A DNA stretch of 64,000 nucleotides. It comes from Gemmatimonadota bacterium (GTDB lineage Bacteria; Gemmatimonadota; Gemmatimonadetes; Longimicrobiales; Gaopeijiaceae). The notes beneath the pieces were generated by a model, which worked only from the letters and a program-made list of their open reading frames with translations, was not told where the DNA came from and made no database searches. Both the position numbers and the translations under genes were made by a program. The stretch lies in NCBI GenBank assembly GCA_022827345.1, contig JAJDTB010000032.1:124001-188000 (forward strand). Reading direction: 5' to 3'. Positions 1-64,000 of the stretch are shown in pieces (the stretch's first letter is position 1; every line of letters starts with the position of its first letter).

Positions 1-2
1 TC

Positions 3-698
<696 letters not shown>

Positions 699-727
699 CG
701 GCGCCCGGCGATCGGGAGCGACCTCGG

Positions 728-1390
728 ATGCGCGCACCAACCACCCCGCCGGCCGCGCTCGCACGCCGACTTCGCCTGGTGGTGATCACCGACCGGCGTC
801 TGGCCGGCCCCGGCGGAGTCGCCGCGGTCGCGGATGAGGCACTGCGCGCCGGTGCCCCCGCCGTGCAGCTGCGCGAAAAGCACCTGCCGCCGCGAGATGT
901 ACTCCCCCTCGCACGGCACCTCCGCGACCTGACGCGCACCGCCGGAGCCCTGCTCTTCATCAACGACCGTATCGATCTCGCACTCGCCGTCGGCGCCGAT
1001 GGCGTCCACCTCGGACCTTGCGACCTCCCTCTGCAGGCGGCCCGCCGATTCGCCCCGCCCGGCTTCCTGATCGGCTATTCCGCCGACGACCCTGCCACCG
1101 CCCGGGAGGCGGTCGCCCATGGCGCCGACTACATCGGTTGCGGCACGGTGTACGCCACCCGTACCAAAGCCGACGCAGGGGCCGCCATCGGTGTCTCCCG
1201 CCTCGCCGAGGTGGCCCGCTCCGTCGACGCGCCGGTGGTGGGCATCGGGGGCATCACCGCCGAGCGGGCCGCGGAGGTCTTCGCCGCGGGAGCCGCCGGG
1301 TGCGCCGCAGTGGGCGCCGTGATGGCCGATCCGCACCCGGGCCGCACCGTCCGCGCCTTCCTGCGCGCAGTGCCTTCCAGGTATTCATAG
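728..1390 (+). CDS. thiE: Thiamine-phosphate synthase
   Basis: A 220-residue protein of the ThiE/TenI TIM-barrel family, which couples the thiazole phosphate and HMP pyrophosphate to make thiamine monophosphate in the cytoplasm. Visible signatures are VVITDR near the N-terminus, AVQLREK (pyrophosphate/Mg site), INDRIDLALAVGADGVHLG, the phosphate loop region GCGTVYATRTKADAG, and VVGIGGIT followed by GCAAVGAVM. Length is normal for ThiE rather than a fused ThiED. The frame is open upstream, but ATG 728 starts directly before the conserved strand and lies 29 bp after mltG. TenI, the thiazole tautomerase, is the main alternative; the intact RTKADAG loop favours ThiE. No other thiamine gene is in the window. 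Confidence 0.88.
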   Translation: MRAPTTPPAALARRLRLVVITDRRLAGPGGVAAVADEALRAGAPAVQLREKHLPPRDVLPLARHLRDLTRTAGALLFINDRIDLALAVGADGVHLGPCDLPLQAARRFAPPGFLIGYSADDPATAREAVAHGADYIGCGTVYATRTKADAGAAIGVSRLAEVARSVDAPVVGIGGITAERAAEVFAAGAAGCAAVGAVMADPHPGRTVRAFLRAVPSRYS

Positions 1391-1392
1391 CA

Positions 1393-1441
1393 CAAAAACA
1401 TGAACGCCCTGCCCGGAATACTGCATCCGGACAGGGCGTTC
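1393..1441 (-). terminator. Intrinsic terminator of the 23S-5S rRNA unit
   Basis: A 10-bp perfect stem, GAACGCCCTG pairing with CAGGGCGTTC (1402-1411 with 1432-1441), is extended by an inner CCGGA/TCCGG stem around an 8-nt loop. Read on the minus strand, the hairpin is followed within a few bases by a run of five T. It begins 9 bp beyond the 5S 3' end and 11 bp past the convergent thiE stop, so it may serve both strands, though the T-run favours the rRNA direction. Confidence 0.8.
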
Positions 1442-1449
1442 GCAAAGCA

Positions 1450-1567
<118 letters not shown>

Positions 1568-1637
1568 AACGTTCAAGGGCAGAAGGAAGAACCGAACCTA
1601 GGTAAACATGTGTTGAAAATTCGTGGAGGAGGATGCT

Positions 1638-4598
<2,961 letters not shown>

Positions 4599-4884
4599 AG
4601 CCCTCTTCCTCGAATGAACGCCGGTCGGCCGCGTTGCCGCGCCGACTGCGTCCACTCAGTACTCTCGGGCTCGTCCACCGTCGCCTTTCCAACACAGTAC
4701 GCTCGGTCGTCCTGTGGCCCGGAGCTCGCCTGGCGGCGCGCCCCTGTCTCGGACGACCAGAGCGACCTAAGGCTCTAGTACTTCCTTCTACCCTGGTTTT
4801 CAAGCAGCCGTACCGCGCTCCGGCATCGATGTCGGGAGCGCCCGGGCGAAAGTTCGCCACGCGGCGCAACGCGGAAAGACTTGA

Positions 4885-4912
4885 AAGGTAGTCAAGACGG
4901 AGGGGAAGTCAA
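4885..4912 (-). promoter_or_regulatory. Candidate sigma-70 promoter for the 23S-5S unit
   Basis: On the minus strand a -35 box TTGACT (4907-4912) is separated by 16 nt from TACCTT (4885-4890), a reasonable -10 box. It sits about 290 bp upstream of the mature 23S 5' end, a typical rRNA leader length, and immediately downstream of the 35-bp repeat array. A second TTGACT overlaps the spacer. If this is the promoter, the 23S-5S genes are transcribed without a 16S gene. Based on sequence match only. Confidence 0.5.
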
Positions 4913-4925
4913 CACCCATTCTCGT

Positions 4926-5090
4926 CCAACGGCAAATGAGGCCGAACGGGGCGCGGGTTTCCAACGGCAAATGAGGCCGAACGGGGCGCGGGTTTCCAAC
5001 GGAGATGAGGCCGAACGGGGCGCGGGTTTCCGACGGAGATGAGGCTGAACTGGGCGCGGGTTTCCAACGGGAGATGAGGCTGAAGTCCGG
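4926..5090. repeat. 35-bp tandem repeat array, about 4.5 copies
   Basis: Head-to-tail units start at 4926, 4961, 4996, 5030 and 5064. The first two are 35 bp, the next two 34 bp, and the last breaks down after about 20 bp. Each unit begins CCAACGG or CCGACGG, has ATGAGGC(C/T)GAAC in the middle and ends GGGCGCGGGTTT. Copies 1 and 2 are identical; later copies drift towards the transposase side. There are no spacers, so it is not CRISPR. It lies between the putative rRNA promoter and the IS remnant. Function unknown; it could be an upstream activating region, an IS-associated end or simple slippage. Confidence 0.9.
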
Positions 5091-5111
5091 GGCGAAGAGA
5101 TCAATCGGAGG

Positions 5112-6074
5112 ATGATCGTGACACTTCGCACCGAACGGATCGGGACCATCGAGGAGATGCGGGCTTTCGTGGAGGGCGACGAACCGGTGGATTTCGAGTC
5201 CGCCGTACGCTCGTCCGCTTCGAGTACCACGCGCTCAGGAAGCGGACAAGGGCCTGGTGAGGTGGTTCGTCGAGAAGGCAACCGGCTTCTCCGAGACCCA
5301 AGAGGCGACCGCCTCATCGCCCGGCACCGCAGGACCGGGAACATCCGTGATCACCGCCTGAAGCCTCCGGCCCACGCCTTTGCGCGCCGCTACACGCCCC
5401 GGGACATGGCCCTGCTGGCCGAGGTCGACGAGGCCTTCGGCCAGCTCTCCGGACCCGCCACCAAGGTCATCCTGTGGCGCATGCGCCACGTCTACGGCGA
5501 CGAGCCCTTCGAGCGCTTCGCCAGCATCTCCAACGGCCACATCTACAACCTCCGCAAGAGCCGCACTTACCGGACCGGACGCCTCACCTTCCGCAATACC
5601 CAGCCCAAGCCCGTCCCGATCGGCGTGCGCCGCAAGCCACAACCCGACGGCTGGCCCGGCTTCCTGCCCGTTGACACCGTGCATCTCGGCGACCTGGGCG
5701 GCAGGAACGGCATCTACATCGTCAACATCGTCGACGAAGTCACACAGTTCCAACACCTTGGGGCCCTTCGCCGCATCACCCAGCACTTCATGGCCCCCGT
5801 CCTCGAGGACCTCATCTCCGCCTTCCCCTTCACCGTCCACGCCGTCCCTCAGGTCAACGGCTTCCTCTGCGACGACCTCTGTCCCTTCCTCAACTTCCAC
5901 CGGCCTTGCCTCTTCCCCACCGAGGTCACCAGCACCCGCAGCCGCGTCACGAAGACCTACCGCCAGGCAGACGTCGCCACCCGCCACCAGCACTTCCGCT
6001 CGCTCCCCGGCGCCGAACGCTTCCTCCGGCCCGAGGTCACCTTCGACGCCCTCGACCAAAGCGCCGCCGCGTGA
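5112..6074 (+). pseudogene. Degraded IS transposase (DDE integrase-core family)
   Basis: The open frame matches a family of roughly 400-450-residue integrase-core transposases. It begins LRTERIGTIEEMRAFVEG, later carries SNGHIYNLRKSRTYR, and has the first catalytic Asp in VDTVHLGD followed by YIVNIVDEVTQFQHLG. Several lesions are visible. Between about 5190 and 5300 the conserved N-terminal segments VRRTLVRFEYHALRK and ADKGLVRWFVEKATGF occur in the other two frames. After FPFTVHA the sequence jumps in frame to VNGFL...NFHRPCLFPTEV, so the block holding the second Asp and catalytic Glu is missing. The C-terminal tail ends early after FDALDQSAAA. The protein cannot be active. Terminal inverted repeats were not identified. 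Confidence 0.85.
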
Positions 6075-6561
6075 ACCGCCTCTATCCCGCCCGCCGACTC
6101 GCCGGAGACCCTCCTGCTCACCGCTCTCCCCCAAGTCACCGGTTGCCTCTCTCCACCGTCCCGGGGCACTATCGTACCGCCCCCTTCATCCACCACCTGC
6201 CTACGGACCTCGCCTCACCCTCCCGACCTCTCCGCGTTCAGCTTCATCTCCGCATTGGAAATGACTCCCGATTTCGCTTCCTGCTTCCGATCGTCCTTCA
6301 GGCGGAGGAAAGCTCCTGTCTCCATGTTGCGTCTCGCGCCGATGTTCCCGGATAATGGAAGGGCGGAGCCCGAGCTGTCAGGTGTTTCGAGCGGGTGCTC
6401 CCCCGGGGTTCGGAGCCTTTGGAGGCACCCGGCAGTGCGGCTGGCAGAGCCTGTCAAGACGCTGAACCGGATTTTGCGAACGTGCTGGAAGCCGCATTTG
6501 CGACTCATGAAACCGGCCACCTCGCCATGCGGGGCAGCCCCCGTCTCCTGGTGAACCTGTC
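6075..6561. other. Gene-free interval after the IS remnant
   Basis: About 490 bp separate the broken transposase from the cytochrome gene. Short open frames exist on both strands, but their compositions look like chance GC-rich translations without recognisable domains or ribosome-binding sites. The stretch near 6240-6340 is less GC-rich than its surroundings. It probably holds leftover IS sequence and the promoter region of the operon starting at 6562; no clear promoter boxes were identified. Confidence 0.6.
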
Positions 6562-9477
6562 ATGAGCGCCGGGATACGGCGGACCGAGCCACGGCAGCTG
6601 CGCACGCTCCTGCCTCCGGCTCTGAGGCGACTGCTGGCGTTTGCGATTGCACTGGCCGGGTTCATGCTGGCCGACACGCTGTATCTGCTCCTGGTGCGCT
6701 TCGCGGGTCGGGTCGACCTGCACCCGTTCGCACTGGGCGCGGAAAGCCTGCCAGGCCTGTACCAGATACTCCTGCTCGCCCATACGGGTGCCGGGCTGCT
6801 CCTGTCCGCCCTGATGCTGGCCTTCCTGGTAGCGCACCTGCCCAGCGTGTGGGTGCGATATCACACGGGGGCAGCGTGGACCGGCGCACCGTACACCGCG
6901 TTCGGGGTTGTTCTCACCGTGAGTGGCCTCTTCATTCTTACCGCAGCCGCGAACGAGGAGAACAGTTGGGCTTGGTGGCTGCACGCCGGGATGGCACTAC
7001 TGGCTGTCGCCGGGTACCTGGCCCATCGCGCGGTAAGCTACACGCGCCCGCCCGCATCTGGGATCGCCCGGTTTCTGGGTGCGTCCACGGCCGCGGGCAT
7101 GGTGCTTTTCGTGGCCCACGGACTGGTGGCTATGGGTGGCTCCGCAGGATCGCCCGGGGTGCCGGGCACGGCAGGTGTGGACGTCGCCGGCGGCGTCAAC
7201 CGGGACGCGAGCAGGCTGTTGAGAGGCGACTTCGGGCCGTCCGGATGGGTGCCTGCGGGCGCCGTGCCGCCCGAGAGCCCGTTTTTCCCCTCACCCGCGA
7301 CCACCACAACCGGAGAACTCCTCGCTGCTTCCATCCTCGCGCCCCGCGAGTCGAACGCGAGTTCCGAGGCAATACGAGCGGAAGCCGCGGCCCGTGGTTT
7401 CGTCGTCGACACGCATATCGGTGCGGAGAGCTGTGTGCGTTGCCATGCTGACGTCGTCGAACAGTGGGCGACTTCGGCGCATCGGTTCGCGTCGTTCAAC
7501 AACCCGTTCTACGAGGCGACGATCGTTGCAATGCGCATGGAGTCCCTCGAGCCCAACCGGTGGATCGAGCGCCACCTGGCGTCCCTCGGTGCTGGCAGGG
7601 ATGAGGTCGGGCGGGCCAAAAGCAAGTGGTGCGGCGGATGTCACGACCCCGTCCTCATGTTCGGCGGATCGATGCTGAACGAGATCGACAGAACCTCTAT
7701 CGAAGCGCAGGCCGGGCTCACCTGTTTGTCGTGTCACGCAATCGACCGCGTCCACGACCGCACCGGGAACGGGAACTACAACATCGCGGATCGATCGGGA
7801 GACCCCTATATCCTCTCGTCCTCGCCACCGGGATCGGTGGGCCGCCTTCTTCACGACGCCGCTCTGAAGGCCCGACCCGCGGTGCACGCCGCGCGCATGC
7901 TCAAGCCGTTCTTTCGGACCAGCAGCTATTGCGCGACATGCCACAAGGTCGGTCTGACCGAGCCCGTCAACGGCTACCGGTGGCTTCGCGGCCAGAACGA
8001 GTTCGACAGCTGGGACGACGGCGGCGTGTCGCTCAACGCGGCCCGCACTTTCTACCTTCCGGAAGCACCGCAGAATTGCCAGGACTGCCACATGCCCCTC
8101 GAGCCCGCGTCGCAGGACCTCGCCGCGGAGAACGGGATGGTGCGTTCGCATCGGTTTCTGGCGGCCAACACTGCTCTCCCCTTCTTGAGGGGCGATACGG
8201 CCACGATGCGCCGCATCGAACACTACCTGCGCGCCGGGAAGGTGCGCATCGACATCTTTGCGGTGCGAGTCGCCGAGCCGGGATTGTCCCTGCCTCTCAC
8301 GAGCGGAGAATCGCAGGTTCCGGCGGCCACACCGGTCACCTTCGATGTCGTGGTCAGGAATCTGGGGGTCGGACATACGTTTCCGGGAGGCACCAACGAC
8401 TCCAATGAGGGGTGGATCGAGTTCATTCTGACGGACACCCTGGGCCGCCGCGTCGCCGCGAGCGGCTTGATCGGAGACGATGGGCACCTGGACCCGTTCG
8501 CTCACACCTTCAAGTCGCTCCTGGTCGACAGTGCCGGCAACGCGATCCACAGGCGTAACGCGCAGGATATCCACACGACCGTATACGCGAATGTCATCGG
8601 TCCCGGAAGCGCCGACCTCGCGCACTATGAGCTGACCCTCCCGGCCACGTTGGCCGGCTCGGCCCTCACGCTCACCGCACGCCTTCTCTGGCGTAAGTTC
8701 GACCGCACATACAGCGATTTCGCCTTCGCGTCGAACCCCGCCGGGTTTCGTGCGTTCGATGCCCCTCCGGAGCTGCCGATTACCGAGATCGCCTCCGACA
8801 CGGTGCAGATCGTCGTGACCAGGCCAGGGAGTGACATCGCCCGTGCACCGGGTTCGCCCAACTCCGACTGGACGCGTCACAACGACTACGGAATCGCGCT
8901 TCTGCTGGAGGGCGACACACGGCGAGCGGCCCAAGCATTCACCCGCGTGGAGGAACTCGTTCCGGGTCGGGTCGACGGTCCGCTCAACCTGGCGCGTACG
9001 GCACTCGCGGAAGGAAATCTCGGGCTGGCCTACGAGGCGCTGGATCGCTCGGAAGCGGTCGAGGCCGGCAACCCGCGGGCCGCCTGGGTCTGGGGCCGGG
9101 TGCTTCAGGAAGACGGCCGTTACGAAGACGCCGTCCTCGCGTACCGGCGTGTCCTCGAAACGTTTCCGGGAGACCGCGCGACCTGGCGTGCGCTGGGCAG
9201 AACCCTCTTCCTCGACGGCCGTCACGAAGAGGCGCTCGCGGCTTTGGCGCAAGTCCTCGAAATCGATCCTGAGGATCGTGTTGCCCACTATCATCGCATG
9301 CTGGCACTTCGGGCGTTGGGGCGTGATGAAGAGGCCGCGCGCGCCGAGGCGGCGTACCTGTACTACGCGGTCGACGAGGCCGCTCAAGAAGTGACGCGGG
9401 CCTATCGAGCCCGGGAGCCGGGCGCCAACATCATGGCGCAACAGATTCCGGTTCATCGCCTGAAGGTCGTCAGATGA
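6562..9477 (+). CDS. Membrane pentaheme c-type cytochrome with C-terminal TPRs
   Basis: A 971-residue protein. The first roughly 200 residues contain about five hydrophobic segments, such as LLAFAIALAGFMLADTLYLL and FLGASTAAGMVLFVAHGLVA, resembling a membrane cytochrome b or anchor region. Five CxxCH heme c motifs follow: SCVRCH (Cys291), WCGGCH, TCLSCH, YCATCH and NCQDCH, to about residue 510. A beta-rich region contains VGHTFPGG, a motif seen in related multiheme proteins. Residues 770-970 form TPR-like helices. The hemes should face the periplasm or cell exterior and carry electrons; the partner is unknown. The stop overlaps the next start by 4 nt (ATGA), so the two genes are translationally coupled. 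No catalytic site such as a nitrite-reductase lysine ligand was recognised. Confidence 0.82.
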   Translation: MSAGIRRTEPRQLRTLLPPALRRLLAFAIALAGFMLADTLYLLLVRFAGRVDLHPFALGAESLPGLYQILLLAHTGAGLLLSALMLAFLVAHLPSVWVRYHTGAAWTGAPYTAFGVVLTVSGLFILTAAANEENSWAWWLHAGMALLAVAGYLAHRAVSYTRPPASGIARFLGASTAAGMVLFVAHGLVAMGGSAGSPGVPGTAGVDVAGGVNRDASRLLRGDFGPSGWVPAGAVPPESPFFPSPATTTTGELLAASILAPRESNASSEAIRAEAAARGFVVDTHIGAESCVRCHADVVEQWATSAHRFASFNNPFYEATIVAMRMESLEPNRWIERHLASLGAGRDEVGRAKSKWCGGCHDPVLMFGGSMLNEIDRTSIEAQAGLTCLSCHAIDRVHDRTGNGNYNIADRSGDPYILSSSPPGSVGRLLHDAALKARPAVHAARMLKPFFRTSSYCATCHKVGLTEPVNGYRWLRGQNEFDSWDDGGVSLNAARTFYLPEAPQNCQDCHMPLEPASQDLAAENGMVRSHRFLAANTALPFLRGDTATMRRIEHYLRAGKVRIDIFAVRVAEPGLSLPLTSGESQVPAATPVTFDVVVRNLGVGHTFPGGTNDSNEGWIEFILTDTLGRRVAASGLIGDDGHLDPFAHTFKSLLVDSAGNAIHRRNAQDIHTTVYANVIGPGSADLAHYELTLPATLAGSALTLTARLLWRKFDRTYSDFAFASNPAGFRAFDAPPELPITEIASDTVQIVVTRPGSDIARAPGSPNSDWTRHNDYGIALLLEGDTRRAAQAFTRVEELVPGRVDGPLNLARTALAEGNLGLAYEALDRSEAVEAGNPRAAWVWGRVLQEDGRYEDAVLAYRRVLETFPGDRATWRALGRTLFLDGRHEEALAALAQVLEIDPEDRVAHYHRMLALRALGRDEEAARAEAAYLYYAVDEAAQEVTRAYRAREPGANIMAQQIPVHRLKVVR

Positions 9478-11249
9478 AGCCGCGCGGTGGGTGCGGCGGG
9501 CGCAAGGGTCTGGAGCGATTGCGGTCCTGGGCGCCCTTGATCGCGTGTGCCGGGGGCGCGTGCGGCGAGCCGGCGACGGAGCGCGCCGTGCCACAGTACT
9601 CGGAAACGTCATACGCGACGAATCCCCGGGGCGAAGTGACGACCCGGCTGCACTTTACCGAGATCACCCGGGAAGCGGGGATCGAATTCCAACATGTGAC
9701 CGGTGCCTTCGGTGAAAAGTGGATGCCCGAAACGCTCGGTAGCGGAGCCGCCTTCTTCGACTACGACAGCGACGGAATGCCCGACCTCCTGCTGGTGAAT
9801 TCGAATTGGTGGCTCGGCCACGAAGGTTCGGGGGAGCGGCCGGTCCAGCGGCTGTACCGCAACCTCGGCGGCGGGCGTTTCGAGGACAGAACGGCACCGG
9901 CGGGCCTCGATGTGTCGCTCTACGGGATGGGAGCGGCCGTGGCGGACTACGATGGCGACGGCGACCCCGACATCTACCTTACCGCGGTGGGCACGAACCG
10001 TCTGCTGCGAAACGACGATGGCGCTTTCACCGACGTGACCGTCCAGGCCGGTGTGGGCGGGGACCCGCCGGGGGGACCGCCCGCGTGGTCGACCGGGGCC
10101 GCCTGGGTCGACATCGATCTCGACGGCTGGCTGGACCTGTTCGTCTGCAACTACGTGCGGTGGACGCCTGAGACCGACCTTTTCACCACGATCGACGGAA
10201 CCAACAAGTCCTACGCCACGCCGCATCAATACCGGGGGGAGTCCTGTCGCCTGTACCGGAACCGGGGACCCGGCGAGAGCTTCGCGGACATCACCGACGC
10301 CGCGGGTGTTCACAATCCTGATGGAAAGTCGCTGGGCGTAGCGGTCACAGACTTCAACGACGATGGCTGGCCCGATCTCGTCGTCGCCAACGACACCCAG
10401 CGCAACTTTCTGTACAGGAACCGGGGCGACGGAAGCTTCGTCGACATCGCCGTGCGCGCCGGCGTGGCCTTCGATGAAGCGGGACGCGCCCGTGCGGGCA
10501 TGGGCGTCGATGTCGCGGATCTGACCGGAGACGGAGGCTGGGCGATCGCCATCGGGAACTTCGCACACGAACCGATGTCCCTGTTCGCGAAGATCGGCGA
10601 CGATCTCTTCCAGGACCGCGCGGGTGCTGCGGGCCTCTCTCGACCGACGCTGATCCCGTTGACCTTCGGCGTCGTGTACGCCGACTTGGACCTGGACGGG
10701 GCGCTCGATATCGTCGCGGCGAACGGCCATATCGAGCCCGGAATAGCCGCGGTCAGACGGGAGCAGAGCTTCGCCCAGCCCCCGCAGCTCTTTGTCGGCG
10801 ATGGCGCTGGAGCGTTCGTCGACGTCAGCGATTTGGCGGGCGCCGATTTCCGGCAGCCGCTCGTGGGGCGTGGTGTCGCCACTGCCGACATCGACGGAGA
10901 CGGTGACCTCGACCTGCTGTTCACGGCAAACAACGGCACGCCCAGGCTTCTGCGCAACGACCTGGATGGGGCATCCGGGATCGGAGTCAGCCTCTTCGGC
11001 GCGGCGCCCAATCACCGTGCGCTGGGCGCGTTGGTCACCGCTTACGCAGCCGGACGGACACAGCGGCGTTTCGTCGCCACGGGCTCGTCGTATCTTGCGC
11101 AGTCTTCGCTCATGCCGCTCTACTTTGGTCTTGGAAACGCGGGGGGCGCGGACAGTGTCGTGGTACGGTGGCCGGTCAGCGGCAGCTTCACGCGGGTGGG
11201 GCACGTCGCGGCGGGTGAGCAGGTGATCCTGAGGGAAACGCCCAGATAA
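9474..11249 (+). CDS. FG-GAP/VCBS-repeat lipoprotein with ASPIC/UnbV domain (CRTAC1-like)
   Basis: A 591-residue exported protein. The N-terminal hydrophobic stretch ends in LIAC, a good lipobox. The body consists of about seven FG-GAP/VCBS beta-propeller blades with Ca-binding loops of the type DYDSDGMPDLL, DYDGDGDPDIYL and DIDGDGDLDLLF. The last roughly 90 residues (LGALVTAYAAGRTQRRFV, then LYFGLGNAG and VVVRWP) are an ASPIC/UnbV domain. Such proteins are extracellular or outer-membrane scaffolds of unknown molecular function. It overlaps the upstream cytochrome by 4 nt and is followed 19 bp later by another FG-GAP protein, so all three are likely one operon and perhaps one surface complex. 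Confidence 0.85.
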   Translation: MKPRGGCGGRKGLERLRSWAPLIACAGGACGEPATERAVPQYSETSYATNPRGEVTTRLHFTEITREAGIEFQHVTGAFGEKWMPETLGSGAAFFDYDSDGMPDLLLVNSNWWLGHEGSGERPVQRLYRNLGGGRFEDRTAPAGLDVSLYGMGAAVADYDGDGDPDIYLTAVGTNRLLRNDDGAFTDVTVQAGVGGDPPGGPPAWSTGAAWVDIDLDGWLDLFVCNYVRWTPETDLFTTIDGTNKSYATPHQYRGESCRLYRNRGPGESFADITDAAGVHNPDGKSLGVAVTDFNDDGWPDLVVANDTQRNFLYRNRGDGSFVDIAVRAGVAFDEAGRARAGMGVDVADLTGDGGWAIAIGNFAHEPMSLFAKIGDDLFQDRAGAAGLSRPTLIPLTFGVVYADLDLDGALDIVAANGHIEPGIAAVRREQSFAQPPQLFVGDGAGAFVDVSDLAGADFRQPLVGRGVATADIDGDGDLDLLFTANNGTPRLLRNDLDGASGIGVSLFGAAPNHRALGALVTAYAAGRTQRRFVATGSSYLAQSSLMPLYFGLGNAGGADSVVVRWPVSGSFTRVGHVAAGEQVILRETPR

Positions 11250-11268
11250 CAGCCAGGGAGACTTCGGC

Positions 11269-14200
11269 ATGAAGCCGCTGAGGCTCAGTTTCGCAATCGC
11301 GGTGGCAAGCACGGGGCTGACGGGGTGCGATGTCGGGGCGCCCGATGCCGCGGAGTTGTTGACAATCCGGTCCATCGGGCTGGCCCACCTCGAGGAGAAC
11401 AGGCTCGAAGAGGCCGCAGCCGAGTTCGGCCGCCTGGTGGAGATGGCCCCGGGCGATCCGGCGGGCTTCGCCAATCTGGGACTCGCCTACCTGCGGATGG
11501 GGCGGCTGGACGATGGCGAGGGCGAGGTGCGCCGAGCCCTCGCAATCGACCCGGAAAACCCCGATGTGCGACTGATCCTCGCAGACATTCTGCTCGCCGG
11601 CGAGCGGGCGGGTGAGGCACGGACGGAACTCGAGCGAGCATTGTCGGCCGACCCGAGGCACGCAAGGACTCTCTACGCTCTGGCGCGTCTAGACGCGGAC
11701 TCGACCGGATCCGAGCCCCGAATCCGTCGCGCGGCGACACTCGGGGATCTCGCCAGTCTCCAGCCCGGCAATGTGACGGTGCGTGTAGAGCACGTGGAGG
11801 CGCTGCTCACGGCCGGGAATGCCGACTCCGCCGCAGCCGGACTCGAAGCACTGCGCCAGATCGTCCCGGTGTTCCCCGTGGAAGGCCAGGATCTCTTCGA
11901 CGCGGCACTTCTCTCGGCCCGAGACGGCGACGATGCGGATGCGCTTGCCGCAGTGTTGCCCTTTCACAACGTCATGCGCACGACGCCGGCCTATCAGCGG
12001 GGTCTGCGCGAACTGCGCGGACCCGGTGGTGTGCTGGCAGGCTTCCCCCTCGTCACCTTCAGCGAAATGGCCGGTGCCGGAGAGCGCGACGCCGGGACCG
12101 TCCTGGCCGGGACCCGCTTTACGGATGTGACCGCGTCAGCAGGATTCCCCCCTGGTGGATCCGCGGCCGATGGGAGTGCGTTTGCGGTCGTCGACTTCGA
12201 CGGGGATGGAGACCAGGATGTCTTCGCCGGCGGCAGTCTGCTTCGCAACGATGCGGGGGTCTTCACCGACGTGACCGGTGACGCCGGGCTCGCCGGGCCG
12301 CGCTCCGCAGCTGCTCTGTTCGCCGACCTCGACAACGACGGGACGCTTGACCTGTACCTGGCCCGTCCCTCCAGCGGCGTGTACTACCGCAATCGCGGTG
12401 ACGGCGCCTTTGTGGACGCCACCGCGTCGCTGGGAGTTGCGCTCCCCTCCGGCACACCTCTCTTCCTCGACTACGATCACGACGGGGATCTCGACCTTTC
12501 ACTCGCCGCGCCCGATGCGGGGATGATGCTGCGGAACAACCTCGACGGTACTCTGGCCGATGTTACCGAACCCGCGGGCACGGAGGGCGGCAGGGCCTCC
12601 GGCGGGTCGGCGGCGTTCGGCGACTTCGACGACGATGACGATCTCGATTTCGTGGTCGCCGACCCCGGGGGGGCGCTGCGGTTGTACGACAACGAGCGTT
12701 CAGGCCGGATGGTCGAACGTGCGGCCGAGCGCGGTCTGGCGGGGGAAGGCCAGGGCGTCGTCTCGGTGGGTGACTACAACAACGATGGGCAGCTCGACCT
12801 CCTCACCGGCCCGCGGGGTGGTCCGGGCATCACCCTCTGGCACAACCTGGGCGGAGGCCGCTTCGAGGCCGACGACCGCCCCGAGGCCCTCCTCGAAGGC
12901 ACGGCAGGCTTCGTCGTTCACGACGCGATCTTCGTCGACTTCGACAACGATGGCTGGCTCGACATCGCCCTCGCCGGCGAGTCCCGTTCGGGCGAAGGGG
13001 CCATCAGGCTCTACCACAACGCTGCCGCCGGGCGCTTCGACGACGTGTCGCATATGGTACCGCCGCTCCCCCCGATGCGTCGCATTGCGGCGGCGGACTT
13101 CGGCAGCGACGGAGACCTCGACCTTTTCGCGTTGACCGCCGACGGCTCGGGAAGGCTGCTGCGGAACGACGGCGCAAACGCGAATCGCTACCTCAAGATG
13201 CGGCTGGTCGGACTCTCCACCGGCAGCGGAAAGAACAACCACTTCGGTCTCGGAGCCCGGATCGAAATCCGCGCAGGCGCCCTCTACCGGACGCTCGTCG
13301 TCGCCGAGCCGGAGGTGCACGTCGGGCTCGGCCAACGCCCGCAGGCCGATGTCGTGCGCGTGCGATGGCCGAACGGCGTGCCCCAGAACATCCTGTACAG
13401 CGGCGCGAACCAGTCGATCGTGGAGGAACAGATCCTCAAGGGTTCGTGCCCGACGCTCTTCGCCTGGAACGGTGAGCGATTCGAATTCGTCACAGATGTC
13501 ATGTGGAAGAGCGCGCTCGGGATGCCGGTCGGACTCATGGCGCGGGGCGACGCCCAATACGCCCCACCCGGGGCGTCGCAGGAGTACCTGCGCATTCCGG
13601 GCGATGCGCTGCGCGAACGAGACGGCAGCTACGAGTTGCGCATCACCGATGAGCTATGGGAGACCTTCTATGTGGACAAGGTGGAACTGATTGCCGTCGA
13701 TCATCCCGATTCGGTGGACGTCTTCGTCGACGAGCGCTTTGTCCCCCCGGGGGAAGATGTCCAGCTGGAGCTCCATCAGGTCTCGGACAGGCGGCGGCCG
13801 CAGTCCGCATCCGACCACCTGGGACGGGACGCGCTCCCGGCACTGTCAGCGCTCGACGATGTGTATGTGGGCGGTTTCGAGCCGCTCCGCTACCAGGGCG
13901 TAAGCGAGTTGCACGACCTCGTGCTCGATTTGGGGGATTTTGCGCCCGCGCAGCCGGTGCGGCTGTACCTGCGCGGGTGGATCTTCCCGACCGACGCCAG
14001 CATCAACGTCGCGCTGTCACAATCGCAGGTACTCGCGACGGTGGCCCCGTATCTGCAGGTGATCGGGGACGACGGCGAGTGGGAGACCGTGGTGCCGGCG
14101 CTCAGTTTCCCTTCGGGAAAGAACAAGACGATCGTACAGGACCTGACCGGACTGTTTCCCACTGCCGACCACCGCGTTCGCATCCGTACCAACATGAACA

Positions 14201-14745
14201 TCTACTGGGACGAGGTGTTCTTTTCCCTGGGTGCCGTGGAGACGCCAACTCGTCTGACTGTGCTCGGGCCCGCCGAGGCTGACCTTCGCTACCGGGGGTT
14301 CTCCAGGGAATTCCGCAAGGGGGGGCGTCATGGCCCTCCGTGGTTCGACTACGAGTCGGTGTTGACGGAGCCGCGCTGGCGACCGATCGTCGGGCGATTC
14401 ACTCGTTACGGTGATGTCACGCCGCTGGTAGAGGAGTCGGACGACCTGTATCCCATCATGGGACCCGGCGACGAACTGGCCCTGCGTTTCGACGCCTCGG
14501 GGCTTCCCCGCCCGCCAGCGGGGTGGACGCGCGACTTCCTGATCTATACCGAGGGTTGGCTGAAGGACGCCGACATGAACACTGCATCCGGTTGGAGGGT
14601 GGACCCCCTGCCCTTCCACGGCATGGCCGAATATCCCTACGGCTCCGGTGAATCCTACCCGCATGCGGAGGTTGTCGCCGAATGGCACACGCGTGAGTCT
14701 GTCCCGGCGTCAGGACCGGACGAAGAGAATCGGTCACCGAGGTAG
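11269..14745 (+). CDS. TPR plus FG-GAP/ASPIC lipoprotein with large C-terminal region
   Basis: A 1,158-residue secreted protein with lipobox LTGC near residue 20. Residues about 25-270 are TPR-like (LAHLEENRLEEAAAEFGRLV, FANLGLAYLRMGRLDDGEGE). About 280-630 form FG-GAP/VCBS blades with DFDGDGDQDVF, DYNNDGQLDLL and DFDNDGWLDIAL loops. About 635-720 is an ASPIC/UnbV domain (FGLGARIEIRAG, VHVGLGQRPQADVVRVRWPNG). The final roughly 430 residues begin SCPTLFAWNGERFEFVTDV and form a less common beta-rich region seen only in larger members of the family. Third gene of the cytochrome operon, 19 bp downstream. The layout suggests a surface complex around the multiheme cytochrome; the role is unknown. 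Confidence 0.83.
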   Translation: MKPLRLSFAIAVASTGLTGCDVGAPDAAELLTIRSIGLAHLEENRLEEAAAEFGRLVEMAPGDPAGFANLGLAYLRMGRLDDGEGEVRRALAIDPENPDVRLILADILLAGERAGEARTELERALSADPRHARTLYALARLDADSTGSEPRIRRAATLGDLASLQPGNVTVRVEHVEALLTAGNADSAAAGLEALRQIVPVFPVEGQDLFDAALLSARDGDDADALAAVLPFHNVMRTTPAYQRGLRELRGPGGVLAGFPLVTFSEMAGAGERDAGTVLAGTRFTDVTASAGFPPGGSAADGSAFAVVDFDGDGDQDVFAGGSLLRNDAGVFTDVTGDAGLAGPRSAAALFADLDNDGTLDLYLARPSSGVYYRNRGDGAFVDATASLGVALPSGTPLFLDYDHDGDLDLSLAAPDAGMMLRNNLDGTLADVTEPAGTEGGRASGGSAAFGDFDDDDDLDFVVADPGGALRLYDNERSGRMVERAAERGLAGEGQGVVSVGDYNNDGQLDLLTGPRGGPGITLWHNLGGGRFEADDRPEALLEGTAGFVVHDAIFVDFDNDGWLDIALAGESRSGEGAIRLYHNAAAGRFDDVSHMVPPLPPMRRIAAADFGSDGDLDLFALTADGSGRLLRNDGANANRYLKMRLVGLSTGSGKNNHFGLGARIEIRAGALYRTLVVAEPEVHVGLGQRPQADVVRVRWPNGVPQNILYSGANQSIVEEQILKGSCPTLFAWNGERFEFVTDVMWKSALGMPVGLMARGDAQYAPPGASQEYLRIPGDALRERDGSYELRITDELWETFYVDKVELIAVDHPDSVDVFVDERFVPPGEDVQLELHQVSDRRRPQSASDHLGRDALPALSALDDVYVGGFEPLRYQGVSELHDLVLDLGDFAPAQPVRLYLRGWIFPTDASINVALSQSQVLATVAPYLQVIGDDGEWETVVPALSFPSGKNKTIVQDLTGLFPTADHRVRIRTNMNIYWDEVFFSLGAVETPTRLTVLGPAEADLRYRGFSREFRKGGRHGPPWFDYESVLTEPRWRPIVGRFTRYGDVTPLVEESDDLYPIMGPGDELALRFDASGLPRPPAGWTRDFLIYTEGWLKDADMNTASGWRVDPLPFHGMAEYPYGSGESYPHAEVVAEWHTRESVPASGPDEENRSPR

Positions 14746-14889
14746 ACAACACCCGGCTGCCAGGTATTGCCGGCGCACTCCCGCGCCCCCATGGTAAGCA
14801 AACTCGTCGCCGGCATCTCGGGCGAGCGCCCGCTCTCCCGGTGACTGCATCGACGGAATGGCGCCGCGGTTCGACCGAAGGAGTTGGAG

Positions 14890-17800
14890 ATGGAAGCAAG
14901 CCGTCGACCCGGGATGGCCTTGGCGTTATGTCTGGCACTTCTGCCGACATCCGGCCAGGCGTTGCCGCTACCCCAGGACCCCGCCGACCGGGCCAGCCCG
15001 TCGGGACAGCGGCCTGCCGTCACTGCTGTCCAGCTGTCGGGCCTGTCCTGGCGAGAGATCGGTCCGGCCATGTTCTCGGGACGGATCGCGGATGTGGCCG
15101 GCGTCCCCGGCAACCGCAATATCCTGTACGTGGGCACCGCATCGTCGGGACTCTTCAGGTCCACAAACGGCGGCATTACGTTCGAGCCGGTCTTCGAGAC
15201 GGGGGGCACGCTGTCGATCGGGGCAATCGCCGTGCACCCGGAAGATCCCGAAGTCGTCTACGTGGGCACGGGGGAAGGCGCTGTCCGCAACAGCATTTCG
15301 TTCGGCGACGGCATCTACAGGACCACGGACGGTGGCGAGACCTGGGTCCATCTGGGACTGACCGACTCGGAGCGGTTTTCGCGCATCGTCATCGATCCGG
15401 AAAACCCCGAAATCGTGTTCGCGGCGGCGATGGGCCACGCCTGGGGGCCGAACAGCGAGCGCGGCCTCTTCCGGAGCCGGGACGGCGGCGCGACGTGGGA
15501 CAGGGTCCTGTACATGAGCGAGACCACGGGGGCCAGCGATGTGGCCGTCGATCGGTCGGATCCGGACATCGTGTACGCCGGGATGTACGACTACCTTCGC
15601 CGGCCCTGGCATTTCCGCAGCGGCGGGCCCGGGAGCGGGCTCTTCCGGTCCACCGACGGCGGTGACACCTGGACGCGCCTCACGGACCCGGCACTGGACA
15701 ACGGCCTGCCGGGCAACGCACTGATCGGGCGCGTGGGGGTCAGCGTGCACGCCGGAGATCCGAATCGCGTCTACGCACTGATCGAGTCGCAGGAGGAAGG
15801 GGAGCTATGGCGCTCCGACGACAGGGGACACAGCTGGCGCATGGTCAACGCCGAACGGCGGCTCAACAACCGGCCCTTCTACTACACGCAGGTGCGCGCC
15901 GATCCGGTGGATCCCGACCGGGTGTACACGCTGGCGGGACAGTTCAGCGTCTCGACCGACGGCGGGCTCAGCTTCCGCGGCCACGGCGGGAGCATGTTCG
16001 GAGACCACCATGCGCTGTGGATCGACCCGACCGATCCGGCGCGGCTGCTGTCCGGCACGGATGGGGGCTTCTGGATCTCCAACGACTTCGGGCAGAACTG
16101 GGATTTTCTGAACAACATGCCCATGGCCCAGGCATACCATCTGGGGCTGGACATGGCCGAGCCCTACAACGTCCTGGGAGGGTTTCAGGACCACGAGATC
16201 TGGCGCGGTCCGAACGAGAACTGGAACCGGGTGGGCGTGCGCGAGGGCGACTGGGTGCGCCTGCGCTACATGGCCGACGGCATGTACACGGTCGCCGATC
16301 CGCGCGACCCCAACATCATCTACTACAACGGCCACTTCGGAGACATCACGCGCATCGACATGCGCACCCGGGAGGAGCGCTACATCCAGCCGTATCCTCC
16401 AGGTCCGGCGGGCGGCGGCGCCGAACTTGAGGAGTACCGCTTCAACTGGAACGCGCCGATCCACATGTCGCCCAGCGATCCGGACGTCGTCTACTTCGGC
16501 GGCAACGTCGTCTTCCGGACGCGGGACGGCGGAGAGACGTGGGACATCATCAGTCCCGACCTCACCAGGGACGATCCGGAGCAGCAGAGGTTGTCCGGCG
16601 GCCCGATCACCCCGGACAACACCAGGGCCGAATACCACAACACCATCCTGGCCATCTCCGAGAGCGCGCTCGACCCGGATGTGATCTGGGTGGGAACCGA
16701 CGACGGGAATGTCCAGATCACCCGGGATGGAGGCCGCAGCTGGACCAACGTGGCACCGAACATCGAGGGAGCGCCGCCGCGCTCCTGGGTGGCCGCCGTC
16801 CAGGCGTCGCGGGTCGAGCCCGGGAGGGCCTACGTCGCGATCGACCAGCACAGGATGGACGATTTCGATGCCTATGTCTTTGTCACCGAGGACTTCGGCA
16901 TCACCTGGCGCCGCATCAGTGACGGGCTGCGCGGCTACGTGCACGTTGTCGACGAGGATCTTCGCTCTCCCCACCTCCTCTACGCCGGCACCGAACTCGG
17001 GATCTTCGCCTCCTTCGACCGCGGCGCGAGCTGGGCGGACCTGCGGCTTGGCCTGCCTCCCGTGGCGGTTCGGGACCTGGAAGTGCATCCGCGCGACAAC
17101 GATCTGGTCATCGCCACGCACTCGCGGGGGTTCTACATACTGGACGATGTGACCGCGCTCCAGCGGCTTGCGGACGCCGGCGAATCGGGCGAAGCGCTGC
17201 GCGGACTCGAACTCTTCGATCCAATGCCCGCCGTGCGCTACACCAGGGCATCCGATGTCAGCACGCTGGGGGACCGGGTCTGGGTAGCCCCGAACCAGCC
17301 GTACGGAGCCCTGTTGACCTATTGGGCAGACGCCGAGCTGGCCGCTGGAGCGAGGGTGCGGGTCGACATCGCCGACGGCACCGGACGGACGGTTCGCTCA
17401 CTGACGGGGCCGGCCGAAGCCGGAATCAACCGCGTTGTGTGGAATCTGGCCGAGCGTTCGGCGTGCGAGGCGGAGGAGGATGGTGGTGGCCCATCCGAAC
17501 GCAGCCGGCGAGGGCGTGGCGGTGGGGGCACTTGGGTGCGGGCGATTCCGGGGACGTATTCGGTGCGTCTTGCACTGGGCGATCAGGTGAGCGAGCGGAC
17601 CCTCGTCGTGCGCATGGATCCGCGGGTGGATGCGTCGGCGGCCGACATGCAGGAATGGTATCGTGCGGCGAACGCCATCGAGCTGGCGGAGTGCAGGGTC
17701 CAGGGCGCGCTGGCCCGCCTGCGGCCTCTGGACGCCCGCCTGGAGGAGTTGGAGCGGACGACGTCGGATCCGGCGATTCGCGCCGAGGCTGCGTCGGTGC

Positions 17801-18096
17801 GCGAGGCCCTGCGGCCCATTCTGCTCGGGTTCGCGGGCGACGTGAGGGATCCGGAGCACGTCAATCTCGCGGGACGCCTGAACTGGCTGACGATTCAAGT
17901 CGGCAACTACAGCGGCCCGCCCACTGCGGCCCAGGCCGACTGGATCGAGCGCTATGCAGGCCAGGTCGCGGAATACCGGGGGAGGTTCGAAGCCATTCTT
18001 GCGGGACCGGTGGCGGAGCTGGACAGGAAAACCGGCGGGAGCGGGGCCGAGGGACGGGCGAGCGACGAGCCGGGTGTGCGCGATGGACCGCCGTGA
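14890..18096 (+). CDS. Secreted VPS10/BNR-repeat (sortilin-like propeller) protein
   Basis: A 1,068-residue protein with a Sec signal peptide ending near SGQALPLPQ. Repeated Asp-box motifs, such as STNGGITFEPV, TTDGGETWVHL, SRDGGATWDRV, STDGGDTWTRL and TRDGGRSWTNV, define a ten-bladed-type sortilin/VPS10 propeller often labelled glycosyl hydrolase in databases. No sialidase catalytic set was recognised, so enzymatic activity is uncertain. The C-terminal third (from about residue 800) contains a beta domain and a helical tail. ATG 14890 was chosen because AAGGAG lies 6 nt upstream. It overlaps the next gene, a GH127 enzyme, by 14 nt, so it is probably co-expressed with arabinosidase genes and may bind or process glycan or peptide. 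Confidence 0.8.
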   Translation: MEASRRPGMALALCLALLPTSGQALPLPQDPADRASPSGQRPAVTAVQLSGLSWREIGPAMFSGRIADVAGVPGNRNILYVGTASSGLFRSTNGGITFEPVFETGGTLSIGAIAVHPEDPEVVYVGTGEGAVRNSISFGDGIYRTTDGGETWVHLGLTDSERFSRIVIDPENPEIVFAAAMGHAWGPNSERGLFRSRDGGATWDRVLYMSETTGASDVAVDRSDPDIVYAGMYDYLRRPWHFRSGGPGSGLFRSTDGGDTWTRLTDPALDNGLPGNALIGRVGVSVHAGDPNRVYALIESQEEGELWRSDDRGHSWRMVNAERRLNNRPFYYTQVRADPVDPDRVYTLAGQFSVSTDGGLSFRGHGGSMFGDHHALWIDPTDPARLLSGTDGGFWISNDFGQNWDFLNNMPMAQAYHLGLDMAEPYNVLGGFQDHEIWRGPNENWNRVGVREGDWVRLRYMADGMYTVADPRDPNIIYYNGHFGDITRIDMRTREERYIQPYPPGPAGGGAELEEYRFNWNAPIHMSPSDPDVVYFGGNVVFRTRDGGETWDIISPDLTRDDPEQQRLSGGPITPDNTRAEYHNTILAISESALDPDVIWVGTDDGNVQITRDGGRSWTNVAPNIEGAPPRSWVAAVQASRVEPGRAYVAIDQHRMDDFDAYVFVTEDFGITWRRISDGLRGYVHVVDEDLRSPHLLYAGTELGIFASFDRGASWADLRLGLPPVAVRDLEVHPRDNDLVIATHSRGFYILDDVTALQRLADAGESGEALRGLELFDPMPAVRYTRASDVSTLGDRVWVAPNQPYGALLTYWADAELAAGARVRVDIADGTGRTVRSLTGPAEAGINRVVWNLAERSACEAEEDGGGPSERSRRGRGGGGTWVRAIPGTYSVRLALGDQVSERTLVVRMDPRVDASAADMQEWYRAANAIELAECRVQGALARLRPLDARLEELERTTSDPAIRAEAASVREALRPILLGFAGDVRDPEHVNLAGRLNWLTIQVGNYSGPPTAAQADWIERYAGQVAEYRGRFEAILAGPVAELDRKTGGSGAEGRASDEPGVRDGPP

Positions 18097-20536
18097 TTTC
18101 CTGAGGGCGGCGGCCGGCGCGGGCCTGATGCCTCTGCCCGCGGCCATTGAGCGCTTCGGGGGAGCGACGGGTGTCGAGCCGTGCTCCTCCGGGGAGTTCG
18201 ATCCTTCCCTGCTCCCCCCGCCGGTGGCCGACTACCCGCTGAGGCCGGTCCGGTTCGACCGCGTCGACATCCGGGACGAGTTCTGGCGACCCCGTATGGA
18301 CGCCAACCGGGAGGTCTCGCTGCACTACTGCTTCGAGAGGTTCGGGGACGGAGGCTTCAGCCTGAGCAAGCTCATCGAAGCCGCAGCCTATATGCTGGAA
18401 GAGCGACCGGACCCCGAACTCGAGGCCTACGTGGACACGCGCATCGACGGTCTGCTTGCCGGGATGGGGGAGCGTATCCGGACGGCGGAGCAATCGGTCC
18501 GCGTCTCGGGCCATGTACTGGAGGCGGCGTCGGCGTACGCCGACGCGACCGGCAAGTCGAAGCTCCTCGACGCGGTCGCGAGCCTTGCCGACCAGATAGA
18601 CGAGGTCTACGGGCCCGGGCGGGAGACGCATATCTCCGGCCACCAGGGGCTGAAGATCGGCCTCGTCTCGCTGTACCGGGCCACCGGCGACGACCGCTAC
18701 TGGAAGCTGGCGAAGTTCTTCGCGGACGAGCGGGGCCGGGACGACTACCCGCGCACGGGCGAGTATGCGCTGGACCGTACCTACGCCCAGGATCACCAGC
18801 CGGTGGTGGAGCAGGCGGAGGCGGTCGGGCACGCGGTGCGGGCGACCTTCCTGTACATCGCGATGACCGACATCGCGGCGCTCTCCGGAGACGCGGCGTA
18901 TGTCGAGGCCGTCCACCGGATCTGGCACGACCAGACTCATCTGAAGACATACCTCACCGGCGGGATCGGATCGACGCGGTTCCACGAGAAGTACGGCGAG
19001 CCGCACGAGCTGCCCAACCTCAGCGCCTGGAACGAGACGTGCGCGGCCTACGGCAGCGCGGTCTGGTGCCACCGGCTGGCGCTGCTCGACCGCGACGCCC
19101 GCTACGTGGACGTGATGGAGCGGGTGCTCTACAACGCCCTGCTCGTGGGCGTGTCGCTGCGGGGCGACCGTTTCTTCTATCAGAATCCGCTCAAGTCCTT
19201 CGGGGACTATGAGCGCTTCGACTGGATCAACGTCCCGTGCTGCCCGCCGAATGTGATCCGCATCCTCGCGTCGATCGGCAGCTACGTGTACGCGACCGAT
19301 CCATCGGGGATGTTGTATGTGAATCTTTTCACAAACAGCGAAGCCCGCCTCGACATCGCCGGCATTCCCGTGCGGGTGCGCCAGGAGACGCGCTACCCGT
19401 GGGAGGGCCGCGTCCGCATCCTGATCGACCCGGAGCGCGAGACCCCCTTCCCGCTGCTTGTGCGGATCCCCGGGTGGGCGCGTAGCGAGGTCATGCCGGG
19501 CGGGTTGTACCGGTTTGCGGATGCGGACCCCGAGCCGCCGACCCTGCGGGTGGGCGGGAGCAATCTGCCCCTTGAGCCGGTGCCCGGGCACGCGCTGGAA
19601 CGGGGCTATGCGAGGATCGACCGCACCTGGCGCCCCGGCGACATCGTCGAGCTGGACCTTCCGATGCCGGTGCGGCGGGTGCTGGCCCATGACGCGATCC
19701 GGGACGACCGCGGCCGGGTCGCCCTGCAGCGCGGGCCCCTCGTCTACTGCGCGGAGTGGCCGGACAACGGTGGACGGGCGCTGAACATCGTCGTGCCGGA
19801 CAGCGCCACCTTCGATTCCGGGTTCCGGCCGGAGCTGCTGGATGGGGTTCAGGTGATCAGGGGCGACGTGGAGGCGATCCTGGAGGACAGCCGTGGTGAG
19901 GACGCGCCGACCGGCCCGCACCGGCTCACCGCCATCCCCTACTACGCGTGGGCCAACCGTGGGATGGGCGAGATGGCCGTATGGATGGCGCGGGAGCCCG
20001 CCGCTGCCTGGCTCCCTCCGGCGCTCCCGGCCCCGATCACGGCCGTCCGCACTTCCGGCGGCGTGGAAAAGGGCTGGACGGGGTACAACGACCAGAACGA
20101 CGACCTGGCCGCGATCCACGACGGGCGCGAGCCGATCAACTCCGCCGACCAGTCGCACCGCTTCTTCCGCATGCGGCCCCCGGTGGGCGAGCGGGCCTGG
20201 CTGGAGTACGAATTCGAGGCGCCGGTGCGCGTGTCTTCATCGCGGGTGTATTTCTTCGACGACAAGCGGTTCTGCAATTTCCCCGAGTCGTGGCGGCTGC
20301 TGTGGCGCGACGGCGGGGAGTGGAAGCCGGTGACCGCCCGGGGCGCCATCGCAGTCCTGCAGGACGCGTGGAGCACCATCGAGTTCGATCCGATCGTGAC
20401 CCCCGCCCTGCGGCTGGAGGTCGAGCCCCGCACGGTGTCGTACAGGGCCGGACAGATCGGTCCCCCGGCCGCGATGTTCATCGACGAAGACATCGAGTGG
20501 CGAGAGTTCGGAATCATCGAATGGCAGGTCGGATGA
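18083..20536 (+). CDS. GH127 beta-L-arabinofuranosidase, Tat-exported
   Basis: An 817-residue member of GH127 (DUF1680), retaining enzymes that release beta-L-arabinofuranose, for example from hydroxyproline-linked arabino-oligosaccharides. The twin-arginine start MDRRDFLRAAAGAG indicates Tat export. By analogy to Bifidobacterium HypBA1, Glu306 (GEPHELP) matches acid/base Glu322. Glu318 and Cys320 (NETC) plus Cys386-Cys387 (PCCPPN) match the zinc ligands and the cysteine nucleophile. All are present, so it should be active. The C-terminal about 165 residues look like a discoidin-type carbohydrate-binding domain. Start ATG 18083 was chosen over upstream in-frame codons because the Tat motif begins there. 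It overlaps the previous gene by 14 nt and the next starts 10 bp later. Confidence 0.9.
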   Translation: MDRRDFLRAAAGAGLMPLPAAIERFGGATGVEPCSSGEFDPSLLPPPVADYPLRPVRFDRVDIRDEFWRPRMDANREVSLHYCFERFGDGGFSLSKLIEAAAYMLEERPDPELEAYVDTRIDGLLAGMGERIRTAEQSVRVSGHVLEAASAYADATGKSKLLDAVASLADQIDEVYGPGRETHISGHQGLKIGLVSLYRATGDDRYWKLAKFFADERGRDDYPRTGEYALDRTYAQDHQPVVEQAEAVGHAVRATFLYIAMTDIAALSGDAAYVEAVHRIWHDQTHLKTYLTGGIGSTRFHEKYGEPHELPNLSAWNETCAAYGSAVWCHRLALLDRDARYVDVMERVLYNALLVGVSLRGDRFFYQNPLKSFGDYERFDWINVPCCPPNVIRILASIGSYVYATDPSGMLYVNLFTNSEARLDIAGIPVRVRQETRYPWEGRVRILIDPERETPFPLLVRIPGWARSEVMPGGLYRFADADPEPPTLRVGGSNLPLEPVPGHALERGYARIDRTWRPGDIVELDLPMPVRRVLAHDAIRDDRGRVALQRGPLVYCAEWPDNGGRALNIVVPDSATFDSGFRPELLDGVQVIRGDVEAILEDSRGEDAPTGPHRLTAIPYYAWANRGMGEMAVWMAREPAAAWLPPALPAPITAVRTSGGVEKGWTGYNDQNDDLAAIHDGREPINSADQSHRFFRMRPPVGERAWLEYEFEAPVRVSSSRVYFFDDKRFCNFPESWRLLWRDGGEWKPVTARGAIAVLQDAWSTIEFDPIVTPALRLEVEPRTVSYRAGQIGPPAAMFIDEDIEWREFGIIEWQVG

Positions 20537-20546
20537 AGGTGTCGAC

Positions 20547-22901
20547 ATGAACAGGAACATCCCTCGACGGCGTTTCCTCCGGACCGCCCCCGCGGCAGGG
20601 GCATTGGCGTACGCGACGACCGGGCGAGCCATTGAGCCTACGGTGTCCGGCGCGACCACCGACGGCCCGCCCGACATCGAACTGTGGAGGTCGAGGCACA
20701 CGCTGGCCGCCGACTATCCGATACGTCCCAGCCTCCCTTACGAGGTAACGCTGGCCGACGGGTTCTGGCGGCCCCGGGTTCAGAGGAACGCACAGGTGAC
20801 TATCCCGCTCGAAGTCCGGAAGCTGGAAGCTGCGCCCAGGCAGACGCGGGGTGGTGTCCTCGAGGCCGCGATGTTGTCGCTCATGACCCACCCCGATCCG
20901 TGGCTGCAGGCATGGGTGGACAAGAGGGTCGGCGAGTTGGCGGGCGAGGCGGCGCCAGCCAGCAATCGCGACTTCGGGGTCGCGGCTACCCGTTACCACA
21001 CCACGGGTGACAGGGATCTCCTAGACAGGGCGAGTCAGTCGGCGGCGCTGCTCTACGACGACTTCCAAGCCAACGACCCTCCGTTTTCGGGCGGAGAGAG
21101 GGACTCGCTCAACTGCTCCCGGCTCTACCGTGTCACCGGCGACCCCGAGCACCTCCAACTCGCCAGGCACTACCTGGACATCAGGGGCCGGGAAGACTCG
21201 GTGGGCCGGAGTCGCCACAACCAGTCCCACGAGCACGTCCTTGAACAGACGGAGGCCGTGGGACATGCGGTGAACTGCATGACGCTGGCGGTCTCGATGG
21301 CGGACGTCGGCATCCTTTCGGGACGGGACGAGTACCTGCGGGTCGCCGAGCGCATGTGGCACGACGCCGTGAGCCGCAAGATGTACATCACGGGTGGCGT
21401 CGGAACCACCGGCAACGAGGGCTTCGGCGAGCCCTACTCCCTGCCGAACATCGACGCGTACTCGGAGACGTGCGCGGTCCTCATGCTGATCACCCTGAGC
21501 CACAATCTCTTTCTCGCTACGGGTGACGGCCGCTACATCGACGTCATGGAACGCGGCATGTACAACAATGCCGTGTGCGGCGTTTCGCTCTCGGGGGACC
21601 ACTACTTCTATGTGAATCGGCTGGCGAGTGCCGGAGACGGCCGTGATCTCCGCTGGCAGCGGGCCTCACTGGAGTGCTGTCCCCCCACCCTTGTCCGCTT
21701 CATGGCCCGCATGCCGGGCTACGCGTACGCTCAGGACCCGGACGGGGTGGTCTTCGTGAACCTCTACGTCTCCAGCGAAACCGCGTTCGAGGTGGACGGC
21801 CGCGCGCTGCGGCTATCGGTGGAAAGTGAGATGCCGTGGGGTGGAAGCTCGTCGATCACCGTTTCGGCCGTGGAGGCGGTGGAGGGCACGATACGGTTGC
21901 GCATACCGGGGTGGGCCAGGGATGTCCCGACTCCGGAGGGACTCTACACGTATGCGGACCCGCTCGAGAGCCGCGCGCGCATTGCGGTGAATGGACAGCC
22001 GGCCGACGCGACGCCCGACGGCATGGGCTACGTGTCGCTGACGCGCGCGTGGCAGGACGGTGACACAATCGAGGTCGAGTTCACGATGGACGCTCGCAAG
22101 GTGGTCCCCGACCCGCGCGTGAGAGAGAACCGGGGCCGCTTTGCGGTCGAGCGCGGACCGGTCGTCTACTGCTGCGAGTGGCCCGAGGCGGAAGGCGGCG
22201 ACGTTCTCGAGCTGCTCTTCGACGATGCCGAAGCGATGCGGGTCCGTTTCGATTTCGACCTCCTCGGCGGCCACCCGGTCATCGACACCCGGGCCCGGCG
22301 CATGACTGACCCGGCATCACCCACGAGGCCCGTGACGCTGATCCCCTACCACCTGTGGGCCAACCGCGGCGCGGGTGAGATGTCCGTATGGCTCTCCCGG
22401 GAGGAATTGCGGCCCGGCGACACAGGGCCTTCCGGAGGATTCATCTTTTACGTGAATCCGAGTTACGCAAATGACGGCTGGCGTTACCTCGAGGCTGCTC
22501 CGTCCGACCAGAGCGGGGGCGCGAAGTGGGGGTGTTTTCGGCGGGAGGTGCCGGGCGCGCGCGGGACGGCCGTCGGGACCGGCAGACAGAACACAGCCGA
22601 CATCCTTGCGGCGTGCGACGAGCCGGGTTCGGCCGCATATCTGTGCGCGAACCTCGTGCTCAACGGGATCGGCGGCTGGTTCCTGCCGTCGACGGACGAG
22701 CTGGTTCTCCTGTACCGCAACCTCCGCGCGCAGGGACTCGGCAACTTCAGGGACGCGGGCCTCTCCGACAACTTTACGTACTGGGCGTCGTCTCAGGTCA
22801 GCGCCGACATGGCTGCTCACGTCGACCTCCCCGACCTGGGCCGGGTGCACGGCGACGACAAGGACTTCCCCCGCAGGGTGAGGGCGATCAGGGCCCTTTG
22901 A
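20547..22901 (+). CDS. GH127 enzyme fused to a DUF1566-like C-terminal domain, Tat-exported
   Basis: A 784-residue protein with a Tat signal (MNRNIPRRRFLRTAPAAGAL). Residues about 50-610 are GH127: Glu295 (GEPYSLP), Glu307 and Cys309 (SETC), and Cys377-Cys378 (ECCPPT) keep the catalytic and zinc set. After the usual C-terminal signature YHLWANRGAGEMSVWL, about 160 extra residues follow. They carry GPSGGFIFYVN, GWRYLEAAP, TGRQNTADILAAC, GGWFLPSTDELVLLYRNL and YWASSQVS. These match the DUF1566/Lcl-like fold found on secreted bacterial surface proteins. I know of no characterised GH127 with this tail. Adjacent to a second GH127 (10 bp) and a sulfatase (10 bp). Confidence 0.87.
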   Translation: MNRNIPRRRFLRTAPAAGALAYATTGRAIEPTVSGATTDGPPDIELWRSRHTLAADYPIRPSLPYEVTLADGFWRPRVQRNAQVTIPLEVRKLEAAPRQTRGGVLEAAMLSLMTHPDPWLQAWVDKRVGELAGEAAPASNRDFGVAATRYHTTGDRDLLDRASQSAALLYDDFQANDPPFSGGERDSLNCSRLYRVTGDPEHLQLARHYLDIRGREDSVGRSRHNQSHEHVLEQTEAVGHAVNCMTLAVSMADVGILSGRDEYLRVAERMWHDAVSRKMYITGGVGTTGNEGFGEPYSLPNIDAYSETCAVLMLITLSHNLFLATGDGRYIDVMERGMYNNAVCGVSLSGDHYFYVNRLASAGDGRDLRWQRASLECCPPTLVRFMARMPGYAYAQDPDGVVFVNLYVSSETAFEVDGRALRLSVESEMPWGGSSSITVSAVEAVEGTIRLRIPGWARDVPTPEGLYTYADPLESRARIAVNGQPADATPDGMGYVSLTRAWQDGDTIEVEFTMDARKVVPDPRVRENRGRFAVERGPVVYCCEWPEAEGGDVLELLFDDAEAMRVRFDFDLLGGHPVIDTRARRMTDPASPTRPVTLIPYHLWANRGAGEMSVWLSREELRPGDTGPSGGFIFYVNPSYANDGWRYLEAAPSDQSGGAKWGCFRREVPGARGTAVGTGRQNTADILAACDEPGSAAYLCANLVLNGIGGWFLPSTDELVLLYRNLRAQGLGNFRDAGLSDNFTYWASSQVSADMAAHVDLPDLGRVHGDDKDFPRRVRAIRAL

Positions 22902-22911
22902 GGAGTGGATA

Positions 22912-24624
22912 ATGGCTGATTCGATGGACCGCCGGGAGTTCGTGCGCAGGGCTTCGACCGGCTCCGCCGCGCTCGCGGGTTCCTCGGCCCTCGCGGGGTC
23001 TTCGGTGCTTGGCAGCCTGACCGGTTGCAGCCGGCCTTCACGTCAGGACGCCCCCAGGCCCAACGTTGTTCTGATCTTCACCGACGACCTGGGTTACTCC
23101 GACATCGGCTGCTACGGCGGAGAGCTGCGTACCCCCAACATCGACGCCCTGGGAATGGCCGGAGTGCGCTTCACCAACTTCATCAACGCCGCCCGCTGCT
23201 GCCCCTCCAGGGCGTGCATCCTGACTGGTCTGTATCCCCACCAGGCAGGGGTGGGCGGCATGATGAACGACCGGGGCGTGCCGGGCTACCGGGGCGACCT
23301 GGGCCGCGACTGCGTCACCCTCGCTGAAGTGCTGAGAGGTACGGGCTACGGCACCTATGCCACCGGCAAATGGCACGTCACGCGCTTCATCGAGGCGGAC
23401 GGCCGGAAGCACAACTGGCCTCTTCAGCGCGGCTTCGACCGCTACTTCGGCACGATAACGGGCGCGGGGAGCTACTTCGAACCCCAGACCCTGACCCTCG
23501 ACAACGACCCCGTCGAAGATCTCGGCGAGGGCTTCTACTACACCGACGCGATCGGCGACCGCTCGGTGCAGTTCATCGAGGACCACCTGGATCGCACACC
23601 CTCGGCCCCGTTCTTTCTGTACCAGTCCTTCACGGCACCCCACTGGCCGCTGCACGCCACCGAAGAGGATATCGCTCGCGCGGAAGGGCGCTTCGACGAC
23701 GGCTGGGACCGGCTCCGCCGGGAGCGTCACGAGCGCATGCTGGCGGCAGGGATCGTCGACCCGAGCTGGGCGCTGCCCGAGCGGGAGGCCGGCGCCCCAC
23801 CCTGGGAGGAGGCGGTGAACCGGGACTGGCATCTCCGCCGCATGGAGGTCTACGCGGCGCAGGTCGAGTCGATGGACCTGGCGGTAGGACGCCTGGTCGA
23901 GACTCTGCGGCGGCGCGGCGTCTTCAAAGACACGCTGATCCTCTTTCTGTCAGACAACGGCGGGTGCGCCGAGGAGATCAACAACCAGGGGTGGTACGAC
24001 TACATCCTCCGCGGGGGCGAGCGCGTCAGCCGGGAGTTCACCCTGGACGGGAGGCCGATCCAGGTGGGCAACGACCCATCCGTCCTGCCCGGCCCCGACG
24101 ACACCTACCAGAGCTATGGCCTGCCGTGGGCCAACCTCTCGAACACGCCCTTCCGGCTCTACAAGGCCCTGACCCACACCGGGGGCGTGGCGACCCCGCT
24201 CATCGCGCACTGGCCGGCGGGCATCACCTCAGCGGGCGAACTCAGGGACCAGCCCGGCCATCTCATCGACATCATGCCGACGCTCGTGGAACTCGCCGGG
24301 GCCGCCTACCCCACCGAGTACGCCGGCGAAGCGATCCAGCCGATGGAAGGCGTCAGCCTCATCCCGGCATTTGCGGACGACCGCCCCCTGGACCGGGACG
24401 CGATCCATGTCGAGCACGAGGGGAGCCGGGCCGTGATGGACGGGGACTTGAAGGCGGTGGCGCGGGGCAGCGGCGGCGCCTGGGAACTCTACGACACGGA
24501 ACTCGACCGGACCGAGACGGTGGATCTGGCCGCACGGTATCCGGTTGAACTGGCTCGGCTCACTGCGATGTGGGAGGACTGGGCGAATCGGGTGCGGGTT
24601 TTTCCGCAGCCCGACGCTGGATAG
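22912..24624 (+). CDS. Arylsulfatase-type sulfatase (FGly-dependent), lipoprotein or Tat substrate
   Basis: A 570-residue sulfatase of the S1 type that hydrolyses sulfate esters, probably of glycans. The N-terminus has MDRREFVRRAS followed by an Ala/Gly-Ser-rich hydrophobic stretch and LTGC, suggesting a Tat-exported lipoprotein. Metal-site residues appear in VLIFTDDLGYSDIG. The sulfatase signature CCPSR gives Cys96 as the residue converted to formylglycine, followed by ACILTGLYPHQAG. YATGKWH carries the conserved Lys/His, and LFLSDNGG the C-terminal metal ligands. GAGG-type RBS (AGGAG at 22901) precedes ATG by 6 nt. It ends the gene run starting with the BNR protein. No maturase (FGE or anSME) is in the window. 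Substrate unknown. Confidence 0.9.
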   Translation: MADSMDRREFVRRASTGSAALAGSSALAGSSVLGSLTGCSRPSRQDAPRPNVVLIFTDDLGYSDIGCYGGELRTPNIDALGMAGVRFTNFINAARCCPSRACILTGLYPHQAGVGGMMNDRGVPGYRGDLGRDCVTLAEVLRGTGYGTYATGKWHVTRFIEADGRKHNWPLQRGFDRYFGTITGAGSYFEPQTLTLDNDPVEDLGEGFYYTDAIGDRSVQFIEDHLDRTPSAPFFLYQSFTAPHWPLHATEEDIARAEGRFDDGWDRLRRERHERMLAAGIVDPSWALPEREAGAPPWEEAVNRDWHLRRMEVYAAQVESMDLAVGRLVETLRRRGVFKDTLILFLSDNGGCAEEINNQGWYDYILRGGERVSREFTLDGRPIQVGNDPSVLPGPDDTYQSYGLPWANLSNTPFRLYKALTHTGGVATPLIAHWPAGITSAGELRDQPGHLIDIMPTLVELAGAAYPTEYAGEAIQPMEGVSLIPAFADDRPLDRDAIHVEHEGSRAVMDGDLKAVARGSGGAWELYDTELDRTETVDLAARYPVELARLTAMWEDWANRVRVFPQPDAG

Positions 24625-24657
24625 GCCGCGCGAGACGGCGGGCTGGGCCCCCTCCGT

Positions 24658-27054
24658 TCAGAACACCACCTCGACGCGCGACCCCGCGTATCGGGCCGTT
24701 CTCGTCTCCCCGCCCGTTAGCAGCTCGACCACGTATGTGCGGCCCTCCGGCAGGAGGTTGACGGCCCCCGGCGGGGCACCCGGCTCGATCGTCAGGAGAG
24801 CCGCACCGTCGTCCCAGGTCATCCGCGTCCAGGTGCCGCGGCCCTGCAGATAGTCGAGGCTGATACCGTCGTCCTCATAGAGCGTGAACTCGCCGTCAGC
24901 GCCCCGGAACACCTTGATCGTGGGGGGCCCGTCGACCTTCTCATCCATGTACTGGCGAACCGGGTCGAAGGGGATGATCGCCCCGGCGCGTGCGTAGATC
25001 GGCATGATCGACAGGTTGACCTCACGAGTGACCGTGCGCCCGCCCGTCACCCGCTCACCAGTCCACCAGTCGTACCAATCACCGGCCGGCAGATAGACTT
25101 CCCGGGCCGATGCACCGCTTGTGAATACGGGCGCCACCAGCAGATCGCGGCCCCAAAGGTACTCGCTGCCGATCCCGCGGGCCCGCTCGTCCTCCGGGTA
25201 GTGGAGCCACAGGGCGCGCATCAGCGGCATCCCGGCATCTCGCGCTTCACGCGTCAGCGTATAGGTATACGGGATCAGCTGATAGCGCAGCTCGGCATAT
25301 CTGCGCGTGATCGTCTCGATCTCGGGGTTGTTCATCTCTGACGCCGGTGGAAGCTCCGTTTGGCCCTCGGGGAATCCCATGTCGGGCAGTCCCCAGCCCC
25401 ACGGCAGCCGCAGCCGCCAGATGCGGCCGTGCGAGCGGAACGACGGAGTGAAGGCGGAGAACTGGAACCAGCGCGCGTAGAGTTCGCCGGTGAGCTCCGA
25501 AGTCGTGTAGAAACCGCCGGTGTCGGAGCCCCAAAACGGGCTGAGGCTGAGCGAATGGTTGATTCCCACGGCAATCTGGGCCTCGAGCGTCTTCCAAGTG
25601 GCCTCGGGGTCCCCCGACCAGACCCAACCACCCCACTGTGCGATGCCGAGGTGCCCGTTGCGATGGAGACTCCAGGGCCGGACGTCGGGCGTCGACCAGA
25701 GGGGGCCCTCGTAGTAGAGCTGGTGACGCTTGATGCGCTCGTACAGGTCGAACCAGTCGCCTTCGTCGGGCCACCAGGCGTTTACGCCGGCATGGACGAG
25801 CGGGAGGTGCTCCTGCCAGTAGGTGAAGACGTGCGAGCGGTCGAGTGCGTCGCCCATCGAGGGAGGTATGGTGCCGTGCAGGGTGCGAAGGCGGTCGCGA
25901 CGCCACGGCACCATATGGGTGATCACCCGGACGTTGCGCGCATGCAGGTCCGCCAGAACCTCGGGCGGCTCGCGGCGGAAGACCCGTGGGTTGAAGTCGA
26001 AGGAGGGCTGCGGCGTGTTCCAGCCCGTCGGCGTGAACCCCGTGCCCAGGTAGATGACCGCGTCGAGCGGCATGCGCTTCTCGCGGAAGGTGTCGACCAC
26101 CCAGGTGAGGATCTCTTCCGCGTCGCGCTCGTCGTCGCGGAGTTCCCGGTGCGACTGCATGTAGCCGAGCGCCCACCTGGGGGGCATCACCGCTGCGCCG
26201 GCGATGTAGGAGACATCGCGCATGAAGGCCGCGGGGTGGCGGGCGTCGAAGACGAACGCGTCGAAGACATCGATGGGCTGAGAAGCGGGTGGGCGTCCCT
26301 GTACCTGCCGCTCGTGGGTCCGGTCCTCGTCCAGGACGCCCGGGGCAAGGGGTGGCGGACGCTCCCAGGGGATAAAGCTCCCGCGGCCCGGCTCGCGCAT
26401 ATCGACGTGGACCCATGGGGTGGCGACGTACAGGCCCCAGCCCTCGGTGCCGACGAGCAGCGCGACCGGATTGCGCGATCCGTAGGCGTTGGACTGCCAT
26501 CGGGGACGCATCTCGTGGAAGCGGCCGCGCCGGTCGAACTCGACCTCGTGATCGGTGCGCCAGCCCTCGCCCGGCTCGGGGCCGCCCTCGCCCATGCCGA
26601 GCACCGGGTGAGACCCGACGAGGAAGGAGACCGTGCCCTCTGCCGCGAACTCGAGTGTCTGGATTGGCGTGCCGTCCGCCCCGCGAACCTCGACTGAGAG
26701 AGGCGTCGGGCGAACCGTCACTTCGAGGTTTCCGACGCGCCGCGAGACAGGTTCCGTGATCTCTTCGAGCGAGATCACCGGCGGTGGATAGGTTCGCCCG
26801 GCCGCCAGTGTCGGCGAGAAGGGCAACTCCTCCTGGAAGCTCAGCGGCTTGAGCGTAATACGGACGCTGTGTTCGCCGGCGACCCGGACCTCGATCCGCC
26901 CCGGTGCCCCGCCCCGCGCTTGCACTTGCTGGGCGGCGGCCACCTGCGTGTTGACCTCTGGCGCGGCAGCTGCTGCGAGGGCCGTGCTGGCGGACGCGGC
27001 GACAGCTACCAGGGCGGCCAGCGCCGATGCCACGCGGATTGTCCCTCCGTTCAT
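24658..27054 (-). CDS. GH31 glycoside hydrolase, secreted
   Basis: A 798-residue GH31 enzyme, a family of retaining alpha-glucosidases, alpha-xylosidases and relatives. A Sec signal peptide (MNGGTIRVASALAALVAVAA...) is followed by the N-terminal beta domain and the TIM barrel. The nucleophile is Asp430 in WWPDEGDWF. The acid/base is Asp482 in WSGDPEATW. FWGSDTGGF follows, as in the family. The C-terminal region contains LLVAPVF and PAGDWYDWWTGE. Start ATG 27054 was chosen because AAGGTGAGG lies just upstream and the signal peptide starts there; an open frame runs about 200 bp further. The exact sugar cannot be read from sequence; alpha-glucoside, alpha-galactoside and alpha-xyloside activities all occur in GH31. 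Confidence 0.88.
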   Translation of the reverse strand: MNGGTIRVASALAALVAVAASASTALAAAAAPEVNTQVAAAQQVQARGGAPGRIEVRVAGEHSVRITLKPLSFQEELPFSPTLAAGRTYPPPVISLEEITEPVSRRVGNLEVTVRPTPLSVEVRGADGTPIQTLEFAAEGTVSFLVGSHPVLGMGEGGPEPGEGWRTDHEVEFDRRGRFHEMRPRWQSNAYGSRNPVALLVGTEGWGLYVATPWVHVDMREPGRGSFIPWERPPPLAPGVLDEDRTHERQVQGRPPASQPIDVFDAFVFDARHPAAFMRDVSYIAGAAVMPPRWALGYMQSHRELRDDERDAEEILTWVVDTFREKRMPLDAVIYLGTGFTPTGWNTPQPSFDFNPRVFRREPPEVLADLHARNVRVITHMVPWRRDRLRTLHGTIPPSMGDALDRSHVFTYWQEHLPLVHAGVNAWWPDEGDWFDLYERIKRHQLYYEGPLWSTPDVRPWSLHRNGHLGIAQWGGWVWSGDPEATWKTLEAQIAVGINHSLSLSPFWGSDTGGFYTTSELTGELYARWFQFSAFTPSFRSHGRIWRLRLPWGWGLPDMGFPEGQTELPPASEMNNPEIETITRRYAELRYQLIPYTYTLTREARDAGMPLMRALWLHYPEDERARGIGSEYLWGRDLLVAPVFTSGASAREVYLPAGDWYDWWTGERVTGGRTVTREVNLSIMPIYARAGAIIPFDPVRQYMDEKVDGPPTIKVFRGADGEFTLYEDDGISLDYLQGRGTWTRMTWDDGAALLTIEPGAPPGAVNLLPEGRTYVVELLTGGETRTARYAGSRVEVVF

Positions 27055-27275
27055 CGACCTCACCTTGCGTAACGCCTTGGCCTCCCGATATAGGGCCTGG
27101 GGCACCCCTGGGCAAGGGCGCTTGGCCGGTCCGTTCCCCGGGGCCCTCGCCGGATGGCTGGTCGCGGTTCCCTTGTCGTGTCGAGCGCTCACGCCTATCC
27201 TGCCGCTACGAAGCCCGCCCCGGGTAAGAGGCCGGCGCCGAGCGGTCGACCGACCCTGCAACAGAGGTGCCCGCG

Positions 27276-29624
27276 GTGACCTTTAGACCTTGCGTACCAA
27301 GTGTTTCGGCTCTGCGGTCCACCAGCGGTTTGCCCCTATGTCTGGTGGCGGCTCTAGGTGCGTGCGGCCCCGAGGGAGACCCGTACGATCTCTCCCCCGG
27401 GCCGACCTACGTGGGCAGCGGTTCCTGTATCTCCTGCCACTCGACCGAGGTCGAGCGGTGGGCCGGATCGCACCACGACCTCGCGATGCAGGATGCCACC
27501 TCGGAAACCGTCCTTGGCAACTTCGAGGGAGCCAGGTTCGAAGACTCTGGGTCCACCTGGACCTTCTCGCGAACCGACGAACAGTTCGTCGCAGGCCTGG
27601 AGGGCACGCCGGGTTCACCGCAGGAGTACCGAGTCAAGTACGCCTTCGGGGCCACTCCACTACAACAGTACATGGTCGAGTTCCCCGGCGGACGGTACCA
27701 GCTGCTTCCGATCGCCTGGGATTCCCGGCCCGCCGACCAGGGTGGTCAGCGTTGGTTCAACGTCCAGACCGAGTCGGGACTCGTCTCCGGCGACACACCG
27801 CACTGGACGGGTCCCCTCCTGAACTGGAACTCGATGTGCGCCGATTGTCACTCGACGGGCGTGCGAAAGAACTACGCGCCTGAAACTGATCGCTTCTCGA
27901 CCGAATGGGCCGAGATCGACGTGGGGTGCGAGGCGTGTCACGGACCTGGCTCGGGCCATCTGGCCTGGGTGAAAACGACCGATCCCGGTCCCGCCGGGGT
28001 TTCCGCCGACACGGAAGAGGGTGACCGTGGGTTCGTTGTCCACTTCGAGCCGCACGATCCGGGAGTCTGGATACCGGACCCCCGGACGAGAACCGCGCAT
28101 CCCCGCCCAGGACCCGCTGGCGACGGACAACTGGACGTCTGCGGGCGGTGCCACTCTCGCCGGTCCGAAATCACCACAGGATATCGGCACAACGCGGCGC
28201 TGCTCGACTCGCACGAACCGGCGCTGCTGGACGAAGGGCTCTACTTCGCGGACGGGCAGATGCAGGATGAGGTCTACGTCTGGGGGTCGTTCGTGCAGAG
28301 CGCCATGTACCGTGCCGGCGTCACGTGCAACGACTGTCACGATCCACATTCACTGGGGCTCCGCGAGGAGAAGAATGGCTTGTGCGCACGGTGCCACGTT
28401 TCGTCCACGTTCGACAACGCAGATCACCACTTCCACGCAGCCGGTACCGAGCCGGCGCTTTGCGTCTCATGCCACATGCCGTCGCGGACCTACATGGGGG
28501 TTGACGCCAGGCGCGACCACTCGTTTCGCGTGCCGGACCCCGAAGCGTCGGAAGCGGTGGGCGCCCCCGACCCATGTACGACCTGCCATTCGGGGATGTC
28601 GGGGGCTGAGGCAGCGGCCGAGATTGCCGGGCGGCTGGAGGGTGTCCCGGTCAACCGGACACGGTTCCACGCCAGAGCGATGGCCGCCGCCCGCATCGGG
28701 GATCCGGAAGGCATTCGCGGGCTCCATGAGCTATTGGAGGACCCCCGGGCCCCCGCGATCACCAAAGCAACGGCGCTGACGCTGCTGGGGTCCGACCAGG
28801 GCCCGGTACGCACAGCGGCGGTTCGGCGAGGGTTGCAGGATGTCGACCCCCTGGTGCGGCTCGGGGCATTGCGTGGCGTCGGGAACTCTCCCACCCCGGA
28901 GCTCGTGACCCTGGCTGCCCCCCTTCTCGACGACCCGGTTCGTTCGGTTCGCCTGGCGGCGGTCGAAGCGGTGGCACCCCTGGCCGGTCCGTCGTACGCG
29001 ACCTCGCGGCCTGGTTCGGCGCCGGCGGAGCGCCTTGAGGAGTTCCGTAACGCGCAGCTCGCCCGCGAGGAGCGGCCGGAGGCCCAGCTGAATCTGGCAT
29101 GGCTGGCCGCGCTACAGGGCGCATACGACGATGCGGAGAGGGCACTGAGGCGGGCGATCCGGCTGGACCCCACCTTCGTCCCGGCCTACGTCAACCTCAC
29201 GGAGGCGTATCGGCGCAGCGGCCGCGATCTCGAGGGCGAGCCACTCCTGCGATCCGCACTGGGACTGTCGCCCCAATCGGCGGACCTGCACCACGCACTC
29301 GGACTCCTGCTCGTGCGGAATGGACGCGCCGACGAGGCAATGGCGCTACTGCGCCGAGCCGCGGAACTGGATGAGCAGAATCCCCGCTACGCCCATGTCT
29401 ACGCGGTGGCCCTGCAGTCGGAGAACGATACATCCGCGGCCCGGACGGTTCTGGAGCAGGCTCTGGCCCGCCACCCCTGGGATCGGGACCTGTTGGTCGC
29501 CCTGGCCGTACTGCATCGCGACGCCGGCCGGCTGGAGCAGGCCCTCGGGTACGCCCGGACCCTGGTCGAAGCACACCCATACGACTCCGCAGCCCGAGCG
29601 CTCATTTCACAGCTGGACCGGTGA
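27276..29624 (+). CDS. Octaheme c-type cytochrome lipoprotein with HEAT/TPR C-terminus
   Basis: A 782-residue protein starting at GTG 27276 (CAGAGG upstream), with lipobox LGAC at Cys30. An in-frame GTG at 27267 is an alternative. Eight CxxCH motifs are visible: SCISCH, MCADCH, GCEACH, VCGRCH, TCNDCH, LCARCH, LCVSCH and PCTTCH, all in the first 440 residues. Next comes a HEAT-like region (VRTAAVRRGLQDVDPLVRLG, then VRSVRLAAVEAV), then TPRs to the C-terminus (LNLAWLAALQGAYDDAERAL). This arrangement occurs in proteins that handle electrons at the cell surface, but no substrate is known. It sits divergently from the GH31 gene and convergently to a sulfatase, an unexpected place for a cytochrome. 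Confidence 0.85.
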   Translation: MTFRPCVPSVSALRSTSGLPLCLVAALGACGPEGDPYDLSPGPTYVGSGSCISCHSTEVERWAGSHHDLAMQDATSETVLGNFEGARFEDSGSTWTFSRTDEQFVAGLEGTPGSPQEYRVKYAFGATPLQQYMVEFPGGRYQLLPIAWDSRPADQGGQRWFNVQTESGLVSGDTPHWTGPLLNWNSMCADCHSTGVRKNYAPETDRFSTEWAEIDVGCEACHGPGSGHLAWVKTTDPGPAGVSADTEEGDRGFVVHFEPHDPGVWIPDPRTRTAHPRPGPAGDGQLDVCGRCHSRRSEITTGYRHNAALLDSHEPALLDEGLYFADGQMQDEVYVWGSFVQSAMYRAGVTCNDCHDPHSLGLREEKNGLCARCHVSSTFDNADHHFHAAGTEPALCVSCHMPSRTYMGVDARRDHSFRVPDPEASEAVGAPDPCTTCHSGMSGAEAAAEIAGRLEGVPVNRTRFHARAMAAARIGDPEGIRGLHELLEDPRAPAITKATALTLLGSDQGPVRTAAVRRGLQDVDPLVRLGALRGVGNSPTPELVTLAAPLLDDPVRSVRLAAVEAVAPLAGPSYATSRPGSAPAERLEEFRNAQLAREERPEAQLNLAWLAALQGAYDDAERALRRAIRLDPTFVPAYVNLTEAYRRSGRDLEGEPLLRSALGLSPQSADLHHALGLLLVRNGRADEAMALLRRAAELDEQNPRYAHVYAVALQSENDTSAARTVLEQALARHPWDRDLLVALAVLHRDAGRLEQALGYARTLVEAHPYDSAARALISQLDR

Positions 29625-29646
29625 CGCCGGTCACGCGCGTCTCCGG

Positions 29647-31188
29647 TCAGTTGCGCCCCGACTCCCTTGCCGCTTCCGCGTCGAGGATCGGCTCCAGCCA
29701 GCGGACGAGCATCTCCACGGTGTCGGCATGGAGCGGGTCGTCCACGAGGTTGCGCCGCTCTTCCGGGTCCCTCTCGTGGTCGTACAGCTCACCGCTCCCG
29801 TCCCGATAGCGGATGTAGCGCCACCGATCCGTACGAACCGTGTGCTGACCGCTGGCCGCTGTCGAGATCGCCGGGTGTTCCCTCGGTCGAGCAGGATCCC
29901 GAAGCCACGGCATCAGGCTGCCGCCCTCGAACTCGTGGGCCGGGGCGGGCAGGCCTGCGAGTTCTACCAGCGTGGGATAGACATCGAGGAGGTCCACGGC
30001 GCGCGCCGATCGCGTGCCGGGTTCCACCCGACCCGGCGCCACGACCATGAATGGCACCCGGGTGGATTCCTCCCAGAGAGTGAACTTCTCCCACGTCTCG
30101 CGCTCACCGAGATGGAAGCCGTGGTCGGACCAGAGCACGACAATCGTCTCATCCGCGCGGCCGCTCGCCTCCAACGCATCGAGGAGACGTCCGACCTGGG
30201 TGTCGGCGAAGCTGATGGAGGCGAGATACCCCTGCACCGCTCTGGGCCACTCGCCGTTGGCTTCGATCCAACGGTGCCACTCCCTGCGCTCCGCGCCCAT
30301 CCTTTGCCCGGCGTCGGGCAGGCCCTCGCGCCAGTCTCCCGGCACGGGCAATCGGATGTCGTCCATGGGGTACAGGTCAAAGAACTCCTCCGGCACGAAC
30401 CACGGGATGTGCGGCCTGAAGATGCCCACCGCCAGGAACAGCGGCTCGTCGCGCTCCGGGAGCAACTGATCAACCGCCCAGTCGGTGACTCTCTCGTCCG
30501 GGAACGGCTCTCCTCCGGGGAATGGCCCCCAGTCCATGAAATACGGGACCCTGATGTCCGGCAGCTCTCCGAGCCCCGCCGCGACCCGCTCCCATTCGTA
30601 GAGCCAGTGCCCCTGCTCGTCCACCGTGCGCACCGTTCCCTCGGGGAAGCGGGCGTCGGGCATCTGCTGGTCGAGGGACGGATGGAACTCGTCCCACGCG
30701 TTCGCGTCGTTCTGATCCACCCCGTAGTCGCCGTTCAGCCACGAAAGGGCGTGGAAGATCTTGCCCACTCCCAGCGTGCGGTAGCCGTTCGCACGGAAAT
30801 GCGCGGGCAATGTCGCCACATCGCGCAGCGCCGGCGCCTCATACCAGAGCGTCCTCAGGTCGTAGACGCCCGAGGTCGACGGCCGCACTCCGGTCAGCAC
30901 CGCAATGCGGGAAGGGTTGCACGACACTGCGGGCACGTGCGCGTTCGTGAAGCTCATGCCCTGCGCCGCCAGTCGTTCGAGGCTGGGCGTGTGAACCGTG
31001 CCGGAGTACCCGCCTAACGGGCTGATCCAGTCGTTCATGTCGTCGATGACGATGAATAGAACGTCGGGCCGTTCCTGCTCCCCACTCGGCCGCCGGTCCG
31101 GGGTCGTGCAGCCTTGGGTCGCAACCCACACTGCCGCGGCGATGGAGGCGAGGCGGGATCGCGTTGGGAACTTCGCCCAACGTCTCAT
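29647..31188 (-). CDS. Iduronate-2-sulfatase-like sulfatase, secreted lipoprotein
   Basis: A 513-residue formylglycine sulfatase resembling the iduronate-2-sulfatase group. The N-terminus is MRRWAKFPTRSRLASIAAAVWVATQGC, a basic and hydrophobic signal with a plausible lipobox. VLFIVIDDMNDW carries the first metal ligands. The signature CNPSR places the modified Cys at residue 90, followed by IAVLTGVRP. VGKIFH and VVLWSDHGFHLGE hold further conserved residues. ATG 31188 follows AGGGGGTG at good spacing; the frame is open 15 codons upstream. It starts 11 bp after the stop of the other minus-strand sulfatase, forming a two-gene operon. Real substrate unknown; iduronate naming is only a family label. 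Confidence 0.88.
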   Translation of the reverse strand: MRRWAKFPTRSRLASIAAAVWVATQGCTTPDRRPSGEQERPDVLFIVIDDMNDWISPLGGYSGTVHTPSLERLAAQGMSFTNAHVPAVSCNPSRIAVLTGVRPSTSGVYDLRTLWYEAPALRDVATLPAHFRANGYRTLGVGKIFHALSWLNGDYGVDQNDANAWDEFHPSLDQQMPDARFPEGTVRTVDEQGHWLYEWERVAAGLGELPDIRVPYFMDWGPFPGGEPFPDERVTDWAVDQLLPERDEPLFLAVGIFRPHIPWFVPEEFFDLYPMDDIRLPVPGDWREGLPDAGQRMGAERREWHRWIEANGEWPRAVQGYLASISFADTQVGRLLDALEASGRADETIVVLWSDHGFHLGERETWEKFTLWEESTRVPFMVVAPGRVEPGTRSARAVDLLDVYPTLVELAGLPAPAHEFEGGSLMPWLRDPARPREHPAISTAASGQHTVRTDRWRYIRYRDGSGELYDHERDPEERRNLVDDPLHADTVEMLVRWLEPILDAEAARESGRN

Positions 31189-31199
31189 TGGCACCCCCT

Positions 31200-32738
31200 T
31201 CACCGGTCCACCACCGAGAATTCCGGCGGCCAAACGGGCGCAAACTCGAGGATCCGCTCGGACAGCTCGTCACGAACGCCCCGGTAGTCATCGTCTTCGA
31301 AGCGGTTGATGAGTTCGAACGGGTCGTCCTCCAGGTCGTACAGATCGCCTTCGCCGTCGTGAGGATAGAGGCCCATCTTCCAGCGCTCAGTGACGATCGA
31401 TGTGCTGCCGCGGACTTCGATGAAGACCTCGTCCTGCACCGACCCCTCCGCGTCCCCGAGCAGCGGCGTCAGGTCGCGGCCCTCCATCGCGGGGGGCAGC
31501 GGCGCGCCGGCCAGCGACAGAAGCGTCGGCATGAGGTCGACGTGGGCGGTGAAGCCGTTCCGCACACCGGGCGGGATGCTCGCCGGATGGCGGACGATTA
31601 GCGGCACCCGCGCCGAGAGGTCGTAGTGGGTGCCCTTGTGGATCAGGTCGTGGTCGCCGAGGTGGGAGCCGTGATCGCTGGTCCAAAGTACGATGGTGTC
31701 GTCGAGTTCCCCACGCCGCTCCAGGGCTCCGATGACGCGGCCCATCTGTTCGTCGATGAACGAAAGGTTGCCGTAGTGCCCCGCGCGGATGGCGTGGACG
31801 ATCTGGTCACGGCGCCGGTAGTCGGAGTCGATCAGGCGGGGGATGTCGCCGGTGTAGTTGAAGCGGAGCCGCGTATGGTCGGTGGGCTTGGTATCGAGCT
31901 CGCCGGGGAAGGTGTGCCCGAGCGGCAACTCCATCTCCCTGTAGGGCTCCGAGCAGCGCGCCGGCGGATCCCACGGATTGTGGGGACCGTTGAAGGAGAC
32001 CCAGAAGAACCAGGGCTCCCGCAGCTCGCCGCGCTCGACGATCTCCAGGGCGCGCGCGCCCACATAGTGATCGATGTGCCAGGACTCTTCCCACGGCCAG
32101 TCGTAGACGTGGGGTGTCGGCGCCTCGACCCCCATCCGGAGGTAGTCGTCGCGCACCAGTCCCCGCTCCGCCAGGAAGGCCGCGTAGTCGTCCTGCTGGC
32201 CGGCGGCGCCGAAGTTCCCTTTGCGGTCGGCCGAGACCCAGCGGTCGAAGCCTCCCAGCGGCTCGTCGTCGGGGAAGCCCAGATGGAGCTTGCCCACCGC
32301 GGTGGTCTGATAGCCGTGCGCTCCCAGTTCGGCCATGAGCACCGGGCTCGTCTCCGGCACCCATCCGCCGATGTTCTCCCACTTGCCGTGGGTATGGGGG
32401 TATTGCCCGGTGATCCAGGTGTTGCGCGCCGGGATGCAGATGGGCCCGGTCGAATAGTGGCGGCGGAAGATCGCACCCTCGCGGGAGAGCCGGTCGAGCG
32501 TAGGCATGTCGAGGAAGCGGTGTCCGATCGCTGGGACGTCCATCCCGCTCTGGTAGTCGGTCGTGACGAGGAGGATGTTGGGACGGTCGGCGGCCTGGCG
32601 GGATGCGTCGCCGTCGGACGCGGCCGCGCCGACCTCCGCTGGCCGGGGAGCTTCCGGGGCACACCGGGTGAGCGAGAGCGCCAGCGCGCCGAACCCGGCT
32701 TGATGCAGGAAAGTTCGCCGGGAGGTCGTTGGATCCAT
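31200..32738 (-). CDS. Sulfatase, Tat-exported
   Basis: A 512-residue sulfatase. The N-terminus MDPTTSRRTFLHQAGFGALALSL is a Tat signal followed by a possible lipobox LTRC. ILLVTTDYQSG holds the first metal residues. CIPAR, a CxPxR variant with Ala at the fourth position, gives Cys101 as the formylglycine site, followed by NTWITGQYPHTHG. TTAVGKLHLG and VLWTSDHGSHLGDH are conserved. An ATG 39 nt upstream (32777) is in frame, but 32738 sets the Tat signal at the terminus. First gene of a minus-strand pair with the downstream sulfatase; divergent from the GH146-like gene, with 149 bp between start codons. Substrate unknown. Confidence 0.87.
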   Translation of the reverse strand: MDPTTSRRTFLHQAGFGALALSLTRCAPEAPRPAEVGAAASDGDASRQAADRPNILLVTTDYQSGMDVPAIGHRFLDMPTLDRLSREGAIFRRHYSTGPICIPARNTWITGQYPHTHGKWENIGGWVPETSPVLMAELGAHGYQTTAVGKLHLGFPDDEPLGGFDRWVSADRKGNFGAAGQQDDYAAFLAERGLVRDDYLRMGVEAPTPHVYDWPWEESWHIDHYVGARALEIVERGELREPWFFWVSFNGPHNPWDPPARCSEPYREMELPLGHTFPGELDTKPTDHTRLRFNYTGDIPRLIDSDYRRRDQIVHAIRAGHYGNLSFIDEQMGRVIGALERRGELDDTIVLWTSDHGSHLGDHDLIHKGTHYDLSARVPLIVRHPASIPPGVRNGFTAHVDLMPTLLSLAGAPLPPAMEGRDLTPLLGDAEGSVQDEVFIEVRGSTSIVTERWKMGLYPHDGEGDLYDLEDDPFELINRFEDDDYRGVRDELSERILEFAPVWPPEFSVVDR

Positions 32739-32887
32739 CGGCTGGTCCACCCGTTGGTTGACTCGGTCACCAGTCATCAGAGTATCGCGGAGCGAAGCCC
32801 GGCGACAGTGGGTTGGCGCACAGGGCGATTCCCACCGTAACATGTACCGAAGTGGCAATCCCCAACATCGTAGGTCGGAGGTCTCCA

Positions 32888-35368
32888 ATGACGATGTCTC
32901 GTCGCACCGCGCTGAAGCTCGGCCTTGGAGCCGGCGCGCTGCCCCTTCTCAACTGCTCCCCCTCCGGCGCCGGACCGGCGACTCGCGCCTCCGCCCTCGC
33001 CGCCGCCGCTGGGCTCATCAGGGCCCGGCCCCTCCCCCTGAACACCGTGCGCCTGACCGGCGGCCCGCTCAAGCACGCCCAGGATCTGAACGCCAGCTAC
33101 CTGCTCGAACTCGAACCGGACCGCATGCTCGCATACTACCGCGACCGGGCCGGGCTGACTCCCAGGGGCGAGCCGTACGGCGGCTGGGACGGGGATGGCC
33201 GCAACCTCACCGGCCACATCGCGGGCCACTACCTCACCGCGGTCAGCCTCATGTGGGCCGCGACCAGCGACGAGCGGTTCAAGGAGCGCGCCGACTACCT
33301 CGTTCGGGACCTCAAGGAGGTGCAGGACGCCCACGGCGACGGGTACCTCAGCGCCCTGGCCGGTCTGCGGCGAGCGTTCGGCGAGCTGGCCCGCGGCGAG
33401 ATCCGCTCGGCCTCCTTCGACCTCAACGGCGAATGGGCGCCTTGGTACACCCTCCACAAGACCTTCGGCGGCCTCCGGGACGCCTACCGCCTTACCGGCA
33501 ACGACACCGCGCTGGAGATGGAGATCGCCTTCGCCGAATGGGCCGAAGGAATCCTCTCCGGGCTCTCCGACTCGCAGCTCCAGCACATGATGAACACCGA
33601 GTTCGGCGGCATGAACGAGATCATGGTCGACCTCTACGCCGACACCGGCGACGAGCGCTGGCTGGACCTCTCGTTCAAGTTCGAGCACCGCGCCTTCATC
33701 GAGCCGCTGCAGCGGCACCAGGACATCCTCGCCGGGAAGCACGGGAACACCGCCGTGCCCAAGCTCATCGGCTCGGCGGACCGCTTCGCACTGACCGGCA
33801 ATCCCGCCGATCTCATCGGGACGAGCTTCTTCTGGGACCGTGTGGTCCAGTACCATACCTTCTCCAGCGGCGGCCACGGCAAGGACGAATATTTCGGCCC
33901 GCCCGGCCAGCTCAGCGACCGCATCGACGGCCGCACGGCCGAGACGTGCAACATTTACAACATGCTCAAGCTCACCCGGCGGCTGTTTTCGCTACGGCCC
34001 GATCCACACTACGCCGACTTCCACGAGCGCGCCCTCTTCAACCACATCATGTCCTCCATCGACCCCGAGGACGGGCGCACCTGCTACATGGTGCCCGTAG
34101 GCCGCGGCGTGCAGCGGGAGTATCAGGATATGCAGCAGAGCTTCACCTGCTGCGTGGGATCGGGGCTGGAGAGCCATGCGCTCCACGGCGACGGAATCTA
34201 CTACGAGCACGGGGACAGGTTGTGGGTGAACCTCTACGCGCCGTCCACGGCGGAGTGGGCCGAAGCCGGTGTGCGCCTGGAGGTGGAGACCGGGTTCCCC
34301 GAGGGGGAAACGGCAACGCTCCGGGTCGAGGCGCAGACACCGCGCGAGTTCACGCTGATGCTGCGACAGCCCTTCTGGGCGGGCGACGGATTCGCGGTTA
34401 AGGTCAACGGCGAGGTGGTGGCTCCAGCGATGCGGCCCGACGGTCTCGAGTTCACCGGCCGCAGCCAGTACGGGCGGCTCGAATACGACGCCAGCTCGTT
34501 CAGGGCGCTCAGCCGGACGTGGCGGAGCGGCGACGTGGTGGAGGTCGACCTGCCCAAGCCGCTGCGGCTGGAGGCGCTGCCCGACAACCCGCGCCGCGCG
34601 TCGATCATGTGGGGACCGATCGTGCTGGCCGGGGATCTGGGTCCCGAGCGCGGGGGTGAAGGCTCGGAGCGGTTAGAGCCGCCCAAGGTGCCGGTCTTCG
34701 TGGCGGCCCAGGAGCCGGTGGCGTCGTGGGTACGGTTGGTGGACGGACAGGCCGGCCACTTCCGCACGGACGGCGTCGGCCGCGAGCCCGACGCAGCGGG
34801 GCGGGCTACGGATGTGGATCTGCGGCCTTTCTTCCGCCTGCACCGCCGCACCTACTCGACTTACTGGGATCTCTTCACACCGGACGAGTGGGAGGAGCAG
34901 AAGGCGGATTACGCTGCCGAAGCCGAGCGCGTGCGAAAGCTCGAGGGAGCCACCGTGGCCTACCTGGAGCCCGGTGAGCGCGTTTTCGAGGATGCGTTCA
35001 ACTACCAGGGCAGCGAGGACGCGGTCACGCAGCGCATGCTGGGCCGTCCCGGGCGCAGGGGCGGCGGCTGGTTCTCCTTCGACATTCCGGTGGAGCCGGA
35101 TCATCCCATGACACTCATCGCCACCTACTACAGCGACGACCGACGCGGTACGCCCGCGTCGTTCGAGATCCAGATGGACGGAACCCGCCTGGCCGAGGTC
35201 GAGGTCGACCGCAGCGAGCCGCCACGCTTCTACGATGTCGGGTATCCGATTCCGGCGGCACTGGTCGCGGGCAAGGACCAGGTGACCGTGCGTCTGCAGG
35301 CCGGGCCGGAGAGCCAGATCGCCACCGTCTTCGGGCTGCGGATGGCGCGGGCGGACGAGTTGCGGTGA
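32888..35368 (+). CDS. GH146-like beta-L-arabinofuranosidase (DUF1680), Tat-exported
   Basis: An 826-residue DUF1680 enzyme. [23 protein letters not shown] combines a Tat motif with a possible lipobox. The start follows GGAGG by 6 nt. Signatures are [15 protein letters not shown]-like strand, AETCN (Glu352, Cys354) and FTCCVGSG (Cys421-Cys422), the zinc and nucleophile cysteines. The forms [13 protein letters not shown] and CCVGSG fit GH146 better than GH127. GH146 members, such as Bacteroides BT_0349, remove beta-L-arabinofuranose from pectic arabinans. The C-terminal part, from about residue 600, contains extra beta domains. araA starts 7 bp downstream, directly linking extracellular release to intracellular use. 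Confidence 0.86.
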
Positions 35369-35375
35369 GCCGCGT

Positions 35376-36845
35376 GTGATCGACTTCGCCCCGCTGGAGG
35401 CGTGGTTCGTTACCGGAAGCCAGCACCTGTACGGGCCGCAGGCGCTGGAGCAGGTGCGGGCCAACTCCGAGGCGGTCGTGGCGGGCCTCAACGGGTCGGG
35501 CGCGCTGCCCATCCGGGTCGTCTTCAAGGCAGTGGTGACAACGCCGGAGGAGATATCGGCGGCACTGCGAGAGGCGGACGCCGCGGCGAACTGCGTGGGC
35601 GTCATCGCGTGGATGCACACCTTCAGTCCGGGCAAGATGTGGATCGGCGGGCTGAGCCGCCTGAGGCGCCCGCTGTGTCACCTCCATACGCAGTTGGGCC
35701 GCGCCATCCCCTGGTCCACCATCGACATGGACTTCATGAACCTGAACCAGTCCGCTCACGGCGGACGCGAGTTCGGGCACATCTGTTCCCGGCTGGGGGT
35801 CGAGCGGAAGGTCGTCGTCGGACATTGGCGGGAGCCGGCGGTGCAGGATCGGATCGCGGTCTGGCTGCGCGCCACGGCCGCGTGGCACGACAGCCAGGGG
35901 ATGAGGATCGCGCGCATCGGCGACAACATGCGGCAGGTCGCAGTCACCGAGGGGGACAAGGTCGAGGCCGAGTTGCGTCTCGGATATGCTGTCAACGGGT
36001 ATGGACCGGGGGACCTCGCCGGACACGTCGAGGCCGCGCGAGAAGCCGCGGTCGATGCGTTGTGCGAGGAGTACGCCGCGTCGTACACGGTGACGGAGTC
36101 GCTGCTGCCGGGTGGTGCGAGGTATGCGTCGCTGAGAGAAGCTGCGCGGATCGAACTGGGGTTGCGCTCGTTCCTTGCGGAGGGCGGATTCCACGCCTTC
36201 ACCGACACCTTCGAGAACCTTCACGGCCTCAGGCAGCTTCCGGGCCTCGCGGCCCAGCGCCTCATGGCCGACGGCTACGGGTTTGGCGCCGAGGGTGACT
36301 GGAAGCACGCCGCCCTGGTCCGGTCGATGAAGGTCATGGCGCATGGCCTCCCGGGCGGCACCAGCTTCATGGAGGACTATACCTACCACCTCGATCCCGA
36401 GGGCCAGGCAGTCCTGGGGGCGCACATGCTCGAAATCTGCCCGACGATCGCCGCGGGCACGCCGTCGTGCGAGGTGCACCCGCTCGGCATCGGTGGCCGG
36501 GACGACCCGGTACGCCTGGTGTTCGACGCCGCCCCCGGGCCCGCGGTAAACGCGACCTTGGTGGACATGGGTGGCCGATTTCGCATGGTGGTGAGCGAGG
36601 TCGACGTGATCGAGCCGCTCGCAGCGCTGCCGAAGCTCCCCGTGCCGCGCGCGCTATGGAAGCCGCGCCCGGATCTGCGGACCGCGGCGGCCGCCTGGAT
36701 CCACGCGGGCGGGGCGCATCATACCGGCTTCTCGCTCGCGCTGACGGCAGAGCACCTGGAGGATTTCGCGGCGATGGCCAGGGTCGAATGCCTGTTCATT
36801 GACGCCGAGACGGAACTCAGGCGGTTCCGGCGGGAGTTGCGCTAA
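35376..36845 (+). CDS. araA: L-arabinose isomerase
   Basis: A 489-residue cytoplasmic, Mn-dependent enzyme that converts L-arabinose to L-ribulose. It begins at GTG with the family start [11 protein letters not shown]. Metal and catalytic residues match E. coli AraA almost position for position: Glu306 (GAEGDWK), Glu333 (SFMEDYTYH), His350 ([10 protein letters not shown]) and His448/449 (GAHHTGFS). [17 protein letters not shown] is also diagnostic. It is 7 bp behind the GH146-like gene, a rare direct coupling of a hydrolase and the catabolic isomerase. araB and araD follow about 4 and 6 kb away, after an antisense broken GH127 gene. No AraR or AraC regulator is nearby. Confidence 0.97.
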
Positions 36846-36890
36846 CAAATCTCGGGGCGAACGCTCCGGCGCTTGACGGAGTCGCCGAAA

Positions 36891-37703
36891 TCACCCCTCC
36901 TCCATCCACGCCACCGACGTCACCGGGAACGGCGCAGGCCGGCTCCCGTCCGCGAGTCGCTCTTGGCGGCGGGGCCCATACGTGCCTCCACCCGGGTCTC
37001 CCGCGCGTAGTTCGGCATCGCCAGCAGAGCCGATCCGTCCGCGAAGGTCCCGGTGATCACGGGAGGTGATGCCGTTCGCATCAGGCGCGGCCCGGTTGAG
37101 GCGGCTGACCATCCGGTCGGGGATCCGCACTCGCACGCTGAGTGTACGGCGCCCGGCGGGATTGATGCTGATCCCCACACTTCCGTCCCAAGGGTAGCCG
37201 TTCTCCTGCACGACCTCCACGTCGGCGCCGGCCACGTACTCCAAGGTCACGGCGCTGCCGATGAACAGGTCCACGTAGAGCCCGCCAGCGTCCTTCGCGT
37301 ACATCCGGGTCGGCAGCATGAGGAGCGTCCTCGGGACGTTGCCGACGCAGCAGGGGCAGCTGTGCCAGGCGTAGCGGGCGATTCGGTTGTCGAGGGGGTT
37401 GTCGTAGTAGTAGTGTCGGGCCTCCAGATCGGTCGACCCGAGCAGCGCATCGTTACATCGTCTCTTCGAGGAGGTCGGCAGACCTGGCGTGCCCGTAGAG
37501 GCGGTTCATCTTCGACTGGAAGAAGAGTTCGCCGCAGCTGGCGCAGGACTCGCAGTTACGAGTTGTTGCGGAGGGAATAGTCGGGACCGAAGCCTTCCGA
37601 GGTCTCTCCGCTCCCCACCCCGCCGGTCACGTAGTACTTCCTGTGGACGATACTCTCCCACAGCGAGCGGACCACAGTGGTGGCTTCCGGTCCAGATGGC
37701 CTC
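36891..37703 (-). pseudogene. Broken GH127 beta-L-arabinofuranosidase gene
   Basis: Antisense to its neighbours. In three different frames the central and C-terminal parts of a GH127 enzyme can be read. They run from SLWESIVHRKYYVTGGVGSGE, through NCESCASCGELFFQSKMNRLYGHA, then LGSTDLEARHYYYDNPLDN and WHSCPCCVGNVPRTLLMLP, to VRVRIPDR. The ETC motif has become ESC and the frame shifts at least twice, near 37560 and 37450, with another after IPDR (about 37110). A stop follows LRNNS. The N-terminal half is absent. It differs from the three intact copies and looks like the remains of a separate paralogue. Not functional. Confidence 0.87.
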
Positions 37704-37790
37704 TAGTATGTCCGAAATCCATTTTTGGGGACGAATCCGGTCAACCAACAAGTGCGGCTGCTCACGGAACCGCGGAAGAGAGTGTCTCTC

Positions 37791-38951
37791 ATGGCCTGTG
37801 GACGCTTTGGGCGCTTCCCGGGGCGCCTCACTACCACGCTCACCCTGTTCGTGCTTCCCGGCTGTGCAACCGACGACTCGACCATGACCCGCGGCGTCTC
37901 CAGCGTCCCGTTCGGCACGACCTCGGCGGGCGCAGTGGTCGAGGTGTTCACGATGACCAACGCGAGCGGGATCGAGGTGCGGGCCATCACCTACGGCGGG
38001 ATCATCATCTCGCTGAAGACGCCGGACCGGGACGGCCGGTGGGACGACATCGTGCTGGGCTTCGACAGCCTGGAGCCCTACGAGGCCGGGTCGCCGTACT
38101 TCGGGTCGATCATCGGCAGGTACGGGAACCGGATCGCACAGGCGCGCTTTTCGCTCGACGGAGAGACCTACGCGCTCGCCGCCAACGACGGTCAGAATCA
38201 CCTGCATGGCGGCGACGTGGGCTTCGACAAGGTGGTTTGGACGGGCGAGCCCTTCGAGCGCGAGGACGCGGTCGGAGTCGTCCTCGCCTACTCCAGCCGG
38301 GACGGCGAGGAGGGGTATCCCGGAAACCTGGACGTGCAGGTCACCTACACTCTCACCGACGCCGGCGAACTGATCTTCGAGTATCGCGCGACGACCGACC
38401 GGGCGACTCCGGTCAACCTTACTCAACACAGCTACTTCAACCTCGCCGGGACCGCCGCGGGCGACATCCTGGGACATGAACTCACCATCGACGCGAGCCG
38501 GTACACCCCTGTGGACACCACGCTGATTCCCACCGGTGAGCTGGCGCCCGTCGAGGGCACGCCCTTCGACTTTCGCTCACCGACGGCCATCGGAGCGAGG
38601 ATCGATGCGGATCACCCGCAGCTTGCCGCCGGGCTGGGGTACGACCACAACTATGTGCTCGACCGCATCGGCGACGGCCTGCAGCGCGCGGCTCTTGTGG
38701 TCGAGCCGGTCACGGGGCGCACATTGGAGATTCTGACCGAGGAGCCGGGGATCCAGTTCTACTCGGGGAACTTCCTCGACGGCACGATCACGGGCAAGCA
38801 CGGGCGCGTGTACGGGCACCGGAGCGGCTTCTGCCTCGAGACGCAGCACTACCCGGACTCCCCCAACCAGCCGGCCTTTCCCTCCACGATTCTTCGCCCC
38901 GGAGAGGAGTACGGCACACGTACCGTGCTGATCTTCGGCACAACGGGATAG
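37791..38951 (+). CDS. galM: Aldose 1-epimerase (mutarotase), lipoprotein
   Basis: A 386-residue mutarotase that interconverts alpha and beta anomers of aldoses. The N-terminus MACGRFGRFPGRLTTTLTLFVLPGC has a lipobox, so it is secreted, unlike cytoplasmic GalM. Conserved residues are GRYGNRI, NHLHGG, QHSYFNL (catalytic His) and LETQHYPDSPNQP (catalytic Glu). ATG 37791 was chosen because the signal peptide begins there and GAAGAGAG lies upstream; an in-frame TTG at 37725 is less likely. It begins a dense run of ten plus-strand genes with the transporter 19 bp downstream. It probably equilibrates released L-arabinose or galactose before import. Confidence 0.9.
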   Translation: MACGRFGRFPGRLTTTLTLFVLPGCATDDSTMTRGVSSVPFGTTSAGAVVEVFTMTNASGIEVRAITYGGIIISLKTPDRDGRWDDIVLGFDSLEPYEAGSPYFGSIIGRYGNRIAQARFSLDGETYALAANDGQNHLHGGDVGFDKVVWTGEPFEREDAVGVVLAYSSRDGEEGYPGNLDVQVTYTLTDAGELIFEYRATTDRATPVNLTQHSYFNLAGTAAGDILGHELTIDASRYTPVDTTLIPTGELAPVEGTPFDFRSPTAIGARIDADHPQLAAGLGYDHNYVLDRIGDGLQRAALVVEPVTGRTLEILTEEPGIQFYSGNFLDGTITGKHGRVYGHRSGFCLETQHYPDSPNQPAFPSTILRPGEEYGTRTVLIFGTTG

Positions 38952-38970
38952 CGCACCCGAAGGAGCCCGC

Positions 38971-40734
<1,764 letters not shown>

Positions 40735-40744
40735 GGACCGCCGC

Positions 40745-42430
40745 ATGACACCGGCCTGCACCGTGGGACTCGACTACGGCACGAACTCGGTCCGGGCAGT
40801 CGTTGTCGACTGCGGGAATGGGCGTACGGTCGGAACTGGGGTCTTCGACTACCAGTCGGGAGAGCGCGGCGTGATCGTGGACGCGGGCGACCCGCACCTG
40901 GCCCGCCAAAACCCGGCCGACTACGTGGCCGGGCTCCGGGAGGCGACGCTGGGCGCCCTGCACGAGGCGGAGGGTGTGGACGGGTTCGCGCGGGAGCATG
41001 TCGTCGGGATCGGGGTGGACACTACGGGCTCCACCCCACTTCCGGTGGACGCCCGGTGCCAACCTCTCGCCTTCGATTCCAGGTGGAAGGACGACCCGGC
41101 GGCCCATGCGTGGCTGTGGAAGGATCACACCTCGGCCGAAGAGGCCGCAGAGATTACCGAGGTTGCGACCCGGCACGCCCCGCAGTACCTGGCACCGATC
41201 GGGGGCACGTACTCTTCCGAGTGGTTCTGGTCGAAGGTCTGGCACTGTCTGAACGTCGCTCCCCATGTCTTCGAGGCGGCGGCGTCCTGGGTGGAACTCG
41301 CGGACTTCGTGCCCGCCGTTCTGTCGTCGGTGACCGAGCCGCGCGACATCGTTCGCTGCGTGTGCGCGGCCGGGCACAAGGCGATGTACTCCCGGGACTG
41401 GGGTGGGCTGCCCTCGAAGGGCTTCCTGGCGCGCCTCGATCCGCGGTTGGCCGACCTGCGCGATCGGCTGTACGAGGAAGCCCTCCCTCCACAGCTACCC
41501 GCCGGCAGGCTTTCGGCGGTGTGGGGACGCGAGCTCGGCCTCCCTGTGGGCATCCCGATCGCCATGGGCGGGTTCGACGCGCACTACGGGGCCGTGGGAG
41601 CAGGGGTGGCACCGGGCACGCTGGTCAAGATCATCGGCACATCGACCTGCGACATCACCGTCGCCCCGACGAGCGAGCCGATCGATGACGTGCCCGGAAT
41701 CTGCGGTATCGTGGATGGCTCCGTGATGAACGGCTACTACGGCATCGAGGCCGGCCAATCGGCCGTGGGCGACCTGCTCCACTGGTGGGTCGAAGGGGTT
41801 TGCGAGGGCGACGACACCCTGCATGGCAGGCTCTCCGACGAAGCGGCTCGCCTCCGGCCCGGCGCGTCCGGACTCCTCGCACTGGACTGGAACAACGGCA
41901 ACCGCACGGTTCTGGTCGACCCGCGTCTCACGGGGCTGATTCTGGGCCAGACGCTGCGGACCGGACGCGCCGATGTGTACCGGGCGCTCATGGAGTCCAC
42001 CGCTTTCGGCGCGCGCGTGATCGTGGAGCGGCTCGCCGAGTGCGGGGTCCCAATCGACCGCATTGTCTGCTGCGGCGGGATCGCGGCCAGGAACGAGCTC
42101 TTCATGCAGATCTACGCCGACGTCCTGGGACGTCCCATGCTGCTCGCCGGATCGCCCCAGACCCCCGCGCTCGGCGCGGCGATCAGCGCGGCTGTGGCGG
42201 CGGGCGCCGAAGCCGGTGGATACGAGAGCTTCGAAGAGGCCCAGAAGCGGATGACTTCGCTCCGGGACGAGCGCTTCCACCCGGACCCCGGGGCCAGCGC
42301 CGTTTACGACGAACTCTTCGCGATGTACCGCGAGCTTCACGACTCCTTCGGCGGGGTCACGGCCGCCGAGGCCGACTTCCCAACGCTGATGAAACGGCTG
42401 CTCGCGCTCCGCAGGCGCGCCACCGGATGA
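40745..42430 (+). CDS. araB: Ribulokinase
   Basis: A 561-residue FGGY-family carbohydrate kinase that phosphorylates L-ribulose to L-ribulose 5-phosphate in the cytoplasm. VGLDYGTNSVRAVVVD is the N-terminal phosphate-1 motif, GIGVDTTGSTPLP is typical of AraB, SSEWFWSK and GGFDAHYGAVG line the sugar site, GTSTCDI is a hallmark, and ESTAFGARVIVE with CCGGIAARNELFMQIYADVLG completes the C-terminal lobe. Length equals that of E. coli AraB (566). It is 10 bp downstream of the symporter; araD follows after 126 bp. Confidence 0.96.
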   Translation: MTPACTVGLDYGTNSVRAVVVDCGNGRTVGTGVFDYQSGERGVIVDAGDPHLARQNPADYVAGLREATLGALHEAEGVDGFAREHVVGIGVDTTGSTPLPVDARCQPLAFDSRWKDDPAAHAWLWKDHTSAEEAAEITEVATRHAPQYLAPIGGTYSSEWFWSKVWHCLNVAPHVFEAAASWVELADFVPAVLSSVTEPRDIVRCVCAAGHKAMYSRDWGGLPSKGFLARLDPRLADLRDRLYEEALPPQLPAGRLSAVWGRELGLPVGIPIAMGGFDAHYGAVGAGVAPGTLVKIIGTSTCDITVAPTSEPIDDVPGICGIVDGSVMNGYYGIEAGQSAVGDLLHWWVEGVCEGDDTLHGRLSDEAARLRPGASGLLALDWNNGNRTVLVDPRLTGLILGQTLRTGRADVYRALMESTAFGARVIVERLAECGVPIDRIVCCGGIAARNELFMQIYADVLGRPMLLAGSPQTPALGAAISAAVAAGAEAGGYESFEEAQKRMTSLRDERFHPDPGASAVYDELFAMYRELHDSFGGVTAAEADFPTLMKRLLALRRRATG

Positions 42431-42556
42431 GGGGCGAAGTATGAGCACGAAAGCGATGCCTCCCCGGACCAGGCCCCCCCGGGTCAGGAGCGCGCAGCCA
42501 GGCGTTCACGGTCCTGGCAGCGCCGACGCGGGGCCGACGCTCCTCGGAGGCCCGGC

Positions 42557-43261
42557 GTGAGTACATTGGCCGGTGCGCTCCGGGAGTCCGTGTGCGCGGC
42601 GAATGTGGAACTCGCCGGAAGCGGCCTGGTAACGGGCACCTTCGGCAACGTCTCGGGCGCCGACCGCAACGCGGGACTCATTGCCATCAAGCCGAGTGGG
42701 GTTCCCTACACCGAGCTGACCCCGGAACACATGGTGCTGGTCTCGCTCGAGACCGGAGAAGTAGCCGAGGGCGACCTCCGGCCGTCCTCCGATACGCCCA
42801 CCCACCTCGAACTCTACCGGGCGTTCCCCTGCGGCGGCGTGGCCCACACACACTCCGAATTCGCAACCGCCCTCGCGCAGGCGCGGTTGCCGGTGCGCTG
42901 CATGGGCACGACCCACGCCGACTGCTTCCGGGGCGATGTACCCGTTACCAGGCCGCTGTCCCGCGCAGAGGTCGATGGTGAGTACGAGCGCAACACGGGG
43001 CTCGTGATCGTCGAGGCATTCGCCGCGGGCGGCATCTCACCGGAGGAGGTGGCGGCGGTCCTCGTGGCAAACCACGGGCCGTTCACGTGGGGAGAAGATG
43101 GGCGCGAGGCCGTGGCGCGCTCGGAGATGCTGGAGCTGCTGGCGCGAATGGAGTGCACCATACGCGCGATTGCGCCCGATGCGCCCCGCCCCGCCGGGCA
43201 TCTCGTCACCAGGCATTTTCTCCGCAAGCACGGGAGGGACGCGTACTATGGGCAGGAATAG
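42557..43261 (+). CDS. araD: L-ribulose-5-phosphate 4-epimerase
   Basis: A 234-residue class II aldolase-fold zinc enzyme that converts L-ribulose 5-phosphate to D-xylulose 5-phosphate, delivering arabinose carbon to the pentose phosphate pathway. The zinc ligands are the two His in AHTHSE and His in NHGPFTWG. FGNVSG, KPSGVPY and SSDTPTHLELY are substrate-site motifs. It begins with GTG. The preceding 126 bp contain a 39-codon ATG reading frame overlapping this start, which looks accidental. The HAD gene starts 14 nt before its stop, implying coupled translation. Confidence 0.95.
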   Translation: MSTLAGALRESVCAANVELAGSGLVTGTFGNVSGADRNAGLIAIKPSGVPYTELTPEHMVLVSLETGEVAEGDLRPSSDTPTHLELYRAFPCGGVAHTHSEFATALAQARLPVRCMGTTHADCFRGDVPVTRPLSRAEVDGEYERNTGLVIVEAFAAGGISPEEVAAVLVANHGPFTWGEDGREAVARSEMLELLARMECTIRAIAPDAPRPAGHLVTRHFLRKHGRDAYYGQE

Positions 43262-43946
43262 TTCGGGTCGGCCCCGAGCCGTACTCTGGGACCTCGACGG
43301 GACGCTCGCCGACTCGAGCGAGCAGCACTGGCGTGCCTGGCAGACGGTGATGGCGAGTGAAGGCGTCGCAATCAGCAGGGCCGACTTCCTTGCCACCTTC
43401 GGCCAGAGAAACGACGAGATTCTGCGCCAATGGCTCGGGTCGTCCACCGATCCCCGACGAATCCGGCGGGTCGGCAACGGCAAGGAAGCGATCTTTCGCG
43501 GCTACGTGCGCGCGGAAGGAGTCGCCACGCTCCCCGGCGCCGTCGAGTGCGTCCGTTCACTCCATGCAGCGGGATGGCGCCAGGCGATCGCGTCGTCCGG
43601 TCCGCGCCTCAACGTGGACGTCATGCACGCGGCACTCGGGTTCGACGGATTGATCGAGATCCTGGTCGGCGCCGAGGACGTGAGCGCCGGCAAGCCCGAC
43701 CCGGAGGTATTCCTGGTGGCCGCAAGCCGTCTGGGTGTGGACCGTGACCGCTGCGTCGTGGTCGAGGACGCCACAGCCGGCATCGAGGCAGCGCGCAGGG
43801 CGGGAATGCCGAGCATCGGAGCGGGAACCGGCGACGTGGGAGCGGCCGACATGGTCGTGGCGTCACTCGCCAGCCTGCGACTTCAGTCCTTCGAGGAGCT
43901 ATTGGAAGGCCATGCGGAAGTCCAATGGCAAGGAATAGTAATGTAA
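43248..43946 (+). CDS. HAD-superfamily sugar-phosphate phosphatase/mutase-like protein
   Basis: A 232-residue cytoplasmic HAD-IA protein. DLDGTLADSS gives the nucleophile Asp and acid Asp. ASSGPRLNV holds motif II, GKPDPEVF motif III Lys, and VVEDATAGIEAA motif IV acidic residues. The cap is of the beta-phosphoglucomutase/phosphatase type, but no mutase signature is clear. ATG 43248 overlaps the araD stop by 14 nt; GGGAGGG lies upstream. It may remove a dead-end sugar phosphate during arabinose use. Specificity unknown. Confidence 0.85.
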   Translation: MGRNSSGRPRAVLWDLDGTLADSSEQHWRAWQTVMASEGVAISRADFLATFGQRNDEILRQWLGSSTDPRRIRRVGNGKEAIFRGYVRAEGVATLPGAVECVRSLHAAGWRQAIASSGPRLNVDVMHAALGFDGLIEILVGAEDVSAGKPDPEVFLVAASRLGVDRDRCVVVEDATAGIEAARRAGMPSIGAGTGDVGAADMVVASLASLRLQSFEELLEGHAEVQWQGIVM

Positions 43947-46792
43947 ACATGACATTTTGTAATCTTATCTTTACAATCTGGACGGGTGACCGCACCTTTG
44001 GCCGATGTCGTGCAACGGCGCTCGTGCTCCTCGCGATGTCAATGGGAGCACCTCTGAGCCACGCATCCGGCCAAGAGGCCAGCCGCACGGTGGATACCAT
44101 TTCCACCCTCGGACTCGACCAGGGGTTGCAAGCCCTGGACGCGGGTCCCATTCATCTTGAACTCGTCCGCGCCTCGCAAACCGTGGCTGCGCTCCACCCC
44201 GAAGGCCACGACGGGTTCGACTTCACCCCGTCCGACTGGCTGGAACGGCGGGCGGCCAACAGTTACTTCCACCTCGGTGACCTCACGCTTCGCCTGCGGT
44301 GGAACCGATCGGACGGCTGGAGACACTACTCGACCGCCGCGTCCCGCCGCCCCGTCGAAGCGCTCCCGGCCACGGCCCCGGTACTCGCCGCCGCCGACCT
44401 GTCGCCCACCCTCCCCACCGACATCCCGATCCGGATCGGTCGCTTCTGGGAGTCACGCAACGGCCACCTCGCGCTCCGCTTCGAACTGCACAACCCCGGC
44501 AACACACCCGTGGAGATCGGCGCCCTTGGCATCCCCCTGGTGTTCAACAACATCCTCTCGGAGCGCTCCCTCGACGAGGCGCACGCGGTCTCGTCCTTCC
44601 ACGATCCCTACATCGGGCGGGACGCCGGATACCTGCAGGTCACGCGCCTCAGCGGCCAGGGGCCGGCGCTGCTCATCGTGCCGCTCGGCGACACTCCCTT
44701 CGAGGCCTACAATCCGCTGCTGAGCGATCCGACGCCCCGCGGGGTCACCTTCGAGGGATTCTACGAGTGGATGGCGCACAGCCTCGCATATGCGGAGGAC
44801 GAGTGGAGCGACGCCGATCCGTGGAACCCGCCCACTTCGGCCACGCTGGGCCCGGGTGAGACCCGCTCCTACGGGGTGGCGTTTCTCCTGGCCGACGAGA
44901 TCCGGTCGATCGAATCGACGCTGCTCGCCGACGGCCGGCCGGTCGCCGTCGGTGTACCCGGTTACGTGGTGCCGATGGACATCGAGGCCCGGCTCTTCGT
45001 GAGGCACACGGCCGCGGTGCGAACGCTGGCCGTGGAGCCGCCGGGAGCGCTCGCGATCACGCCCTCCGGCGAGCCGCAAGGAGCGCCGGCCATCGCCGCC
45101 GCCGATCCGGCCGCCTCCGGCTGGGACGCCTACGACGTCCGCGGGCGGTCGTGGGGACGCGCACGCCTCACGGTGACATACGAGGACGGGCTGGAGCAGA
45201 CCATCCACTACAAGGTCATCAAGCCGGCCGCCGATGCGGTCGCGGACCTCGGGCGCTTCCTGACTACCGAGCAGTGGTTCGAGGTCCCGGACGATCCGTT
45301 CGGCCGCAGCCCGTCCGTCATCAGCTACGACTACGACGAGCGCAGGCACGTCACCGAGGACAACCGGGCCTGGATCGCGGGAATCGGGGACGAGGGCGGG
45401 TCCGGATCATGGCTGGCCGCGATCATGAAGCAACTCGTGCAGCCGGACCCGGCAGAACTCGCGAAGATGCAGCGGTTCGTGGACGAGGTGGTGTGGGGCG
45501 GGCTCCAGTACGCCGAGGGCGAACTGGCCTACGGAGTCCGCAAGAGCATGTTCTACTACCAGCCCGACGAGATGCCCGAGGGTACCTACAGCGACGACGT
45601 CCGCTACGGCGGCTGGTCGAGCTGGGACCGCGAGCACGCGATGACGGTCGGCAGATCCTACAACTACCCGCACGTCGCCGCGCTGCACTGGGTCCTGTAC
45701 CGCCTGGCGCGCAACCGGGAGGATCTGGTCACGAATCACTCCTGGGACTGGTACCTCGACCGCGCCTGGCGAACCGGTCAGGCCATGGTCGAGCACGCCG
45801 GGCACTATGCGCAATTCGGCCAGATGGGCGGGACGATCTTCCTCCTCATCCTGCTCGACCTGCAGCGGGAGGGCTGGACGGAGCAGGCGGCGGCGCTGGA
45901 GGCGACGATGCGCGCGCGGGCCGAGGTCTGGCGCGAACTGGGCTACCCCTACGGCAGCGAGATGCCCTGGGACTCGACCGGACAGGAGGAGGTCTACGCC
46001 TGGTGCCGGTATTTCGGCTTCGACGAGAAGGCGCTGGTCACGCTGAATGCCATCCTCGCCTACACCCCGGCGGTGCCGCACTGGGGATACAACGGAAGCG
46101 CCCGCAGGTACTGGGACTTCGTGTACGCGGGCAAGCTCCGGCGGATCGAGCGCCAGCTCCATCACTACGGCTCGGCGCTGAACACGATCCCCGTGCTCTC
46201 GGAGTATCGCGCCGACCCCGACGACCTCTACCTGCTGCGCGTCGGGTACGCGGGCCTGATGGGCGGCATCACGAACATCACGCAGGACGGGTTCGGCCCC
46301 AGCGCCTTCCACGCCTACCCCTCAACGCTGCGGATCGACGGATACTCGGGCGACTACGGACCAGGGTTTCTGGGACATGCGATCAACACGGCCACGTACG
46401 TCGTGAACGACCCCGAGTTCAGCTGGCTGGCGTTCGGGGGGAACCTGACGGAGGGTGGGGCCGGCCCGGGCGGCGGCGCGGCCGGTGCCGTGGTTCGCGT
46501 CACCCCGCTCGACGCGGCACGCTCCCGCGTGTACCTGGCTCCGCTGGGCCTGTGGCTGACGCTGGACGCGGGCACGTTCGAAGCGGTGGAGCTGTCCGCC
46601 GACGGGGTCAGGGTGACGCTCTCGGCCGCAACGGCAACGCTGCGGAATGCGCACCTGCGCGTCGAGCAGCCCGCCGCGGTGGAGGGCGTGGGGCGGATCG
46701 TGCCGACCGGCTCATACGAGATGGAGCGGGGTGCCTACGTGGTGCCGCTGGGCGACGAGCCGGCTGTCGTCGCGCTGCGAGGCGGGAGCTGA
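43925..46792 (+). CDS. Secreted DUF5695-like protein (copy 1)
   Basis: A 955-residue exported protein. ATG 43925 overlaps the HAD gene by 22 nt and follows GGAAG; ATG 43949 would leave a better-placed signal peptide (hydrophobic ATALVLLAMSMGAPLSHASGQ). The protein has an N-terminal beta region and a middle/C-terminal helical region with the block FVDEVVWGGLQYAEGELAYG and SYNYPHVAALHWVLYRLAR. The downstream paralogue has the same order: VWGGLQ...YDYPHITLMYLSMYR. I match both to DUF5695, a family of no known function whose members often occur among polysaccharide-degradation genes. The shared helical region could be an alpha/alpha toroid glycan enzyme; that is inference. No catalytic site is recognised. 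Confidence 0.72.
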   Translation: MARNSNVNMTFCNLIFTIWTGDRTFGRCRATALVLLAMSMGAPLSHASGQEASRTVDTISTLGLDQGLQALDAGPIHLELVRASQTVAALHPEGHDGFDFTPSDWLERRAANSYFHLGDLTLRLRWNRSDGWRHYSTAASRRPVEALPATAPVLAAADLSPTLPTDIPIRIGRFWESRNGHLALRFELHNPGNTPVEIGALGIPLVFNNILSERSLDEAHAVSSFHDPYIGRDAGYLQVTRLSGQGPALLIVPLGDTPFEAYNPLLSDPTPRGVTFEGFYEWMAHSLAYAEDEWSDADPWNPPTSATLGPGETRSYGVAFLLADEIRSIESTLLADGRPVAVGVPGYVVPMDIEARLFVRHTAAVRTLAVEPPGALAITPSGEPQGAPAIAAADPAASGWDAYDVRGRSWGRARLTVTYEDGLEQTIHYKVIKPAADAVADLGRFLTTEQWFEVPDDPFGRSPSVISYDYDERRHVTEDNRAWIAGIGDEGGSGSWLAAIMKQLVQPDPAELAKMQRFVDEVVWGGLQYAEGELAYGVRKSMFYYQPDEMPEGTYSDDVRYGGWSSWDREHAMTVGRSYNYPHVAALHWVLYRLARNREDLVTNHSWDWYLDRAWRTGQAMVEHAGHYAQFGQMGGTIFLLILLDLQREGWTEQAAALEATMRARAEVWRELGYPYGSEMPWDSTGQEEVYAWCRYFGFDEKALVTLNAILAYTPAVPHWGYNGSARRYWDFVYAGKLRRIERQLHHYGSALNTIPVLSEYRADPDDLYLLRVGYAGLMGGITNITQDGFGPSAFHAYPSTLRIDGYSGDYGPGFLGHAINTATYVVNDPEFSWLAFGGNLTEGGAGPGGGAAGAVVRVTPLDAARSRVYLAPLGLWLTLDAGTFEAVELSADGVRVTLSAATATLRNAHLRVEQPAAVEGVGRIVPTGSYEMERGAYVVPLGDEPAVVALRGGS
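43940..43976. promoter_or_regulatory. AT-rich inverted repeats, possible operator
   Basis: Within a region of very high GC, about 37 bp at the araD/HAD-DUF5695 junction are AT-rich and hold two inverted repeats. AATGT(N7)ACATT spans 43940-43956, and TTGTAA(N8)TTACAA spans 43957-43976. They share TGTAA/TTACA half-sites. They overlap the presumed start of the DUF5695 gene, so they may be an operator or simply unusual coding sequence. No matching regulator gene is seen. Confidence 0.3.
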
Positions 46793-46795
46793 GGA

Positions 46796-49690
46796 ATGAA
46801 TATCGTCGCGGCCATCTCGTTTGCGCTCGCCGCGCAGGACTCCGGGTGCGTCCAGTCGGTCAGGACACTCGCGCAACTGGACTCCGCGGTCGCTGTTGCA
46901 CGGCGCGGGCTGGAGATCTCCCCGGCGTCCCGGGATCTCCGTTGCCGGTTGGCGGCGCTGCGCATGCAGGCGGGTGACTACGAGAGGGCCGATTCCATCC
47001 TGGAGCAACTGATCCACGGCCACCCTTACGACCTGGGTGCCCTCCTGACCCAGGTGGAACTCCGGCGCCGCCAGTACCGTTTCGAGGATGCGGATCGAAC
47101 GCTCGCGCAGGCGTCAGAGCTCTCGCCCGAGAGCCCCGAGGTCAGGCTGCTTCAGGGCGGGCTGGCGCTCGACAGAATGGATCTGCCCGGTGCGGACGGG
47201 ATCTACCGTGAGCTCCTCCGGCTCGACCCGAATTCGGCAAGCGCGAGGTTGGGTCTGGCCGAGATCGCGTTCTGGACCGACCGGCATGAGGACGCCCAGG
47301 AGTTGCTGCACCAGGCGCTGGCATTCGATCCATCGCTGGCACCGGCCCACTTGCTGGCGGCGCGCATCCATCGCGAGTTGCAGGCCGGCACCGAATGGAA
47401 GACCTCCGTGCACCGGGCGGTCGCAGTCGATTCGCTGTCGCCCGACGCGCACGCGGCGTTGGCCTCCGTCCTGCGAAACGACGGCACGCTGGAAGCCGCC
47501 TACGAGCACGCTCAGCGCGCCATCGAACTCGACCCCTTCTCCCATGCGGCGCACGCATACCTGGGAAACGGCGGATCACTCTTCGGCTATGACTCGGTAG
47601 CGGCGGATCCGGGAGAGTTCGATGGCCGGTTGGGCGAACTGCTCGCGCTCGGAGACGAACACCTGCTCGCCCGCCGGTATCGGGAGGCATTGGGACCGTT
47701 CCACGAGGTTCTGACCCTCGATTCCGGCAACGCCGTTGCCCTCATGGGAATCGGCACGGCGCACTATTACCTGGGCGATTTCGAATCCGCACTGGGCTGG
47801 TTCGAGCGAATCCTCGCCGATCACCCCGGCTACGGTCTCGCGCACTACGGCGTCAGCTATGCGCTGCGCCGAATGCGGGATCGCGCAATCCCGGCACTGG
47901 ACGAGATGCGCGCGGTGTTCGAGCAGCGCGATGCGCCCGAGCCCGCGGGGTTGCGAGACGTGTTCCCGGACTACGAGCGGCTCGACGGGGAATTGCAGAA
48001 GATCGTCCGCCTTTCCGTGGAGCCCTTCAGCAACTACCTGCCGGCGCTGGCCGTGGCCGGCGCCACCTTCCATCTGCTTCCGTTTCACAAGCTGCTCTGG
48101 CAGTCGCCCCACAAGGATGGCACGAAGGGGACGCGCACCTTCGATCTGCGGCTGTGGGACGATGTCAAGGGACAAGGCGGCTTTCACGCCGTCGGCGGGG
48201 AAGAATGGGTGAGGGATGTCCGCTACCAGCGCTGGAACGTCGTGACACACGAGTTCGCGCATCAGGTGCACGGCATGTTCCCGGAGGATCTGCGCGCCGA
48301 GGTCGCCGATCTCTTCCAGAGCGCCAAGGTGGAGCGGCGCACCCTGGATTACTACGCCGACTTCAACGAAATGGAGTATCTCGCCCAGGCCGCCGAGGCC
48401 TTCATCTCGGAGATCAAGTTCACGGATCAGCGAGGCACATCGAAGCACACCCGGATGCACCTCGCCGCCAGGGACCCCGCGCTCTTCGAATTCCTCAGCC
48501 GGGTGAACGAGCGGGACAGCTACCGGGATGTGGAGATCCGGGCGTACCGCCAGAAGGGCAACACCCTGATCCGGGAAGGTGATCTCACGGCGGCCAGCAC
48601 ATCGGCGCGGGAAGCATTGACACGGTACGGCGACCACCCGGAGCTCCTCACCCTTCTCGCGCGCGCTCATCGCCTCCGGGGCAACTATGCCGAAGCCAGG
48701 AGTCTCAACGGCATGGCGATCGAGGCATTCCCCGAGGCCATCGCGGGATACACGGGGCTCGCAGAAGACGTTGTTCTCGAGCAACGCGATCATCGGCGCG
48801 CCATAGCGCTGCTGCGGAGCGCTGCCCGGCTGCGTCCCGAATCGGCGGAGCCCAGGCTCAGGCTGGCCGATGTCTACTACCAGGCCGGCAAGCTCGACAG
48901 CCTTGAGCTGGAGCTGGACGCGGCACTGCGGATCGAGGGGTCACCCAACCCCTACGGCGGCACCTCCGACCCGTGGATCCTGAGAGGACGCGGCAGGATG
49001 CTGCAGGAGGATTGGAGAGGGGCTGAAGAGGCCCTTCGCCACAGTCTCGAGAACATCAACCGTCGGAACCCCTCGGCCTGGGCGGATGTCGCGCTGGCCC
49101 AGCTGCGGACGGGACGAGCCACAACGGGACGCGAGGACCTCGCGACGGCCAGCCTGCTGGACCCTGACAACGAGCGCGTGCTGGAGGTCCAATCGGCCTT
49201 CGCTGCCCACGAGGGCGATACGGCTACTGCGCGGCTGCTGTTCGAGCGTATCCTCGAGGAAAACGGGTTCAATCTTCGGGCGCTGACGGGGCTCAGCGAG
49301 CTCCTCGCAGGCAGCGACGCGGACCGTTCCCGGGCGCTCGTTGAACGGGGTTTGACGCAGATCACGGAGCCCCGTCCGGTCACGTTCGTTCTCAGGGACG
49401 GCAGCCACGTTCCCCGGGGCGGTTTCGACGAGTTTGCCGCTTCTCGCGTGCTTACGCGCGCCGGGGTCCTTGCCGAGGGCGACGGAGACCTGGCCGGGGC
49501 CCTCGAACACCACCGGAATGCCGTGGCACGTTTCCGGTTCAACTTCCGCTCGGGCGTGGAACTGGTGCGCCTCCATGCAGCGGCCGGTCGCGTGGAAGAC
49601 GCGCGGGCCGCGCTTCGCCGAATGGAGGAACTCGGAGCGCCGAGCCATTACCTGACCGAGGCCCGCGGCGTGCAGGGAGTCGAGCGGTGA
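46796..49690 (+). CDS. TPR protein with embedded HExxH zinc peptidase domain
   Basis: A 964-residue protein, 3 bp after the DUF5695-like gene. The first about 450 residues are TPR-like helices (LLTQVELRRRQYRFEDADRT, then ALMGIGTAHYYLGDFESALG). Then a gluzincin-like zinc site appears: HEFAHQVH with His485, Glu486 and His489, and a downstream EYLAQAAEAF near residue 526 supplying the likely third ligand. TPRs resume to the C-terminus. The N-terminal MNIVAAISFALAAQ is a short hydrophobic segment that may be a signal; export is uncertain. TPRs around a protease could hold an unfolded protein substrate. Related HEFAH proteins follow at 54.4-56.2 kb. Confidence 0.78.
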   Translation: MNIVAAISFALAAQDSGCVQSVRTLAQLDSAVAVARRGLEISPASRDLRCRLAALRMQAGDYERADSILEQLIHGHPYDLGALLTQVELRRRQYRFEDADRTLAQASELSPESPEVRLLQGGLALDRMDLPGADGIYRELLRLDPNSASARLGLAEIAFWTDRHEDAQELLHQALAFDPSLAPAHLLAARIHRELQAGTEWKTSVHRAVAVDSLSPDAHAALASVLRNDGTLEAAYEHAQRAIELDPFSHAAHAYLGNGGSLFGYDSVAADPGEFDGRLGELLALGDEHLLARRYREALGPFHEVLTLDSGNAVALMGIGTAHYYLGDFESALGWFERILADHPGYGLAHYGVSYALRRMRDRAIPALDEMRAVFEQRDAPEPAGLRDVFPDYERLDGELQKIVRLSVEPFSNYLPALAVAGATFHLLPFHKLLWQSPHKDGTKGTRTFDLRLWDDVKGQGGFHAVGGEEWVRDVRYQRWNVVTHEFAHQVHGMFPEDLRAEVADLFQSAKVERRTLDYYADFNEMEYLAQAAEAFISEIKFTDQRGTSKHTRMHLAARDPALFEFLSRVNERDSYRDVEIRAYRQKGNTLIREGDLTAASTSAREALTRYGDHPELLTLLARAHRLRGNYAEARSLNGMAIEAFPEAIAGYTGLAEDVVLEQRDHRRAIALLRSAARLRPESAEPRLRLADVYYQAGKLDSLELELDAALRIEGSPNPYGGTSDPWILRGRGRMLQEDWRGAEEALRHSLENINRRNPSAWADVALAQLRTGRATTGREDLATASLLDPDNERVLEVQSAFAAHEGDTATARLLFERILEENGFNLRALTGLSELLAGSDADRSRALVERGLTQITEPRPVTFVLRDGSHVPRGGFDEFAASRVLTRAGVLAEGDGDLAGALEHHRNAVARFRFNFRSGVELVRLHAAAGRVEDARAALRRMEELGAPSHYLTEARGVQGVER

Positions 49691-49745
49691 GCGCGTCGCG
49701 CCGTCAGGATGGGGAGGCCTGGTCCAACAGAGTCGGGTGGAACAC

Positions 49746-50819
49746 ATGCGCGTGACCGAAATGATCCAGGCTGTCGACCTGCATGCCGACGGAGAGCCCG
49801 GGAGGGTCATCGTCGGCGGCGTGCTCGACGTCCCTGGGGCCAGCATGTTCGAGAAGATGCAGTACCTGCAGGAAAACCGGGACCACATTCGCAAGCGCAT
49901 GCTTCGTGAGCCGCGCGGATACCCGGCCGCCAACTGCAACGTGATCCTGCCTCCGACCCGTCCGGAAGCGGACGCGGGATTCGTCATCATGGAGCAGACC
50001 GAGTACCCGCCGATGTCCGGTACCAACACGATCTGCGTCGTCACCGCCCTCGTCGAGACCGGCATGGTGAAGGTGGAGGAGCCCCGGACTTCGCTCGTCC
50101 TGGAGACGCCCGCGGGGCTGATTCGCGTCCGGGCCGACGTGGCCGCGGGCAAGGTCGAGCGCGTCACATTCGAGAACGTGCCGGCCTTCGCGGTGCACAC
50201 CGACGTGACGATCGAGGTCCCCACCCTGGGCCCGGTGACCGTCGATGTCGCGTGGGGCGGCATGTTCTACGTGATCGCGGACGCGGAGCCCCTGGGGCTG
50301 AAACTCGTGCCGGAGCGCGCGGGCGAGATCACGCGAGTCGGCGAGATGATCAAGGCCGCCGCTCGCGAGCAACTGCCTGTTGCGCACCCCGAAAACCCCG
50401 GGATCAGCGGGATCACGATCGGCGTCATTTCGGGACCGCCTGGTCGGGCGGACGCGACGCTGAAAAACGCGGCGGTTGTGTCCACGGGCACATTGGACTG
50501 GGGGCGCCCCGAGTCCTGGACCGGTGCGCTCGACCGCTCGCCATGCGGAACCGGGACGTGTGCGAAGATGGCCGCGCTGCACGCGAAGGGGGAGCTCGCA
50601 CTCCACGAGGACTTTCATCACGAAGGCATCCTTGGAACCGTCTTCACTGGTCGACTGGTGCGGGGAACACGCGTGGGGCCCTACCCCGCCGTCGTTCCGA
50701 CGCTCAGCGGCCACGCCTGGATCACCGGATTCGCGCAGTACGTCGTCGACCCCGGCGACCCGTTTCCCGAAGGCTACACGGTCGGCGACATCTGGGGCGC
50801 CGGGGAGGCTGTTTCATGA
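49746..50819 (+). CDS. Proline racemase family enzyme (hydroxyproline epimerase/dehydratase-like)
   Basis: A 357-residue cytoplasmic protein of the proline racemase superfamily. In this superfamily two residues act as acid/base. Proline racemase and 4-hydroxyproline 2-epimerase use Cys-Cys, and trans-3-hydroxyproline dehydratase uses Cys-Thr. Here the first is Ser91 (PPMSGTNT) and the second is Cys267 (SPCGTGTC), a Ser-Cys pair. DLHADGEPGRVI and WITGFAQYVVDP confirm the family. The substrate is therefore a proline or hydroxyproline, but reaction type cannot be fixed. ATG 49746 is preferred over GTG 49737. The next gene starts in the stop by ATGA overlap. In this arabinose run it suggests use of hydroxyproline. 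No later hydroxyproline enzymes are present. Confidence 0.83.
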   Translation: MRVTEMIQAVDLHADGEPGRVIVGGVLDVPGASMFEKMQYLQENRDHIRKRMLREPRGYPAANCNVILPPTRPEADAGFVIMEQTEYPPMSGTNTICVVTALVETGMVKVEEPRTSLVLETPAGLIRVRADVAAGKVERVTFENVPAFAVHTDVTIEVPTLGPVTVDVAWGGMFYVIADAEPLGLKLVPERAGEITRVGEMIKAAAREQLPVAHPENPGISGITIGVISGPPGRADATLKNAAVVSTGTLDWGRPESWTGALDRSPCGTGTCAKMAALHAKGELALHEDFHHEGILGTVFTGRLVRGTRVGPYPAVVPTLSGHAWITGFAQYVVDPGDPFPEGYTVGDIWGAGEAVS

Positions 50820-53659
50820 GCGAAGGACACGACAGCGGCCCCAACCGCCGCCAGTTTCTCGAAGCCGCCGGACTGGCCGCGCTGGGCACCACCCTCGGTG
50901 TGCCGGACGGGGCAGGTGCCTCGAAGCGCGGTGAACACTCGCCGCCCGGCCAGGCTTCCCGGTTCGCTGTGGAATTCGAGGACGGCGCGATCACCAGCCT
51001 GCGCTGCGCCGACGACACCGTCGACACCCAGTACATCGCCCCCGGGGCCCGTCTGGGGGACGCCATCCTGCGCTACCGGCGCGGCGGCGGTCAGTGGCGG
51101 GCGCTGGAAACCGGACAGGACGGCGTGCGCCGCACGGCGACCTCAAGTGCGGACGGAACGGAGCAGCTCGCCTCGGTGACGGGCCCGCCCGGATCGGCCG
51201 GCCCGGTAGTCGATCTTCGTTTCAACGTCGGCGAACGCGCGATCTCATGGTCCATTGCGGTCCGCAATCCGACCGATCTCCCCCTCGAGATCGGGGATCT
51301 CGCGCTCCCCCTGCCGATCAACCGCAACCGCCCGGCGCGAGGGGAGGAAAACCCCTCTCCGCCCGTGCTCAAACACAGCCTCGTCGCGGGGCACGGCTCC
51401 CATATCGTCTGGAACCGCGGCAACAGCGTGGGCCCGTATCTCATGATCACGCCCGACGGACACACCAGGCTCGAGTACTGGGAATCGGAGGGCGGGTACC
51501 GCGTCTTCGTTCACTCCGCCGCCGCGGGAGCGGTGGCCGCGGAGCGCGGATGCAACTGGCGGCAACCGAACACCGCTCTGGTGCTGGAGCCAGGCGACGA
51601 GGAATCGTATTCCTTCACCATCCGGTGGGCCGACGACTATGACCACGCCCGGGACATCCTCGTCGAGCAGGGCCTGGTCGACGTGCAAGTGGTGCCCGGC
51701 ATGACGGTGCCCACCGACCTCTCCGCCCGGATCGCATTGCGCTCCAAGGAGCCGATCCAGGGTGTGGACGCGGAACATCCGCAGGCGACCGAACTTCGCG
51801 AGCTGGGCCCGAGAGGCGACGCCGAGATCTACGAAGTGCGCTTTTCCAGACTCGGCGAGAACCGTCTCACCGTGCGTTTCGGCGACAACCGGCACATGCA
51901 CCTCGAGTTCTTCGTGACGGAGCCGCTCGAGACGCTCATCGCGAAGCGGGCCGCCTTCATCGCATCGCATCAGCACCGCGATCCGGCGCTCTGGTACGAC
52001 GGCCTCCTGGCGGAGTGGGCCATGGACACGCACGTCATGCTCGGGCCCGACAACTACGACCGTATCGTCGGCTGGCGCATCTACGAGGTGACCTGTGACG
52101 ACCCCGGGCTCAGCAAGCCGGCCTTTCTCGCGTCCAAGAACGCGGAATTCCCCGTCCAGCGAGAGGTCGAAGCGCTGGACTACTACATCGAGAACTTCGT
52201 GTGGGGCGGACTTCAGCGGACGACCGGGGAGACCTTCTCCTACGGGATCTACGGCATCCCCGATTGGAAGACGAACCGCGAGAGCGACGACCCCGGCCGG
52301 GCGGGCCGGCAGCACCTGTGGCGCATCTACGACTACCCCCACATCACGCTCATGTACCTGAGCATGTACCGGGTCGCGAAGAACCACCCCTACATCCGCA
52401 CGGCCATGAGCGCGGCCGACTACCTGCGGCGCGCATATGGCACGGCTCTCGCCCTGTTCACCATCCCGTGGGAAATCGAGCGCTGGTCGGCCTACGGCAC
52501 CGGTTTGATGAACGGCCTGGTGGTCGAAGACGTCATCGACGCCCTGTACGCGGAAGGGATGCGGGAGGAGGCCGAGCGGCTGCGTCCGCACTGGGAGCGC
52601 AAGGTTCGGACGTTCGTCATCGACCGGCCCGACCTGTTCCGCTCCGAGTACCCCTTCGACACGACCGGCTTCGAAGAGACGCACGCGCTGGCAAGGTACG
52701 CGCTGCGCGTCGCCGATCCGGGAGGCCCGGACGAGCCGCGGGAGGTCCGGGTGGGATGGGTGGACTACCCGGCGTCGACCCGCATCCCGCTCGAGGCCGC
52801 GAGGGAGTTCATGGAAACCCAGATGGCCGCCAACGTTTTCTGCCGCGGCTGGCTCGAGAACGCGTACTACCTCCTTGGCAGCGATATCCGCGGATCGGGC
52901 GGAAACTCGTACACCCTCAGCTACATGTCCCAGATGGGGGGATGGAGCGTGCTCGACTATGCGCTGCACCACGCGCAGGACCCGTGGCCGTATCTCCGCC
53001 TTGGCTACGCGTCATTCCTCAGCGCCTGGGCTCTCATGAACACCGGTACGCCGGAGTCCGACTACGGCTACTGGTACCCGGGACCCGAGAACGACGGCGG
53101 CGCCGGCGGCGGCTTTGAACCGGCGCCTTACGGAGAGACCTGGCTGGACCAGCCGCATTCGCGGGGGTCGTGGTACTACTCCTGCGAGATCGACTTGGGG
53201 TTCTGCGGCGGCCTTCGCTGCGCCCGCACGGTCGTGGCCGACGACCCTGTCTTCGGCCGCTTCTGCTTCGGCGGCGAATGGCGGACCGCCGGCGACGGCA
53301 TCGAGGTTGTGCCGCGTGAAGGCGTCCGCCGACGCTTCCACGCCATGCTCGCCGGAGGCCGTGTCCACCTCGAGACGAAGGTCGACCGCTTCGCCGCGGG
53401 ACGCTCCATCTTCCTGCGCGAGGGCCTGTCCGAGTTCCGGTTCGAACTCGAGAGCGGCAACCCCGAAGCCCACCGCAACACCGTGCTCGTGTCGGGTCTC
53501 CGTGCCGGGACCTATCGGGTGCGGCTCGGACCGGAGACCATCTCCGCGTTCGAAGCCGCCGACGGGGTGGCCGTGAGGTTCGAGGTGCCCGTGAACGGGA
53601 CCGGCGGCTCTGGAGAGATCACGGTGACCCGCTCCCCCGTTTCCCCCGATTCGCGGTGA
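50816..53659 (+). CDS. DUF5695-like protein, Tat-exported (copy 2)
   Basis: A 947-residue protein starting with MSEGHDSGPNRRQFLEAAGLAALG, a Tat signal. It shares with the protein at 43925-46792 an N-terminal beta region and a C-terminal helical region, including the block YYIENFVWGGLQRTTGETFSYG and the block YDYPHITLMYLSMYRVAKN. Similarity is moderate, so the two have diverged. Its presumed C-terminal beta region resembles domains that follow alpha/alpha toroids in glycan-degrading enzymes. The function is unknown. Start ATG 50816 overlaps the racemase stop (ATGA). The cyclophilin gene starts by GTGA overlap at its stop, so it is part of the same transcript. Confidence 0.75.
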   Translation: MSEGHDSGPNRRQFLEAAGLAALGTTLGVPDGAGASKRGEHSPPGQASRFAVEFEDGAITSLRCADDTVDTQYIAPGARLGDAILRYRRGGGQWRALETGQDGVRRTATSSADGTEQLASVTGPPGSAGPVVDLRFNVGERAISWSIAVRNPTDLPLEIGDLALPLPINRNRPARGEENPSPPVLKHSLVAGHGSHIVWNRGNSVGPYLMITPDGHTRLEYWESEGGYRVFVHSAAAGAVAAERGCNWRQPNTALVLEPGDEESYSFTIRWADDYDHARDILVEQGLVDVQVVPGMTVPTDLSARIALRSKEPIQGVDAEHPQATELRELGPRGDAEIYEVRFSRLGENRLTVRFGDNRHMHLEFFVTEPLETLIAKRAAFIASHQHRDPALWYDGLLAEWAMDTHVMLGPDNYDRIVGWRIYEVTCDDPGLSKPAFLASKNAEFPVQREVEALDYYIENFVWGGLQRTTGETFSYGIYGIPDWKTNRESDDPGRAGRQHLWRIYDYPHITLMYLSMYRVAKNHPYIRTAMSAADYLRRAYGTALALFTIPWEIERWSAYGTGLMNGLVVEDVIDALYAEGMREEAERLRPHWERKVRTFVIDRPDLFRSEYPFDTTGFEETHALARYALRVADPGGPDEPREVRVGWVDYPASTRIPLEAAREFMETQMAANVFCRGWLENAYYLLGSDIRGSGGNSYTLSYMSQMGGWSVLDYALHHAQDPWPYLRLGYASFLSAWALMNTGTPESDYGYWYPGPENDGGAGGGFEPAPYGETWLDQPHSRGSWYYSCEIDLGFCGGLRCARTVVADDPVFGRFCFGGEWRTAGDGIEVVPREGVRRRFHAMLAGGRVHLETKVDRFAAGRSIFLREGLSEFRFELESGNPEAHRNTVLVSGLRAGTYRVRLGPETISAFEAADGVAVRFEVPVNGTGGSGEITVTRSPVSPDSR

Positions 53660-54378
53660 GATACCCACCGGCGACCGCGGCGAGCACAAACGGCCTGATC
53701 CCGGCCGGCCTGATCCCGGCCGTCTCGCTCCTGCTGTTGCCGTTGGCCCCTGGCTGCGCGGCGGACGAGTCGCGCCTCGACCGCGCCGCACTACTTCTCG
53801 ATCCGTCGCATCCGGAATGGTCACGTGCTTCACCGCGGGTCTGGCAGGCCCGCTTCGAGACGAGCCAGGGCGACTTCGTCCTGGAGGCGATCCGCGAGAA
53901 CGTGCCCGTCGGTGCCGACCGCTTCTACAATCTCGTGCGGCTGGGGTACTACGACGACACCCGATTCCATCGCGTCAGCGAAGGTTACATCGTGCAGTTC
54001 GGAATCCACGGCGACCCCGGTGTCAACGCCGCGTGGCTGAACCGGCAGATCCCCGACGATCCAGCCCGGGGCAGCAACGTCCGTGGCACGTTCGCCTTTG
54101 CGATGTCCCCCGAACCCGGCACCCGCAACACGCAGATCTACATCAACCTCGGCGACAACACCCGCAACGATGCCGAGCCCTTCACCATCCTCGGGAGGGT
54201 GGTGGAGGGAATGGATGTCCTCGACCGTCTGTACTCCGGGTACGGAGAGCAATCGGGAAGCGGCGTACGGCAGGGACGCCAGGGCCCGATCGTGGAGGGC
54301 GGAAATGACTACCTCGACCGGAACTTTCCGCTCCTCGACCGGATCGTCCGAGCGGTCCTCGTCGACCCGTTACCGTAG
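53656..54378 (+). CDS. Cyclophilin-type peptidyl-prolyl isomerase, lipoprotein
   Basis: A 240-residue protein beginning with GTG overlapping the upstream stop by 4 nt. The N-terminus is hydrophobic and ends in lipobox APGC, so it should sit in the periplasm or on the outer membrane. Cyclophilin motifs are FETSQGDFVLE, VPVGADRFYNLVRLGYYDDTRFHRV, FAFAMSPEP and NTQIYINLGDN, with EPFTILGRVVEGMDVLD. These enzymes isomerise Xaa-Pro bonds and could aid folding of the exported operon products or handling of a proline-rich substrate. Last gene of the plus-strand run. Confidence 0.88.
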   Translation: MRYPPATAASTNGLIPAGLIPAVSLLLLPLAPGCAADESRLDRAALLLDPSHPEWSRASPRVWQARFETSQGDFVLEAIRENVPVGADRFYNLVRLGYYDDTRFHRVSEGYIVQFGIHGDPGVNAAWLNRQIPDDPARGSNVRGTFAFAMSPEPGTRNTQIYINLGDNTRNDAEPFTILGRVVEGMDVLDRLYSGYGEQSGSGVRQGRQGPIVEGGNDYLDRNFPLLDRIVRAVLVDPLP

Positions 54379-54383
54379 TTTCC

Positions 54384-54416
54384 AGCTGCCAAGTCGGCCA
54401 ATTCACGCCGGCAGCT
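54384..54416. terminator. Possible bidirectional terminator hairpin
   Basis: AGCTGCC (54384-54390) and GGCAGCT (54410-54416) form a 7-bp stem with a 19-nt loop between two convergent genes. It just overlaps the minus-strand stop codon. There is no clear T-run on either side, so it is a weak call. Confidence 0.3.
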
Positions 54417-55206
54417 AGCCCGCCGGACACCGCGGCCGCCAAACCCCGTCCCCCATGAATCGCTCGATGAGCGCCGAGAGCGCAGGGTCGTAGTCGCGTA
54501 ACTCCGCGCGGGTGTCCACATGGTTGTGCACGCCTTCCTGCGGATCCTGGTTGACGTCGAACCACGACTGGACACCCTCGGCCCAGTACTCCCGCCGATT
54601 GGTGGCCGCGTACGTGTCCGACCAGAGGTCCCCGGCCATGGCCTCCTCGTACAGCTGCCGGAGCTCGTCGTCGAATCCGGGTTCCGCCAGGTCGATCCCG
54701 ATGAGATGAATGGCGTGCGCGAACTCGTGGACCAGGATGTTCTCCCCCCGGTAGCGGTCGGCGACCAGGCACAGCAGGTTCTCCTCGCCAGCGGTTGTGA
54801 TCGGATTGGCCGGGGTTCCACCAAGCCCCCGCGCCCGTTGGTTCCAGTCGACGGCGGGGTCGTCCGCGAGGTGGCGGTGCTCGGGAATATCCGTCGTGAC
54901 CTCGTCCCGGGACATGATACCGACGTAGGCTCCCCGCATGCGCATCGCCGCTAGCAGGTCGTCGCGGTAGCCCAGCATCTCCTCCACGACCTCCTTCGCA
55001 GCCAGGAGCGCACGGTCCTCGACCTTTTCGGAACCGATTACGGGGATCCCGTCGGCCTCGACGTGCTTCTGGTAGAACCGGTCGACGCCCAGGGCATCCA
55101 GGGCCTCGCGGTCGCACAGCGGCGTCGCGCAGAGCGGCACCTCGGGGGGAGCCGGTTCCACCGCGGCTTCCCCGCAGCCGACCACCGCCAGCACGGCAAG
55201 GAGCAT
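54415..55206 (-). CDS. Secreted zinc peptidase-like lipoprotein (copy A)
   Basis: A 263-residue protein with a short hydrophobic start and lipobox VVGC. The zinc motif HEFAHAIH (His160) is followed about 40 residues later by NRREYWAEGVQSWF, which supplies a Glu ligand, as in gluzincin-type metallopeptidases. FYQKHVEADGIPVIGSEKV and YRGENILVHEF are shared with the upstream paralogue. ATG 55206 is not preceded by a strong RBS; an in-frame ATC nine nt earlier would give a longer signal, but that codon is rarely used. It lies 25 bp after the paralogue on the same strand. Substrate unknown. Confidence 0.8.
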   Translation of the reverse strand: MLLAVLAVVGCGEAAVEPAPPEVPLCATPLCDREALDALGVDRFYQKHVEADGIPVIGSEKVEDRALLAAKEVVEEMLGYRDDLLAAMRMRGAYVGIMSRDEVTTDIPEHRHLADDPAVDWNQRARGLGGTPANPITTAGEENLLCLVADRYRGENILVHEFAHAIHLIGIDLAEPGFDDELRQLYEEAMAGDLWSDTYAATNRREYWAEGVQSWFDVNQDPQEGVHNHVDTRAELRDYDPALSALIERFMGDGVWRPRCPAG

Positions 55207-55231
55207 GGGACGATTGATCGGCGCTCTCCCT

Positions 55232-56197
55232 TCAGCCGCCCGCGGGGCAGGTCACCGGCCGGATGCGTCTTCCGTGGAAGATGTCCATGGGGATGTGATG
55301 CGTGTCGAAGACCCTGCCAATCAGTTCGCTGAGCACCGGATCGTAGGCCTCGAACTCCTCCGGCGACTCCACCAGCACATCGCCGGCGAAGCACTCCCCG
55401 TAGTTGGAGAAGAACCACCACTGCACGCCTTCGGCCCAGTACTCGTTCGGGTTCGTCGTCGCGTAGTGCCTGCGGCCGTCTTGGTACTCGTACTTGCCGG
55501 CGGCCATTGCGGCGTCGTACGCCTGGACGATCTCCTCCGTCATCCCCAGGTCCACATCCCGAATCGCGCTGTGGATCGCGTGCGCGAACTCGTGGACGAA
55601 GATGTGCTCGCCGAAGTACCGGGTATCCGGATAGCCGAGCACGTTCTCCTCGGCCCCGGTCGTCGGGTTACCCCCCAGGCCCCTCGACCGATTGGCATGG
55701 TAGTCCCGGTCCGCCTGCATGATCGGTTCGTCGCGCGGCGCGCCGGGACGCTTCCGCGTGCCGTATTCCGGGATGTCCATCGTCATCTCGACCTCGGCGA
55801 TGATCCCGGTTCGCCAGCTGCGCGCGATCATCGACGCGCGCAGGTCCGGCCGCTTCGCCAGCATGGTGTTGATGATGTCGCGCACGACCAGCAACGCGAT
55901 GTCGGGCACCTTGGTCGACGAGAGCACGGGAATGCCCATCGCATCGACGTGCTTCTGGTAGAACGGGTCCACCTCCAGCTCTTCCGGCACCGGTCCCACG
56001 GTAGCCAGCACGTAGTCATGGATGAGCGCCACCGGCTGTCCGGTCTCCGCCTCCAATCTGGCTCGCTCAGCCCGGTTGCGTTCGGCGGCCGCCCGGGCCT
56101 CCGCCTCCGTACGCTGCCGCTGTTGGCCGTCGGCCGTTTCCACCGCAGTTGCGAGCGGGAAACCGGCGATGGCGGATACAAGCATCAGGGTCCGCAT
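55232..56197 (-). CDS. Secreted zinc peptidase-like protein (copy B)
   Basis: A 321-residue paralogue of the previous protein. MRTLMLVSAIAGFPLATA is a Sec signal peptide; AGGAGAG lies 6 nt upstream of ATG 56197 and marks the start, in preference to TTG 56203. A charged helical linker (QQRQRTEAEARAAAERNRAE) precedes the shared domain. The zinc motif HEFAHAIH (His202) and NEYWAEGVQWWF are conserved, and DPFYQKHVDAMGIPVLSSTKV matches copy A. First gene of the two-gene minus-strand unit. Both copies are intact, suggesting related but distinct substrates. Confidence 0.82.
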   Translation of the reverse strand: MRTLMLVSAIAGFPLATAVETADGQQRQRTEAEARAAAERNRAERARLEAETGQPVALIHDYVLATVGPVPEELEVDPFYQKHVDAMGIPVLSSTKVPDIALLVVRDIINTMLAKRPDLRASMIARSWRTGIIAEVEMTMDIPEYGTRKRPGAPRDEPIMQADRDYHANRSRGLGGNPTTGAEENVLGYPDTRYFGEHIFVHEFAHAIHSAIRDVDLGMTEEIVQAYDAAMAAGKYEYQDGRRHYATTNPNEYWAEGVQWWFFSNYGECFAGDVLVESPEEFEAYDPVLSELIGRVFDTHHIPMDIFHGRRIRPVTCPAGG

Positions 56198-56332
56198 GGT
56201 CAACTCTCCTGCTGAGGGTCAGACTCACGAATCCGCACAGGACCGCGGTCGACCCGCGGATCGGGCGCGGTTCGCCCTACCGTGACCGTGATGTACTATA
56301 GGTGGTGGATCCCCTTCACGCACCGGCATCTC

Positions 56333-59300
56333 ATGTTTCGACCGCGTCTTCTCTACTTTCTGCTGCTGTTTGCTCCCGCCCTGGCTGGCTGCCGCCCACC
56401 GGAACCGGACGAGGCGGCTCCGGCGCAACCGCCGCTGTTCACCCTGATGCCGGCCTCGCAAACCGGCGTTACCTTCGCGAATCGGCTGCCGGAGACCGCG
56501 TCGCGCAACGGGCTGGCCTACCAGTATTACTACAACGGGGCCGGCGTGGCCGTGGGAGATCTGAACGGCGATGACCTCCCCGATCTCTACTTCACCGCAA
56601 ACATCGGTCCGAACCGCCTCTATCTGAACCGGGGAGGAATGCGCTTCGAGGACGTGACGGAGCGTGCCGGGGTCACGGGACCGAGCGACGGATGGGCCAC
56701 CGGTGTGACCTTCGCCGACATCGACGCCGATGGTCGGCTCGACATCTACGTCAGCCAGGCGGGTCCGTTCGGACAGGACGACCTGCGCCGCAACGTGCTG
56801 TACATGAACGACGGGGTGGTGGACGGGATTCCCGCCTTCAGGGAAGCGGCGGCAGCCTACGGTCTGGACGATCCCGCCTATTCGACGCAGGCGGCGTTCT
56901 TCGACAGCGACTCCGACGGGGACCTGGACATGTACCTCATGAACCACGGGATCCCGGCCTACCGGTCACTGTTCCAACTCTCGACAGGACGCTCGCCGCT
57001 CGAAGTCGACAAGCTCTATCGCAACGACGGCGGGCGATTCGTGGACGTGTCGACCGCGGCGGGCCTGGTCGATACGAATCTCGGGTTCGGCCTCGGACTG
57101 AGCGTGGGAGATCTCAACAACGACGGGTTTCCCGACATCTATGTGGGCAACGACTACTTCGGTCCAGACTACCTTTACGTCGGCAGCGCGGATGGCACCT
57201 TCCACAACGTGATCGACGAGTCCATGGGGCATATCCCGCTCTCCTCGATGGGCTCGGACATTGCCGATATCGATGGGGACGGATGGCTGGACCTCGCCGT
57301 TCTGGAAATGGATCTCCCGACGCACTACGGCCGCAAGACCATGGAACTCGGCACGGAACAGGAGCGCTTCGCCCTCATGGTCCGCGAGGGTCTGCACCGC
57401 CAGTACATGGCCAATGCCCTTCAGTGGAACCGGGGAACGCGTGACGGTCGCCTGCCGGTTTTCTCGGATGTGGCTCGGCTCGCCGGGGTCGCTCGAACCG
57501 ACTGGAGCTGGGCGGCGCTTTTCGCCGATCTGGACAACGACGGCCGACAGGACATGTTCGTAACCAACGGCATGGCCGGCGTGAGCATCAATCCCGACTT
57601 CGACGCGTACATGGCTCGCAGGATCGCCGAGGTGCAGGCTGTGCATGGGGGCACGACCGAGGCGCTCCTCCTCGAACTCATCCAGAACATGCCCCGCCGG
57701 AAAACCCCCAACCATGCCTTTCGGAACGAAGGGGATCTGGTCTTTACCGACCGCGCGACCGAGTGGGGGCTGGACCTTCCGGCGTATTCCACAGGCGCCG
57801 CATACGCGGATCTCGATCGGGACGGCGACCTCGACCTGATCGTAAGCAACGTACTCGAAGAGGCGTTCGTGTACCGAAACAACCTCCGAGAGACTGTTGG
57901 TACGCACTTCCTCCGGGTCCGGCTCACGGGTCCGCCGGGGAATCCCTCCGGCATCGGAGCACGCGTGCGACTGACGGCCGGCGACAGGCAACAAACTCGG
58001 GAGCTGCAACTCACCCGCGGATACCAGTCGTCCGTCGAGCCGGTCTTGCACTTCGGTTTGGGGCAGAGGGCGACCGTGGACACCCTGGAAGTCCGTTGGC
58101 CGGACGGGTCGGTCCAGACGCGCAGCAATGTGACTGTGGACGCCACACTCACCCTCGATTACGCAGAGGCCCAGCCGGCCGCCCCGGTCCCCGCCCCGGC
58201 ACCTGTCTTCGTCAATGCCGAGGCCTCGCTCCTTCCTGTGCCCTCCCACACAGCCAGTCTGTCCGCGCTGGATTCCAGGCTGGAGCCCTACCCGACGAGA
58301 CGTGAACGGGTCGCGTTGGCCGTGGGGGATCTCGACGGAGACGGCCTGGACGATTTCGTCTTCGGAGGCAGTCAGAGCCGACCATCCGCCGTGTACGTCC
58401 AGCAACCGGACAGGACCTTGGCGGCCGTCACCGAACTCCCCGCCGGCGCGACCATGTCGGAAACCACGGCCGCCGCCATCTTCGACGCCGATGGAGACGG
58501 CCTGAGCGACATCTGGACCGTGGCCGGCCACGCGGCCGCCCTGAGCCGAGCCGAGCACCGACACAGCCTGTTTCTCAATGCGGGCGGCGGCCGATTCCGA
58601 CCGGCAGCGGAGGCGGCAACGCGACAGGCTGGACAGGGAACGACACTCGCCCCCGGCGACTTCGACGGCGACGGCCGCGTAGACCTCTTCGTCGGCGCCT
58701 ACACCGCACCCGGCAGCGGGGCTCCGACGGGAAGCCGTCTGCTACGCAACAACGGGGACGGTTTTGTAGATGTCACCGCCGAAGTCGCGCCGACCCTGGC
58801 ACGCCTGGCGACCGTAACCGACGCGCTGTGGGCGGATCTGGACGGGAACGGTGCGAGCGACCTGCTGGTAGCCGGGGAGTGGATGCCCCCTGCCCTGCTG
58901 CTCAACGAAGACGGGAGGCTCCGCGACGCCACGGCCGCCGCCGGCCTGGATGGTCTCTCCGGCTGGTGGCAGACCCTGGCCGCAGCAGACTTTGATCGCG
59001 ATGGCGATCTCGATGTTGTCGCCGGCAACATCGGCCTGAGCTACCCCTATTCCCCATCACCCGAGGCTCCCTTCGAACTCCATGTAGGAGATTTCAACGG
59101 CGATGGGGAGGACGAGCGCGTCCCGGGCTATTACGAGGAGGGCATTGTCTACCCATGGTTCGGTCGGGACCGTCTGGAATCGATGCTCCCCTGGGTCCCA
59201 CAGCTCTTTCCCACGCTCGACGCGTTCGCGCGGGCAACGCTGTCCGACATTCTCGGGGCAGGCAGGATGCAGACAGCGCGGCGACTCGAAGTCAATACGC

Positions 59301-59686
59301 TGGCCAGCTTGTACCTCGACAACGACGGTGCAGGCAGACTGACCGCGCGCTCCCTGCCCCGCGCGGCCCAGATCTCGGCTGTGACGGGCGCTGTGCCCGC
59401 CGACTTCGACGGTGACGGAGCCCTCGATCTGGTCGTGGCGGGCAACTTCCATGCTCTCGATCAGAGCGTAACCAGGCTGGACGGCAGCGTGGGTCGCTTC
59501 CTCCGCGGCGATGGCTCCGGCGGCTTCGATCCCGTGCAGCCGGGTACCAGCGGGCTCTGGCTGCAGGGTGTCGTGCGCGAACTTGCGTTGCTGCGTGTGG
59601 GCACCGACGGCGACCCCGCCATCCTGGCCGCCGTCTCCGGGGGCCAGGCGATTCACGTACGTCCGGTCAAACCCCCGGCTTCCTGA
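56333..59686 (+). CDS. Large FG-GAP/VCBS lipoprotein with ASPIC/UnbV domain (CRTAC1-like)
   Basis: A 1,117-residue protein with the start MFRPRLLYFLLLFAPALAGC, a clear lipoprotein signal. ATG 56291 is in frame and would add 14 residues; ATG 56333 is favoured because the signal peptide begins there, but no clear RBS decides. Calcium-loop blades such as DLNGDDLPDLYF, DIDADGRLDIYV and DLDRDGDLDLIV form a first propeller. An ASPIC/UnbV domain (about residues 525-615: IGARVRLTAGDRQQ, VLHFGLGQRA, VRWPDGS) follows, then a second set of blades (DLDGDGLDDFVF, DFDGDGRVDLFV). Such proteins commonly sit beside SusC/SusD pairs, as here with the convergent SusCD. Molecular role unknown. Confidence 0.86.
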   Translation: MFRPRLLYFLLLFAPALAGCRPPEPDEAAPAQPPLFTLMPASQTGVTFANRLPETASRNGLAYQYYYNGAGVAVGDLNGDDLPDLYFTANIGPNRLYLNRGGMRFEDVTERAGVTGPSDGWATGVTFADIDADGRLDIYVSQAGPFGQDDLRRNVLYMNDGVVDGIPAFREAAAAYGLDDPAYSTQAAFFDSDSDGDLDMYLMNHGIPAYRSLFQLSTGRSPLEVDKLYRNDGGRFVDVSTAAGLVDTNLGFGLGLSVGDLNNDGFPDIYVGNDYFGPDYLYVGSADGTFHNVIDESMGHIPLSSMGSDIADIDGDGWLDLAVLEMDLPTHYGRKTMELGTEQERFALMVREGLHRQYMANALQWNRGTRDGRLPVFSDVARLAGVARTDWSWAALFADLDNDGRQDMFVTNGMAGVSINPDFDAYMARRIAEVQAVHGGTTEALLLELIQNMPRRKTPNHAFRNEGDLVFTDRATEWGLDLPAYSTGAAYADLDRDGDLDLIVSNVLEEAFVYRNNLRETVGTHFLRVRLTGPPGNPSGIGARVRLTAGDRQQTRELQLTRGYQSSVEPVLHFGLGQRATVDTLEVRWPDGSVQTRSNVTVDATLTLDYAEAQPAAPVPAPAPVFVNAEASLLPVPSHTASLSALDSRLEPYPTRRERVALAVGDLDGDGLDDFVFGGSQSRPSAVYVQQPDRTLAAVTELPAGATMSETTAAAIFDADGDGLSDIWTVAGHAAALSRAEHRHSLFLNAGGGRFRPAAEAATRQAGQGTTLAPGDFDGDGRVDLFVGAYTAPGSGAPTGSRLLRNNGDGFVDVTAEVAPTLARLATVTDALWADLDGNGASDLLVAGEWMPPALLLNEDGRLRDATAAAGLDGLSGWWQTLAAADFDRDGDLDVVAGNIGLSYPYSPSPEAPFELHVGDFNGDGEDERVPGYYEEGIVYPWFGRDRLESMLPWVPQLFPTLDAFARATLSDILGAGRMQTARRLEVNTLASLYLDNDGAGRLTARSLPRAAQISAVTGAVPADFDGDGALDLVVAGNFHALDQSVTRLDGSVGRFLRGDGSGGFDPVQPGTSGLWLQGVVRELALLRVGTDGDPAILAAVSGGQAIHVRPVKPPAS

Positions 59687-59705
59687 TCAACCCGGACCGG
59701 ACCGG

Positions 59706-60095
59706 CTACCGCGGGATGATCTCGATGACCCCGCGGGGATTCCCCATGCCGAAACGGGCGCCGGCTTCCCCGGCCGGCCAGAACCGGAGTTCGGCCACAT
59801 CGATGACATACACCTCTCTGAGGTAGTCCAGATCACCGACGTGGTTGCCGTACATGTATACGTTGGCACGCGCATCGGGACCCCCCGCGGAAACGGATCC
59901 GCGAGCAGTCATCCACTCGGGTCTGATCAACTCCAACGCCTCATATACTGTCGGGCTGTTGGTCGCGGCGAGCTCCGCGCTGCCTACGCTGTTGCGGCTG
60001 GCTCCCGTGCCGGGACCGGGGGCCATCGCGCACGCGGTGGCCGCAACCAACATCATCACTGCGAGCCCGGTACACAAAACAGACTTGATCTTCAC
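59706..60095 (-). CDS. Small Plug-like lipoprotein
   Basis: A 129-residue protein beginning with GTG 60095 behind AGAGG. Signal and lipobox are seen in VLCTGLAVMMLVAATAC. The rest contains TVYEALELIRPEWM and RFGMGNPRGVIEIIPR, resembling the end of a TonB-receptor plug domain. Similar short proteins recur in Gemmatimonadota-like genomes, but no function is known to me. It follows the gene at 60117-60617 by 21 bp, in the same direction as SusCD. Confidence 0.68.
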   Translation of the reverse strand: MKIKSVLCTGLAVMMLVAATACAMAPGPGTGASRNSVGSAELAATNSPTVYEALELIRPEWMTARGSVSAGGPDARANVYMYGNHVGDLDYLREVYVIDVAELRFWPAGEAGARFGMGNPRGVIEIIPR

Positions 60096-60116
60096 GGTAT
60101 TTTGCCTCTGGTGGTT

Positions 60117-60617
60117 CTAGCCGATGGGAATGCGCAGAATTGTCAATCCAGCCGGGGGCGGATTCTCGTCCGTGTCGTCCGGAGGCCTGTTCGGATCTTC
60201 CTGCAGAAAGATCTGATCCACGAGAACCGCGAATACGGCCCCGGCTCCGACGAAGGCCGCAACCGTCCGTCCAACGGACAGTCTCCTGAGGTGAAGGTCA
60301 CTGACTTCGTGCCGCGGCAGAACGATCGTCTCCCGCACCTCCTCGAACTGGGTACCCGGGTAGTTCTTGCCGAGCCAAACGATGACCGCGATCGAATCCG
60401 GGGGCTGTGGAGCAACGCCGGCATCGAGTTGGGTCCTGATGCGTCCGAGGTGCCTGGAAGCACGTACGGCCCCTTCATCGGTAAGGCGAACGCGTACTTC
60501 CTCTCCGGGCGGCACATTGCCGAGATCGACACTCATGTACGTGACGCATGACGTCGACGACAAGCAGGCAAACAGCCAAAACACGAGGGCCCCACGACAC
60601 GAAATGTTCTGAAGCAC
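60117..60617 (-). CDS. Small lipoprotein with C-terminal membrane helix
   Basis: A 166-residue protein. GTG 60617 is preceded by GGAGGG and was chosen for that and because the hydrophobic signal ALVFWLFACLSSTSC, with a lipobox, begins shortly after. Upstream in-frame starts lack such a site. VPPGEEVRVRLTDEGAVRASRHLG and ETIVLPRHEVSDLHLRRLSVGR are followed by the hydrophobic helix TVAAFVGAGAVFAVLVDQIFL. I recognise this only as an uncharacterised small-protein family found beside outer-membrane genes. It is 162 bp downstream of the SusD reading frame and in the same direction. Confidence 0.65.
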   Translation of the reverse strand: MLQNISCRGALVFWLFACLSSTSCVTYMSVDLGNVPPGEEVRVRLTDEGAVRASRHLGRIRTQLDAGVAPQPPDSIAVIVWLGKNYPGTQFEEVRETIVLPRHEVSDLHLRRLSVGRTVAAFVGAGAVFAVLVDQIFLQEDPNRPPDDTDENPPPAGLTILRIPIG

Positions 60618-60779
60618 GCCACCCTCCACGCAAGCGATGCAAACTGGCGAACCGGCACCCGCGCTCAGGTAATGCAGCCAGGCACAAACTCGGCGCAAGT
60701 CATCAGCGACCGAAGCCCGGACCACCGGCACCGTTTTTCCCGGCGCCGATGGTCCGGGCCGACCCGGACGCGTTTTGTC

Positions 60780-62266
60780 CTAGTTCCCTCCGGTCACGGC
60801 TGCGGGAGGGGATCCGCCCCACCAGACCGACGGCCCGGAGAACAGCATCCCCTGAAGGCCGGGATCGATCCCGCTGGCCCTGACGTTTGCAGAGTTGTTG
60901 GCCAACTCCGACTCCGGTGTCCGGATCCTGACCGGTATGCCCGGCAGGAACGCTTCCGGCACAGGTTCGACCTGCGGATAACCGGTACGGCGCCAGTCAT
61001 TCCACGGCTCGACCGTCAGGTAGTTGGCGATCCACTTCTCCGTGATGATCTCTTGCAGCGGATTGGCCACCGACCCCAACATCGGCCGTTCGGCAAGATA
61101 CGCATCGATGTCGTCCGACGCGACTTCCCACTTCTCCATGATGGCACGTATGCCTTCCCGGTAGGGAGCATCCGCCGCACCGGGCCCGCTCATGATCAGG
61201 TGCGCTTCGGCCTCGGTGAACTTGGCGTCGGCGTAGCTGGCCACATTCAGCGGTGCGTCCTCGGCCGTGAAGAAGTGGCCAACCTCGGAAATCGTCGAGT
61301 CCGGGTCCGGGTCCGCCGCGTTCCTGTGACCGCGATACACGGTCTCCCCGTTCTCGAGGTCCTTGATCGCCGGTTCCACCATGATCGGCAGCCGTGGATC
61401 GCTGCGCTCCTTCAGCATGTTGACGGTAAACTCGCTGGCAGTGAACAGCAGATTCCGGTCGACGTAGCGCCAAAGCGGATTGCGGGCGCCAGCGCCACCC
61501 GGGTACTCGAAGACCGCATCGTCGGCGTTGCTGCTGAAGCCTTCGCCAAGGGCGGACAAGGCCGCTTGCGCGTGTTCCTGGGCGTTCTCGCCCGGCGCGT
61601 ACGCCAGGCGGAGGTGATGGCGGGCCTGGACGGTCCGTGCCAGCTTCACCCAGCGGGTCATGTCGCCGCCGAAGAGCAGGTCGTTGGCCCCCGGCGCCTG
61701 CGGCTCGTCTGCTTCATGGCCGCGACCGCTTCATCCATCATCGCGAGCACCTGGGCGTAGATCGTCGACTGCTCATCGTACGCCGGCGTCGCAATGGCCG
61801 GATCGAGTGCTTCCGCAAACGGGACGGGACCCCACAGGTCGGTCGTGTGGGCCCACGTCCACGCGGCAAGGAACTTGGCAAGCCCGTAGTAGGCGGGATC
61901 CACCTCCGGGTCGATCTCCTCCATCATGAGCTTGAGCTCGTTCAGCATGGTGGCGTAGTGGTAGCTCCACGCCCCATTCGCCGAGTTGTCCTGCACCTCA
62001 TAGAGCTGCAATTCGTCGTAGCTGCGCGAGTCCCGGTTGTACGAAGTCTGCTGCATCCATTCCACGGTCCACTGCCCGGGATCCCCGTAGTAGACGGTGT
62101 GCACCATGCCGGTGACGACGGTCGGCAGGCGGACCTCCACCCGTGCGTTCACAGGTGCGTTGGGATCCGTATTTACGTCGAGGAAGTTCTCGCAGCCACC
62201 CACGAGCACGGCCAGGAGCACGATCGACGCTGTTTGAGCCATCGGTGTTCTTTTCATGTCAAACAT
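60780..62266 (-). pseudogene. SusD/RagB-family outer-membrane lipoprotein, frameshifted
   Basis: A SusD-like glycan-binding lipoprotein that would pair with the adjacent SusC. ATG 62266 follows AAGGAG; VLLAVLVGGC is the lipobox. The N-terminal part (FLDVNTDPNAPV, then YGLAKFLAAWTWAHTTDLWGPVPF) and the C-terminal part (TRWVKLARTVQARHHLRLA, then KFTEAEAHLIMSG and EIITEKWIANYL) are both excellent SusD matches but lie in different frames. The break is after residues AMKQ, near 61708/61709. Adding one G there restores reading into DEPQAPGANDLLFGGD. The product is therefore split unless this is a sequencing error. Otherwise full length, about 495 residues. Confidence 0.85.
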
Positions 62267-62296
62267 GGCTCTTCTCCTTTCTCGTGAAATCGCTGG

Positions 62297-64000
62297 TCAA
62301 AAGCTCGTCCGGACGCCGAAGGACAGACCCTTCGTCTGGGGAGCCGGGAAATGACGGTAGTACTGCCACGCGCTGTTGACGCCTCCGGAGATGTCGCCTT
62401 CCGGATCACCCATCGAGAAGTCCGACCAGACCCCCAGGTTGCGGCCGGTCACATACACGGTTGCGCGATCGACACCGATGCGTCCCAGCACGTCTCTTGG
62501 CACGTCGTAGGACAACGTCACTTCACGCAGCTTGATGAACTCGCCCGACTCGATCTGACCCTCGTGCTTGTCGTAGCCGTACATGAGTTCGTAGTACACC
62601 GGATCCTTCACCACCGATTTGGTATTCGGCTGGCCGGTCGTCTGATTGATCCCATCGAGGGTCACAACCTGATAGCGGTCGTTCGTGAAGATATGCCGTC
62701 CGTTCCGACCGGTGGTGTACTGGATCTCGAAATTGAGGATCTTGCTGCCCTTACGCATGTCCCACAGGCTCGACAGCCCGAAGTTCTTGTAGCGAATGGT
62801 GCTTCTGAGGTTGGCAAGCCAGTCCGGCAGCGCGGAACCGAGCGGGATCTGGCGCTGGGTCCGAATCGGGAGTCCGTAACAGTCTCCCTTCTGGTTGCGT
62901 CGGACGCTGGCGCAGTTCTCGTCACCCAGGATGAGCGCGCCCGTGGGTTGATCGGGGAAGCAGAAGCTGCCCGTCTCGGGTACGCAATTCCGCTGGTAGC
63001 CGTAGCCCCAGATCACACCGTAGGGCAGGCCCTCCATGATGCGAATGCTCGGCCAGGAGTAACCCGCCAGGTGGAGGTTGTCGATCCCCGGCGCCAACTC
63101 GATCACCGAGTTGCGGTTGCGCGTCCAGTTCGCGGCCAGATCCCAGGTGAAGTCCGACATCTGGAGCGGGCGCCCACGGACCGAGACCTCAAACCCCTTG
63201 TTGCGGAGATCCCCGGCGTTGCGGACGATGGAAGTGTACCCGCTGGATGCCGACGCCGGAACCCGGAAGATCTGATCGTAGCTCTTCTTGTTGTAGTAGG
63301 AGAAGTCCAGGCTCGCGCGGTTGTTCAATCCGCGCAACTCCAGCCCGACCTCGACCTCCGATGTCGACTCCGGTCTGATGTTCGGATTCCCGAGCTGGGT
63401 TCCCTGAACAAACCCTACCTGCCCCCGGAACGGGAAACTGACTGTCGTCGGGTCGAACTGGTAGCTGCCCTGGTGCACCCCCGGCGCACTCGCCGCATAG
63501 TACCGCGACGAAAGGCTGTACGGTGGTGCGTCGTTCCCCACCCTTGCGTAGGATAGGCGCACCTTGCCGTACTGCAGCCACGAGGGACGCCAGTCCATCG
63601 CGTCCGTGAAGATGACGCCGACGCTAGCGGACGGGTAGAAGTAGCTGTTGGCGTCCTTCGGCAGCGTTGAACTCCAGTCGTTGCGCCCGGTCAGGGTGAG
63701 ATACGCCCATCCCTGGTAGTCCGCCGTGAGCTGCCCGTACGCCCCGAGCAGGCGTCGCATCTCCGGCAGATCGGCGAAGACACGCTGGTCCTCGAAGTTC
63801 TCGACGTTGTAGTAGTCCGGGATAACGATGGTGGAGCCCCGGCCCGTGATTCGGCTGGTCTCCGTCATCCAGATGTTCCCGCCGATCAGTCCGCTTACGC
63901 TGAACCCCGGCGAGACCTCGCGTGGATCCACGGTCAGAACCAGATCGTTGTTGATCTGCGTGCGATTCAGCTTCTCCTGCTGCGTCGAACCGGACGATAG
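62297..64000 (-). CDS. SusC/RagA-type TonB-dependent outer-membrane receptor, C-terminal part
   Basis: The open frame runs off the window edge, so about 567 C-terminal residues are visible. TonB-dependent barrel features include YLTLTGRNDWSSTLP, YFYPSASVGVIFTDA, VRLSYARVGNDAPPY, NPNIRPESTSEVEVGLELRG, RASLDFSYYNKKSYDQIF and LREVTLSYDVP, with a terminal aromatic (SFGVRTSF). These are typical of the SusC class. It would pass oligosaccharides or peptides through the outer membrane with SusD, whose gene begins 30 bp downstream. The plug and carboxypeptidase-like domains lie beyond the window. Confidence 0.92.
   Translation of the reverse strand, partial: LSSGSTQQEKLNRTQINNDLVLTVDPREVSPGFSVSGLIGGNIWMTETSRITGRGSTIVIPDYYNVENFEDQRVFADLPEMRRLLGAYGQLTADYQGWAYLTLTGRNDWSSTLPKDANSYFYPSASVGVIFTDAMDWRPSWLQYGKVRLSYARVGNDAPPYSLSSRYYAASAPGVHQGSYQFDPTTVSFPFRGQVGFVQGTQLGNPNIRPESTSEVEVGLELRGLNNRASLDFSYYNKKSYDQIFRVPASASSGYTSIVRNAGDLRNKGFEVSVRGRPLQMSDFTWDLAANWTRNRNSVIELAPGIDNLHLAGYSWPSIRIMEGLPYGVIWGYGYQRNCVPETGSFCFPDQPTGALILGDENCASVRRNQKGDCYGLPIRTQRQIPLGSALPDWLANLRSTIRYKNFGLSSLWDMRKGSKILNFEIQYTTGRNGRHIFTNDRYQVVTLDGINQTTGQPNTKSVVKDPVYYELMYGYDKHEGQIESGEFIKLREVTLSYDVPRDVLGRIGVDRATVYVTGRNLGVWSDFSMGDPEGDISGGVNSAWQYYRHFPAPQTKGLSFGVRTSF

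Follow-up and report, generated by a model that had tools for sequence, protein, structure and literature searches.

A pentahaem membrane cytochrome encoded with CRTAC1-like proteins: a candidate quinone-linked electron-transfer unit

Introduction

Genes for UnbV/ASPIC proteins are frequent, with 2–16 matches listed per genome in 24 genomes, and no bacterial role for their products was found in the literature searched. In a Gemmatimonadota genome two such genes follow one encoding a membrane multihaem cytochrome, which raises the question of whether the propeller proteins serve the cytochrome and, if so, in what process. This three-gene linkage offers a first clue to the role of the propeller family in bacteria and suggests one respiratory electron-transfer unit.

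Gene organization and conservation of gene order

In the window, by which is meant the whole stretch of 64 000 nucleotides analysed, three adjoining open reading frames on the forward (+) strand, to which all coordinates below refer, were confirmed with the spacing that an earlier note had described: a 4 nt overlap between the first and second and a 19 nt gap between the second and third. CYT (6562..9477) encodes a membrane pentahaem c-type cytochrome of 971 aa with an N-terminal transmembrane domain and a C-terminal TPR domain (8869..9366, approximately aa 770–935). ASP1 (9474..11249, 591 aa) is a CRTAC1-like FG-GAP β-propeller protein with a C-terminal UnbV_ASPIC domain (11019–11219), while ASP2 (11269..14745, 1158 aa) is a lipoprotein with its lipobox cysteine at position 20 that combines TPR (11377–11691), an FG-GAP propeller and UnbV_ASPIC (13249–13419). 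The reported distribution of TPR over the first and third genes, and of FG-GAP and UnbV_ASPIC over the second and third, holds above the Pfam cut-offs in every case.

Gene order elsewhere was read from a GTDB scan with two patterns built around haem motifs two and five, of which the best 80 of at least 467 loci were kept; without one locus that has no cytochrome ORF (L135) and ten with less than 800 b downstream, 69 remained. An ASPIC gene lies directly downstream of the cytochrome in 54 of these 69 loci, from ten named phyla, a count that includes one frame-split gene read from its larger piece (L143; otherwise 53/69) and in which six of the nine Gemmatimonadota loci may duplicate genus genomes already sampled. 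In a second, within-phylum sample, the ASPIC gene was found directly downstream in 22/22 testable genomes, counted as at least one copy per genome, since some of the 24 genomes sampled (G161 and G239, for example) carry a second cytochrome match, in places at a contig edge; the 24 genomes may also underlie some of the GTDB loci, so that the two samples may overlap. An adjacent ASP1 was found in none of eight Poribacteria loci and is missing from 3/5 Fidelibacterota, 2/26 Acidobacteriota, 1/2 Calditrichota and 1/3 Rhodothermota loci; ASP2 is present in only 25 of the 69. The abundance of ASPIC genes might be taken to mean that the neighbourhood is incidental. Nevertheless, fewer than 0.01 such genes per genome are expected on the same strand within 3 kb downstream, as calculated from about 2.3 ASPIC matches per Mb among the matches listed and rounded genome sizes, against the 22/22 observed, and this explanation, its probability now negligible, is therefore refuted. 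The view that the three genes form a conserved unit that includes a redox protein is thus supported, and their order, kept in ten named phyla, links part of the UnbV/ASPIC genes to a specific, testable redox partner. Neither outcome that the earlier note had named as its refutation was observed: the genes adjoin in other genomes, and the CxxCH motifs are conserved.

Identities among CYT and among ASP1 sequences agree moderately (nearest neighbours 29/50, Spearman 0.66), which makes transfer of the pair as one unit plausible as far as sequence comparison goes. On a quick tree the phylum labels need 17 changes against a minimum of 10; paralogues or mis-binned contigs may also contribute to the excess.

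No other gene family, among ORFs of at least 150 aa, recurs in more than 7 of the 80 loci, and eight of the most frequent neighbour families, each annotated through a representative only, are of permease, amidase, kinase, SDR, symporter, glutamine synthetase, MFS and FGE types. This bears on the view that the module belongs to an arabinose or sulfated-glycan locus and oxidizes sugars or products of that locus. Within the genus the genes that directly follow the module encode a BNR/sortilin protein, GH127 enzymes and a sulfatase, and farther along come AraA/AraB; the orthologues of CYT, ASP1, ASP2 and the BNR/sortilin protein occur in the same 9/23 genomes, and the module is kept or lost with at least one gene of this island. 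The arabinose-gene setting is, however, seen in this genus only, one genome (G030) shows none of the window's glycan-locus genes beside the module, none of the neighbour families is widespread among the 80 loci and no sugar dehydrogenase was recognized among the scanned ORFs of the window, which leaves this view highly improbable. Since the BNR/sortilin orthologue next to them has the identical pattern, co-occurrence of the three genes across the genus was not taken to prove that they are functionally linked.

The haem domain of CYT

The pentahaem claim of the earlier note holds: CxxCH motifs begin at aa 291, 357, 388, 457 and 506 (7432–7446, 7630–7644, 7723–7737, 7930–7944 and 8077–8091) in a PHC-like domain at 7414..8841. 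All five are kept in 79/79 aligned relatives (alignment A4, made from 70 of the 80 loci and nine further rows); the search patterns were built around motifs two and five and 78 of the 79 cytochrome ORFs from the scan contain one of them, so that the invariance of these two motifs is partly by construction and the free test of conservation lies in the other three. Four candidate distal ligands, His307, 442, 530 and 605, are likewise invariant in all 79 rows. The first part of the domain matches the c552 of PDB 5ze8, presumably that of T. tepidum, at E 3.7e-13 over a best stretch of 106 profile positions; five c-haem motifs are thus found together with significant similarity to a PHC structure, the match to MccSep (9wt8) being weak. 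Residues 355–526 also match PF22113, domains II/IV of MtrC/MtrF, at 32.6 bits against a cut-off of 30.

An AlphaFold2 model built from 14 sequences reached a pLDDT of 56.5 overall and stayed under 50 over much the greater part of the haem region, and because of this low confidence haem geometry is not seen in it; the 50 matches listed from a PDB search with the model were TPR proteins or alignments over TPR-sized stretches. Cytochromes from another family of the same order are without the TPR end. Genes for cytochrome c assembly proteins are present in the genome. The sequence evidence fits a pentahaem c domain like those of PHC proteins (c552/ExtKL), fused to the transmembrane domain.

With four invariant non-motif histidines for five haems, one haem may lack a histidine ligand. 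This observation would suit a periplasmic oxidoreductase in which an open-site c haem acts on a small molecule, with quinone as its partner and the ASP proteins as substrate-binding or scaffolding subunits. Further points in the same direction are that the weakly related selenoprotein MccSep (E 0.0085) carries its selenocysteine just after a GHxxPxG motif that it has in common with CYT, in alignments with both the wild type and the U325A form, and that ExtKL is linked by its authors, in the part of the paper available, to selenite reduction (PMC5877670). The fifth haem may equally use a non-histidine or non-conserved ligand, however, and at the position of the MccSep selenocysteine CYT has a threonine. 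Such an oxidoreductase activity of CYT is putative, and we consider this explanation rather unlikely.

Conserved histidines in the transmembrane domain

Five putative transmembrane helices (aa 19–191, 6616..7134) are indicated by hydrophobic segments (aa 19–190) and by helices of the low-confidence model. They contain four putative b-haem ligands, His74 (6781–6783), His92 (6835–6837), His141 (6982–6984) and His155 (7024–7026), a feature overlooked in the earlier reading of the locus and the main mechanistic one reported here. His74 and His141 are found in 78/79 aligned sequences, the exception being a row with a short N-terminus, and all four in 41/79. In a single-pair type, exactly His74 and His141 are kept in 38/38 aligned N-termini and no other transmembrane histidine reaches 30% of rows. 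Relatives of about 30% identity show the spacings H-18-H and H-14-H again. Conserved transmembrane histidine pairs suited to b haem, as in quinone-linked cytochrome b–c proteins, are therefore present, and the pattern fits one or two putative b-type haems.

The transmembrane part scanned alone gave no Pfam family above cut-off. Identity with cytochrome b561 was rejected, the sole match to a solved b-type cytochrome being weak (5zle, E 0.08) and the candidate ligands of CYT lying on two helices; b561 haem ligands are found on four different helices.

The propeller proteins and their location

ASP1 and ASP2 belong to the UnbV_ASPIC family (PF07593) with 43.8 and 32.4 bits against a cut-off of 23.4, and FG-GAP repeats are found in both. 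ASP1 has six DxDxDG-type motifs and matches human CRTAC1 (PDB 9etn) at E 1.2e-17. The C-terminal domain of ASP2 (13447..14703) gave no Pfam match, and a PDB profile search with it returned nothing at E values up to 5. It is predicted to be all-β (pLDDT 90.8), with a jelly-roll part (13783–14238) that in the model may resemble discoidin/CBM35 modules; in fold comparisons the best CBM32/CBM35 rows have Z 8.4–8.9 and rmsd 3.1–3.5 over 111–124 residues, Foldseek giving none at E <0.001, and the top row is a phage tail protein (Z 9.2).

Both proteins had been taken for lipoproteins. For ASP2 this stands, given its clear lipobox (LTG|C); the ASP1 of the window fails the lipobox filter, yet 7/9 same-family orthologues, a count that leaves out the L077 row, where a wrong ORF had been taken, pass it, and ASP1 is likely a lipoprotein as well. 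Among stop-to-stop ORFs, in which detection is crude, 14/51 ASP1 and 6/25 ASP2 sequences pass. The lipobox +2 residue varies. On visual inspection, ASPIC partners from some other phyla carry a leader of Sec type, one membrane helix or a Tat-like leader.

These features weigh on the earlier proposal of a surface complex that exports electrons or oxidizes an extracellular substrate. ASP2 is a lipoprotein, part of CYT lies just above the MtrC/MtrF cut-off, a TonB-dependent receptor gene sits directly upstream of CYT, divergently, in three same-genus genomes (L070–L072), and ASPIC/CRTAC1 and jelly-roll folds are often used for extracellular binding. Relatives of PHC proteins are present in electroactive bacteria, according to the available portion of PMC11976967. 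Against this, no porin family was seen to recur among the annotated neighbours, the genome gave no MtrB/PioB match, the +2 residue is variable, and some ASP1 proteins have apparent Sec-like, Tat-like or membrane-anchored forms. No outer-membrane porin gene was recognized among the scanned window ORFs near the module, a search that divergent porins may escape. A surface or outward-directed complex is thus not supported, and we regard it as improbable.

A proposed inner-membrane quinone-linked unit

We favour, as moderately probable, an inner-membrane, quinone-linked electron-transfer unit with periplasmic CRTAC1-like partners. From the motifs, their conservation and the gene order observed we infer its b-haem binding, quinone contact, topology and complex formation as follows. 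One b-type haem would be held by the N-terminal helices of CYT close to the periplasmic face, by His74 and His141, a pair present in almost every row examined; this branch would hold a further b haem, deeper in the membrane, by His92 and His155. Through these haems, electrons would be exchanged between the quinone pool and the periplasmic domain with its five c-type haems. The two-haem form would be suited to moving electrons across the membrane and the one-haem form would work on the periplasmic side only. ASP1 and ASP2 may dock through the TPR domains at the C-terminus of CYT and the N-terminus of ASP2. As Ca-type β-propellers, with a jelly roll added in ASP2, the two proteins could bind a partner or substrate on the side of the periplasm or of the outer membrane.

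More tentatively, and with a probability that we judge to be a little under even, the module may represent a widespread respiratory complex, in which a cytochrome b domain is fused to a PHC-type pentahaem domain and joined by CRTAC1-like propellers, with two-b-haem and one-b-haem forms and with ASPIC proteins serving a quinone-linked enzyme as subunits that bind its substrate or act as redox partners. No description of such a complex was found in the literature searched. If true, this would give bacterial UnbV/ASPIC proteins their first role and add a quinone-linked electron route in Gemmatimonadota, Acidobacteriota and Planctomycetota. The forms with one and with two b haems would then offer a ready-made comparison between two energetic designs.

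Comparison with known systems

The PHC family comprises, in the accessible part of its description, T. tepidum c552, Geobacter ExtKL and Gsu2801, and the sPHC and lPHC of cable bacteria (PMC11976967). CYT shares with it five c-haem motifs, a W..S.H segment after the first and a GH..P.G-type segment after the last, but has in addition a multi-helix transmembrane domain with b-haem-type histidines, a TPR domain and ASPIC gene partners; the matched chains in the PDB are of 435 and 450 aa and alignment is limited to stretches of the haem domain. In contrast to the outer-membrane cytochromes MtrC/MtrF, CYT has a single PF22113 domain and is a transmembrane protein with five motifs and another overall architecture.

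Two other kinds of system resemble CYT in part, as far as the source consulted in part describes them (PMC6295460). CbcL, a Geobacter quinol oxidase of the inner membrane, likewise unites c-haem motifs and a transmembrane domain with putative b haems in one polypeptide, but with nine motifs N-terminal and six HydC/FdnI-like helices C-terminal, whereas in CYT the helices, five in number, precede the motifs, also five, and the histidine pattern is another one; CYT gave no HydC/FdnI match in Pfam, even for the transmembrane part alone. ImcH and CymA, of the NapC/NirT type, have like CYT N-terminal membrane helices and a C-terminal multihaem domain; they differ in their one or three helices and NapC/NirT-like part, and CYT scores 14.9 bits against PF03264 (CymA, NrfH) where the cut-off is 24.1.

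For the propeller proteins the closest parallel in architecture is human CRTAC1 (PMC10477339, seen in part), which like ASP1 joins an FG-GAP propeller to an ASPIC domain; the module proteins gave no EGF-like match in the Pfam scan, ASP2 has additional TPR and jelly-roll domains, and the bacterial genes adjoin a cytochrome. Hydrazine synthase (HZS)-like gene clusters, in the portion of PMC12758564 available, also carry a CRTAC1 family gene, so that a CRTAC1/FG-GAP gene adjoins genes for haem enzymes there as here, with homologues of HZS alpha and beta-gamma in place of a pentahaem membrane cytochrome.

Gene layout and conservation of the module

The three genes described in the earlier note are confirmed as forward-strand ORFs: CYT (6562-9477), encoding a membrane pentahaem c-type cytochrome of 971 residues, ASP1 (9474-11249), which overlaps it by 4 nt, and ASP2 (11269-14745), which follows after a 19-nt gap. 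CYT carries five CxxCH motifs, with hydrophobic segments within residues 1-190. Pfam assigns FG-GAP and UnbV_ASPIC (PF07593) domains to ASP1 and TPR, FG-GAP and UnbV_ASPIC domains to ASP2; the TPRs proposed for the first and third genes were found at the end of CYT and in ASP2, while the C-terminal ~430 residues of ASP2 have no match in the Pfam scan. The ORF upstream of the module (5112-6074), also without a Pfam match, partly resembles by eye a degraded integrase/transposase, and at 2001-4000 the G+C content falls to 0.56, against 0.61-0.69 in the remaining window, possibly reflecting foreign or non-coding DNA.

The cytochrome is present in nine of the 23 genomes of the window's genus, the window's own included; ASP1 lies directly downstream in all eight others, and ASP2 is next on the same contig in seven, the contig of the eighth (G007) stopping after ASP2 has begun. 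ASP1 also adjoins CYT in a second genus of the family (G030), with ASP2 ~9 kb downstream of CYT, and in another family of the order ASP1 adjoins the cytochrome at two loci of one genome (G047) and one of a second (G057), where the cytochromes share only 30-32% identity with CYT and have no TPR end. ASPIC arrays around the cytochrome also occur, since in a related genus two additional ASPIC genes precede it (L163 3101-9489, G157:C27).

Scanning GTDB genomes brought up no fewer than 467 relatives, and the 80 best loci were retained. In 69 of these the sequence extends 800 b or more downstream of the cytochrome, and 54 of the 69 carry a same-strand ASP1-type gene no further than 1.5 kb downstream. 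By the phylum labels of the database entries, which are mostly metagenome bins, this holds for 24/26 loci in Acidobacteriota, 9/9 in Gemmatimonadota (six being genus genomes already counted), 6/6 in Planctomycetota, 3/3 in Pseudomonadota, 2/2 each in Bacteroidota, Latescibacterota and Verrucomicrobiota, 2/5 in Fidelibacterota, 2/3 in Rhodothermota, 1/2 in Calditrichota, the single locus without a phylum name, and none of the eight in Poribacteria. In a separate count of the 69, which gave 53 ASP1-positive loci, the two genes overlap or are separated by at most 41 nt in 44 of the 53 (measured on stop-to-stop frames; true gaps can exceed these), and ASP2 was detected in 25 of the 69. A second sample comprised 24 further genomes of the phylum Gemmatimonadota with a cytochrome match, possibly overlapping the GTDB loci. 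PF07593 lies directly downstream of at least one cytochrome copy in 21 by coordinates and in a 22nd (G239) from reading the DNA; in the other two (G096 and G104) the contig edge is too near downstream of the cytochrome for this test. With 2-16 ASPIC matches per genome, the chance expectation is <0.01 per genome by arithmetic estimate. The cytochrome itself occurs at E 1e-30 or better in 56 of 395 genomes of the phylum. The neighbourhood of haem and ASPIC genes that the earlier note thought informative thus recurs in other genomes and across phyla.

Genomic setting

Clustering of the other ORFs of at least 150 residues from the 80 loci gave no additional family in more than seven loci; the module is therefore largely self-standing, and its sugar context appears local. 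In the genus, genes for a BNR/sortilin protein, for GH127 enzymes and for a sulfatase come after it, and beyond these lie GH31, an octahaem TPR cytochrome, L-arabinose isomerase and an FGGY kinase; CYT, ASP1, ASP2 and the BNR/sortilin orthologue occur in the identical set of nine of the 23 genomes. In the window this region (14884-49690) forms a large locus for a glycan that contains arabinose and is probably sulfated, with three GH127 genes, GH31, two sulfatases, AraA, an FGGY kinase, a class II aldolase-type gene, an aldose epimerase and DUF5695. Within it, 12.5 kb downstream of the module, lies the second TPR cytochrome (27267-29624; eight CxxCH motifs and a HEAT match); one relative (L080) has a 62.7% identical gene in its syntenic stretch. 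Directly upstream of CYT, and divergent to it, three genus genomes have a TonB-dependent receptor gene (L070 10910-14251, L071 1641-5129, L072 15223-18564), whose relative in the window is at the far end (62297-63931) and not beside CYT.

The cytochrome

The five c-haem motifs are kept across an alignment of 79 relatives (70 of the 80 loci and nine others, the window's CYT among them), as the earlier note required, with two of the five built into the patterns searched for. Of the 79 GTDB loci having a cytochrome ORF, 20 show CX4CH as the first motif. His307, His442, His530 and His605 are invariant (79/79) and are candidate distal ligands. As these are only four for five haems, the fifth may be open or otherwise ligated, and that an open haem of CYT is catalytic is the strongest rival to the reading we favour, if an unlikely one. 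In its first part the haem domain is similar to cytochrome c552 (chain 5ze8, E 3.7e-13), with a weak match to the selenoprotein MccSep as well. PMC11976967 describes a pentahaem (PHC) family to which ExtKL, Gsu2801 and proteins of cable bacteria belong, and reports structural homology with T. tepidum pentahaem c552. Two Pfam matches of CYT barely pass their cut-offs, Cytochrome_C554 (21.8 vs 20.8 bits) and an MtrC/MtrF domain (32.6 vs 30). The latter would suit the earlier proposal of a surface complex sending electrons outward or oxidising an extracellular substrate; however, the genome has no MtrB/PioB match and no recurring porin was seen among the neighbour families that were annotated. 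Divergent porins could escape detection, but the outward conduit is not borne out and is rated less likely, indeed improbable.

That CYT is a membrane protein stands; the earlier note missed the conserved histidines of its membrane part, which has nothing above cut-off in Pfam. Of the 79 sequences, 78 retain both His74 and His141, and 41 have His92 and His155 in addition, the spacings of 18 and 14 residues being retained in relatives ~30% identical. In the other large branch only the equivalents of His74 and His141 are left (38/38 aligned N-termini), and the four- and two-histidine states require two changes on a quick haem-domain tree from which the transmembrane columns were excluded. In cytochrome b, NarI and similar proteins, b haems are held by His pairs on two helices. 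We infer that nearly all members would have one b haem close to the periplasmic face, to which the window's branch would add a second. Read from the sequence, positive residues lie between helices 2-3 and 4-5 and helix 5 runs straight into the haem domain, which would fit a topology with the N-terminus in and the haem domain out.

The ASPIC proteins

ASP1 matches human CRTAC1 (9etn, E 1.2e-17). Among 52 aligned sequences no Cys reaches 90% conservation, yet His74 (50/52), His419 (51/52) and the Asp of DxDxDG-type motifs (at least 90%) are conserved, so that ASP1 looks like a binding protein more than an electron carrier. Judged by eye, it has a Sec-type leader at L114 and L122 and a membrane anchor at L158. 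Three acidobacterial loci flank the cytochrome with ASP1 on both sides, the extra upstream copy (L125 7396-9144, L132 7547-9283, L138 7355-9145) having by eye a Tat-like leader that was not flagged in the downstream one. In the window, ASP2 is a lipoprotein whose lipobox Cys is followed by Asp. Orthologues have Q, G, R or S at this position, which therefore shows no constant sorting residue. The C-domain of ASP2, with a confidently predicted fold (pLDDT 90.8), holds a jelly-roll like discoidin and CBM35 modules (best CBM matches Z 8.4-8.9, rmsd 3.1-3.5; the top match is a phage tail protein, Z 9.2), and Foldseek alone returned nothing with E <0.001. The resemblance points to binding and not catalysis in the modelled domain, although it may be merely a common arrangement. 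A third ASPIC protein of the window (56282-59686; 1134 residues, 13 Ca-type motifs) has no cytochrome recognised beside it.

Proposed role and comparison with known systems

We consider it rather likely that CYT connects the quinone pool with its c haems in the periplasm, while the ASP proteins handle a substrate or redox partner. CYT would act by quinol oxidation or quinone reduction, and the ASP proteins would offer or accept the substrate or partner. No description of the module turned up in the open-access literature covered, PMC12758564 and PMC3174227 included, a collection with few subscription papers or bioRxiv preprints. CbcL, ImcH and CymA, as described in PMC6295460, follow the same logic, but CYT differs from all three in the features that define their membership. 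The nearest described case in that literature (PMC12758564) is a CRTAC1-family gene adjoining hydrazine-synthase homologues. The parts of the module are known already, and their combination and its breadth appear to be new.
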